DNA from: Acorus gramineus
Taxonomy: Eukaryota; Streptophyta; Magnoliopsida; Acorales; Acoraceae
Direction: 5' to 3'
Assembly (NCBI GenBank): GCA_030737835.1
Contig: JAUJYN010000069.1
Span: 275,576-339,575 of the forward strand
DNA length: 64,000 nt
Shown here: positions 1 to 64,000 of the stretch, one piece after another
Numbering within the stretch: the first letter of the stretch is position 1
How the letters are laid out: every line of letters starts with the position of its first letter
Notes under the pieces: model-generated
The model's database searches: none
What the model was told of the DNA's origin: nothing
The model's input: only the letters and a program-made list of their open reading frames with translations
Position numbers and translations under genes: made by a program

Positions 1-609
1 CCCCATTTTCTTTTTCTTTCTCGTGTCAAGCATTGCTTGTTTGATCCAAATTTACTTTTTCATTAAATAATTTTATTTATATTTATGTTTCTTCTGTCAT
101 AAATATGTCAGAAATTACATGAAATACAGAATCTGAGAATGCATGGTATGCATGCATGTAATATTAAAGGGTGCTGGTACACTCAGATACATTTTCAGTC
201 TCAATTCTAATTCTATATATATCGATTAAAAATTGACACATATGCTTACGTTAACAAGATATATGTTTTGAAAGAATTTTTTTACATTTTCTATAAATGT
301 ATACATGCAATTCATTAGAGTATATGTTTTATTTTTTATAAAAACATGTATCTTATTAGATGAGATATATTATTTTTTAAAAATTCAAAGTATATGTAGA
401 CTAAAATTGATACTAAAAATGAGACTATAATTAATATTATCCAATATTAAATTGTTCAGGCTTAATAAGACTGAAATAGCGAGGAAACAATAATGGGATG
501 CATGAAAGAATGGTGGGAGGGGAGCAAGAGTGATCTGAGCTTTTTTGTTTTTAATTGCAGCCTCCGTATAGAGCTACAAAATCTCCCTGTCATCAAAAAC
601 CCCTTTGGC

Positions 610-659
<50 letters not shown>

Positions 660-789
660 TCCCTTATAAAAAAAATACATATACCACATAGATAGACAGG
701 ATATCATATTGTCCTCACATAACATGCATGAAAATTATAAGATTTTGTCGTAATTCAATATATGAAATCTTTAATATTATAAAACTGAA
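1..789. other. AT-rich flank without a gene
   Basis: I see no coding sequence here. The stretch is AT-rich and contains a pure AT dinucleotide tract at 612-656. The only open frame over the tract translates as Tyr-Ile repeats and is an artefact. Confidence 0.6.
612..656. repeat. (AT)n microsatellite
   Basis: An uninterrupted AT dinucleotide run of about 45 bp, likely to vary in length between individuals. Confidence 0.95.
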
Positions 790-791
790 TT

Positions 792-1250
792 ATCCTCGTC
801 AACTGCCTCTGGGAAAGCTTAAAATTCTCCATCACCCATCCAAACATATTTGGGCGTTTGACGAGTTGGACACATTTCACAATTTTTCTTTTTAAAAAAA
901 ATTCGATATTTGAAAAGCTGAAAAATATTAATGATTTTCAAACACTAGCTTTAAATATCTTGACTTTGGGAATCCCAACTTTCCCACCGCATATCTAAAC
1001 GGAGCCTAAATATCTTTGGATGAATAGGTATGGAGGATTCTTATTTTAGGAATTTGTCTAGAGTCAATTTATCTACCTACACTCAATTTGTGTGAATTCG
1101 TGTACATGCGTATTACTGCTTGTTTGTCTGGATTTATTTATGATTACGTTTTGCTTGGCTTTAAATTGAGGTTGTTTGTTGTGTACATTGTATCTTTGAT
1201 TCCACTCACATTTTTCAAGTGATGATCCAAGTCGCCTATGGAAGATGGTT
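792..1250 (+). pseudogene. DUF247 remnant: scrap of last exon plus 3' flank
   Basis: Bases 792-809 match the stretch of the DUF247 terminal exon found in copy A near 6565-6590 (codons for an I-L-V/I-N-C-L motif). The rest resembles the 3' flank shared by copies A, B and D: the motif around 970-1040 matches 6990-7060, and 1130-1220 matches 7140-7280. This looks like an older family member of which only the 3' end survives, with a deletion between the exon scrap and the flank. The exon match is short; the flank match is what makes the call. Confidence 0.6.
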
Positions 1251-1304
1251 CTAAGATCCCCTCGAAATTTATAAATAGAGATAGACTTACGATCCCATTT
1301 GTCC

Positions 1305-1635
1305 CGTTTGGGTAACAACATAACTATTTTTAATAGATAATTAACACATTCTAATTTGATTGTATCTTTAGTTATTTTCATTAGGAAACGCATAATAATG
1401 AAGTTATATTGTTTGGTTAACAATGGATAAGTTGCAGATAAAATCTAAATATAACGTGAATAAAAATTTATAATATTAAAAAAATTAATTTTACATGCAA
1501 TGTGAACTTTTCTTGTATCAATGTAATAAATTGAATACAATTCGTGAGAACTTGAGATATTAATTTTATACCTATTTTTTAGACATTCACTGTTATTCCA
1601 CATTTCCACGTACTATTCATTATTCTACCCAAACG
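1305..1635. mobile_element. MITE-like element with 10-bp inverted ends
   Basis: CGTTTGGGTA at 1305-1314 and its exact reverse complement at 1626-1635 bracket about 330 bp of AT-rich DNA. Related AT-rich sequence occurs at 2600-3050 and 18130-18520. I could not identify a target-site duplication, so the superfamily is open. Confidence 0.45.
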
Positions 1636-1654
1636 TTAACACTGGCCAGATATT

Positions 1655-1958
1655 TGTTTGAATCAATCTCGGTGTTCTTCAAATTGTCATAACGTGCAAG
1701 GGAAGCACTCGGACATTCCCTCCAAAATAAAACAAAATAAAAGCAAAGTGAGATTGGAATTAATCTTTATAAAGCAAAAGCACAATTATACCATCCTTAA
1801 AACAATTAAAAGCTCTTGCAAACCATCCAGCCCAATCTTGCTGTCACAGTACTTATTGCTCATGCTGTACGATTTCAACACCTCTTTATATATATAATGT
1901 TACATCATCCATTCCAACAATAACAACAACAACAATAAAACTCATCAAAACAACAACA
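1655..1958 (+). promoter_or_regulatory. Conserved 5' flank and TATA box of DUF247 copy A
   Basis: The block upstream of the ATG is conserved in all four copies (here, 20880-21043, 34470-34714 and 40360-40589), although the surrounding intergenic DNA has been replaced by insertions. It includes a TATA-type TTTATATATATAA at 1885-1897 and a CAA-rich leader running into ATG 1959. Conservation between paralogues suggests this is the core promoter and 5' UTR; no specific regulator can be named. Confidence 0.6.
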
Positions 1959-4900
1959 ATGGTACTTCTCCACAAGGTCTCCCCACTCCTCCTCCAGACC
2001 GAATCGAACCGCCCCTTCTTCGTCCCCAAAGTCGTCTCTATCGGCCCGTACCACCACGGCGATGCCCACCTCGCCGCCATGGAGCCCTTAAAGAAACAGG
2101 CCTCGGAAAAGTTCTACACCGCGGCCCGCCAGAGGGTCCGTGCCGTGGCCGAGAGAGTGCGCGACATGTACGAGATGGATCCGGGCATCAAAATGGACGA
2201 CGAGGAGTTCACGGACATGCTGTTCCTCGACGCGTGCTTCGTCGTTCATTTCATCTCCAGCTACCAGATATATATGGAATCTAGATCCTCTGTGTGAATA
2301 ACACAGTGAAACTAGGCCCGTCAACTGGTCCGGTCCAGACCCGGACTTGATTACACATATGATACATCTAATCTGATTTGGACTCAACCCGATGGACCCT
2401 AATATACAAACGGGTCGAGTCCAAATCCACTCCGATCCGATCCTATGGATCTGAGACCGGACGGTTTTATATATAAGCTCATATGTTATTAGGCTATTAG
2501 TATTAGTTGATCCATAATTTTGTATCTCAATTTAAACTCTCTCTCTCAAATACTCAATCTCGTCTTTCAATCTCCACTCTCCATATCTGTTGATCCTCAT
2601 CTCCGTTGGATATAGAATTAAGTTATTCTGATGTTTATGATTATTCTATTATAAATAAGGATAAAGTAATTTTGTATTTAGTTGTGTTTTGAATTGTTTT
2701 CTTTGAAAAACGTAATAATAAAGTTTTTGTTGTTTGGGTAAAATGTAAATAAAGTGTAGATAAAGATTTATAAAAGGTGAAAAAATAATAATTGTTGATT
2801 TGACAGGTGATTTATAAGAGGTGATAACAGTTGATTTGACAATGGACCCACATATTTTTTAGTGGAATAACCTAGAATAACTTTAATTCCAGGGGTTGGT
2901 TGGAATCCATATACCGATTTATACAAGTTTATTCTAGCATACCTATACCATGTTATACCTACTCATCCAAACACATTTTTTTGCTTTATCCCCACTTATC
3001 CACATGTATTCCCATTTTATTCTCCATCCAAACAGAGGCTAATAAAAACATGTTTGTTATTCACTCACCAGGTAGTCCTGCAACAACAAAAATAATTGCT
3101 ACATAGTTTGGAGGACAGAATGAGTAAATTTTCATGAAATCTCTACATTTTAGACTTCTAAAAATTCTTCATAACATTAAAATCTGGCTACCCAGATTCA
3201 TATTCAAACCAAATAAAGAATACTAGAAACGTACAAGATTTCAGTATGAGCTTTTCCTTTAGTGAGTGACCACGTCATTTCTCGTCCAGACATCCCTCTG
3301 TCTCGATTGGAATCTTTTAATATGGAAGATTTCATGAGATTCAAGACTGGGGGTTTGTTATGATGTCGTGGCCACGTGGAACCTTCTTATTGGCTCTAAT
3401 CGCGATTGCAACGAACAGTGACATGCAGCTTGTCGAAGTCAGGGCACGTCTCTGTCAATTCGGCAGAGCAGAGCACCCTGACCACGCCTTGTGGTGTCAG
3501 CGTTCTCTTTTTTCCTTTGGTAAAGGCCAGGTCCGAACCTAGGTCAAGGTGGTACGCCCCAACAGTCATGTTGGGTATGAGTAACTAGTCTAGTCGACCG
3601 GCCTCAATCATCTTTGGGAAGGCGTTAACTCTGGTCACAATTGTGGTATTCTCGCCATAATGCACTTGGTGGAGGAGGCTCAATCCGAAGTGCCCTGCTC
3701 GGGTTAGGTGGTTCCCGAGCAGGACTTCGCAAGTAGGATTCCCTTGGAAAGTCATCCTTCCTCTCTCTGACTAGTTCTAACCTGAACCGGATCATGCTAT
3801 TCGTTTGCCTGATTAGCCAAGACACGTGACGCTCTCAAGAAAAGCAAGCTGAAATTCCTCCTCTACACATATATAGTTAGTGTTGGTTTCATCATTATTT
3901 GTCGAGAGATGAGTTATATATCATGAATGTTTCAGTTTGACAAATTTATTAATCAATTCAATTTAGACTTTACTGTGTGAATTGAGTTTAATTTATTATT
4001 ATTTAGTTTAATAAATTAATGTTTTCAAAAGAAAGTCCATGTTGGTGTATAGTTTGACTCAACGTCGTGCATGATTATAAAAAGCATTGATAGTTAATTT
4101 CACTTCATGTCCTGCGTGCCCCACCAGAGCTACAACACGGCTTCCACCACCTCAGGCCAAACTGCCTCCTCGGTGTCCTTAGTGCATCTGCACCTCCAGG
4201 TAGATACATATATCCGGTTGCAAATCAAGTGATGTGATGCTTGTCACAAAAAAAAAAAAAAATTCATATGTCATAAGTATATTATTATTTTTTTTATCAA
4301 ATTTGTGACAATTCACGTACAGAAATGAGTAAATTTATGTTTAGTTATATTTGATGTTATTTTTATTAAAAAACGTAAAAATGATATTTTTGTTATTTGT
4401 TTTATCATGACGAAAGTGAATAAACAGTGGATAAGACATGGATAAAAATTTATATTGTGTTTTAAAACAAGTGTGAAAGATGTGTGTTTGTGATATAATG
4501 GATGTAACGATTTTTAGAATGTGTGAGAGAAATTGATGAGATCATTTTTTTTTAAATGACAAAAATTTTATTTTTATTCATTAGCATGGATAAACGTTAA
4601 TAAACAATTACAACACCCAGGGGCAACGCCACATTATTACTTATGGGGTCAATTGACCCCATCCAAATTCTAAATAACATCAAACATTACCCCCATGTTA
4701 ACCCCATCCAAAAAAAATAAAAATCATTACCACATTCAAAACCCCACTTATAAAAAACAAATACGTGGACTAGTTGGGGGTAAGTGACAGAGTGGGTGAC
4801 ACATATATAATATGTTGTGATGGTCTAATGGGTCCATCAATATTTTTTAAACAAATTTACCCGGCTATCTCCATATTAACCCAAAACTAAAAGGATTATG

Positions 4901-6833
4901 TTATGTACAACCCTATTTTCAGTCTTAATTCCAGTCCACACGTGTTTTGAATTTTTAAAAAATAGTATACCTCATCTAATAATGTACATACTTTATAAGA
5001 AATGAAGCATATGCTCTAATAAATTGCATGGGTGCATGAAGTACTACTATGCCTTGTAATAAATTGCATTTATAGCACATGTATTTCCTCTTATTCCACG
5101 TTTATGCTTTACACATAATAGAGAGTTAAAAAAAAAAAGGAAAAAGAAATTACCCATGCATATTGATAATATGGGTGCATGCATGTGATATTAATTTTTC
5201 ACATATTCGATTGGTATCATCCAGGGTTTCGTCGTACGGGATCTATTCCTCCTGGAGAACCAGTTGCCGTATGAGGTGCTGAAGGCGGTGAAGCCAGATC
5301 CCTCATTCGATGAAACATTGGCTAATTTCATATGCAGCGTCTCCCGCAACAACAATTTGGAGAGAGCCACAGATGCGGTCAAGAAGGTTAAGGAAGCAGA
5401 GATGAAGAGGGAGATGTTGCAGCACCCGAAAAGCCCAGATGAAAGCCGGATTGATATGTCTGGGGCACACACGGGAAACCTTCTTCATATGCTGCATCAG
5501 ATGCTCGTCTCCCGCTCAAAAATTTGGGATGGCAAGGGTAAGATGGACCTATGGGGCTCATTAAATTTCAGGTCAGTGAAGGAGCTCAAAGAAGCGGGGA
5601 TCAAATTCAAGCTCAACAAGAATGGCAACTTCACTTACGAAAACGTCAATTACAAGGCATAGTAGTACTTCATCATTTCGGCCATGTTTGAAAATGGTTT
5701 GTGGGTGTTTTTGGGTTGACAGGAAGCTAAGTTTCTCAAACTTGTTTTCAAACATAGAAAAAAAGTTATTTCTTAGTTAAAAGTTGCAGACACCTTTTTA
5801 CAAAAAAAAAAATGTTAAAAACTAGCTTTTTCCATAATATGTGGATAGATAACTTTTAGTAAACTCGGTTTTAAAGAAGAAAAGCTAACTCCAAAACCTG
5901 TTTCCAAATAGGCCTTCATTTCAAGAAAAAGAAAAAAAGTTAAGGTTCCATCCTCAATAAGAAAAACAAAGAAAGGGAGATAAAGAGGGAGAAAAAGCAA
6001 GAGAGAGATGGCAGTGAGCCACCTCTCTCTCTCTCTCTATTTCTCTCTCATCCTACCCCTCCACTCTCTGCCACTGCAGCCCTCCCCCTCTATTTCTCTC
6101 TCTTAATCCCTCCTCCTCGGCCGCTTCCTCCCCGTCGCTACCACCTCCATCCGCGTCCTTCCTAGTTCTTTTTTCTCTATCTTTCTTTCTCTTTTTCATC
6201 TGAGGATGAGGATAGAACCCCCACCTTAGAAAAAAAAAAAAAGTGGAGCTCCACCTTCAAAGGGATGGCTCTAACCCTCCCCATATCACAAAACCTACGT
6301 GTTAGACACACATATATAAGATTGTCACACGTAATAAAAAAAAAAGTGTTTCTAACATGTGTTTTGATCAGAAGGGATACTTATTTGGCATCGTATACCT
6401 GCCCGGAATGACCGTCGACGACTCGACCAAATCGAATTTCCTGAACCTGATGGCCTTAGAGATGGACCCTGAAGGCGGCACACGAGGCTACGGCGTAATC
6501 TCGTACATCTGCCTCCTCGACAACCTAATTGACCACGCTGATGATGTCCGCGAGCTCCGCTCGAAGGGAATCCTCATCAACTGCCTCGGGAGCGACCAAC
6601 AAGTGGCGGACCTCTTTAACGAGCTCGCCACTAATCTCACACCCAACCCCAACGCCTATGGAGATACCATCACAGGGATCCACAACCACCTCAAAAACTG
6701 GTACAAGGTCACCTTCGCGACCACCATTAACACGCATTTTAACACGCCTTGGAGTATTGTCGCCACGGTTGCCGCCACGGCTGGTCTTGCGCTCTCTGCG
6801 GTGCAGGCCGGGTACGCGGTTAAGCAGGGCTAG
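1959..6833 (+). CDS. DUF247 (UPF0481) protein, copy A, four exons, broken first donor
   Basis: Exons are 1959-2267, 4128-4199, 5225-5656 and 6372-6833, predicting about 424 aa, normal for DUF247. Exon 1 carries the N-terminal signature (VVSIGPYHHG, then HLAAMEPLK) and the LFLDACFVVHF block. Exon 3 has DLFLLENQLPYEVL. Exon 4 has the L-D-N-L-I-D...DV-ELR and LGSDQQVADLFNEL blocks, then a hydrophobic C-terminal segment after NTPWS, which anchors these proteins in the membrane. Introns are phase 0. The first intron begins AT where the paralogues have GT after the same CAG; a GTGTGA donor 24 nt downstream (2292) would keep frame and add eight codons. The last intron uses a GC donor (AAG|GCATAG). 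The molecular function of most DUF247 proteins is unknown; in grasses some are self-incompatibility determinants. Copy A may be a very recent pseudogene or may use the cryptic donor. Confidence 0.7.
2292..3870. other. Intron 1 of copy A with inserted DNA
   Basis: Compared with copies C and D, homology to the intron start stops near 2310 and resumes near 3870, so about 1.5 kb was inserted. It contains an AT-rich MITE-like block (2600-3050) and a moderately GC-rich block (3260-3850) with only short, unrecognised open frames. No clean element ends were found. Confidence 0.5.
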
Positions 6834-7802
6834 GTGAGATGAGTCACAATTTCACAAAAAAAAAAATGAATAAATAAATTCGTGTTGTTGTTTACTGAGG
6901 TCTTGTTTGAATCTGTGGTGGGGCGGATTTGGCGTTGAAAATGCTAAAAATTCTTCACCACCAATCCAAAAATAGGTTTGGGTGTTTGATGGTTTTCCCA
7001 CCGCACGTTCTAATGGGGTTTAAGTTTTCTTTGAACGAATAGGTATGGAGGATTTTCATTTTAGGAGTTGTCTACAGTGAGGCTAATCCGGCTACATTTA
7101 AATTTTACGTGAATGTTGTGTGCATGCGCGCGTGTTATACTACTTGTTTGTCTGGTTTTATATGTGGTTATGTTTTTGCTGGGCTTTAATAAATTGAGGT
7201 TGTTTATGGTGTACACTTTTTTTTTTATTTGTAGACAGCGTCCGTATTTTTTATTCCACTCACTCTTTGCAAGTGATGGTCAGACTGTTGTATTCTTACG
7301 CTTATATTTTGTTAATTATCTGTTGTAGCTCTCAAAATATATGCTATATATTACATTATATTGTTCTTGTTATTAGAGAAAACATGTTATATACATATTA
7401 CAATTTATCACTAATGATCTTTTTTATATAATTATATTAGTAGGGATTTGGAGGGGATGAGATCTGTATGCTGGAGACACAAAAGAACCCTGCATTCGCC
7501 AGTTAAAATTTAGTTGATATTTGCACAAACAACTTTAAACTATGCATCTATTGGTTGTTTTGTAAACAGCAAATACCCAAAAAAAAAGCATTGAGTTTAC
7601 AATTAATGGTTTTTAAAATTTAAATTTAATTCGTGATATATGTAAATTATTATAAGAAAGAAAAATTTGGTTATGATTTTACAATTTGAATACATAATAG
7701 ATAATAGAGTATAGGATACATAAAAATCAAAAATTAAATTCAATTATATGACATATCTATCACTTTACTTATTTAATGATTATTAAATTTTGTATCATTG
7801 TC

Positions 7803-7853
<51 letters not shown>

Positions 7854-8340
7854 CTGGAATGTTGTAAATTTTTATTTAAGTAAAAAATAGCAGAGAAACT
7901 TATACAGTCTTTCGTGCGATTGCACTTACGGTTCTCACTTTCACTAGCTTATTATATACAGAGCCTTTCCTAAACAAAAGCTTTGGCAAGCCATCCCATT
8001 TTGATTCAGAATTTATACCAATCTTGTTGTGACACTTCAAGAAACAATTATTCATGCCACCACAAACTGAGTTTGGGTTAGCCTGCTAGCATCCCCTGTC
8101 CAATAAAGATGTCAAGAAATCAAACCCCAAGGAACACCAATTTTTCAAAAAAAAAAAAAACACTATGCCACCCCAAAAGCAATCCACAGCGTACTATGGT
8201 CTCACAACCTAGGCATTTAAACATCATCCAAATAGTAGCCACTTATTTCTCTCGTATCAATGAAATAGATTAGATAAAATGGCACAATTCTAAAAAATTA
8301 AATAGAATATACCAATATGATCAGCTAATTTTCATTTATT
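6834..8340 (+). repeat. 3' flank of copy A (part of the duplicated unit)
   Basis: There is no gene here. The block at 6890-7620 is repeated after copy B (38810-39480), after copy D (46245-46760), at 1000-1250 and at 51485-53010. The block at 7890-8200 is repeated at 39750-40110. It therefore belongs to the DUF247 duplication unit and includes the 3' UTR. Confidence 0.7.
7806..7851. repeat. (AT)n microsatellite
   Basis: A pure AT dinucleotide tract inside the copy A 3' flank. The corresponding position after copy B (about 39650-39680) has only a short version. Confidence 0.9.
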
Positions 8341-8455
8341 ATAAAATATCTATGGCAGAAGTAGCCTTCCTAGCTCGACCGTAAGATCAGCCACGGGGGC
8401 CCCTCTGATATAAAAAAAAATAAAAAAAATTGGATACTAAATAAATCCATATATT

Positions 8456-8850
8456 TTGGAATGGGTTAGACACCGGCCTAGTCGATAGAAATAAATCTGA
8501 AACACATAGGTTCTGAAATGGGTTAGACACATGGAGTGTCTACAAATATGTATTACATAGGCACCGGCCAAGTCAATGAAAACAAATCCGAAACCCGTAG
8601 CTTCTGAAATGGGTTAGAGACATGGAGTGTCTACAAATATGTGTTAAATAGATATCAGCCTAATCGATGAGAACAAATCCAAAACCCGTAGGTTCTGGAA
8701 TGAGTTAGACACATGGAGCATCTACATATATGTATTACATATACACCATCCCAGTTGATGAGATCTGAAACCCGTAGGTTCTGGAATGGGTTAGACACAT
8801 GGAGTGTCTACCGATATGTAATATGTAGGCAGTCTCCGTCGATGGTAGTA
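8456..8850. repeat. Tandem array, about 91-bp unit, 4-5 copies
   Basis: The motif GGTTAGACACATGGAGTGTC recurs near 8518, 8609, 8700 and 8787, with a partial copy near 8460. The units are diverged and contiguous. No coding potential is seen. Confidence 0.8.
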
Positions 8851-9723
8851 AAAAAAAATATATAGAATCAAGCTTTAGTGTGTTTTTAGACAGGGTAGAC
8901 ATATCATGTGTGAGAATATGTGAATCTGTAGACAGTTGATATGTCGATTCATATAGAACAAGGCCCATTTGAAGTTAACGAAAAAAAAGACATAAATTCA
9001 ACAATAGTACTTATCAATATCAGCCCTGTTGAAGCCATACAGTGGTTCGACAACATTCATAAACATTGATAGACATTCAAAGCCCATTTCTTTCTTTCAA
9101 GGCCATATAAACAATGATCAACACAACTATACATAGCCATATAAATATTGTTCAACAAGTTCTCCTATAATAACGGTGATATACTTGTTCAAATAATTTA
9201 CATAAACACATCTAACACATAACTGATCACTCCATTGTTATTACCTATATAAACATTCATTTCAACAAATCTTAAAAAAACCAAAATGATTTGTTGAAAA
9301 TATTAGCTATATATGTGATTTATCTGTTGTTCGACTTCAACATTTCGAGAACTTGAGGCCACTTCTTCATATCGATTCTTTTTATTGGAGGTTGTAGGTC
9401 GAAGACGGTCATTAGGAGGCATACTGCATCATTCCCAATTGATTTAGGATTAAAAGAAACACAACAATAACAACCAACCAATAAACAAATAACAAACTAT
9501 TCATTAACAACGGTCATTAGGAGGCATACTGCATCATTCGCCATTTGGTATGGATAAATGATTGAAGAGATTTTTAAATAACTTTTAATCAAATTTAAAT
9601 TTATATACATATTTAAGTTGAAGATTGGAAGAATAAATATATTTTAGAGGAGCATGTGAAATGCTGCTTCAATCCAAAATTTTATTTTCATATCTTATTT
9701 TAAAATACTCTTATTGGCAACAG
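8851..9723. other. Intergenic DNA upstream of the methyltransferase pseudogene
   Basis: No gene is seen. A 29-bp direct repeat occurs at about 9407 and 9509. The last bases before 9724 weakly resemble the end of the intron before exon 2 of the paralogue at 54818 and retain a CAG acceptor. Confidence 0.5.
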
Positions 9724-10352
9724 CTGTCCAAAATCTACAAGAACGTGATCGCCACCGATGCGAGCCAACAACAGCTCAAGCAGGACCATCACGCGCACTA
9801 GATCCCCAACATCCACTACAAGCACACGCCCGCAACCATGTCATCCGCTGACCTCGTGCGCGCCGTGTCCCCCGAACTGCACGCGGTCGATGTGGTGACT
9901 GTCGCGCAGGCCCTCTGGTTCGACCTTCCCGCGTTCTACGCCCAGGTCAACCCCGTCGTCCGCCGCCCCAACGACGTCTTCACCGCGTGGTGCTACACCC
10001 TCCCGCTCGTGGACCCGCGCATGGACTCCGCGTTCAACTGGTACTACATGACATTGGGCCCCTACTATGACGCGGAGCGGAGGCTCATGGAGGAGGAGTA
10101 CAGGAGCATTGCTTTCCCATTCGGTCCGTTGAGGGAGAGGACAACACAGGGCCGTTCGAGTTCATGTCAGAGGTGGACATGGGGTTGGATGGGTACCTTG
10201 GCAAACTGCATTCGATTGGGGTCCGCATACCAGATGGCGAAGGATAGGGGGGTTAAGCTACTTGGGGAGGAGGTGGTGATTGAAAAAACAAACTAAAGAA
10301 CAGGGAAGATGATTGGAGTTTGAGGCGTGAAGATCATTGTCCTTAAAGTGAT

Positions 10353-10487
10353 TGTTAGATTATATGTGTTATCTTATAATGTGTGTAGTGTATTACACGT
10401 GTAACTCCTAGACATTTGTATATATAAAGGGATTAACCCCTAAGTGGAATACAAGGATTCCCATTATTTTATTCTCTGTTTCTATCA
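10353..10487 (+). repeat. 5' LTR of the Copia element
   Basis: A 135-bp LTR with TG...CA ends and a TATA-type TATATATAAAG. It is identical to the 3' LTR. Confidence 0.95.
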
Positions 10488-10539
10488 TGGTATCAGAGCT
10501 AGAAATTAAAAAACCCTAGTTTTTTTTTCTTTTTTGGAA

Positions 10540-11250
10540 TCCTTCGCCGTCGCCGTCGTAGTCGTGCCCTTGCCGTCGCCGTCGCCGTCGTGCCCCTGCC
10601 GTCCCCGTCGTACCCCTGCCGTCCCCGTTGCCGTCGTGCCCTTGCGGCTGCCGTCGCCGCCCCTGCCGCTGACCCGCGCCACCCTGCCGCTACGCGCGCA
10701 GCCCTGTCCTGCCGCGCCCAGCCCTGCCCTGCCCGGTGCCCTGCCGCGCGCCTTGCTGCGCCCTGCCCTGCCGCGTGCCCAGCTCTGCCCTGCCAGGTGC
10801 CCTGCCCGGTGCCCTGCTACGCCGTGCCCCGCCGCGCCCAGCCCTGCCGCGTGCCCTGCCCTGCCACGCGCCCTGCCGCGTCGTGCCCTGCCGCGCGTTT
10901 GTCCCTGCCCTGATTACCCGGGATCTGTCGCGCCCGACAAATCTGCCCGGGCACTGATCCGATGATCCTACCCAGATTTCCCAGGATTTGCTGGGACTGC
11001 TCGTGCCAGCCTGTATTGGGTGTTCTGGATCGTCTCGAGCACCTGACCCGACACCCAACCCGGATCCTGCCTAGCGACCCGACCGGGACCCTGCCCAGCG
11101 ACCCAACCCGGACCCTGCCCAGCGAACCCGACCCGACCCTGGCGCTGCCCAGCGACCCGACCCGGATCCTTCCCAGCGACCCGACCGAGATCCTGCCCAG
11201 CGAACCCGGCCCGACACTGCCCCGCGAACCCGGCCCGACACCCGACCCGA
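10540..11250. repeat. C-rich low-complexity leader of the Copia element
   Basis: Two simple-repeat blocks fill the untranslated leader. At 10545-10910, CCGTCGCCGTCG and GCCCTGCC-type repeats give spurious Pro/Ala/Arg open frames. At 11040-11240 there are degenerate units of about 22 bp of the form GACCCGACCCGGATCCTGCC. The composition is very unlike the AT-rich surroundings. I do not regard the open frames here as genes. Confidence 0.8.
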
Positions 11251-11459
11251 GTCCGACCTCAGGTCAACTCCGGCCGCCCTCCGGCTCCTCCGGCCGCCCG
11301 CCGCCACCTCCGGCACCTCCTTGAGACTCCGAATCACTAAATCGGTTATAACTTTCTCTCCGGAAGTCCGATTAAGGTGATCCAGGAGTCCATTTTGCTC
11401 GATTTTTCGTGCTCTACGTCCTCGTCTGCTTCTGATCCTCATCCGAGTGGTTCTGCACA

Positions 11460-14400
11460 ATGTCAGAAACCAACGGCAACCCTACTCTTCCGACACCGGC
11501 GGCTTCGAAGGTATCTCGTCAGTCTACTTCGTCATTTATCTATGAGGGCATCTTGGGGGCCGCTCCTGCTACGAAAGACAACGACCTTCTAAGCAGTGTT
11601 ATCAACCGAAAGGCCGAGGACATCATCTTCCTCCTATTGTTGCTACGACTGCTACTTCGATTGCCTCCATTCAGTCACACTCGGATATGCTTGTCCAGAT
11701 CAGTCAGCGCCTAGACCACCTGATTCTGCAGCAGTCACTTTCTGGTGCTTCTACTCCCTTTGCCTTGTCTTCTACTATGGGTACTCCTGCTTATTGGATT
11801 TTTATTCGGGTGCCTCACATCACATGACTCCTGATAGTTCTATCCTCACTGCATGCTCACCTGCACCCTCACACCTCCCTTCGATTCATACTGCTAATGG
11901 CTCTCCTTTAGTCATCACGCAGTGTGGATCGATCACCACCACATCCCACCCTACTGGCCGCCTTTCATTACCATTTGTTTTGCATGCTCCTGAGCTTTGC
12001 ATGAATCTTGTGTCTATTAGTAGATTGTGTGATTCTGGATTCACCATTACCTTTACCTCTTCTGGGTGTTCTGTGCAGGATCCACGTTCAGGGCAGAGGA
12101 TTGGTGTTGGTCGTCGGATTGGCGGACTGTATTATGTGGAGTATCTTTATCTTCCTGTACCTGATCCCTCAGTTTTCTGTGGCACTGTCACCTCTGATAC
12201 TGACTTGTGGCATAAGAGGTTAGGTCATGTTTCTGAATCTCGTCTTAAAGACCTTATTAAGTCTGGTGATTTAGGTCATGTTTCTTTCTCTCCTCTTTCT
12301 GTTTGTGAGGGCTGTAAATTAGCCAAACCTGTTGCTACTCCATTCCATTCTAGTAATCATCAGTCCTCTAGTCCATTTGAGCTTGTTCATTCTGATATCT
12401 GGGGTCCTTCTCATATCACGTCAAAGTGGTTTTTCGTATTATATCAGTTTTATTGATGACTATTCTCGCTTTACCTGGATTTATTTATTGCGTCATCGAT
12501 CTGAGGTCCCAAAGATATATGAGGTCTTTACCACTATGATTCACACCCAGTTTCAGACTCGTATCAAAATCTTTAGGTCTGATTGTGCTCGAGAATATAT
12601 TTCTTCCACGATGCGTTCTCTTCTTCAATCTCATGGCACTCTCTTTCAGCAATCATGCCCTTATACTCATGAGCAGAATGGTGTTGCTGAAAGAAAACAT
12701 CGCCATATTCTTGAGACCGCTCGTTCCCTCTTACTTTCTTCTTCAGTCCCCAGCACATACTGGGCTGAGGCTGCTCTTCTATCTGTTCATCTTATCAATA
12801 TCACTCCCTCTTCTGTCCTCTCCGGTATGACTCCTCATGAGCGCCTTTACTCCTCCAAACCTGATTATAGCAGACTTCGCACTTTTGGATGTACTTGTTT
12901 CGTGCTTCTCCCTCCTCATCAACGCACTAAGTTGGCCGCTCGGTCAGTTAAGTGTGTATTCTTGGGGATTAGTTTCGAACACAAGGGATATCGCTGCTAC
13001 GATCCTATTGGAGATCGTTTTTGGATAGCTCGTCATGTGTCATTTGTCGAAGATGTTCCCTATTTTTCTTCTACACCCACTGCCTCCTCTCCTCCGGTGC
13101 CTTCTCCTGTTCAGGCCTCTCCTATTGAGTCTCTACCTCTTCTCGGGCCGTCTGTTCTGCTTGAGCCCACTCCTAGTTCTGTTCTCCCTGAGTCTCATCT
13201 TGGCATTCCCACTGCTGACTCTCCTGGTTCTTCGTCTCCTCTTCACACTCCTGCAGCCAACTGGTCCTCCCTGTTCTCCTCCTATTGTGTCTCCTCTTGC
13301 TCCTTCCGCAGATGACTCCGCTGGTACTCCGTCTTCCACGGCTAACACACCTCCCTCTGATGTGGATCCTCGTCCCTTGACTCGCTACCCTCAGCGTGAA
13401 CGTCATCCGCCTGATCGTTTCAGTTTTGACTCTGGACCACTTGACCGATTTGGCTTTGCATCAGTGAGTACCTATTCTCCAGAATTCCAGGCCTATCTCA
13501 CCGCTATACATGCCCATCGTGAGCCCCGATCTTATCGAGAGGCAGTCGAGTACCCTGAGTGGCAGCAGGCCATGGCTGAGGAGTTTCAGGCGTTTGAGCA
13601 GACACAGACCTGGGATGTTGTTCCCCTTCCGGATGGTGTTACCCCTATCAGCTGCAAGTGGATTTTCAAGATCAAGCATCGCCCTGATGGTTCCATTGAA
13701 CGACATAAGGCTCGTCTTGTTGCCAGAGGTTTCACTCAAGAGTATGGCATTGACTATGAGGAGACCTTTGCTCCTGTTGCTCAGATGACTACTGTTCGCA
13801 CCCTTCTCGCCGTTGCTGCTGTTCGTCGCTGGCCTCTCTTTCAGATGGACGTGAAGAATGCTTTTCTTCATGGTGATTTATCTGAGGTTGTTTATATGCA
13901 ACCACCTCCAGGTCTCAGCACTCCTCCTCAGCATGTTTGTCGTCTTCGGCGGGCTATATACGGACTGAAACAAGCTCCTCGTGCCTGGTTTGAGCGTTTT
14001 CGCAGTGTTATTCTGACAGCTGGTTTTGTTGAGAGCCACCAGGACCACTCTATGTTTGTGCGATCCTCATCGCAGGGGCGGGTAATCCTTCTTCTGTATG
14101 TTGACGACATGATTATAACTGGCGATGACTCCGCTGGTATTACTCGGGTCAAGAATCACCTCAGTCGACAGTTTCAGATGAAAGATCTTGGTACTCTTCG
14201 CTACTTCCTTGGTCTCGAGATTGCACAGAGTGATCGTGGGATTCTGCTTTCTCAACAGAAGTATACAGCTGACATTTTAGAGCGTGCTGCTCTCCGATAC
14301 CCGCAGTGCGGATACTCCTCTCGAGCTTAATGTGAAGCTTCGTCCTACGGATGGTGAGCTCCTCTCAGATCCTACTCGATACAGACAGATCGTGGGTCAG

Positions 14401-15028
14401 CTTGTGTATCTCTGCATCACTAGACCTGACATTGCTCATGCCGTCAGTATTGTTAGTCAGTTTGTCTCGGCTCCTCGATCAGTGCATTATGGTGCTCTTA
14501 TGCGAATTCTTAGATATTTGCGTGGTACTATCACTAGATCGATCTATCTGTCATCCTCTTCGACTCTGGTTCTCAGGGCTTACACTGATGCTGATTGGGC
14601 TGGAGACCCGACCACTAGACGCTCCACCACTGGTTTCTGCATATTTCTCGGAGATTCTATCATCTCTTGGCGCAGCAAGAAACAGGAGGTTGTTTCTCTT
14701 TCCAGCACTGAGGCTGAATATCGAGCCATGGCTATCACCACCAAGGAGATTGTTCATCTCAGATCTAGGAGTTACTATGACTGGTCGTACTCCTCTTCAC
14801 TGTGATAACCGGTCTGCTATTCAGATTGCTAGCAATCCGGTCTTTCATGAGAGGACCAAACACATTGAGATCGATTGTCACTTCGTTCGTCAGCACTTTC
14901 TTGCAGAGACATTATCGCTTCCGCATATCTCCTCTGCTGAGCAGCTTGCTGATTTCTTTACGAAGTCACATCCAATTCCTCGATTTCAGTTTCTTCTTCG
15001 CAAACTCACTTTGTATGATCCACCGTGA
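11460..15028 (+). pseudogene. Copia gag-pol remnant, frame-scrambled
   Basis: A gag start (ATG 11460) runs only about 50 codons; the capsid region and the CCHC zinc knuckle are missing. The protease motif near 11810 is damaged by a frame change. Further along are a GAG-pre-integrase domain (DLWHKRLGH at about 12205, CEGCKLAKP at about 12310), the integrase core (HSDIWGP, RSDCAREY, NGVAERKHR), reverse transcriptase with YVDDM at 14097-14111, and RNase H ([17 protein letters not shown]). The reading frame changes near 12420, 13300, 14285 and 14770, besides breaks in gag. No single polyprotein can be translated. Confidence 0.9.
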
Positions 15029-15041
15029 GTTTGAGGAGGGC

Positions 15042-15176
15042 TGTTAGATTATATGTGTTATCTTATAATGTGTGTAGTGTATTACACGTGTAACTCCTAG
15101 ACATTTGTATATATAAAGGGATTAACCCCTAAGTGGAATACAAGGATTCCCATTATTTTATTCTCTGTTTCTATCA
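15042..15176 (+). repeat. 3' LTR of the Copia element
   Basis: This 135-bp LTR is identical to 10353-10487 and is followed by the GTGAT target-site duplication. Confidence 0.95.
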
Positions 15177-15851
15177 GTGATAATTGCCCCTACTCAAACA
15201 AGTTTCCTAAGAGGTTCAAACAATTTACTTCCAGGATACAACAAACTCATTGAGTCTGCAGATAGCAACTCTGAATAACTCTCACGAGACTTAGAAACTG
15301 ATTTTTCTGATGATTGATCTGTTAAATGAACATATTTATATAGTGTTTGAAGGGTTGCCTTTGCAACCTGTCAAAATTCAGTTGTTGGTTGTTGTGGGGA
15401 AAGGGTGTTTGTTAGAGAGTTTTCTGAAGGGATGCATACCAAGTGAAAGAGACTCTTGTATACCAAGTTCAAAATTCAAAAACAAAAGGAACAGTCAGAA
15501 AAAATAAAAATAATACCTTATTATTTTTACTCGCACATGCGCACACGTGCTAAGTGCACCTAACAATGAGCCTACGCATGCGGACGTGTACGTGCTTACA
15601 TGCGTAAGCGTGTGTGGACCACTTTTTCTTTTGCCTTTTTTAGACACCAATAAAGTAGTGGGCCAATATATAAGTTGAAAATTTCTTTTTCCACTTCCAA
15701 TGTAGAATTATGTTTTAAGTCTCTCAAAGTCTCCAACCTATTACAATCTATTTAACAGTGGTGACGGAGTCCGAGGCGACGTGGAGCTGCAAGAGGACTA
15801 AGGTGGTGAGGTTTCCTGTTTTTCTTAGGATTGGGAGGGTGGGTGTCTGAG

Positions 15852-16612
15852 TGGAATGTTGTAAACTTGAGTATCAGAAACTTTGTAAACTTGAGTATCA
15901 GAAACTGTGTCAGGTTATGATCATCTGCTATAGACATGTTTATTGCAATTTAAATTTACAGATTATAGATTATAATTTATAATTATAGATTATAACTATT
16001 CTGATAAGTTGTAGAGATTTTGCTGTAACTGTTTAAAAGCAGTAAATAAGTAGTAGTGTATGTTTGTTTAATAAGTTATAAAACAGCTTTTTACTATACA
16101 ATTGTCAAAAATACCCTTAAATTGTAGAAGTAAAAAAATTGATTTATGTTTGATAAAATAAGTTGATTTTTACATATAAAATTAATTTTATAAATATTTT
16201 TAAAAAAATCAAATTAACATAAATATTAAACAATATTTTTTCAAATATTACATTTTAGAATTTAATAAATTAAGTGACAAATAGAATTATAAAAAAAATT
16301 GATAATGCATTTTTTGTTATAGTAAAATATTGAGAATTTGAAAGGTGGTTTAGTGACTTTTAGTGTAATAGTCAAAAAATAGATACACATATTATTAGTA
16401 AAAATGATTAAGGGCACGAGTGTCCAAGGGAAAAAAAATTTAATGCAATTTATAAGCTATAATCTCAAAAGCATCTCTTTCCCAGCTTACAGATTATGAC
16501 TTTTTAAATTGTTTTTAACTTAAATAAGTTTTAATAAATTTAAACAAACATGCAACAACTGTTTATTTAAAACTAAAAGCTATAATCTACCGCTTATAAA
16601 TTTTAACAAAGG
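15852..16612. other. Downstream flank of the methyltransferase pseudogene
   Basis: No gene is present. A 26-bp direct repeat lies right after the pseudogene stop (around 15862-15905). The rest is AT-rich and shows nothing recognisable. Confidence 0.5.
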
Positions 16613-17571
16613 GAGCGTTTGGATGTGGGTTTACAAACCCTGCTTTTTATATAAAGCTGATTTTTTTTATAGCTTTTGAATTTCACTTTTTTACATGGCT
16701 TTTCAAATAATCTTCAAAATCGTGTTTGGTAAATAATGACAAGGAAGATTTTAAAATTCTAGAATTAATAAAATGTTTGGTAACTAATTAGTAACACAGC
16801 TTATGAAAATACAAAATTACAGTTTTGTCCTCATTCATTTTCCAAATCCTACAACTAAACTCATGAATATACCCGCATAAAAATAAACCATAGAACATGA
16901 AATCTTAAAGAATCCATGAAAAACTAATCCAACAAAACCCACACAAAAAAATAAACCATAAAACATGAAACCTGAAAAATCCATGAAAAACTAATTCAAC
17001 AAAACCCACACAAAAATAAACCATAAAACATGAAATCCTAAAGAATCCATGAAAAACTAATCCAACAAAACATGAAACCCTAAAGAACCCATTAAGCAAA
17101 TCCCCGAGGAAATTAAAAAGCGAAGAGAGAGATGAGAGAAAAATGGAAGAGAGAGAGGGGTTATGAAAGCCACTAAACATTAAACATTTACCTTCAAGGA
17201 TTAAGCCACCACCAGCACCACAAAAGAATGAGATCATAGAGACCATAGATAGTGAGGGTTTCTAAGGAGTGAAAAAAAAAATGAAATGAGGAGAGAGATT
17301 GTTGGGTTTTTCTTTTTGTTTATATAAAATGGTAAATACTAATAACTGACAAGGGTATAATTGTCCATTCCATCCACTTTTTTGGTAAAGTTTGTGGGAA
17401 GCGGCCCTTCCGTCCCTTTTCTCAATGAGCTTGTTATAATACATGTATAACTATAATATGTGGCTTTTAATTAAGTTTAGAGCTTATTTTACTGTTTGGT
17501 AACATATTAACAATAATTAGATTCTTGCAAACCCATAATCCTTCCAAACCCACATCCAAACGCCCCCAAAC
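16613..17571. mobile_element. DNA-transposon-like element with 22-bp inverted ends
   Basis: GCGTTTGGATGTGGGTTT occurs in the first 22 bp and, inverted, in the last 22 bp (about 17550-17571). The arms differ at one position (GGGAGCG versus GGGGGCG). The size is about 960 bp with no transposase frame. The flanks allow only an AAA target duplication, so the superfamily is not settled. It inserted in the duplicated methyltransferase 3' flank, which continues at 17574. Confidence 0.65.
16884..17075. repeat. Three tandem units of about 65 bp
   Basis: A unit starting AATAAACCATA and containing AATCCATGAAAAACTAA repeats at about 16885, 16951 and 17016. The minus-strand open frame over it (Phe/Cys/Gly-rich repeats) is a product of the repeat and is not a protein gene. 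Confidence 0.8.
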
Positions 17572-18520
17572 ATGTACTATGTCATGTTGGGACTTGTCTT
17601 AATTAGCTTAACATATTATATAACAACTTTTTCTTGGTGATGTCCCAAAAATACTGAAAAGAAATCTACATTAAAACCATCTATATCCTGATATTTTAAT
17701 GTATGGCGTCTCGTAAACCCCAAAGCGTCGCAGTAAATGCCCCAAAGGTCGGATCTAGACCGCCACGCGTAAACACTCCAACAGACACCTCGAGCGGCCA
17801 AGTCATTCTACGTCATGATATGAAGTACAAGCTGATAGGCCATATCTTCCCATATTCCATAGTGGATCGACGCGCACTAGTAAGGGGGATCAAGGGATAG
17901 CACGTGTACTGTAGATGTAAATTCTTTTGTCCTTTCGAAATTCTTTCGCCCTAACACAGATGTTCACGTGGAGGAAGGGAAACATGCGCGAATCTCAGAC
18001 CCACCATTTACATCAAAATAGAAGGATATAGATGGTTTTAATGTAGATTTCTTTTCAACAAACCTCCCCCTTGTCATGAGCCCCTCCAAGCTAACCGAGT
18101 CCCAGGAGAGCATGCCTGGGCCCCAGCTTCTATCCCGTTTGAGTAGTAACATAAACTATTTCAGAATAGATAATTACTCCAGCATAGATAATTATGTATC
18201 AGTGAAATAATCATTTTCTAGTTTTTTTATTATTATTCTCGTTTGAAAACATAATAACTAAATTTTTATATTTTTGTTGGCAATAAAATATAAATAAAAA
18301 TTTTTAATAAGTAAAAAAAGAAAAAGATTTGACAATGAGAACTCTCTTTTATTACTTGAATAGATTGGGTGGAATAATAACGCAATTTTAAGGCAAAACT
18401 TTATTGGTATACTTATTTTCACAAATTCAAATATAGTTATACCACGTATTTTTTACAAACAAACAAATTTTTAGATTTATCCACACTTATTCTACCCTAT
18501 TCCACGTATCCTTCATTCCA
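17572..18520. other. Non-coding stretch with a 35-bp perfect inverted repeat
   Basis: 17574-17690 is homologous to 55564-55680, the methyltransferase 3' flank. The segment at about 17656-17689 is repeated in perfect inverted orientation at about 18022-18056. The roughly 330 bp between has short GC-richer open frames with no recognisable domain. 18130-18520 is an AT-rich MITE-like block related to 1305-1635. Confidence 0.55.
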
Positions 18521-18525
18521 AACCC

Positions 18526-20831
18526 TAACGTAGCAAAAAACTGATAAGAAGATCCAACAATCGTTGAGATCTCATAAGTTCCTTGAATCCACTCCACAAG
18601 GAAGAAAACTCAAAACAGAGAAAATTTGAAATATTATTGATAATAAACTATCAACCCTAAATTACAAGTCTGCTATTTATACTAAAAACATAAAATTAAA
18701 AAATTACTAAAAATAGTAAAATTCGAAAACTAATTTTTCTGATTCTATGAAATCCTAAATGATCATAGGAATTGATAAAAATAAATTCTGATCTGTTATG
18801 ATTGAGATATCACAAATCTAAAACTTACTAAAAATAGTAAAATCTCTAATTTTAAATCTTAAATAAATGAATTTTTGAATTTTTGAAAAATAAGAATTGT
18901 TAGTTGTATAACAACTAATCCAGAATATCTCCTTGATAAATTTCACCATGTAAAATTTTGTGCGATTCTGAGATCGTGACCATTGATTTATAACTTATTT
19001 GGTGGACCTCAATTGGTGGTCCCATCTGCATAATCTATCCTACATCAGACTCCTCTTCTTCAAAAGAACTCGTCATCGAGTTTTTCTGCTCTTCGATTGA
19101 TGTTTCCTTGCAGACGTTTTCTTGATTTCAAATTTCTTTTCAATCAAATCGATCATATAGAAAGTTGAATGCACGTCAATTTGTAGCCCAAACCTCTTCA
19201 CCATTGTAGTAGTCGCAAAGTCTTCATCGTTATCATTGTTGATGATGGCATCCAAAACACTCTTGTTGATATATAGTGCATATATCCTGCAACACGAGCT
19301 TCTGTAGGGACTCTTCCATCTTGGGGGACCGTGAAACAACTCCTCTTGTTCTCCTCCAATAACATCTTCAGAATCACCAGAGAAAACAACATCATCTGCT
19401 TCTTTATTGCTCATGTCCTCATTGATCTCTAATTCAACGATGAAGTTGATCCACTCTCCTTCTTCTACGAACTCGGTGCCATCATATATATCATCATCGT
19501 CAGCTGTGTTGTTACTTTTGTCCTCATCAATATCTGATTCAACTAGATGTTGATCATAGGATTCGATATTCGGACTCTTTTGATTTTTTGAAGGACTTTC
19601 TTTGGCCACCTCCATCGATCCATCAACCATAACCTGCACGCTTGATCTCTCTAATTGTGATTCCACCATTGCGGCTTGGCGACAATTTTGATACAATTGG
19701 GGCACATATCTTTGATAATTTGGTGGTAGAAATTGATCTATGAGGAGTTGTTTCATCTCCTCCATGTACGAATAATTGTCTTCCCTTGTCGCTGTCGAGT
19801 CTTCTGGAGTTGATCCCACCAAACTGTGGCACTGCTCTTCAACAAAAAAGCCACCAATTTGATCATCTTTTCTTCTGGGACATCCATCATCTCAAAGAAT
19901 CTTTCGACTTCTGAGATCCAATCGAGAAAATCCTCGATCAACATATTACCATTGAAGTACAGAATATCCGCCTTCAATCGATAATCATTGTGTTCCATAC
20001 GCCGCCCTCTTCGCTGAGATACTTAAAATTCATCACCTTCATCCTCCGATTCTTCCTCATTATCAGTTTGATAACGAGGAGGACGTCAAACGATATTCTG
20101 AGCAATAGGTCGGCCTTGGGCAACTCCCTTGACGCGTCTGCTATCACCTTCTGGATAACTGTTATTGGCGTTGAGGTTCAGTCCAGCGATCATCGTGCAG
20201 ATCTCTCGCATTTGATCGCGTTGTTCCACGATCGACTTCCACATATCCTCCAATCCACGACCAGCATCATCAGATTGGTTATTCCTCTCTTCGTTATTTG
20301 CCATCATCGCTCTGATACCACCTAACGCAACCAAAAACTGATAAGAAGATCCAACAATCGTTGAGATCTCATAAGCTCCTTGAATCCACAAGGAAGAAAA
20401 CTCAAAATAGATAAAATTTGAAATATTATTGATAATAAACTATCAATCCTAAATTACAAGTCTGCTACTTATATTAATAACATAAAATTAAAAAATTACT
20501 AGAAATAGTAAAATTCAAAAACTAATTTTTCTGATTTTATGAAATCCTAAATGATCATAGGAATTGATATAAATAAATTCCGATCTGTAATGATTGAGAT
20601 ATCACAAATCTAAAACTTACTAAAAATAGTGAAATCTCTAATTTAAAAGCCTAAATAAATGAATTTTTGAAAAATAAGAATGGTTAGTTGTATAGCAATT
20701 AATCCAGAATATCTTCTTGATAAATTTCACTATGTAAAATTTCATGTGATTCTGAGATCAGGACCATTGATTTGTAATTTATTTGGTGAACCTCAATTAA
20801 TGATCCCATCTGCATAATCTGTCCTACATCA
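18526..20831 (-). mobile_element. Non-autonomous Ty3/Gypsy LTR retrotransposon
   Basis: TSD AACCC lies at 18521-18525 and 20832-20836. LTRs are 18526-19047 and 20323-20831; on the minus strand they begin TGATGTAGG and end GCGTTA. The primer-binding site (TGGTATCAGAGC type) is next to the 20323 boundary, and a polypurine tract abuts 19047. The LTRs have many differences, so the insertion is old. The 1.3-kb interior has a gag-like region and no reverse transcriptase, RNase H or integrase. It needed an autonomous partner. Confidence 0.9.
19073..20307 (-). pseudogene. Gypsy gag remnant
   Basis: The minus-strand frame starts near 20307 (MANNEERNNQSDD...), meets in-frame stops near 20086 and near 20030, and continues with a Ty3/Gypsy retrotrans_gag domain ([20 protein letters not shown]..., AVWWDQL-type core, FLPPNYQRY). 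There is a 1-bp frameshift near 19765. The C-terminal part is acidic and ends in a protease-like region in which the expected D-S/T-G triad is not recognisable. It encodes no working product. Confidence 0.8.
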
Positions 20832-20879
20832 AACCCACGCTACAAGTTTGTTGGAATCTTATCTCCGTGTAACCCTAAA

Positions 20880-21043
20880 ATATTGAAAATTTATAATTGG
20901 TTCTTCAAATGTACTCATGACTTGCATGGGAAGCTCTCGTACATTCCCCCCAAAACAAAACAAAAAAGCAAATATGCCACTAAACAATTAAAAGCCATAG
21001 TAATCTTGCTGTTGTCATACGGTTTCACCACCTCTTTATATAT
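20880..21043 (+). promoter_or_regulatory. Orphaned promoter block of DUF247 copy C
   Basis: This is homologous to 1655-1890, 34470-34680 and 40360-40550, with TTTATATATC at 21035-21044. It is separated from its coding exon at 23971 by 2.9 kb of nested LTR elements, so it can hardly serve that exon any longer. Confidence 0.7.
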
Positions 21044-21301
21044 CATCCTGATGTAGGAGCATCTACCACCCTTTGCATCCTAATCTCACCAAATTGGTTT
21101 TGAAGAAAGTGGTTGTTGACTTGACCACTTTGGTAGTTGATATTGGCATTTGCAAGCTCTTGTTAATTGTGTTTTATGTTTTCAAAAGTAGTTAATGTCT
21201 TGTAAATTGTATTATTACATTCCCATGTTTTGGAATTGGAACAAATTCTTGTAATTTGTGGTCAAAGTTTTAAAAAATGTACTTTTGTTTCCATGGCATA
21301 G

Positions 21302-23548
21302 TGATGCAGCGTACGAATACGCTTTTCTGCTAATTCGATCGAAGATACAAATTCGCATGCTCCAGCGACGCTGTTGATTCTTCAAGTAAAATGCCAGTGA
21401 CGTTGGGCTTCAAAGATATGTTGATTTCTTTTGAAATACCAGATAATTGGAAATTATATGTAGTTGTTGATCCTCCTAGGATAAAAAAATACAATAGAGA
21501 AAATAAACAAATTTTAATAATCGATAATCTGAATAATCAATTGGTTTACAGGCCTATTTATAGACTAGCGAATCCTTAACAAATTAGGATTTCAACTAAT
21601 TATCTAAATCTGTAAACTATGATCCTAATAGATTAACTAAATCTCTGCAAAATAACAAACACATCTTTATTTAATCTTAACTAATATTCAAATTTGAATT
21701 TAAATTCAAAATTCAAATTCAAAATCTAACTAAAAATAAAAAAATCCATATCTGAATGATATCTGAATATTGACTAATTCTAATTATCCAGAAAAGATAT
21801 GATAAATCTAACAAATAAAATCATCCAGAATCCTCCATATGGTGGTCCTCAACATTGATTGAATGGTCCATGATCGTGCTGCATCATTCTCTCCCTCTTC
21901 AGAAAAACTCATCTTCGAGTTCGGTTGAAGAAGTTGTGATGAAGTCCAAGCAATTGATGACGCGATTCACTGACTTTTATGCAACTAGGGCCCACCTCGA
22001 ATGTCTATGGCCAACGCTTCTTGTTCGATTTTGTTGTAGGTAATCGAGGAGTTGTAACCATGATTTCGGAAGAGAATGAATCCTCAAAATGATGGTCGCA
22101 CATGTGAAATGCTTCTTGTGTGAATTGAACGGAGTCAAATATTTGAGTGGATTTCTTGGGTTCGGACTCCTCCATCTCTTCATTGAAGATCGGTGGAATA
22201 TATGTTTCTTCAATTTCTTCATCAAAGATTGGTGTAAGGTTCGTCTCTTCAATCTCCTCATCAAATATAGGTGGAAGGTTCGGCACTTCAATCTCTTCAT
22301 CGAATATAAGTGGAAGGTTTGGCATTTCAATATCTTCATCGAAGATGGGTGGAAGGTTCGCCTCTTGAATCTCTTCATCGAAGATATGCGGAAGGTTTGC
22401 CTCTTCAAATAGATTGTCGAAATCACCATCAATAGGCTCCTCCACAAATTGTGGAGTTGTTGGTTGTTCTTGATATCGGATAAGCGCCATTATATTCTCC
22501 ATTTGATTAGTTAACGCATCAAGTCCCATGTCCATTTGATGAATGACTTGTTGTTCTATGTCATGGATGTACGGCTCTCCAATGGGAACCTCACGTGGAA
22601 CCGAACGTCTTCTTAATGACATTTTTTTTATCTCTCTCTCTCTCTTCTTTCTTTTTTTTGTTGGACTGGAATGAAAAGAATGATATGTGGGGTTGGGTAT
22701 TATGGAATGAAAACTTGGGTGTGAGGGTTTAAATGAAATTTTTCCCCTTTTTTTTTTAATTTGAAAAAGTGATGTAATCTGTTGGGGGAGGAGGTTGTAT
22801 GGGTTGGCTGATTGATTTTTTTTTTTTTTTTTTTTCTTGTGTGTTTGGGTTGTACGGATGGGATGGAATATGATAATTTTTTTTTTGATAAATTGGTTGG
22901 ATCACGGATTACCTCAACGAATCGATGAGGCTTTGATATCAACTGATGCAGCGTACGAATACGCTCTTCTACTAATTCAATCGAAGATACGAATTTAGAT
23001 GCTCCAGCGACGCTGTTGATTATTCAAGCAAAATGCCAAGGACGTTGGGCTTCAAAGATCTATTAATTTCTTTTGAAATACTAGATAACTAAAAATTATA
23101 TGTAGTTGTTGATCCTCCTAGGATAACAAAATACAATAGAGAAAATAAATAAATTTTAATAATCAATAATCTCAATAATCAATTGGTTTACAGGCCTATT
23201 TATAGACTAGAGAATTCTTAACAAATTAGGATCTTAACTAATTATCTAAATCTGTAAACTATGATCCTAACAGATTAACTAAATCTGCAAAATAACAAAC
23301 ACATCTTTATTTAATCCTAACTAATATTCAAATTTGAATTTAAATTCAAAATTCAAATTCAAATCCTAACTAAAAATAAAAAAAATCATATCTGAATGAT
23401 ATTTGAATATTAACTAATCCTAATTATCCAGAAAAGATATGATAAATTTAACAAATAAAACTAAAACACTAATAGGTATAAATCATCCAGAATCCTCCAT
23501 ATGGTGGTCCTCAACATTGATTGAATGGTCCATGATCGTGCTGCATCA
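21302..23548 (-). mobile_element. Nested non-autonomous Gypsy-like element
   Basis: TSD CATAG lies at 21297-21301 and 23549-23553. LTRs are 21302-21886 and 22944-23548 (TGATGCAGCG...GCTGCATCA). A polypurine tract adjoins the left LTR and a TTGATATCAAAGC primer-binding site adjoins the right one, so the element reads on the minus strand. The right LTR has about 20 bp not present in the left one. The interior is about 1.06 kb with one open frame and no pol. Next to the polypurine tract there is a motif shared with the element at 18526-20831, suggesting a related autonomous helper. Confidence 0.9.
22005..22622 (-). CDS. Single ORF of the nested Gypsy-like element, acidic 13-residue repeats
   Basis: The frame is about 205 codons, starting MSLRRRSVPRE after a leader. 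Residues about 70-150 consist of six consecutive 13-aa repeats of the form x-N-L-P-P-I-F-D-E-E-I-E-x. The N-terminal part could be a degenerate gag start; no capsid signature or zinc knuckle is visible. The frame is uninterrupted although the element has no pol. I do not recognise the repeat family, and it may simply be expanded DNA repeats within a dead gag. Confidence 0.6.
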   Translation of the reverse strand: MSLRRRSVPREVPIGEPYIHDIEQQVIHQMDMGLDALTNQMENIMALIRYQEQPTTPQFVEEPIDGDFDNLFEEANLPHIFDEEIQEANLPPIFDEDIEMPNLPLIFDEEIEVPNLPPIFDEEIEETNLTPIFDEEIEETYIPPIFNEEMEESEPKKSTQIFDSVQFTQEAFHMCDHHFEDSFSSEIMVTTPRLPTTKSNKKRWP

Positions 23549-23970
23549 CATAGGAATGAGATAAGTCAACATAGAAATTTTTGATCTTTATGAGACTTGT
23601 CCCCTCCCTTGGCCTATATAAACTCTCAAAGTTGAATGGGAATGCAAGTAAAATTTGATTAAAAAATATTATCTACAAAGTGAACCTAAGTAGATTCTTT
23701 TGAGTGCAAACTCTCTCTTATTTTTTTTCTTGTAATCTAATTGTGAACAATTTGAGAGTGGCGAGAGTTTCTCTTATCGTCTTTTGTTGATCGACGATCC
23801 GTAGGAGGTGGAGAGTACTCTCTTATCCTCTACGTTCAATTGGGTCAATCCGATTGGAGTGACGAGATTATCTTCTTATAAGGTCACGTCTCCTCTTTTA
23901 AGAAGGTGTTCCCTTATCACATCCATTCCAACAACAATAACAACAACAACTACTACTCATCAAAACAACA

Positions 23971-24887
23971 ATGGTTCTCCACAAAGTCTCCCCACTCCTA
24001 AAGTCCAAATCGAACCCCCCCTTCTTCTTCCCCAAAGGTGTCTCCATCGGCCCGTACCACCACGGCAAAGCTCACCTCGCCGCCATGGAGCCCCTTAAGA
24101 AATTGATCTCCAACAGGTACGGCGCCGAGGCCCTCGAGAGGGTCTGTGGTGTGGCCGAGAGCGTGCGCAAATGTACGAGATCGATCATCCGCGCATCAAA
24201 ATGGACCCCAACAAGTTCACGGACATGCTGTTCCTCAACGCGTGCTTCATCGTTCACTTCATTTCCAGCTACCACAACCTCTAGATCTGCACCTTGTCGG
24301 GGGCGTCTGTCATGGAACAGAACCACCAAGTATAAATGGAATATCTGGATCCTGTGTGTGAAGAACAGAGCATCCATGTGCAATGAGAGAATGACACGCA
24401 TGTGATAAAAATTTCCTTGAGTCGGATTGAATGACCTGAACCCGGTGTGTCAACATAAATGGATTCTAGGAGTTCGAATCCAGTCAATGTTGGTTCCATC
24501 ATAATTTTTTCATGGAATGGGACCGATACACACATTCCTTTGAGGGTATAAGATATATCATGAATGTTTCACTTTGTTGAATTTATTATTTAATTTGATT
24601 TAGAAATTGCAGTGAATTAAGTTTAATTCAATGGAAAATCTCTTTTAGTTAAGTGTAAAAGTTATTTAGTTTAATTAATTTAATGCTATAAAAATAAAGT
24701 CCATCTTGGTATGGTCATGATTAGTTTGACTAATCTTTAGTTAGTTAATTTGATTCATGGGTTGTGAAGAGTGTTGATAATTAATTTCACTTCATGTCCT
24801 GCATGCGTCAACCAGAACTCCACCCAGGTTTCCACCACCACGGGCCAAGCTACCTCTCCGGAGTGCTTGGTCGATCTGCACCTCCAG
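23971..24887 (+). pseudogene. DUF247 copy C: exons 1-2 only, truncated
   Basis: Exon 1 (from ATG 23971) has the KVSPLL...VSIGPYHHGKAHLAAMEPLKK block, then a 1-bp deletion near 24173 that puts the rest out of frame. The former frame would also meet a TAG near 24284. The donor region (CCA-A|GTATAA near 24330) and the 72-nt linker exon 24816-24887 are recognisable. After intron sequence to about 24980 a LINE fragment begins, and no third or fourth exon exists before copy B. With its promoter displaced by 2.9 kb this copy is dead. Confidence 0.9.
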
Positions 24888-25174
24888 GTAGATCCATCTA
24901 GTTGCAAACGATATTGATTGTAGTCAACCAAGTAATGTGACTTGTCTCAGATATTTCTGTTTCTGGTCCTAGGTCAAAACTGGCTTTCACCTAGCCAGTG
25001 TCGAGTGGATGCCAGGAAACGTTAAACTGCATGGTGCCAGCTTTTGAATCGCTGGAACCCAAACCTCCTTTAGCTCCTTACCCTGAAAAAATAGATGGAC
25101 ATTCAAGGAAATCTGCCTCACTATTTCTGACTTGTGTAACTCCTTTGCATGGAAGCAGCGTTGACAACGTTCCT

Positions 25175-25597
25175 TCCAAATGGACCACATAACGGTCACA
25201 AAAACAACCTGCATAATAGATTGCAGGACTCCCACTGAAAAGGACTTATCAACCCACTCCACAAAACCAGCAAATGCACATGCCTGACCCTTTTGACTCC
25301 CATTTTAAACAAGACCGCCTCCCAGATGTATGCCAAAAAGGAACAGTGCATAAAGAGGTGTGCCAAGGATTTTGACCCTGATTTCTTTCTAGTGGGAGTC
25401 CCGCGATCTATTATGCAGGTTGTTTTTGTGACCTTTATGTGGTCCATTTGGACTTATCAAGCCACTCCACAAAAACCAGCAGATGTGCGTGCCTAACCCT
25501 TTTGACTCCCATTTTCAGCGAGACCGTCACCCAGATATATGCCTAAAATGAACAATGCATAAAGAGGTGTGCCAAGGATTCTGACCCTGATTTGTTG
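25175..25597. repeat. Internal duplication with one inverted block in the LINE fragment
   Basis: 25243-25389 is repeated directly at 25451-25597 (about 85-90% identical by eye). Between them, 25391-25452 is an inverted copy of about 25175-25238. This is a complex local rearrangement of the zf-RVT region. Confidence 0.8.
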
Positions 25598-27483
25598 TTA
25601 GGTCTCATGTTATTTTAGTAATAATTTATATAGAAATAGGGCGTTTTATATGAGTATTACCGTAGAAGATACAATATTATAGGTGTATAATTTGTTTGAA
25701 GCCTTTAGATTCATTGTGGTCCTTTCATCCCATGATCTTTTATACCTATTTGTGATCAACCCATGTGTCCCATGTTAAATTCCACCCACTTTACACCCCA
25801 CCCCATCCCTTTGACACATAACCCCTTACACTTACCACCAAGTGACCCACGCCACACACACAAGCCAACAAAACCCACATTTTTCACTCTCTCTCCACAC
25901 ATTCACAAGAAAAGAAGAAGAGAAGGACCTAGGGAGGAGAAACCACCAACACCATTTTTTTCAACTCTTAAGTACTCTCTTTCACTCTTTATTTTCTTTG
26001 ATTTCTCTTAATCCAACTGTTGGATCGTCTCCCACCTTTTATGAAAATTGTTGTGTGCGTCGAGTTCTATCCCCCATGTAAATTTGAGCATCGTCCACCA
26101 TTAGTCACCAAATTCCTTCATCTTACCCTTCCTTTTCGGTTGTAGTTTAGGCAACCGCGGGGCGTAGCATCGCATCCTCTTCCATGTAGCGCATGTCAGA
26201 AGCGGATATTGAACTAAGAGGAGGTGGGTGGACCGATCCTAAACTCATGAGATTATCAATTGTTCTTATTGTTTACCATGTTGAATCCATGTCAAATGAG
26301 TGATTTTTTTTAATGTTGATTTATGCATACATGATTGCAATATGGCTTGACCCCTGTTTCACCATAATTAACCCCCTGTTTGACCTGTTTGACCAGAATA
26401 ACCCCTGTTTTGACCAGATTTGACCCTATTGACCTGTTTGACCAGAATACATCCAGTTTTGACATGTTTGACCAGAATTGACTCTGTTTGACCTGTTTGA
26501 CCTGAATAGCCCATGTTTGAGCAGAATAAACTTGGTTTGACCATGTTTGATCATATTTGATGTAGGTGCCCTGTTTAATGTAGAATTAGCTAAATTGTTT
26601 AATTTGGTTGATTCAGTAGGCTTATATAATTTTGATTGTGCTCACAGACTCCTAAGAGTTCGATAGTGGTTGTGCTACTGTTAGATTGATCGAGACGCGC
26701 GTGATTCATTGCGAGACGTAGTACTCGTCTCAGTGAGTGGATCTAACTTGACATTTTGATAGTATAGTTTTGTGCAAAGTTATGTTTATGGTAGCTGTAA
26801 TATAAATTAAGTTTGCTTGACTTTTGTGGCATCCACAAATAATATTAAGGCATGTTATTATGTTATTTCACAGTATGCTAGCATATAAGTTAAACTTGGA
26901 ATATTTAATTAAAGTTAGGATTTATTATTATTAAGCATGTACTATCTTGAATGCATGACCATGATTGATTATTGTTAACTCCTGCATATTAAGTTATGTT
27001 TTCAGTATGTTTTATGATTCTTTTTTTTTCTATAATCCAGTTAATACATAGCTAAGGATAGGGGGTCTGATCGTATGGGTCGATCCCGTTACCTATTATG
27101 GGTTATCTCATAAGGCCTCGACTGGTGTGTGTCAAGCCTGTTTGGGATAATCTCGATTATGATTCTTCGTGTGAGTTGAGTGCGCACCTACAATTGAGGC
27201 GAGGGTAAACTCTAGGTGTCCTTCACGAGGGAGCGTTTTCGAGGTTCATCGTGGACACCCACGGTATCCGGTAGATGAAATCGGCCACACGTCAGAGTGG
27301 TTGATGACAGAGAGCCTTAGCCAATATTGTGGGTTTGACGACCCTGTTCGCAAAGTGATGATGCCTAAGGCAGGTTCCATTGGTGCGGTTTAGGTTGCAG
27401 TCGGGCTTTGGTGGACTAGGAGAAGTCATTGTGCGACAAGAGAAAATATGAGACGTTTGTATGTAGTGATATTTTAGTCACTA

Positions 27484-27529
<46 letters not shown>

Positions 27530-28164
27530 CGTTGCTAACATGGGATGGATCCCCTGTGGTATGGGACGCAGACGGATCTGTCTTTATGTTAGGGACATAA
27601 TGAGGTAAGTGTGCGTTGACCTCCTGTGATATGGGACACAGGTTGGTCGGCTTGTGCTAAACCATTCATTCATAAAATTATTTATGGATATCGTGAAAAC
27701 TGTACTTTGAGGTGTTTTATAGTTAATTCCATTCACTAGACCTTCACCGGCTTACCCCCCCCCCCATTGTTATGGGTTTTCTTTCAGGTGTTGCGCAGGG
27801 CGGGGGACTGGATCGGTCAATTTGGGATGCTGTCATAGCTTTTTGTGCGCCTCCCGGTGATCTAGTTAGAGCCTGTCAGCTGTTCTATAATTCTTTTTGG
27901 TCAGGTGTTTTGTAGCTTTTGTTGGTATGTATCATGTAATTTTTGTAATTATGACTTATGTTTACACAGGACGGTGATTGTGAATTCTTTTGAGGGCCAA
28001 CTATATCTGCTCCTTGGCCTTATACTGTGTATATGTGTATATACTCTTCTGTTGCTATCTCTTGCCCTTCAGTCCTTTGTTATCCTGTGATTTAATCTGA
28101 TTAAGATATACTCGGTATCATATATTTGTCACTCCTTGGAGACGGCCGCTCTAGGGGTATGACA
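25596..28164. mobile_element. Solo LTR of about 2.57 kb
   Basis: The block begins TGTTAGGTCTC and ends GGGGTATGACA. It is flanked by TTTGT (25591-25595) and TTTGC (28165-28169), a 5-bp duplication with one substitution. Removing the block and one repeat restores continuity of the surrounding LINE zf-RVT reading frame, which fixes the boundaries. There is no coding sequence inside, only an (AT)n tract (27488-27529), a C-run near 27757 and a degenerate TGACC-rich array at 26350-26560. The length suggests a large-LTR Gypsy lineage, but no internal domain is available to prove it. Confidence 0.75.
26350..26560. repeat. Degenerate array of TGTTTGACC(AGAAT) units
   Basis: About ten imperfect units of 15-30 bp built on TGTTTGACCAGAATA lie within the 2.57-kb solo LTR. 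Confidence 0.7.
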
Positions 28165-29169
28165 TTTGCATAGTGGGCATAAAGTGTCCCTCACCAGCCC
28201 TTTGCTTTGTAACAGCTCCAGTGTGGGAGTTTTTCCATGAAGATCAACAAGCTAGGCACAAGCCAAAAATTTGGGAGGTTGGTATTTTTGCCAAACCCAC
28301 TTGGTCCACTTTAATTGGACACCTGAGGATCTAAGGAATTTCCATGCCGTGGTAGCTAGTAGGGAAATATCCGGAGATACTAAGCGACCTAGTCAGTGTA
28401 TCCACTCTTGGTCCCCCACATTCAAGGTTACTAATTTGAGACCACAAAATCCCAACTAGGATTCCACCAATCAGGTTTGGACCAATTACCATGGTGTCTA
28501 AGGGCAGCGACCATGAGGTCAGGGTGGTCCTCCCAGTGCTGAGATGTCACTTCCAGACAGCCACGAGTCCTCCCAAACTGAGACTTTCTCCCCTAAGAAG
28601 ACGAGAAAGCGAATGCAAGGTTGAATCCAATGTCTTAAGGACAGGATCCGAGGCCATATCCAAGAACCGGATGGAGTAGGTCTAACCTTCCAAATATTTT
28701 GCCTAGACAAGTAGTGTTTGGACACCCAATCAATCCAAAGTGATCTTGACCCTGAAGCCACCTCCCAAAAACGTGCTCCAATTGCATCCCGTGACCATTC
28801 CCCGATACGCTTCAGTCCCAATTCTCCCTTCTCCTTTGGAAGACAAACTGCAGACCAGTTTACGTGGATGAGTGCTCATTTCAGGGACGGACCACCCCAT
28901 AAGAAGGCCCAAATAATTTTCTCTAATGCTTTGATGGTAGTTGAGGGCAGAGCAAAAGCGAAGGTCCAATAGAGTTGGAGATTAAATGGAACAGTTTTTG
29001 GCAAGTTCATGCCAACATTGAAGCCATTTCCCTTGCTTGTCTACTAGAGGAAGACAGTGTTTAGAGGGGAGAGCCCCAGTAAACAGGGGCAGACCCAAAT
29101 ACGTGACCGGCAAGGATCCACGAGGGATACCGATCTTCGTAGAGAAGTGAAGGTGAAGTTCTTCACGGC

Positions 29170-30114
29170 CACCGCGTAAGATTGCAGATAACTTCTTACA
29201 CTAAACGAGTTGAATATATAACTTCTTACATTTTATTAACCTCGTAACTCTATGAACTCGTGCAAGCCTCCTCCCCTAAATCATTGTTCTTTTGGTCTCC
29301 AAAGCAACGGGAAGTAATTCTTTTGATAGTGTTATACTATAATTGCCCATGAGACCTTTTTATATTAAAAAAAAATTTGGTAAAGGCTCTCGCTAATTAT
29401 GTTATATCTCATTAAGAAATGTTATTTTAAAAAATAGATTTATACAATTCGTTGAAATATATATATTAATTGATATATATCTTTGAATAAACATGTTTCA
29501 TTCAATTCATTTGTGCATATATATATTTCTTTTCTTTCGCAAAAGTGTTTATTTCATTAGAAGAAATATTAATATTTAAAAAAAAAATTCAAAACATATT
29601 CAAAATTCAAATGATAAAAGTGATTATAGAAATGATTGAATGTAATATTTTTTTAAAGAAAAATTAAAGGTTAGTTTACTTGGTATTTAATTTGATGGAT
29701 GGGTGATACACAAACACACATGCATTATGTATGTGTATCAATTGTATTGCATTGCTGGCCAGCAGCATAAGGAGTTCTTTGTTACGTTTGTCGTTCTAAA
29801 CAATTGGCTACTCATTAGGTTACTAATTAGTTATCTATCATTTCTTTTTTTTTCTTTTCTTTTCCTTTTCCTTTTTCTTTTTTTTTTTCTTTCTATTGGA
29901 AAGAAAAGGGGCACGTTTGTGTATGGGAAACAATTTTTTCCACTTTGCAACTCACACATGTTTCTTTTTGTCTTGGCATTGTCTTAGCATATGGACGAAA
30001 AGTCTCATTCTTGACTTACCATGTGGCTTACAAGCCTACAGCCTTGCTAATGTTTAGAGAGATTTATTTCCTCTCCTGTATATCAAAGTTCGTATAATTG
30101 TTTCACACATATAA
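29170..30114. other. Non-coding stretch between LINE and Pack-MULE-like element
   Basis: The DNA is AT-rich with a pyrimidine-rich tract at 29840-29895. I see no gene or clear element ends. Confidence 0.5.
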
Positions 30115-30663
30115 TTGTTTTATGAGTCATGATACCCAGGTCCCAAAATATAAGTCTCACTCACAAACTTCATGAGGTGTCATCCTATTATTGGTTGACT
30201 TGTTGACTTTTCAAAAAGAGTAAAATGTCAAAATACAAATATGCCATTCATTAAAAATCTTTCTCATTAATCCAAATCCTTTTTTTTTCTCAAATCAGTT
30301 ACTAATTTTATGGATTTCAAAATTTGAATTTTGAAATCCTTACCTAGTAACTGAATTTTCTATTTCAGTTACACCCAAAACTTACTTAAATTACAATAAA
30401 ACTTACCTAAATTATTATTTTTTTGTCAAAATTCAAACGGCTACTCTTTTTTTTTCAAATTATGTATATATTTTTTTAAGAATGTTATTAACTAAACATT
30501 ATAGCATTTAACAAACATCTTTTCAATTTACATAAATAAGATTATCTCTGAAAATAGAAATATATTTCCTAAATATTTACATCATTTACAATTATTTGTT
30601 GTATTTACATAAACATTGTTACATTTAGGTAAATGTAACATTACAGCTACATTTACATAACTA

Positions 30664-31070
30664 TTTTACATTCCATACAATGTTTAAACAATTTTAAAGA
30701 GATACTCTCTTCAATAGTCAGTTACATTTTATGAAAAAAATCAAACACCTTTTTTGTTATGAGTTACATTTAACAAATATTACATGAACTATTTGATTCA
30801 TTTTCATAAAAACTGTTACATTTATATAAATGTAACATAATAGTTACATTTACCTATATGTTTTACATTCCATGCAATGTTTAAACAATTTTAAACCGAT
30901 CCTCTATTCAATAGTCACTTACATTTTATGAAAAATATCAAACACCTTTTTTGTTATGAGTTACATTTAACAAATATTACATGAACTATTTAATTCATTT
31001 TAATGAAAATTGTTACATTTACATAAATGTAACATAACGGTTACATTTACCAAATGTAATTACCAGATGT
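30664..31070. repeat. Tandem repeat, about 197-bp unit
   Basis: Blocks beginning TTTTACATTCCATACAATG recur at 30664, 30861 and (diverged) about 31069. Each unit contains many short TTACATTTA / TAAATGTAA palindromes. It lies inside the Mutator-like element. Confidence 0.8.
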
Positions 31071-31378
31071 TTTACATTCTATACAATATACCTGTAGTTG
31101 ACACATTTATGAATGTAACAAATATAAATTAATACATGCATGCGGTTGACAGTTACATTTACGAATGTAACAAAAACAACACAAATTTGAAAAATGACTA
31201 TTTACATTGTCAACAATGTAGCAGTAGCATCAAACAAACTACCCCCATATAAAATGTAACAATATCAATTGTTACATTTAGATATTGAGACAAAAACAAA
31301 TCAAACTGTGAAAAATGACATTCAATACATAAAAAAAATCGTGTTTAAATTTAAAACAATAAGCAAAATACAACTCGA

Positions 31379-31684
31379 TTACAAATCTAATAATGTCAAA
31401 CTTGATTCAAGAGACATTGAGGTGACATCCAAATCGAAAAAAAAGGGGTTGTTCTGGGCGTCGATCTGCGGCGGAGGCGGTGGGAGAGGCGGCGTCGATC
31501 TACGACGAAGGATTGTGTACGCCGACGGCTTCCAAGAGACCATCTCGAAATCCTCCACCGCCATCGCCGTTGACGGCGGTGGGAGCTGGAGCTTCAGGTG
31601 GGACGGGAGGGTGTTGCGGCGGCGGAGAGCGGGGGGTTTGCCGTTGGCGTCGGATTTTTCTTCGTCGGTGACGATGGAACCCAT
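31379..31684 (-). CDS. Putative captured gene 5' end carried by the Mutator-like element
   Basis: A 101-codon open frame on the minus strand begins MGSIVTDEEKSDANGKPP, is basic and proline-rich (ALRRRNTLPSHLKLQLPPP), and has an MAVEDFEMVSWKPSAYTIL segment before becoming low-complexity near 31520. Upstream on its strand is a CT-repeat leader (31735-31774 as GA on +), like a plant 5' UTR. GC content is far above the rest of the element. The reading frame is uninterrupted, but the C-terminal third looks fused to unrelated sequence. I do not recognise the donor family. It may be transcribed or may be a relic. Confidence 0.5.
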   Translation of the reverse strand: MGSIVTDEEKSDANGKPPALRRRNTLPSHLKLQLPPPSTAMAVEDFEMVSWKPSAYTILRRRSTPPLPPPPPQIDAQNNPFFFDLDVTSMSLESSLTLLDL

Positions 31685-31730
31685 TGAGAGAGAGTTTTTA
31701 TTTTAATTTTATTTGGAAGGTTTTGAAGAG

Positions 31731-31734
<4 letters not shown>

Positions 31735-31774
<40 letters not shown>
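31735..31774. repeat. (GA)n microsatellite
   Basis: A pure GA tract that reads as a CT-rich leader for the minus-strand frame starting at 31684. Confidence 0.9.
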
Positions 31775-31779
<5 letters not shown>

Positions 31780-32051
31780 TTTTAATTTAGGTCGTTGATT
31801 TTTTTATATATATTTTTATTTTTAAAGGGTTTTGGCAATTATTGGGAGAGAATGAAAGAAGGAGATAATCATTAAGGATATAGTAGACAATGCACACTTG
31901 CCATATCATAGGGCCTGATTTAGAGCTTGTGGAGTTGGGGCCTAGGAATCATTATTGTTGTTTTATATATATAACCATAAGTTTCATTTGTCGCAGAGAA
32001 TCAAACTCCGTACAACTGTGTCACACATACGTACAATTGTTTTATATAAAA

Positions 32052-34123
32052 GGAAATTTGCATTTATACCCCTATTAAATATTAAATATGATATTTTGCA
32101 TTATACCCCCTTAAAAAGCTGCAGCTATACCCTGAAAAAATCTTTCGTGTTGCAACTGTGCCCGTGAGGTTAAGTTCCGTCGGATGAAAGTGGAATATAC
32201 CAGGAATATTCCATTAACGGCGTTAAATGCAAAATGAATTGACCAAACTACCATGTGGACCGTAGGGGCTTGAAAAATTGCATTTATACCCCTGTGTCTG
32301 TCTGAAATTGCATCTATGCCCCTGTATCTGCCTCATGCTTATGAAACCCCTTTTCTTCAACCTCCAGACCTGCTGAAACCCTTTTTTCTCATCTTCTTCA
32401 ATGATTGATTGAAAACCTTATAATTATTCAAAAGACTAAGATAGATAGTGTTTATTTGGGTTTCACTGACAGATTTTATTTTCCATAATAGAAAATCTAT
32501 CAACAAACACTATTTCAATCATATAACCATACCAGAAAATAATCACAAAAATTTTGAACTAAAAAGGCAATGACTAATTGCCCCTAAAAAATTATGAAGT
32601 GTTAACTCCAGTTCCTTTCATTCTATTTGAAACCAGAAGTTAACTATTTCATTCTAAAGTGAAAAACAAAAGAAAAAACATTACTAAAATAAAAAAAATT
32701 TGTTATGGTTGTTCATTTAAATTAAAAACATATTACAAAAAATAACATAATACAAAACTTTAACTATTAGTATTTCTATTTATTTATTTAATCTTCTGTA
32801 TAAATGACACAATAGTATTAAATATGAATTAAATGAAATAATCAAAATTACATGTTACAAAAAAAAAAACATAACGTGTTTGAAGACTTTAAATATCAAA
32901 TTATATCTTCAATTTTATGTGAACATCATGCTAAGAGTGAGTTTTGCAACCTCCAGGCCTATTGAAACTCTTTTTTCTCATCTTCTTCAACATAAAAATA
33001 AAATATACAAGGATCTAGCTAAATTCTTCATGTTGAAAACCTTACAATTATTCAAAAGACTAAGATAGAATGATAGATAATGTTTATTTGAGTTTCATTG
33101 ATAGATATTATTTTCTATAATAGAAAATATCAACAAACACTATTTCAATCATATAACCATACTAGAAAGTAAGGCATAATCATCTTGACCATCATAGTGA
33201 AAAAAATATAAAAATATTGATTGACAAAATTTTCATGTCAGATGATCCTCAACATGTAGAATAAGCACCAATTAGCATAATGCACCACATAGAGACACAA
33301 AAACACCGATTGATTGTAGAATGAACAAAAAACAAAAACCACAAATTTTATTTCAATGTTGAGATTTCACGAACAAAAATCAAAAGACAATAGAATCTCT
33401 AGTTAGCATAATGAGAACCATATGGAACTCAACAATGATCCACTCCAAGCATAGAAGAACCAAGTAGAAATTTGATACTTTTTAGATAAACTGTTTAAAC
33501 AACTGTCTTGATTTTAAAGTTGATATTACAAATGTTTCAAGAAAAAAAAAAGATCTATGTATATTTGTCTATTCAGCTACTTATTTTTGTTGTTTAATAA
33601 ACAAGATCACAATGATATGTGAAATATTTAAGCATTGAAAAATACAACAAGACATATGTTCTCTTATATGTTCTTATATGTTCTTTTTTCTGAGCCTTTA
33701 TCAATCTTCCAAAACCCTCCATACCTAAAAATTAGATCAACATGAGTGTCCTATTCTAACTGCAATACAAAACAACATAACTTATATGTTCAGCCTTGGT
33801 AACGGAGACAGACGGAGGGGCACAGTTGTAACACGAAAGAAGTTTCCAGGGGTATAGAGGCAATTAGCTTTTCAATGGGGGTATAACGCAAAATACCATA
33901 TTTAACAGGGGTATAAATGCAAAATTCCATGGGGGTAAAAGAGACATTTCGTGGGGTAGAGTTAGGTTCGTAACCATGGTTGGTTCAGCCTTGGTAACGG
34001 AGACAGACGGAGGGGCACAGTTGCAACACGAAAGATTTTTCAGGGGTATAGATGCAATTAGCTTTTTAAGGGGGGTATAACGCAAAATATCATATTTAAC
34101 AGGGGTATAAATGCAAAATTCCC
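32052..34123. mobile_element. Mutator-like element with long inverted ends
   Basis: A perfect 9-bp TSD, TATATAAAA, lies at 32043-32051 and 34124-34132. Inverted ends of roughly 120 bp begin GGAAATTTGCATTTATACCCC on the left, with a counterpart on the right. The right end is duplicated in tandem: 33797-33920 and 33988-34123 are near-copies about 190 bp apart. Inside, 32360-32535 is repeated directly at about 32945-33175. There is no transposase. It lies only about 80 bp from the neighbouring Mutator-like element. Confidence 0.85.
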
Positions 34124-34469
34124 TATATAAAACTATAATTAGTAAAAGAAAATCAATAAGTGTAACTTATTCTGCTTGCCTATTACAACAAAAAAACAAA
34201 ACACTTTGATTAATGACCTTCGCCTTGCAATGTTCTACATACAAAAAGAGATTACACCGATCGAGCAGCAAAGATGAGAAATTTTAGAACCATTTGAAAT
34301 GTCAAACATAATTATCAAAATAAAATAGATTCTCACAATGTCATGTAAAAAGCAAGCAGCAAGTACATGGATAATATAAAAGAAAATTTCTGAAAATGTG
34401 ATCATAATTATTACTATCACGACTTTTTTTAAAACGTGATCAATGTCAAAAATTCTAGAAGTGACAGAT

Positions 34470-34714
34470 CTTCAAACTGTCATGACGTGCACAGGAAGCT
34501 ACAATCCCTGCAAAACAAAAGCAAAAAAGAAAAAAAGAAAGAAAGAAAAAAAGCAAAGTGAGATTGTAATTAATATATAGCAAAAGCACAAATATGCCAA
34601 TTAAAGGCTATACTAATCCTTGCTGTCTCACTTATTAGAGGAAAAACAATTGCTGATGCCCACCTCTTTATATATTAAACAACAACAACAACAACAAAAC
34701 TCATCAAAACAACA
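34470..34714 (+). promoter_or_regulatory. Conserved 5' flank and TATA box of DUF247 copy B
   Basis: This is homologous to the 5' flanks of copies A, C and D, with TTTATATATT at 34667-34676, about 40 bp before the ATG, and a CAA-rich leader (AACAACAATGG). The promoter is undisturbed, unlike that of copy C. Confidence 0.65.
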
Positions 34715-36407
34715 ATGGAACTTCTCCACAAGGTCTCCCCACTCCTCCTCGAGTCCGAATCGAACCTTCCCTTCTTCGTCCCCAAAGTAGTCTCCATCGG
34801 CCCGTACCACCACGGCAATGAACGCCTCGCCGCCATGGAGCGCTTCAAGATACAGTCCTTAACCATGTTCGACGACGACGCCCGCGAGAGGGTCTATGGC
34901 ATGGCCGAGAGCGTGCGCAACAGGTACGAAATCGATCCGTCCGAAGAAATGGACCCCAACGAGTTCGCGATGATGCTGTTCCTCGACGCGTGCTTCATCG
35001 TTCACTTCATTTCTCGCGACCACCAGGTATACATGGAGTTTGGATACTCTGTGGGAAGAACACAAAATATTCCTTGCGTCAGAAAGACTTGAACCCTCTT
35101 TTAGTTTAGGGACCAGGTTAAAGTCCAACATTAACTAGTTGGACAATCTGATCGTCCAACTCATTTGTAATAGTTGGATTTCATCATATCAACTTAAGAA
35201 CATTAAGTGTAATTGTGATAAATATCATGTCATGAATAAAATTTAGAATTATATTACATTTTAACATTTTCCATTTTAGAATAATAAATTAGCATTCAAT
35301 GTTTTTAAGTTGATGTGATAAAATCCAACGATTATAGATGAGTTGGACAATCAGATTGTCTAACTAGCATTGGACATAACCCAGTCCCTTCAATTTAATG
35401 TAAAAGTTGCTTAGTTTAAATAATCTAATGTTTTAAAAGTCAATCTTGGGATATATATATATATATATATGTCATGATTAATTTGAGTCCATGTTGTTTA
35501 GTTTCATTCATGGCCGGTTGCGAAGAATTAATGTTGATAATTAATTTCACTTTGTTTCCTTCATGCAGGGCCAAGTTGCCTCATCAAAATCCTCAGTACG
35601 GATCCACACGGCCGGGTATGTCCATCCAATTGCAAATGATATTATAAGGAGTAGTTTTTTTTTTAAATAATTAAATGTTGCTACGTGATTTTATTAAAGA
35701 TTTCGAAATACAATATTGAAGGAGGTGAGAAAAAAATAAAAAAAATACAAAGAGTAGTGTTGATAATTAATTTCACTTCATTTCCTGCATACCTCAACCA
35801 GACGTCCAGAACCCAGGATGCAACTACCACAGCATAGAGGAGGCCTATCTCCTAGCTCGGAGTCCTTGGTGGATCCGCACCTCCAGGTATATCCATCCAA
35901 TTGAAAACGATATTGATTTTAGTCAACCATGTGATATTTGTCTCAAACACTTTATTTTGTTTCTAGTCATAGGGCAAAAGTTTATTACATTGTACTAAAT
36001 ATTTTTAGGAAAATATGATCAGATTTGTAACAAAACCTAATGCATGTAGACCAATATTTATGTTAAGAGATAACACTCTTACCAAAAAGTGCTAAGATGG
36101 CATGTCCTCTTGTAGTTGGTTCGAGTCACTAAATTATTTTTTTTTTCACATAATTAAGACTCATATTTTTTTTGCAATTGTCTTCAGACAGATTTTCTTC
36201 TTTTGAAAAAAAATTTCACATAACAATTAAATCAAAATTAGTAAACCTATGTATCAATCATCAAGTTGTCTATCCAAATTAGTAAAATTCTCATAATATA
36301 AAAATTTTAACTCCTAAAAAATCCATACAAAATTTAAAAATGAAATGTAAAAAAAAAATTATATAACAGGAGACGTGATTTACATTAGTTTAATGTTTCT
36401 TACATAG

Positions 36408-36480
<73 letters not shown>

Positions 36481-38728
36481 ACCCCGCGGGACATGCAGCT
36501 CTGCGGGATTCGAACACGACCGTTCGATCGGGGTCCATCCATTGATCGGCTGTTTTTTTTTTAAAAAAAAAAAAACTTTCCTATTCTACCCCCCCCCCCC
36601 CCCCAAAAAAAAAAAAAAAAAAACCACTTCACCACCCTCGATAAACCCCTCTTCAACACTTCAATACTCCATCAAATACTAGCTCTCTCATCCATCTCTG
36701 TTTTTTTTTTCTTCTTCACTTAAAATCATCCCCAAATCACACCGCACCTCCTCTCTTCACGCCGGAACCTCCATCCAACCGTCCCTGTCATCATCCCCGT
36801 CTAAAACCCTAAATTTTTTGGATTTAGGGTTATCAGTCACCTATATATATATTGTTGGATTTGTTTTATGTTTGTGGTTTTTCTAATACTCATGAGTATT
36901 GTTGTTTAAGGCCATAAAAGGATGAATTTTCACCGTAAAACCATAAAATTCATCCTTTTATAGCCTTAAACAACAATACTCATGAGTATTAGAAAAACCA
37001 CAAACATAAAACCGTAAAACCATAAAATTCATCCTTTTATAGCCTTAAACAACAATACTCATGAGTATTAGAAAAACCACAAACATAAAACAAATCCAAC
37101 AATATATATATATATAGGTGACTGATAACCCTAAATCCAAAAAATTTAGGGTTTTGGACTGGACGATGACGGGGGACGGCTGGATGGAGGTTCCAGCATG
37201 AAGAGAGGAGGTGCGGTGTGATTTGGGGATGATTTTCGGTGAAGAAGAAAAAAAAAACAGAGATGGATGAGAGAGCTAGCATTCCATGGAGTGTTGAAGT
37301 GTTGAAGAGGGGTTTATCGAGGGTGGTAAAAGGGTTTTTTAAGGGGGGTTAGAATAGGAAAGTTTATTTTTTTATAAAAAAAACAATCGATTGGATGGAC
37401 TCCTATCGAACGGTCATGTTCGAATCCCGTAGAGCCGCACGTCCCGCGGGGTATCAAATTATATATATATATATATATATAAGCGGCGGTTGACTTGATC
37501 AAATTAACTCGTAAAAAATTTAAAAATAAAATATAAGTCAGGGTTATTTTAAAAATTTCCCATTGATCATACGAGTATCATATTGATTTTTTTATATAAT
37601 AATAATGGATTGGTATGATCTAGGGATACGTGGTACAGGATCTATTCCTCCTCGAGAACCAGTTGTCATATGAGGTGCTGAAGGCGGTGATGCCAGATCC
37701 CTCATTCGATGAAGTATTGGCGAAATTCATATGCAGCGTCTCCCGCAACAAGGATATGGAGAGAGCCAAAGTTGTGGTCAGGGGGGCCGCCGGTGAGGAT
37801 TCGAGTAGCCCAGATGAACACCGGATTGACATGACGTCGAGGCGCCACACAGAACACCTTCTCGATATGTTGCATCAGATGCTCGTCAGCCCCAAAACTA
37901 AAGGTGTTGGCACGCGTGCGAAGGACAGATGGGATACATTGAAGTTCAGGTCGGTGAAGGAGCTCACCGAGGCCGGGATCAAATTCAAGCCCAACAAAAT
38001 CACCAACCTCACTGACGTCAAGTACAAGGCATAGTAGTACTTCAATTCATAGCTTCTTTGTAATATATAAACCCCTCAAAAAAACCTATATCTTCGAAAC
38101 AACCGTCTTGAAACACTATTATCATCAATATCTCTGGAAAAAGTTAAAAATTATGCGATGTACATTATAAAAATTTTGTAAATATGCGCCTCAAAAGGAC
38201 ATTAATATGTACAACTTACCTGGTTAATCGCAGGGTCGATCTTAAAAATTGTTCTTCTAACATGTGTTTGAACAGGAGGAATACTTACATGGCACCGTAT
38301 CCCTACCCCAACTGATCATCGACGACACGACTAAATCGAAATTCCTGAACCTAATGGCCCTAGAGATGTGCCCTAAAGGCGAACGAGGCTACGGCGTAAC
38401 TTCGTACATCTGCCTCCTCGACAATCTAATCGACCACGCCGATGATGTCCGCGAGCTCCGCTTTAGAGGCATCCTCGTCAATTGCCTCGGCAGCGACCAA
38501 CAAGCGGCGGACCTCTTCAATGAGCTCGCGACTAATCGCACACCCTACCCCGATGCCTATGGGGATATCATCACGGGGATCCACAAGCACCTCAACAACC
38601 GGTGCAAGGTCTCCCTCGCGATTGGGTACAACAAGCATTTTAACACGCCTTGGAGTATGATCGCGACGTGCGCTGCCACGCTGGGTCTCGGGCTTTCTGC
38701 CGTGCAGGCCTGGTACTCGGCTAAGTAG
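34715..38728 (+). CDS. DUF247 (UPF0481) protein, copy B, five exons, intact
   Basis: Exons are 34715-35026, 35569-35615, 35802-35886, 37624-38028 and 38276-38728, predicting about 433 aa. Exon 1 has KVVSIGPYHHG and the FLDACFIVHF block; exon 4 has DLFLLENQLSYEVLKAV and FRSVKELTEAGIKFK; exon 5 has L-I-I-D-D-T-T-K-S, LLDNLIDHADDVRELR and LGSDQQAADLFNEL, then the hydrophobic C-terminus after FNTPWS, predicted to anchor the protein in a membrane. Linker exons 2 and 3 are 47 and 85 nt, neither a multiple of three; together they restore frame, and read alone in phase 0 exon 3 has a TAG. The last intron has a GC donor (AAG|GCATAG). No lesion is visible, so this is the best candidate for a working family member. 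The biochemical role of DUF247 is unknown outside grass self-incompatibility. Confidence 0.8.
36415..36479. repeat. (AT)n(GT)n compound microsatellite
   Basis: An AT run followed by a GT run at the left edge of the large inverted repeat. A second AT run abuts its right edge (about 37458-37481). Confidence 0.9.
36480..37452. mobile_element. Foldback element: near-complete palindrome in an intron of copy B
   Basis: The left arm (36481-36936) and right arm (about 37018-37450) are inverted copies, ending in CCCCGCGGGAC on both sides. The arms include a TTCGAA-containing block near the tips and a TACTCATGAGTA palindrome near the centre. The centre holds a direct duplication: about 36944-37012 and 37018-37088 are near-identical. 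No coding capacity or target-site duplication could be read; both sides are microsatellites. In an unspliced pre-mRNA this would fold into a hairpin with arms of roughly 430 bp. Confidence 0.85.
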
Positions 38729-40340
38729 GACTATCCATCCATTGAGTGTATGCGGGTTAGGTGAGAGGGGTCACATGCAATTTCACAAAAAAAATTGAAT
38801 TAATAAATTCATGTTACCTTAGTGTTTACTAAGGTCCTATTTAGATCTGTGATGGGTCAGATGTTATATTGGAAAAGCTAAAAATACTCCATCACTGATC
38901 TAAATAGATTTGTGCATTTGACGATTTTCCTACCGCACGTTCAAATGGGACATAAATTTCATTGAACGAAGGAGTTTGTCTAGAGTCAGTCTAGTCATGT
39001 GCATGCGCGCGTATTATACAGCTTGTTTGTCAGGTTTTATTTGTGGTTACATTTTGCTTGGCTTTAAATTGAGGTTGTTTGTGGTGTCCATGCACTTTTT
39101 GTATCTTTGATTCAACTCACTCTTTGCGATCGAGTGATGATTGGACTGTTAGTGTTCTAGCTTGTGCTTATATTTTGTTAATTATCTATTGTGACTCTCA
39201 AAATATGTGCTATATATTACATTATATTGTTCTTGTTATTAGAGAAAACATGTTATATTATAATTTATCACCAATGATCTTGTGCAAATTAGTAAGGGTC
39301 TAGATGAAATCCTCTATGTTCAAGACACAGAAGAACCCTGTATTAATTTGGCCAATGAAAAGTCTATAATCGCACAAACAGCCTTAAACGGTGCATCTAT
39401 TGGTTTTTTTTATTTATATAAACAACAAATACCAAAAAAAAGGCATTGATTTCACAATCGTTTTTAAAATTTAAATTTAAATCATGATATATATAAATAT
39501 TATAAGCGAACAAATTTTGGTTTAGATTTTACAGTTTGAATACATGATGGATAATAGAGTATAACACACTGGAAAATCAAAATTTAAATTAAATTACATG
39601 ACATATCTATCACTTTACTTATTTAATGATTATTAAGTTTTGTATCATATCATAGTCATTAATTTATTTTTATATATAGAATCTGGAATGTTGTACGATC
39701 TAATTTGGCTTTTGCATTAAATGGTACATTTTTATTTAAGTAGAAAATAGAAGAGAAACTGAAATACAGAGTCTTGTGTGTAGTCGCATGGAAGCATGGA
39801 ATAACAAAAGCACCCTGACACAAAAGCCCCTCCTTAACAAAAGACTTGCAGTTCTTATTATATACAAAGAGTTGGAACCATGGAATAACAAAAGCACCAT
39901 GACACAAAAGCCCCTCCTAAACAAAAGCTTTGGCAAGCCATCATACTTTGTTCAGAATTTATACCAATCTTGTTGTCACACATGAAGAAAAAAATATTCA
40001 TGTCACCACAAACCGAACTTGAGTTAGCCGACTAACACTCTTCTATTCAATAAGGAGGTCAAGAAATCAAACCCCTGAAGCCCCAAATTTCAGAAAATAT
40101 TTATTCATGCCACCCCAAAAGCAATCCACCGCCATACTACGGTCTCACAAATCTGCATTTAAATATGGAATAGATTGGATAAAATTACACAATTCTAATT
40201 TAAAATTCCAATATTAACTAATTTCATCTATTATAAAATATTTATACTCACATATTGCTTACAAGCAAACAGACTTTTTAAACTAATTCACTTATATTCT
40301 ACACGTATTTCTATCCAAACACAGGCTACATGTGTGTTTA
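38729..40340. other. Intergenic DNA between copies B and D
   Basis: There is no gene. 38810-39480 is the shared DUF247 3' flank, and 39750-40110 matches 7890-8200 downstream of copy A. Within it, a block of about 85 bp (around 39800-39850) containing AAAAGCACCxTGACACAAAAGC is repeated directly at about 39885-39920. Confidence 0.6.
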
Positions 40341-40359
40341 CAATCTTATCTCGGTGTCA

Positions 40360-40589
40360 TCTTCAGACTATCATGACGTGCATGGGAAGCTCTCGGACAT
40401 TCCCTCCAAAATAACACAAAATAAAAGCAAAGTGAGATTGGAATTCATTATATTAATATAAAGCAAAAGCACAATTATACCATTCTTGAAACAATTAAAA
40501 GCTATTGCAAACCATCCATATTAATCTTACTGTCACACTTATATATATCATCCATTCCAACAACAAGAAGAACACTCATCAAAACAATA
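40360..40589 (+). promoter_or_regulatory. Conserved 5' flank and TATA box of DUF247 copy D
   Basis: This matches the 5' flanks of the other copies, with TTATATATATC at 40539-40549, about 40 bp before ATG 40590. Confidence 0.6.
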
Positions 40590-42396
40590 ATGGCACTTCT
40601 CCACAAGGTCTCCCCGCTCCTCCTGGAGTCCCAATCGAACCGCCCCTCTTTTGTCCCCAAAGTCGTCTCAATCGGCCCATACCACCACGGCGACGACCAC
40701 CTCGCCGCCATGGAGCCCCTCAAGAAACTGGCCTCGGACAGGTACGGCACCGAGGCCTGCAAGAGGGTACATGACATGGCCGAGAGCGTGAGCAAAATGT
40801 ACGAGATCGATCCTTACCTCAAAATGGACCGCGACAAGTTCAAGGACATGCTGTTCCACGACGCGTGCTTCCTCGTTCACTTCATTTCCTGCCACCGGAA
40901 CCTCCCTGACCCGTTGGCCCCAGACCACCAGGTATATATGGAGTCTGGACCCTCTGTGTGAATGAGAGAATGACACGTATGTGACAAAAAATTGCTTGTA
41001 TTAGATCGAATTTACGAACCCCCATGTGTATCTATAGGTGTGTAATTGGTCCAATCAATGTTGGTTCCATCATAATTTTTCCATGAAATGGGACCAACAT
41101 GTGCATTCTTTTGAAGGGATGAGATAGATATATAATAACTGCTTCAAATATATTACTCAATTCGATTTAGAACTTACTTGAATTAAACTTAATTCAATGA
41201 AAACCTCTTTTAGTTTAATGTAAAATTGTTTAGCTTAATTAATTTAATGTTTCAAAAATCCATTTTGGTGCCGTCATGATTAGTTTGACACCATGTTGTT
41301 TACTTTGATTCATGGCCGGTTAAGAAGAGTGTTGATAATTAATGTCACTTCGTTTACTGCATGCCTCCACCCAGGGTTCCACCACAACAGACCAAGCTGC
41401 CTCCTCGGAGATCTTGCTGGGTGTGCCCATCCAGGTATATCCATTCTGTTGCAAATGATATTACGAAGAGTATTGATAATTAACTAATTTCACTTCATTT
41501 CCTCCATGCATCCACCAGACGGGCCAATCCTCGGAGTGCTTGGTGGATCTGCACCTCCAGGTATATCCATCCAGTTGAAAAGGATATTGATTTTAGTCAA
41601 CCATGTGATGCTTGTGATAGATGCATTTGTTTCTCGTTCTAGTTCAAAAGTTTATTAAATTTGTGACATAAACTAATGGATGTGGACCAATCATAAAAGA
41701 GATAGCACTCCTGTAAATAAGCGCTATGATAACATGTCTTCTTGTGATTGGTCCAAGTCATTAAATTGGTTAAGTTTTTGTCACATAATGAAGACTCGTA
41801 TTTTAATACAATTTTGGCTTCAGATATATTTTCTTCTAACAAAAAACAAGTCATATATAACAATTAAATCGAAATTAGTAAACCAGCATTGCGTAGGTTT
41901 TTTTATCTCAAGATCTCCTTTAAACATGATTATCAATCACATTTCTTCTTTTTTTTTTTACTGATGTAATTCTTAATATCTAATCTTAATTTTTAAATTT
42001 TGAATATTTGGTTAATTTATGGGATAAAATTTTAAATCTTATCTGAATTAAATATTAATTCTTATCTTAAATTTAATTTTAAATATTATTTTAATTTTAG
42101 ATTTTAAATCTAAAATTTTAAATTTTCATATTAAAATTTATATATATTAGATTTATGGATAAATTCATTGAACACGTCACACATTTTGAACCATAAAATC
42201 TTTATCAAATCTATCTCTCTCTACCAAAATTTTAAAATTTTAAATTAATATAAATTTTAAAAATTTAGTTAAATTAATATATAAATTTAAAATTCACATA
42301 TTATAAAAATATTAATTTCATAAAAATTCCATACAAAATTTTTAGAGTGAAGTATAAAAACAAAAAATAAATTGTATATAATAGGAACCCCACCAA

Positions 42397-42440
42397 GTTG
42401 CAACCCCACCCAAAAAAAAATTTGAGGGTGGGGTTGCAAC
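42397..42440. repeat. Short perfect hairpin
   Basis: GTTGCAACCCCACCC at 42397-42411 and its exact reverse complement at 42426-42440, with a 14-nt A/T-rich loop, in intron 3 of copy D. A GA-rich stretch (42440-42600) follows. The role is unknown. Confidence 0.8.
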
Positions 42441-42771
42441 CTAGAAGAAAAAAAAATAAGGAAGAAAAGGGGGAGGAAGACAGAGAGAGTGGAGGAGGCC
42501 GGGGGACGGCGGAGGAGGGCAACGGCGGTGGTAGGTGGAAAAGGATGGAAACTAGTGGAGGGCGAAGTGGAGGGAGGGTGGAGACAACCGGTGACCGGCA
42601 GAGTTTGCCGCCCTACCCCCTATCTCTTTCTCTCTCTTCTTCTTTCTCTCCCCCTTCGCCCACCACAGCTATTGTTGGTCAAAAATTGATTTCCATACAG
42701 TTTTGAAAATAAAATAAGAGTTATTTTTAAAAATTACCCATTGATCATATAAGTATCATATTTAATTTTTT

Positions 42772-43727
42772 GGGAAATTTTTTAAATTGACCTTAATTAA
42801 ATAATTAATGTTAAAAATAATATTTCTCAAAAATTATTTGCATAAGCGACCCTCTATCATTTTTTTTACCATTTGACTATGCCACATCAGCACCATCTCA
42901 CTCCTTTGATTTTTTCTTAAATGGTCTTCCACGTGTCTAGTATAATGTGGTTGTATAATGTACTATACAAGTGTACTGTTTTTGGATTGCGTATGTTTGA
43001 TCCTGTTTAAGCTTGAAATTAATTAATGTGTGTGTTTAAATGCATATATGATGTGAAATATTTTTGTTTTCAAATGTTTGATATTTAACATTTTAAAAAA
43101 AAATAGAGTACAAATAAGAGTATTTAGATACTCAATTTTCAAATATTCCTCTTTAATTTAGAGTACCAACTCAATTTTAAAGTTTCCCAATTTTTTTAGA
43201 ATAATATTTATGCATTAAATTGCATAAAGAAATTTCACTAAATAAATGTATTTATTAAGGGATAAACCCCAAAGAAATTTTCTAAAATTTAGAAATAACA
43301 AATATGCCATTCTCTAAAATTCTATCCAAAAAAAAAAATCTTTAATAATTTTGAAACCGAAAATGACCACTATACCCTTATATCTATATTTTTGTTCTAA
43401 AAAGATCTTATTTGATTTTTTTTCAAAATAATTCATGTAAACAAAAAAAAAAGCTTGATTCTAAATTAATTTAAAAGATAAAAAGAATTTAATGAGTAGT
43501 TAATGGCATGGGACCCACGTACATGTAAAACTCATAATGTTTCTCTCCTTGAATGAATATCATTAAATAAAGAAAAAATATAATTGTGATCAAGGTGGCG
43601 TTGATGTGGCATTGTCAAATGATAAAAAAAAGAAAAAATAGTAGACGGTCACCTATGCAAATAATTTTTAGAAAATGTTATTTTTTAAAATTAATTATTT
43701 AATTAAGATTAATTTAAAAAATGTCCC
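42772..43727. mobile_element. Mutator-like element in intron 3 of DUF247 copy D
   Basis: A 9-bp TSD, TAATTTTTT, lies at 42763-42771 and 43728-43736. Inverted ends of about 125 bp begin GGGAAATTTTTTAAATT on the left, with GGGACATTTTTTAAATT read inward from the right. The paralogous intron of copy B (around 37560-37610) has the uninterrupted empty site, so the insertion postdates the split of B and D. No coding capacity is seen. Confidence 0.9.
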
Positions 43728-44712
43728 TAATTTTTTTTATATAATAATGAATTGGTATCAATCCAGGGGTTCGTTGTACGAGATCTATTCCTCCTCGAGA
43801 ACCAATTGCCTTATAAAGTGCTGAAGGCGGTGGTGTCCGACCAGTCGTCGTTCGATAAAAAAGTGGTGGAGTTCATACGAAGCGTCTCCCGCAACAACGA
43901 CCATAGAGCCAAAGATGTGGTCCCGAAGACGAAGGATGCGACAAAAAGCACAGATGAACAACGGATTGACATGTGCAGGCGCGACACGGAAAACCTTCTC
44001 GATATGCTGCATCAGAAGCTCGTCAACCCGAAAACTTGCGGCGGTGGTCGCGTGTATTGGAGGTATGGTTGGGACTCGTTGAAGTTCAGGTCGGTGAAGG
44101 AGCTCACCGAGGCGGGTATCAAATTCAAACCCAACAGAATTGGCTACCTCACTGACGTCGAGTACAAGGCATAGTAGTACTTCATGACTTTTTTTAAAAG
44201 AATGGAGTTTTTTTTTCTTATATATATATCCTTATTAAAATAACGATCTTGCAACACTATTATTATTAAATCCCTCAAAAAAATTAAAAAATTGGGCGTG
44301 AATGCTTTTTTGAAGAGTATTATAAATGTTAAAAATTTTGTAAATATGTCCCTAAAAAAGGCATTAGTGGCTTAATGCTCCATTTATGCCTTTTGAAGGG
44401 GGTATTGTGGACAATAGTAATTTATCAGGGATATTTTGATAAAATTAAATGCTTTAAAGGTCATGTGTAAAACCCCTCAAACTATCACCTACCATCGTCC
44501 AGGACCCAAATGCCGAGGGTCCCAGTATCTATATATATATATATATATATATTTTTATTTTATTGGGAAGTATTTTTTTAATTATTTTATTTTATTTTTA
44601 AAAGCTTATCTATTATTTTCTATCTTTTAGTTTTTTTTCTTTTTATTTGATCTAGCATATTCTTTGATTTGCAAACAATAAAATCTTATACGTGGCTCTT
44701 TATTTCACATTT

Positions 44713-45207
44713 GAAAAAAATTCATATAACCCTTTGATTTTTCTTAAAATCCATATAACCCCCTAAAAACATCTAGTAAATCCAAAAACCCCCGAATAAA
44801 ATTTACGTTTATAGATGATGAATATTTGATAAATATTATGTTTAGTTAACCCTGGTAGAAAACACAGTATACCAAAAAAAAACCCACAATGTGTTAAAAA
44901 TGCAAAAATTCTTCAATAAATGACGATTTTATCCCTCCGGATATGGTTTTATAATATATCCAGAAATGGTAAAATCGTCATTTTCATATGATTTTTCACA
45001 TTTTTAACACATTATAGTAGTTTTTTAGTATATTATATCTTCAGTCAGAGTTAATCAAATGAAATATTTGTAAAATATTTATCATCTACTAATGAAAATT
45101 TTATTCAAGGGGTTATTTGGATTTACTAGGTGTTTTCAGAGGGTTATATGGATTTTAAAAAACGTCAGGGGGTTATATGGATTTAAGGGGTTGCATGGAT
45201 TTTTCCC
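44713..45207. mobile_element. Foldback Mutator-like element in the GC-AG intron of copy D
   Basis: About 495 bp made almost entirely of two inverted arms of about 230 bp (44713-44940 and 44960-45207), with CCATATAACCCCCT-type motifs repeated in each arm. The flanks TTCACATTT (44704-44712) and ATCACATTT (45208-45216) are a 9-bp duplication with one mismatch. No coding capacity is seen. Confidence 0.8.
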
Positions 45208-46170
45208 ATCACATTTTTATTCTAATTTTTTTTTCCTTTTTTCTGTTTTTATTATCTATTATTGGGATTTTTATTACTCCACTATTTTTATTATTTTGTT
45301 ATTTATTTATAATTCTATATTCTTATTTTATTGGGAATTGTTAATAAGATGAGGTTCTGTGAAAAAATTAAGTTTTAGAATACTATTTGAATTTTTTTTT
45401 TGTGATGACACATTTAAAAAATTATGTGAACATAGGCTCATTTTTCAATTTCAACTATAGCTTATATCTCTTCTAGTGGTGCAAGGAGATAGTAGTCGAT
45501 GAGTTCAAGTAGATGTCTTTTCTACTTCGTTATTATGAGAATGCTTCTGGAAGTTGCATGATGTTTTTTTTTTTGGTTTTCATCCCTTCATTTATTAAGA
45601 CGTATGCCTACCGTTTAACTCAAAGAAAAAAAAAAACTATAGACTATATCACTTTGGCCCTATATCACTTTGGCTAATCTCATAGTCGACCTTTAATATA
45701 GTGCTTCTAACATGTGTTTGATCAGGAGGAATACTTATGTGGGATCGTGTCCCTACCCCGAATAATCATTGACGACACAACCAAATCGAAATTGCTGAAC
45801 CTGATGGCCCTAGAGATGTGCCCTAAAGGCGCACGAGGCTACGGCATAACCTCGTACGTTTGCCTCCTCGATAATCTAATCGACCACGCCGACGATGTCC
45901 GCGAGCTCCGCTTTAGAGGCGTCCTTGTCAACTGCCTCGGCAACGACCAACAAGTGGCGGACCTCTTCAACGAGCTCGCGACCGATCGCACACCCGATCC
46001 TAAGACCTATGTGGATATCATCACGAAGATCCAAGTGCAAGGTCACCATCGCAACGACCTACAACACGCATTTTAACACGCCTTGGAGTAAAGTCGCAAC
46101 GTTCGCTGCCACACTGGGTCTCGCACTTTCTGCGGTGCAGGCCTGGTACTCGGTACTCTCGGCTAAGTAA

Positions 46171-47203
46171 GACTATTCAACCATTGAGTGTAGGCGGGCT
46201 AGGTAAGAAGAGTCACAACTCCACAAAAATAAATAAATCTGTGGTTGTTTATTAAGGTCCCATGTTTTCTTCATAGAAGTCCAAACGGTTGAAAAGTTAA
46301 TGAAATAGTGCTTTTCGAACACTATTTTAATTTGTGTGAATGCATGTTAATGCTTTATTTTTTGTTACGTTTTGCTTGGCTTTAAATTGAGGTTAATCTG
46401 ATGTCCATACACTGTTGTATCTTGGATTCCACTCACTCTTTGCAAGTGATGATCGGATTGTTGTATTATTGAGCTTATATTTTGTTAATATCTATTGTGG
46501 CTCTCAAAATATGTGTTATATACATTATATCGTTTTTGTTATTAGGAAACATGTTATATTACAATTTATCACTACTGATCATGTCCAAATTAGTAGGGGC
46601 TTTGGAGGGAATGAGATCTTTTGTGTTCGAGACACAAAAGAACCCTGCATTGGCCAATGAAAAATCGACATTTGAACAAACAATTTTAAACTCTGCATCT
46701 ATTTTTTTTATATAAATAACAAATACCAAAAAAAAAGCATTGATTTGACAATCATTTTTAAAATTTATATTTAAAATCATGATAAAAAAAAACTCATTAT
46801 TTTACAAAAGAACCCTCCCCCTCCCCTCCCCCTCCCAGTCGCTCTAGTCTCAGCTCCCTCACCCTCCCTCTCCTCCCAGCAACCCCTCCTTCTCCCTCTC
46901 TATCTCTTTCACTACGTCCCTGGTTCCAAAAAAAAAAAAAAAATTAAGTGTTTAATTATTTAGGATGTTTAAAGTTTGATTATTTGGGTTGTTGATTATT
47001 TTGATTTATTTGTATCTGTTTGTAATTGGGATGAAAATGTGCCTCATTTTCGTAAAAATCACGTGGAAAGTCTAGATATTGTAAATGTTTATCAGGTCTA
47101 TATAGATACTCTTGATTAAATATATGCATTCAATTCATTCGATTACACACACACATTCTATGTACTTGAATTAATTGAATACATACATTTAATATTTTTA
47201 TAA
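46171..47203. other. 3' flank of copy D
   Basis: 46245-46760 is the shared DUF247 3' flank. It then changes at about 46795 into a C/T-rich patch (CCCTCCCCCTCCC-type, 46816-46920) and unremarkable AT-rich DNA. No gene is seen. Confidence 0.6.
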
Positions 47204-47212
47204 TAAATTTTA

Positions 47213-47964
47213 GGGATTTTTGCATATATATCCCTATTAAATGCCAATTTGGTCAAAATACCCGTGAAGAAACCCACAGTGCAAAAATACCCTTCAAAAT
47301 ACTTTAAATGGGTATAACCGTACCCTTATACCACAAGCCGTGAAGAACCGTGGATTAACTATGATTAAAAAATCTTAGCTCCACATGTACATTGACCTAA
47401 ATGCCCTTATTCTGGAAAAAAAAAACTAACTTCTTCCCTGAAACCCTAGCCCCCCCTTGAATCTAAGTTCTCCTTTCTCTCCTGAAACCATATCCCCCCC
47501 CCCCCCCTTCCATTTGATTGTAGATCGATCCCTCATCGCACTTTATTCATTCGAAACCCTAACCTAAACCCTAAATCATCGGTTTGAACACATTGTGATG
47601 AGAGGTGGTTGAAGAAGACTTTAGATCCATCAACAGTGGGTTTGGGAGAAAGAAGATGAGCTGAAAATTGTGTAAAAAGTGGGTTCCAAAGAGTTGAAAT
47701 CCCCTAGAATTGGTAGATGAAGAAGATGAGATGGTTTAGAGAGGGGTTTGGATTGTTAAAATTGAGTAACCTGATGGTATAAGAGTCATTTGGGCTCCTC
47801 TACCAAAATGAAAATGTAGAATATTAATCATACCGGACAAAACATGACCACAAAGGCACGGTTGCACTCACTTAAATTTTTTGAGGGGTATTTTTGCAAT
47901 GTGAGTTTTTTCAGGGGCATTTTAACAAATTAGAATTTAACAGGAATATATATGTAAAAATCCC
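47213..47964. mobile_element. Mutator-like element, 752 bp
   Basis: A perfect 9-bp TSD, TAAATTTTA, lies at 47204-47212 and 47965-47973. The inverted ends, GGGATTTTTGCATATATAT and its counterpart GGGATTTTTACATATATAT from the right, extend about 90 bp with mismatches. The interior has a C-run near 47490 and no intact coding frame. Confidence 0.9.
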
Positions 47965-47973
47965 TAAATTTTA

Positions 47974-48593
47974 TGATGACATAGTGTAGTTTTGTTTTGT
48001 GATTTTACATACCTCATTAGGTAACAAGCACTGTCATACTTGTACTAATCATTATAAAATGGTTTGAGTGTAAAAACATTTTAATACTTTTTTTGGTGTA
48101 AAAGTTGGGACATGACTATAATTCTCAATCATACAATACAAACACTACTAATATTGAATAAGCATAGATCACCAATAATACAAAATATAAAGGGTGAATT
48201 GTCCATATGCCCTTGAACCAAGCCCCACATTATTTCCATGTCCCTTAATCTTGGGAATTTTTTTTTTTTTTGCCCCTCTTTTTTAACCCTCATTGCCATC
48301 TCACATTTCCCTTCCACATTTACCATTTCCCTCCCATTTCTCTTTCCCTCCAACTTCTCCCCCAATCGACCGAAAAAACATCCCTAAATCCTCTCGGCTT
48401 CCCCAATCAAATTAGTAACACAATTCCCTTCTCGTCTTCCCAACAAATCTATTCGGTAGCCTAGGTGATTACGAAAGCATCCCTCTCGTCTTCCCCCAAT
48501 CGATTCGGAGTTATGAAAGCACCCCCTTTCGTTGTTATCCTCTTCTTTCCCGGTAGCCTCTGTAGTTACAAAACCTCCTCCTCCCCCCCCCCC

Positions 48594-48624
<31 letters not shown>

Positions 48625-49044
48625 ACACACTATAAAAGCCTCTCAAACCCTCTCATTGAAACCCAATACCAACATCTCAACCCTAACCCATCACTGTAAC
48701 CTACAAATGGTCGAATCCTCCAACAAAGCAGCCACCAAGAAGAAGAAGAAGAAATATGTCAATCCGATGGGAGGTATGCAAGTTTTTACCTTCATAGTTG
48801 CATAGCTCTAGGGTGAGGAACTCTTCCTAATTAGGTTTTTCATGAGTAGTTGAAATATTTCCTCTTTGCAAATTTCTAAAAGTCTATTATTCATTTGGGT
48901 TGGCCTGGCCCTTTTGGAGATCTTTTCTTCATTGAAATCTTTTATGTATGGAATTCCCCAATCATTGCAGAGTCCTCTGAAAGATAAACATCCAGTTCTA
49001 TCTCACCATCTTCATCTCAGGTTGCTGCAAATGGAAATTTAGTA
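47974..49044. other. Non-coding stretch with poly-C/AC tract and a possible small first exon
   Basis: It includes a run of about 27 C followed by an AC repeat at 48584-48630. A TATAAA near 48631 precedes ATG 48707, which opens a lysine-rich 22-codon frame (MVESSNKAATKKKKKK...) ending at a GTATGC donor at 48774. No downstream exon could be matched, so this is only a weak gene hint. Confidence 0.3.
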
Positions 49045-50192
49045 TTATTGAGGGGTTGAGCCATGTGAAGGTGGCGATGGAGGTGGCGGCGGTAGCCCCA
49101 TATTTCCCCCATCATTCCAGACTGCAAGAGCACACACAAACATCAGAGAAAAGCATTTAATCTAAATCAAAATGAGTGACATCCAAAATAATGCTTTATA
49201 AGTTACAAAACTTGCAACTGATTCAGGCAACGCTACGAGGTTTAGGAAGATAAATATCATAACAAATCATCATCGGGATCAACCGATTTAATTACATAAT
49301 TCATCCATAAATTTTGATGCTACATGTTTTGTGTCACTTGCCAATAAACTTTATTAATCAGATTGAAGCGCGTAAAATATGACAAGATTCAGCATATTCA
49401 ATTCAAAATATCCCAAGCGTACCTGGTAAGGAAGTCCTCGAATAGGTGCTAAATATCCACCTTGTGGCCTGTTATAGGCACCACCAAGTTGATAATCCCT
49501 GGTGGCATACCACTAGGAAGTTGTCTTGATCCGCATCGGAATCATCCCATGTGGCATTGGGGAAAACATCTGATTCACAGACCCTTGCAACATCTAAAAC
49601 CGAAACTCCAAATATTTGAAAGTCCCCAATGACAAATTTAGAAGTAAAAAGAAGAGAAAAACCTGGCCCACCATTGGATTTGGCATTGGCATCTGTAGAG
49701 TAGTAGTCATCGTTGGCATCGAAGATTGGATGTTTGGGGGCATCCCTAGTTGGGGAGGTGGAGGACGAGGCATATGAGGGTGTGAGAGCAATGGCATATG
49801 TGACGGAGGCTGCATCTGGGGAAAATTTGGAGGTGGCAATGGTAACAAGGGCATTTGTCGAGGCATATTTTGGAGATGATGAAGCTGTTGGTTAAGTTGC
49901 TGAGGAATTTGTTGATACATCTACTGTCCAGCAGCAGCCACGACTGACAGATGGGGTCCCGGTGGAAGTGGAGGTGCTCCCATAGGCATAATAGCTGGAA
50001 GAGGCTGTCTTTGTTCTCCTTGATCGGACCCATCAAGAGACTGAACTGCCAATGGCATTGCAATTCCAACACCAAGGATGGCTCCTTTGTTTCGTGTCAA
50101 CCCACCAACAAATGGTCCTGGAGTAGGCGGAGCATCTGACATGGGAAAACCAGCCACCACATGACCAGCAACGGCATTTGGATCTCCATAAC
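49045..50192 (-). pseudogene. 3' end of a Pro/Met-rich protein gene, decayed
   Basis: Three minus-strand exons with proper splice sites are visible: 50192-49663, 49593-49423 and 49121-49045. The first reads ...[20 protein letters not shown]..., [17 protein letters not shown], then a TAG at 49923-49921 (a single-base change from CAG), then NMPRQMPLLPLPPPNF and MPRPPPPQLGMPPN. The second shifts frame in its middle; the third ends in a proline run and TAA. Low-complexity Pro/Met/Gln tails of this sort are common in nuclear RNA-processing proteins, but I cannot name the family. No upstream exons are recognisable before about 51480, so this is a truncated duplicate. Confidence 0.65.
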
Positions 50193-50199
50193 CTGTAGA

Positions 50200-51484
50200 A
50201 AAGATTAGATGAGGAATTATGAGAATTCATTAACATGGAAGCATAAACAAAATCAGGGTAGGAAGACTTTATGATGAGATAGAAATCCAATAGGAAACGA
50301 ACATATTTTTTTAAAGTTAGATAAAGTTTGCATTGATGTATCAAAAAAAAGTATAAGTACAGGTGAGGGTGTTTTATCCTATAATGAGGAAAATTAAAAT
50401 GCAAACATCCGACATTCCTACAGGAGTAAGGAACCTCTCCGTACACACAATCAGCATTATCATCATCATCATGATGATAAGGCTTCTATCTGTGCGAGCA
50501 ACGGTGATGCAGATCGAAAAGATGAACAGAAGAACCTTCAAGAGAGAGAGAGAGAGAGGGCAAACCATTATTGCTTAACAAAACCATGAACTGTTGTCAA
50601 ACGAGTCCAAAAGACATCTTGCAAACTCAAAGAAAAAACAATTTTAAAAATATCAATGACTTTTACAACTCTAATCAGGTCTATTTATATGCATTTAAGT
50701 TTGTTAATGTTGGATAATTACTAATCTAGATCTTCAACCACTCTCAACAAACAAATATATTAACTACATAAGAACTCAGTTTTTTCATAACTTAACCGCT
50801 CTTCATTCTAACAAACTCTAATAAACTTATTTCAAATCCACAGATGAAATATGTAGTAACAATAAAAAAATCACTATTATAATAGTACGAAGGGATGAAG
50901 GGATCGTGTTCCAAAGCCTGGCTCCATTAAGCTGACATTAAGCAAGAGTTTAGTTCTAAAAAGAGATCAATGTGGCTGGATAGAACTGAAGGGTGTGCCG
51001 TAAGAAAATACTGGTTTTAAAATCTGTAGCGCCAGTTGTTCATTTCTTCATGGGATAGTATGCACTATGCGGTTTGAGAGAATACTAAATTTACAATCAC
51101 TGGAATGCAGTCCTCAAGAGATCATTTTAATTGAAACCTGGACCATCAATGCTATGCAATATATAAACTACAACACAGAACTCATCGCTTTTCACATAAT
51201 ATAAACATGTACTAATATATATATATTGATATTATTCAGGCACAATAAGAAACATTTTAACCCTCCACATAAACGATCTTGTATGCATGATCTGAGTTTG
51301 TCAAACCAGCAAAATGGAGTTTACAGAGGTTCAGATCACAAGTAAAATCTGTCCAAAATAAGAGTTAGGGTCCTTTTGAAAACACATATTGAAAAGTAGC
51401 TTTTGAAATAAAGCTGTTTTTTAAGATGATTTTAGACCTTAAATTTTATTATAATATTTTTTTTTATTCAGAAATCAATATTTA
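50200..51484. other. Non-coding stretch upstream of the Pro-rich pseudogene
   Basis: If the pseudogene once had upstream exons they should lie here, but I see none. A short ATC/ATG-rich palindromic patch (about 50450-50480) and a GA run (50541-50558) are the only features. Confidence 0.5.
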
Positions 51485-51800
51485 AAAGAAGTCTGTTTTT
51501 ATTAGTGGTTACCTTTTGCTTGGCTTTAAATTGTTGTTGTTTGTGGTGTCCATACACTCTGTTATATTTTTTATTCCACTCATTCTTTGCAAGTGATGAT
51601 CAGATTGTTGTATTGTTGTGCTTATATATTGTAATTATCTATTGTGGCTCTCAGAATATGTGCTATATATTACATTATATTGTTCTTGTTATTAGAGAAA
51701 ACATGTTATCTTACTATTTATCACTAATGATCTGGTGCAAATTAGTAGGGGATTTGGAGGAGATGAGATCTCTATGTTCAAGACAGAAAAGAACCTTGCA

Positions 51801-52601
51801 GCGCGTCTATCCTACTAAGTCTTTTTTTTACCCCACCAATCAAAAAAAAAAAACGATGTTTTTTTTATTCCCACCGATCCGGCCAGGTCGACCAAACTTG
51901 TTCGTCATTTTAAGTTTTCGGCAACCGAACTTGGTCGAATAGAATTTGAAATAAAGTTTTTAATTTTTTTTTCTTGAAAACTTAATCCTATGACGTGTAT
52001 CCTCCTTGGATCTTTCATGCCACTCCAAGTCTGAGTTGTAATATAGGGAGAATCAATTATTATTCTTAAATATAGAATATAAGAACAATTTTTTTACATA
52101 AGTGACGGATAAATTTTTAAAAGCTAAATATAAAATGTGTTTGGATCAACTGGTAGGTTTTTTTGTTTTTAAACAAAGAATCTGCTTAACTACAAATTCA
52201 AACGAAGCTTAAAAATGTTATATATTTGTCTAATAAGACATTTTTCTATAAAAATTTGAATTAATTGAAAGTATACCTACTTACATTTTTTCAGTCCCTT
52301 AGCTGTTATTTGGATAAAAGAATAAATGTAGAATATGATGGATAAACCCAAAAATTTATTTGTTTACAAAGAACATATAAATATAATTCTGGACCCTGTT
52401 CAACTAATTTCGGTTGCCCAAAACCTGAAATGGCGACCAATTTCGGTTGCCCAAAACGTGAAATGACGACTAAGTTTGGTCGTCCAAAACGTGAAATGAC
52501 GACCAAGTTCGGTCGACCTGGATTAGTGGGAACAGCTAAACACCGTTTTTTTTTTTTTATGATGGGTTAAGTGAAACGTTTAGTGAGGATAGCCGCGGCC
52601 G
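51801..52601. mobile_element. Mutator-like element in the orphan flank
   Basis: GAACCTTGCA lies at 51791-51800 and 52601-52610, giving a 9-10 bp TSD. The inverted ends contain CTATCCT..CTAA, and the complementary arms extend over the blocks with GGTCGACC and GGTCGxCC. The right arm has three tandem 33-bp units (about 52405-52515), which produce a spurious repetitive minus-strand frame. There is no transposase. Confidence 0.7.
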
Positions 52602-52643
52602 AACCTTGCATTGGCCAATGAAAAGTCAATGTTTACACAAACA

Positions 52644-52874
52644 TTGACTGAGGCAGGGGCGAGCACGGTGCGGTTCGAGGGGGATCAATTGTTCTTGGAG
52701 GAATAACACTGCTTTGACTGAGGCCGAGTGGACTCTCGTCCACCGGGATTGTAAGGACCGTCGTAGATTACTTTATATAATTTTATTTTCTTCTCTTATC
52801 TCTTTATCCCCCTTCAGTCATTGTCATTACAATTTACTTAATGAGAATGCCTACTTGCCTCAAAAAAAAAAATA
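52644..52874 (+). mobile_element. Poly-A retroposon (SINE-like or 5'-truncated LINE)
   Basis: 231 bp ending in an A-run, flanked by a 12-bp TSD, TTTACACAAACA (52632-52643 and 52875-52886). Variable-length duplication plus a poly-A tail is the mark of target-primed retroposition. GGTTCGAGGGG near 52670 resembles a pol III B box, but an A box in the right position is not evident, so SINE versus LINE tail is undecided. Confidence 0.75.
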
Positions 52875-53010
52875 TTTACACAAACAACTTTAAACTATGC
52901 AGTTATTGGTTTTTTTACTAACTACTGAGTACCAGAAAGAAAAAAAAAAAAAACTAATTTTACAACCGTTTTTAAAATTTAAATTTAATTCATGATTTTA
53001 CAGTTACATG

Positions 53011-53514
53011 GAAATAGAATATTCTGAAAATATTCCATCAATTCGGATAGAAATTTAATTCGGAGATGGTATTTGATTTTTTTTAAGTTTACAAGGATTC
53101 CTGTGTCTGCCTTAAATTTGATAGACTTATATAAAATTTTCTATGGTTGTAGAGATCTAAATGTCTTTAACCCAAATATATAACATTTTTTGAAAGTACA
53201 TAGTATATACACACAATAAAATAAACAAAAAAACGTTTCATTGCACATTAAAATATCTTCCAACAAAATGAGCAACATTTTTTTAAGAAGAATAGAAGGA
53301 AAAAAAAAAAAAACAAAAAAACGTACTCACTGGCGTCATTTATGAAGACTGAAGTGTTTAATTTTGCTTTCTCAGTCAAAGAGGGATCTCCGATCTCCCA
53401 ATACAAATACCGTCAATAAACACAGATTTCGTTTTTTTTTTCTCAATCATAGGTCGATCGATCTCTCAATACAAACACTGAATTTGAAAGTCAAACAAAA
53501 GATTGACAGAAATA
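53011..53514. promoter_or_regulatory. Upstream region of the methyltransferase gene
   Basis: About 500 bp of AT-rich DNA with A-runs lies between the orphan DUF247 flank and ATG 53515. It presumably holds the promoter. I cannot place a convincing TATA box or other site. Confidence 0.35.
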
Positions 53515-55450
53515 ATGGCGGATCTGTTCAAGAAGCAGAGGAAGAAGTACTTGGATAACCGACCGGGTTACCCCGACGAGCCCTTCCGATTCATTGCTTC
53601 CAAGACTCCCAAGAACGACCTCGCCTGGGACGTCGGCACCGTCAGCGGCCAAGCCGCCGTTTCTGTGAGTCTCTCTCTCTCTCTATGTCCCTTCTCAATG
53701 TTTAGTAAAAGTTCAATGATTTGATAGCTTTCATAGACGATATTTTGTTTCAGTGGATCCTAACTCTATTTTACAGAATAAATACTTTTTAGAGTACCGT
53801 GTAAAATACAACTTCAACCCAATATTCTACATGTATCTCTATATGTTTTAGAATAGAATTTATCTATCAAAAATTGAATGAAAAATTTCATGTAATAATG
53901 TAATTAAATATGAAATCCGATTGAACAGTTTTTACATTTGCAGTAAACTGTTTCTGCAATCGTGTAACCAAATGGAAAAAATGGGACATCTTTAGACAAA
54001 TTTTAAGCAAATGGTACTCAAAACCTGAGTTTTTCAAAAGCTAAGGGGAGACAGCTTCCTGTATAATCAGTTTTAAACCCAGTGTTATAAAAAATCAGTT
54101 TTATAATCCCACTATCAAAACTGCCTTAAACTAAAAACATATAAATGTTAATAAACTATATCTTATCTTAATAGTTAATATTATCTTTTTTCAAAGTGTA
54201 TTCAATATTGGTCTCGTTTAAAACATCTCCATTGTAATGGTAATTTAACACCGCGGGGTTTATGTAATAAAAGTTATGTTATTTTTTAAAATATATTTGA
54301 AAGAAAAAATAAAACCATCATATTTGGAGGATCATTCCAAAAATGGAGGAAATAATAGTCTTCAATATAGAGATTTTACTTGGAATAATGTTGGAGATGC
54401 TCTTACTATTCATCTGCATAACAAAGCATTTGAACTCTTCTGAATGTCTGAAAAGTAATCTATTAGGCTACCTCTTATATGTATTTTGCATTTTGTTTTT
54501 TCATTGAACCATGCGTTTAGCACGGCACATTCATCAAACAATGCGTTTAGCACATTATAAATCTATGTATTTATTTTAACTCATGATGTCATTACTATCC
54601 ATCAGTCAAAAACAATAGCCTGATTATCTCTATGATCTAAGTGATCATTTTATTTGGTTTGAATAATATATTACATTTTTTATAAATTAAAATAAAAACA
54701 TAATTATTATTCGGTATATTTTTGTGACTATATCGTTATTTCTTTCTCCAATGATATACTTTCATCGTATTTATCATTTACGAGTGCACACTCATCAAAT
54801 ACTCTCATGTGTAACAGCTATCCAAAATCTACAAGAACGTGATCGCCACCGACGTGAGCGAGCAACAGCCCGCGCACGCGCACAAGCTCCCCAACATCCA
54901 CTACAGGCACACGCCCACAACCATGTCACCCGCGGACCTCGCGCGCGCCTTGTCCCCGGAACCGCACGCGGTCGATGTGGTGACCGTCGCGCAGGCCCTT
55001 CACTGGTTCGGCCTCCCCGCGTTCTACGCCCAGGTGAACCACGTCCTCCGCCTCCCCGGCGGCGTCTTCGCCGCGTGGTGCTACACCCTCCCGCTCGTGG
55101 ACCCGCCCGTGGACTCTGTTTTCAACCGGTACTATGCGACGTCAGGCCCCTACTGGGACGCGGCGCGGAGGCTCGTGGAGGAGGAGTACAGGACAGTCGC
55201 GTTCCCGTTCGGGCCCGTGGAGGAGGAGGACCACACGGGGCCGTTCGAGTTCACGTCGAAGGTGGAGATGGGGTTGGACGGGTTCCTGGATTACCTGCGG
55301 TCGTCGTCCGCGTACCAGACGGCGAAGGACCAGGGGGTTGAGCTGCTCGGGGAGGAGGTGGTGGCGGAGTTCGAGGCGGCGTGGGGTGGAGAGGGGACTA
55401 AAGTGGTGAGGTTTCCTGTTTTTCTGAGGATTGGGAGGGTGGTTGAATGA
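53515..55450 (+). CDS. Class I SAM-dependent methyltransferase, two exons
   Basis: Exon 1 is 53515-53664 (50 codons) and exon 2 is 54818-55450; the intron is GT-AG, phase 0, 1153 bp, predicting 260 aa. The layout (LFKKQRKKYLDNRPGYP, DVGT.SGQAA motif I, the LSKIYKNVIATDVSEQQ strand with the acidic residue of motif II, VVTVAQALHWFGLPAFYAQV) is that of plant and Dictyostelium putative methyltransferases of the Methyltransf_11 type, length normal. The substrate is unknown. Motif I reads G-T-V-S-G: the central Gly of the usual GxGxG loop is Val (GTC at 53641-53643). This could weaken SAM binding or be an inactivating change. The GC-rich exon is otherwise intact. No other methyltransferase gene is intact in the window. 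Confidence 0.9.
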
Positions 55451-55689
55451 GTGGGATGATGTGAACTTATGTATCAAAACCGTGTCAAGTTATGATCTGC
55501 CTTGATTAAATGATGTGAAGCTAATAATACAAAATAATGAGAACGATTGATGTGAATGTTTGAGGAATTTTAATGCATGTCATGTTGGGACTTGTCTTAA
55601 TTAACTTAACATATCATATAACATCATATTTTGATGACAGTATTGTAAAAAATATGCATTAAAACTATCTGGTCCAGATTTCAAAGCTT

Positions 55690-56590
55690 TTGTTAATGAA
55701 GGTGTAGTATTGGTCATGGAATTTCTATTAGCAAATGAGCTTGGGAGATATCTACACGGCTATTCTAGGTCTACAAAAGCAGCAATTATGATTAACTTGA
55801 AAAAGTTGGAATAGCATTTAGAATAAAATATTTGAAATTGAATTAGGTGGATTTGGTCAGGATCAATTGAGATGGCCTCATTCTAATAAAAAGAAAAAAG
55901 GCTGTCTTACTACATCAGTTGTTTGGGACTTCCTAAGAGAAAAGGCATAAAAAGCTCCTTGGCTAATTGGGTAAGGCAGAAATATCAGTCATCAAAGCAA
56001 ATAAAACCCCTACATGGAGTCACTATTCGAAAAGCAGTTGGTTACTTCCACAACATGCAAAATAGGTAATGTAGAATCAGAAACAGCTCCTTTGTTCTGA
56101 AAATGTTCTTATGCTGCTTATATCTGGACCATGGCTTTGCAGAAGATGGGATGTATACATAACTCTATTCAGGATTATATAAATTGGTTTTCTTCTTACT
56201 TTCCAGATGGTCCTACCAAATATACATAAAACAGTCCCTGTTGTTTTTTTAATTCCTGGAAAACAACACACATTTATGGGGAAGGTAACCAAGTTGCTGA
56301 TATTCTAGCAATCTGGAATACCACTTACGGAAGCATTACAAAATGATGGTTTGGGAATTCCCTTCAGCAGAATTAGATGAATGGAAACAGATTTGATGTT
56401 TAATATACTGTTCTGTTTTTTTATACTAGTACCAAATGTATCTATAGAAAAGTCTTAGTGATTTTAGTAGGGATGCAGTTCAGTATGAAAGGCTTTTGAA
56501 CATAATCTGAATTCCACTTCCACATAAACAAACTTGTACAGATTTGTCTTTCTTCTTAATACAATACTTTTACCCACAAAAAGAAATACA
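55690..56590 (+). mobile_element. Degenerate LINE 3' fragment
   Basis: Scattered plus-strand similarity to a plant LINE ORF2 end: an SVVWDFLREKA-type stretch near 55918, a zf-RVT-like AYIWTMALQKMG near 56120, and an RNase H-type EGNQVADILA motif near 56280. It closes with the typical LINE 3' sequence ACAATACTTTTACCC at 56560-56575. There are many stops and frameshifts. It sits just after the methyltransferase 3' flank. Confidence 0.7.
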
Positions 56591-56700
56591 TTAGATAGTA
56601 TTAACATTAATGTTAATATCAATATCAATAATTAAAGGGTGTTACTGGGGGGGGGGGGGGGGAGAGAGATGTGATGCTATGGAAGGGCATTAAAGATGAA

Positions 56701-58147
56701 CAATAATGATTCCCAAGCCCCAACTTCACAGGCCCCATCAAAGGCCCCATGAGGTGGCATGTGTCTAATACCTGTTATACCCTTAGTTAATTTTTTTTTT
56801 TTTGATAACTGATCCCACAATATAAGGAGACAATTATGATTGATTAAATAAAAAATAAAAAAGATCTTTAAATAAAAAAAAAAAAATAAAGGTGAGTCTG
56901 GACGGACACAATTTTCTTTCTTTCGAGTAAACTCTTTTTAATCAAACCTATTAAAAGAACGGCCTATCCCACTCACGAAGGAAGTCATAAGGTCAAGAGC
57001 TTGACGGCATAGAACTTTGTGAATTAGCTCATTGGGTTTGGCGGTGAGCGGTACGTTATTTGGTAATGTCAACTTCTTTATTTCTTTATACGGATGTCGA
57101 GTTATCTTTTTTTGGTTCCTAGGATGATTGTTTTTCCAATGTTTTTTTCCACTTTCTCTACTTTTCACTACTTTTTTTTTCGAATCTATTGAGATGGTCT
57201 CTTCTCTTCCAACCTAAACTTTTCAAAGATCTCCTAGAAAAAAACCCAACTATGAAGAGTATTATAACATGCAAAAGAATCAAGATCCTCTGTTTCTTTG
57301 TTCTATTGTTTCTAAGGTTAGTTACATTTAATTTATATATGATTTGTATGATGTTAATGTTACATTTCTGACATCGAATAAATGTAACAGTCTGAAATGT
57401 AACATTTATTTGTGTATTGCATTTGTTTAAATGCATGTAGTAATTTATATTTGTTACATTTATTAATGTAACAGTCAAATACATATATTTATTAAATGTA
57501 TCACACAACAAAAAAGGTGTTTGACATTTTCTATAAAATGTAACTGACTATTGAAAATAGAATCTGTTTATAAATTGTTTAAATGTAAATGTAACAGTTT
57601 TTATGTAAATGTAACAGTTTTTATGTAAATGTAACAGTTTTTATGTAAATGTAACAAATCGTTGTGAGAGATATAAATATTTAAGAAATGTACTTGATAT
57701 AACTGCTTCATATAGTAACTATATATGTTTTTTTATTTAAATTTGAATACAATAAATATCTGAATTTTTTAATGTTCAGTTAATAACATTCTTAAAAAAA
57801 AAAAAAATTAATGTGTATAATAAGAATATAAGTTTGAAGAAGAATTTTGATTAAAACAATTTAGATAATTTTTTGTGTAATTTAATTTTAATTGTAATTT
57901 AGGTAAGGATTTCAAAATTCAAAATTTGAAATGGATAAATGGATTTCAAGATTCACTCATAACCGAATAGAGAAAATGTGGGGATTTGGATTAATGGGAT
58001 AGATTTTTAATGAAGGGCATATTTGTATTTTGACATTTTACCCTTTTTGAAAAGTCAACAAACCAATTAATAAGAACCAATAAAATAATGACACCTCATG
58101 GGGCCTATGAGTGGGGCTTATTTTTTGGGGCCTGGGTATCACCACTG
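56701..58147. mobile_element. Mutator-like element (copy 2, inverted relative to 30124-31957)
   Basis: A perfect 9-bp TSD, AAAGATGAA, lies at 56692-56700 and 58148-58156. Inverted ends are CAATAATGATTCCCAAGCCC and CAGTGGTGATACCCAGGCCC (read inward), five differences over 20 bp. It shares ends and AT-rich arms (57300-58130) with the element at 30124-31957, in opposite orientation, but lacks the GC-rich cargo. Instead 56930-57170 holds a different open stretch on the minus strand (about 76 codons, ending ...LMTSFVSGIGRSFNRFD), source unknown. There is no transposase. Confidence 0.85.
57583..57660. repeat. 20-bp tandem repeat, four units
   Basis: Units of ATGTAAATGTAACAGTTTTT repeat four times inside the Mutator-like element. 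Confidence 0.85.
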
Positions 58148-58199
58148 AAAGATGAAAGATGCTGCCTGATTTGTAGATGTGAAAATCTCCATTGGTATC

Positions 58200-58450
58200 C
58201 TGTTTTTGAGGAAGGGTGAAAACCTCTTTAAGTAATCAAAGTTGATTATATCTTCATCCGTTAAGGATAACTGTTCTTGCCCCCACGATGTGACGTCCCC
58301 AGTCACGAATGCTTGCCTCTACCTTCTCCCACCCATTTTCCAATTGTGTCCCCTTGAAGATGGCTTCATTCCATATTCTCCAAATGGCCCACGCCTTAGT
58401 GGGTATGAAAGATTGGGATATTACAGCCCAAAATATAATGTCATATACAT
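58200..58450 (-). mobile_element. LINE zf-RVT-end fragment
   Basis: Minus-strand residues AIWRIWNEAIFKG, then LENGWEKVEASIRDWGRHIVG, are typical of the ORF2 C-terminus of plant LINEs. Only about 200 bp survives, next to the Mutator-like element. Confidence 0.65.
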
Positions 58451-58849
58451 CATTAAAAATCCAATAAAACATATACACCGTTAGATAAGGTATATACATT
58501 ATTAAAAAAAAATTTACGTTTCTTACAATGGGTTCATCAACTTGAAATGTAATAATATACACTTTACATTAAAACATATACCTCGTTAGATGATGTTTAT
58601 TATCTTTTAAAAATAAAAAAAATACAGTCTGAGTTTTAATTGTAAAAAGGCCTGAGTCTAACATTTTTTATTGGGCTATATCATAAGTTGTCCCGCTCCT
58701 ATCCCCAAGACGACGACGTAGATTCTTGCCAATCTACCAGATCTCCTCACATGATATATTTTTCGTAGTACATCCTCACATAATTTGATTTTTAAGACGC
58801 ATATTATATGTTTTTTTTTAAGTTAAACGGTAGGCGTCGTCTACTTAAT

Positions 58850-59430
58850 CTATATTATCTATATTACTATATAAAAGTCTCTTAAACCAAAACTTGCCTT
58901 TTGACCATTTTGCCCTTGTCAATTCATTCAATCCCATTACAGTCCATTCACACCACTTTAATGACAATCATTTTTTCATTTTACCCCTACATTTCTATTC
59001 AATTCCATTAAAATCCATTCACATCATTTTAATCTCATTTATAGTATACTATAATACATACATTTCATCATATAACATATTTATTAACTTATATTTAAAA
59101 TTGGTTATCATAATATTAATAGGATACTCCTACATTTCTATTCAATCCCATGAAAATCCATTTACAACATTTTAATTTCATTCATAGTTTATTCTAATAC
59201 ATATATTTCATCATGTGACATATTAACTTATAGTTAAAATTGGTTATCATAATATTATTAGGATAAGAGGATCCTTCCATTTTTTCATTTACCCCTACAT
59301 TTCTATTCAATTCCATGAAAATCCATTTACAACATTTTAATTTCATTAATAGTTTATTCTAATACATATATTTCATCATGTAACATATTGATTAACTTAT
59401 AATTTATTAATATTTGCATCCAAAAATGAT
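58850..59430. repeat. Repeated AT-rich block; possible Helitron 5' end
   Basis: TCTATATTACTATATAAAAG at 58857-58876 resembles 5' termini of some plant Helitrons. It is followed by three diverged direct repeats (near 58990, 59130 and 59290) containing CATTTCTATTCAATCCC, ATTTCATCATxTxACATAT and AAATTGGTTATCATAAT. A CTRR 3' end with hairpin was not located, so the Helitron call is tentative. Confidence 0.4.
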
Positions 59431-61200
59431 AAATATATAAATTTATTTATTTAATATTTAATGTTCCCATAACTTTCATATTTGTTTAAATTAGGATATA
59501 TATAAAAGATATGATGAAATCTATTCAAAGTTTGTATATAATTTGCATATTAGTTTATGAATAAAAATATGAAATCTATTTAAATTTTATCTTTAATTTG
59601 AATGTTAATTTCATTTTATTCTTAATATTATCCAAAAGAAATTCTGAATACTAATGAGACGAGATTGTGTCCCATGATAATCCTTGATTATATTTTTTTA
59701 AAAAAATTTAAATTCAAATGTGTTGCTTTAAATTTGGAATGGTAAAAAAAAAAGAACTAACCCAAAAAATTAATAATATTTGCATTCAAAATTTCTAACT
59801 AATAAATAAATAGATGTAATTAATATTGGTAATGCTGCCTTTTTTTAAGTTGGAAAATTTTAACAATATATAGACAATATAATTACACAAAAATATTTAC
59901 TTTTCCGTATTTCTAAAAAAATATTTCATCATTATGATTGTAATTATATATGTAAAATAAATTGTGAACAAATCCCATGTCACGCTTAATATGTATCTTA
60001 CCTGTGAATCTTTTTTTAATTTTATTAAAATGTCTATATCTATTGTATACAACTTATACATATACTTTCATTTGACACTTTTATCATTTCCAAACAATAG
60101 AAATCTATATTTATTTAAGCATGTTAATTATTGAAAAAAAATCTAAATATGATCCGAATCCGTATCCGAAATATTAGAAATATTCGATATTCGAATATCT
60201 GGAGTGCAGATCTCGATATCAGTCTATCCGATCCAAAAAATATCTGTATCTGACATATATTATAAATATATATATATACATATTTGTATTATATATTGCC
60301 CATATTGTTATAAATTAATATGATAATCTATTATATTACTATTAAATTTTCAATATATAATATCTGAAAAAAAATAAACCTTATACTCTCAATTTTAATT
60401 TTGTTATCTCACTAAAATATTATTTGATTATACAAATTAATGTTAATATTCAGACATATTATATTCTAAAAATATCCGATTTATATCTAAAAATATCCGA
60501 ATCTCAAAATATTCGTATTAGATTCAAAGTTAGGATATAATAGTATCACATCGAAGCCGGTTGGTTTCTTCCACTTACTCTTTCAACTACCCATTTTGGT
60601 CCCACATGCCCAGATAATTAGATAAAAGCCGGGGATTGTATTCAATTTATTCATTGATACATCATTTATTTTTTTCGATTGAATTCAATCAATTATTCTC
60701 TCTAGCCTCAACATTTATGATGGGAAAACGAGGAGTCCCCCATTCCGCCATTCGTTTTTGGAAATCTCAAAAAATGAAAAAAAAACATTGCATATATAAT
60801 TAGATTAATATATTTATTAACTTATAATTAAATTTGGATATCATAATATATTAGCAGGATAAAAAGATGCTTATAAAATAAAAATATATTCAAAATATAA
60901 ATTTTAGAATATATTTTATATTATGTATATTTTATGATATATTATATATATATACATATTATATCATAAAATCATATTAATAATTTACATAAATTACATG
61001 TATTTGAATATATCCATCTATACTTCAAAATCTATATCTATATTTATATAAAAGCCCTTTTTATTTTTTAAGTTTACATTTATCAATATCTGCAAACCCA
61101 TAAACCCATTCTTCTCATGTGGACCCTTCGTCTTCCGTGCCCCTTACTGCGCATTGATGTTCAGTGAATCTATCCAGTCCCAAACCATTTTTCACCCATC
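59431..61200. other. AT-rich intergenic DNA
   Basis: No gene is present. 60150-60540 has repeated ATATCCGA / TATTCG motifs in both orientations, suggesting an old transposon, but no ends or duplications can be fixed. Confidence 0.5.
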
Positions 61201-61281
61201 CATTATATTTGATTAATTATGGTTAAATGTAAAACCCTTCAAATTCACATAAAAAGTGGGAGCAGAGAAAGTGATCCTGCA

Positions 61282-61823
61282 ATGGAGGAGGCTGGAAACG
61301 AACGGCGTTCAAGTATTTGGGTATCTGCGACGATCTCTTCGAGGCCGGCGAGAAGATCGTATGGAAGACCGCCTCAAAATCCCAAGCCGAAGCCATCCCT
61401 CTCGCGCTTCAAGGTTTGTCAAAGTCTGTAGATTCTCCATCTAAAGTTTGTACATACAAAACATAAGGGGCTTCTTTTGGTGGATCTTTTGTTCAGGGAA
61501 GGATTTGATTGGGCTCGCGTAGAATGGGTCAAGAAAGACCAGGAGCTTTCCAATCGCTTCCTGAGGTAGTGTGCGATAAGAGAAACCCACGGCTTTCTTC
61601 ACATTCATGCTTTACCCAACGAGGTTTGCATTTTTATTTTTAATTGGGTTCCTGAATCATTGGTTGAATTGGTGTTGATGAAGATCTCTCAATAAGGTTT
61701 GAATTGTTGATTTGTTATATTAGGAAATTGGCCATTCAAATTTCTGAGAATTGACGCATTTGAATGCCATCATGATTTTCATTGGCGCATCAGTCGTAAA
61801 TGCGCAGTGGTGGTTCTTTTTAT
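61282..61823 (+). pseudogene. DEAD-box RNA helicase 10 (RH10/DDX47-like) pseudogene, first exons
   Basis: Exon 1 (ATG 61282 to 61413, donor GTTTGT) matches the Q-motif region of RH10-type helicases: FKYLGICDDLFEAGEKIVWK, then SKSQAEAIPLAL. It needs a frame change shortly after the ATG. Exon 2 (61497-61623) holds the GKDLIGLA start of motif I, but a TAG stands at the next codon and the Walker A Gly-rich loop is out of frame; KPTAFFTFMLYPT follows in another frame. Exon 3 starts at 61734 with an extra base in the ELAIQISE region and ends near SRKCAVVV. Family members are ribosome-biogenesis helicases of about 430-450 aa; no DEAD box or C-terminal domain is present here, so this is a truncated relic. 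Confidence 0.8.
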
Positions 61824-61829
61824 TAATCT

Positions 61830-64000
61830 TAGGTACATGTTTCCTAGATTTTATTAAGATTATATTTATAGCATGGTGAAATATTGAAATATCATATCAA
61901 TTTTTTTTTATTATATTCTATTGGGATTGGATTGCTGGCGTATATATCTTTATATGTAATATGCAATTTTGGGGATTTATAAGACAATTCATTTTGCCAA
62001 TCTTTTGACATCCCAAAACAGTCAGTCCATTTCAAAGAGTGAAGGTGAATGAAGTGGAATTTGCTGACGAGAGGCTTCAAAAAATTCATATTCGGCAAAG
62101 GTATATTGCTTACAGTATGAGTTTTCTTCTGTCAATTTGATTAATTCAAATGATTGTTAACAGATTTTTTTTATTTCTTGAGCATCGGTTTGCAGGAGGG
62201 TGCAAATGGTGGATACAATGCAAAAGCTCAGGAAACTCTTGGGCAAGTTAGAGTATATATATTTTTTTTTTCTGAATTCTAATGTGGATCTTTCCTGACA
62301 TGTACATAAAGCTAATGCAAATATGCATGCACGTTTGTTAGAAATTTGTATTGATAATTTTTTTCACATATTTGTTTACTATAAGTTTTTTACTAAAAAG
62401 AAAAATATTTTAGGACCTGACCTACAGATCTAAAAGTTCTGACTTTTGACTGTCTTCCATTTTGAAGTTTACATTACACCCTGTGATGATAAATGAGGGA
62501 AATTTGTATATGTTTATGAGTTTCATTTTGGTTATACGTCTTGTTTGTGAATATTAAAGCTTAGTCAATTTTCAGGAACTGCAAGATACTTGATACAATT
62601 ACGTGTTCCTTGAGCCACCTCCATAATAGTACTATTATCAGATAACAAAACATGTAATTTTGATTTTATTTGAAGTACATCTAACTATTCCAAAAGCTAA
62701 GCCATTAGCCAAAGTTTTTCAATGAGTCATGTGATTTAATAAACTATTCTTTTATGTATCTAACGTAATGATTCCTTCAATATTATATATAATGTTATAA
62801 AAAGCAACTCTGATAACTTAGTAGGTGATTCTCATGCACGTAAATGATGTTTCTCAATTTAATATAAAAAGTGAATACTACTATCATGCACTTTGGCCCT
62901 TTGAAAGAATAATCGATTTAGAAGTGAGCGTGAGGAAGATTTTTTTTTTTTTTTTTTTGACCCAAAATATTCCTTTGATCTGGTTCATCCACATGAGAAA
63001 TTAAAATTCCTTTGAAAATAAGGGCCCAATATGATAATCATTCTTGTTCTTCTTCTGTTGGAGCACACAAGTAAATTGCATTTAAAATCCTTCATTCTTG
63101 TGATCATTCTAGATATCCTACATAAAATTTCTCCAAATCTATTAGAATTGTATATTTGTAAAAAAAAAGTTATCATTTTTTATCATAGTTGTTAGAAGAC
63201 TTCTGAATCTGAGTTATTAAATTGACTCTAAATCATGGAAGCTGATTTCAAAAATCAATGTCCATTTCATGTCTATTTTTTCTGAGTTAATTAGTCATGC
63301 ATAAAGTATGAAAACTGATGCATAGATTCTCTCCTCTTTCTTTAAGGGATTTCCGGTAGCACATATAGGGGCGGTATTATCGATTTGCACTCACACTATA
63401 ACCTTTAATTACTCCGATGATGATTGAAGTGATGGAGTTTTCTATCTTCATTCTTCAATTCAGAAGAGAAGCTCTGTGCCGCCAAATTTGAGTAAGTATT
63501 ACGAATTTTGTTTCAAACCCAAGTTATTTAAACATGATAGATATTTGTTAGTGCAAAGAGATTTTTTGTCATGATTCATATTTTTTTAATCCTGATCATC
63601 TAATAGAAGTCATTTGGGTAGAATGCATTATATATTTGAATGAATATTTCTAATGGGTTTAAGTTATGTTTAATTTCATTTGATATTTTGCCTGTATAAA
63701 TTAATGCGTAGTTCGTATGCGTCCTTTTTCATATGAAATGAAATGAACTTTAACTTGAAGGGATAAATTTTGTTTCTTAATTATACTTATTATTAGAATG
63801 TTAAGCTCTAAAAAATCTTGATTATTATTATGGTTTTGTGGATAGATTATAGATTATTGCCTTTGACCCCTATTTACGCTGACAGATATAACATCATGAT
63901 GATTTTTTATTTTTATTTGACAAATCACTCATTTATGAGTAAAGAATACTCTAAAAAAAAAGTGTAATCATGCTAAGTCTTTATGTAATGTAGTCCCTGA
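61830..64000. other. AT-rich end of window, no recognised gene
   Basis: A few short frames flanked by possible splice sites occur (for example about 62047-62098, reading VNEVEFADERLQKIHIRQ, and about 62196-62250, RRVQMVDTMQKLRKLLGK). They lie downstream of the helicase relic and could be exons of an unrecognised gene continuing beyond the window. The support is weak. Confidence 0.3.

Follow-up and report, generated by a model that had tools for sequence, protein, structure and literature searches.

The window analysed here is a stretch of 64,000 nucleotides of Acorus gramineus DNA, and its content has the look of a plant nuclear sequence. At least three DUF247-like genes can be recognised in it by eye as separated open blocks in the same orientation, at 1773-6833, 34679-38728 and 40425-46076; the Pfam-tested part of them, the frame at 1773-2294, matched the DUF247 plant family with an E-value of 1.2e-21. 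A further start-like block, at 23941-24405, appears by eye to be frame-broken. The frame at 54815-55447 (approximately 54815-55450) gave weak methyltransferase matches below the Pfam cut-offs, and a frame at 9802-10296, which has no Pfam match, looks similar to it by eye. The frames at 10503-15028, ahead of which lies a GC-rich, low-complexity stretch, presumably belong to a Copia-type retroelement. ARAGORN and Rfam (at the gathering threshold) reported nothing in the window.

Two related elements with different target-site duplications

An element of 1834 bp, here called E1, occupies positions 30124-31957 of the forward strand. The original prediction had placed its ends right to the base: perfect copies of the 9-bp target-site duplication TTGTTTTAT lie immediately outside them, at 30115-30123 and 31958-31966. 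A scan of the window for exact 9-bp pairs this far apart gave 4 hits in 62137 start positions, the real pair counted.

Comparison of the window with itself revealed a second member of the family, E2 (56701-58147, minus strand, 1447 bp), ∼25 kb from E1, with the same termini and without the GC-rich block described below. The 9-bp duplication predicted for E1 was confirmed, and its homologue E2 carries a different pair of its own, also perfect, which reads TTCATCTTT on the minus strand and lies at 56692-56700 and 58148-58156. A scan at E2 spacing returned exact 9-bp pairs at 5 of 62524 start positions, again including the pair of the element itself. Two unrelated duplications at homologous ends provide strong evidence for two transpositions.

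Alignment of the left end of E1 with its reversed right end identified an imperfect terminal inverted repeat of ∼60 bp (30124-30185, forward strand). Within the outermost 62 bases, the left and reversed right termini share 39 of 58 aligned bases in E1 and 48 of 60 in E2, and the left ends of the two elements agree at 48/62 bases. The ends of the family read TGATACCCAGGYCCCAAAA and GGGGCYTRGGAATCATTATTG. One word from the left end and one from the right were each found in the window only at E1 and E2 when up to three mismatches were allowed (expected numbers, 0.05 and 0.00).

Mutator-like elements (MULEs) are described as having target-site duplications of 9-11 bp and terminal inverted repeats of typically 100-500 bp (PMC3310237), and the duplications given for hAT and CACTA elements are 8 and 5 bp, respectively (PMC8903248). 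Both members of the present family have perfect 9-bp duplications, of different sequence, and ends of ∼60 bp, shorter and more diverged than the typical 100-500 bp. The 9-bp duplication combined with inverted ends fits a Mutator-like element, an assignment that draws mainly on duplication length. As had been predicted, E1 contains no intact transposase: its longest stop-free frame has 148 codons, on the strand opposite the frame discussed below, and the longest frame of each strand, which is what was submitted to Pfam, had no match above cut-off; smaller frames may contain remnants of one.

A variable slot between conserved arms

E1 and E2 share an AT-rich, CpG-depleted core, which in E1 extends over 30124-31283 (forward strand). 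All 19 overlapping 80-bp windows of this left arm up to 31283 matched E2 better than 40 shuffles each. The arm contains 2.3 copies of a 197-bp tandem repeat (30603-31055, forward strand), in which GTTACATTTA and its complement are frequent. The copies align to one same part of E2; the left arm of E1 is longer than that of E2 partly because of this repeat. The right end of E1 (31852-31957, forward strand), including the right inverted repeat, is also common to E2, over 106 ungapped columns. Between the two arms lies a slot (31284-31851, limits approximate) that is filled with different sequence in the two elements and measures ∼570 bp in E1 against ∼530 bp in E2. A MAFFT alignment of E1 with E2 was dropped for the slot and the right end, as it wrongly placed the right end of E2 against the GC-rich block of E1; the comparison of these parts is based on local comparisons instead.

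Of the windows from 31264 to 31943 in E1, 2/11 beat their shuffles against E2, one of them being the right-end window. The other, 31504-31583, scored 26 against a maximum of 20 in 40 shuffles, and a 13-base identity to E2 can be read in it. Between the GC-rich block and the E2 slot, a score of 26 was reached by 3/300 shuffles. We take this weak resemblance as chance, although it may be an old remnant.

The original prediction depended on the GC-rich block not being common to the whole family. E2, the sole other member in the window, does not have it, and GC never exceeded 46% in 100-bp windows over E2 and its flanks (56500 to 58299). At the scale of one other member, the block is therefore a segment that is not family-wide. 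The self-comparison showed no other copy of it in the window. Coding cargo was not detected in the E2 slot either: all 11 stop-free stretches of at least 25 codons scored negative with the codon table derived from exons of the window (see below), and two peptide pieces from the slot matched 0 Pfam families.

The block (31434-31694, minus strand) has 62% GC and a CpG observed/expected ratio (o/e) of 1.36, with 31 CpG in 261 bp and a TpG+CpA o/e of 0.70. GC is 24-40% in E1 outside the block. The shared core of E1 (30124-31268) has 24% GC and 5 CpG in 1145 bp (CpG o/e 0.33, TpG+CpA o/e 1.47), and the core of E2 also has 24% GC (CpG o/e 0.28, TpG+CpA o/e 1.45). Elsewhere, CpG o/e is 0.85-1.15 in four exon stretches (three DUF247-like and one methyltransferase-like), 0.81 in the Copia-like stretch, 0.82 in the E2 slot and 0.75 in the whole window. 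Methylated transposon DNA loses CpG and gains TpG over time. Since the block shows neither CpG loss nor TpG gain, it either arrived late or escapes methylation. CpG content alone cannot separate gene from transposon, since the Copia-like stretch, which is also transposon DNA, has a CpG o/e of 0.81. The contrast inside E1 suggests that the sequence of the element proper had already decayed when the gene piece came in.

The reading that we favour is capture of this piece by the element. In a variant that differs in the order of events and does not exclude capture, the gene-derived block entered E1 after it had landed, by repair on site, and never moved with the element. For the Pack-TIRs of animals, gap filling independent of transposition is the reported origin in most cases (PMC8277862), and the self-comparison of the window, in which the block has no second copy, agrees with such an origin. 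The E2 slot also has its own content, so a change of the slot is not peculiar to the site of E1, but this is no strong counter-argument. Entry after landing appears to us rather unlikely, though a variant to be taken seriously.

Gene-like sequence in the block

The captured piece, as we interpret it, begins with a leader. On the minus strand, a perfect (CT)21 run of 21 dinucleotide copies (31734-31775) precedes an ATG, so that the CT-repeat leader of the GC-rich segment is present as predicted. Upstream of the run lies a TATA-like word (31803-31812, minus strand), which may be chance because TATAAA occurs 163 times on the two strands of the window taken together. A bacterial-type promoter scan was uninformative for plant DNA.

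The ATG opens the uninterrupted 101-codon frame, starting with MGSIVTDEEK, on which the original prediction had been built (31379-31684, minus strand; its tail extends into AT-rich DNA). Frame length was rejected as the main evidence for a gene: 101 codons were reached by 102/500 segmented shuffles of the element and by 93/2000 shuffles of 31300-31799, so that length is borderline at best. Codon use, which carries more weight, was scored against a reference set of 1400 codons taken from ten exon pieces of the window, two regions of which were Pfam-tested. Codons 1-57 (31514-31684, minus strand) were coding-like by this measure, with 0.20 bits per codon, a score reached by 0/1000 shuffles over six frames, and with GC3 exceeding GC2 by 0.32, a difference reached by 2/1000. 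The ten exon pieces themselves scored from -0.06 to 0.27 in leave-one-out comparisons.

Codons 58-80 (31445-31513, minus strand) are GC-rich and are not coding-like in any frame. They scored -0.73 in frame and were negative in each of the six frames, and their best-frame score was reached by 335/1000 shuffles; two diverged direct copies of a 21-base word lie here, 34 bp apart and out of register. Over all 80 GC-rich codons the score was -0.05 bits per codon, still the best of the six frames for the block. The cut at codon 57 had been picked by eye before codon use was scored. The cumulative codon score peaks at codon 58 (13.0), yet it is not monotone, standing at -3.0 at codon 37, and a second rise takes it to 7.2 at codon 93, within the AT-rich tail, where the background of the GC-rich block no longer fits. 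GC at the three codon positions is 0.29/0.29/0.33 in codons 81-101, versus 0.62/0.53/0.78 in codons 1-80.

The whole of the 101 codons was therefore rejected as captured coding sequence, codons 58-80 being negative in six frames and codons 81-101 AT-rich. This confirmed the suspicion that the C-terminal part of the frame passes into different sequence, with coding-like codon use ending near codon 58. To call the segment an intact gene 5′ end overstates the case, since no more than ∼58 codons look gene-like. The 101-codon chimeric frame is probably not a working protein; protein-coding Pack-MULEs are called rare in one account (PMC8277862).

It is improbable, in our estimation, that the MGSIVTDEEK frame is simply open by chance in DNA that is GC-rich and non-coding. 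The shuffles that reach its length, the 148-codon stop-free stretch on the other strand and the slightly negative mean over 80 codons all agree with such an origin, but it would have to account for a score over codons 1-57 that no shuffle matched, for a frame that outscores the other five in the block, and for a CT run standing ahead of the frame with a start codon at its beginning. The possibility that the block belonged to the element from the start and was never captured (e.g., as the remnant of a family-specific gene), E2 having lost it, seems to us quite improbable: the comparison spans one other family member, one 80-bp window of the block beats its 40 shuffles against E2 and few shuffles (3/300) equal the resemblance to the E2 slot, but the high CpG of the block against the CpG-depleted shared cores of E1 and E2 suggests another history, and codons 1-57 are used like those of the exons in the window.

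Searches for relatives found none in Pfam or the Protein Data Bank, and none among 401 candidate stretches from prokaryote contigs. One of 46 candidate stretches from viral contigs was confirmed (L001, 46% over residues 1-37). This match was rejected as chance, since it lies opposite a 446-codon frame, which we take to encode a phage portal-like protein, in a contig stretch of ∼64% GC. Residues 1-57 may resemble a family of plant proteins marked by LRRRNS and YTSLKDLLP-like motifs, which serves as a lead only; a literature search for this motif family found nothing. The block fits a host-gene segment in composition and codon use, with no homologue from the Pfam, Protein Data Bank and prokaryote-contig searches.

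A probable Pack-MULE-like element with a putative donor gene

We consider it likely that E1 is a non-autonomous Mutator-like, Pack-MULE-like element carrying ∼58 codons of a gene 5′ end with its CT leader, from a donor gene that we infer. The proposed Pack-MULE-like capture stands as regards the 9-bp duplication, the inverted termini, the lack of an intact transposase and the coding-like segment absent from E2; the parental gene is the part of the proposal not shown. In this respect E1 adds an ordinary example to a kind already known, and capture of a gene piece is ordinary and well documented in plants.

E1 would owe its movement to a transposase that is encoded at another locus and acts in trans. 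Judged from its two members, the family appears to be built from two conserved arms, of which the right one is short, with a variable slot between them. The slot of E1 probably received its content when a break in the element was repaired and host DNA was copied into it, and the cargo would be the beginning of a GC-rich gene of the host, comprising the CT-run leader, the start codon and ∼58 codons, oriented from the right end of E1 inwards. Past approximately codon 58, the frame presumably stays open by chance, first in different GC-rich DNA and then in AT-rich sequence. Such events have been proposed to proceed by gap filling or by fork-stalling template switching, on evidence from animals, plants being left open in the account given (PMC8277862). 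The route of capture in E1, like the identity of the donor gene and any transcription of the cargo, is a matter of inference from the DNA.

Rice alone is reported to have >3000 Pack-MULEs (PMC4858842), and these elements are described as preferring GC-rich sequence in rice and maize (PMC3310237) as well as in Oryza species (PMC4858842). Like the Pack-MULEs of rice and maize, E1 has a 9-bp duplication, inverted termini, no intact transposase and one GC-rich, gene-like segment that is absent from a relative. It differs from them in its imperfect termini of ∼60 bp, 100-500 bp being given as typical (PMC3310237), and in that its donor gene is putative, whereas Pack-MULEs are defined by an internal segment from an identifiable, non-hypothetical host gene (PMC4858842). 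With the genic-MULEs of the same source it shares a non-autonomous structure without transposase, an open frame and a GC-rich internal part; genic-MULEs are defined there by overlap with annotated intact transcripts (PMC4858842), whereas E1 is known here from its sequence alone. The PM-ZIBP Pack-MULEs of tomato are likewise small (944, 1347 and 1372 bp in three tabulated rows), with duplications of 9-10 bp, but they have several copies, an identified parental gene and outer inverted-repeat identities of 87-94% in three rows (PMC3310237).

E1 and E2 together, in one window, form a clean worked case of capture, with exact ends and the GC-rich piece as the extra. Breakpoints of a parental gene, if one is found, would bear on how such captures happen. 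A bolder version of the capture reading would have E1 take up a full start unit (TATA-like word, CT leader, start codon and the first 58 codons) that still fires into a chimeric protein or leader transcript, with a family slot ∼110 bp from the right end being repeatedly refilled with host DNA and E2 representing another filling. We regard this as very improbable.

Repeats around the insertion site

The flanks of E1 at 30082-30123 and 32000-32045 are diverged copies of a ∼46-bp sequence, 78% identical, and both copies end in the 9-mer that forms the duplication of E1. This arrangement suggests that E1 inserted at the end of a pre-existing copy of the ∼46-bp repeat. To the right of E1, a repeat of 110-130 bp (32036-32163) has two inverted relatives ∼2 kb away, at 33818-33928 and 34013-34136, which are 80-83% identical to it.
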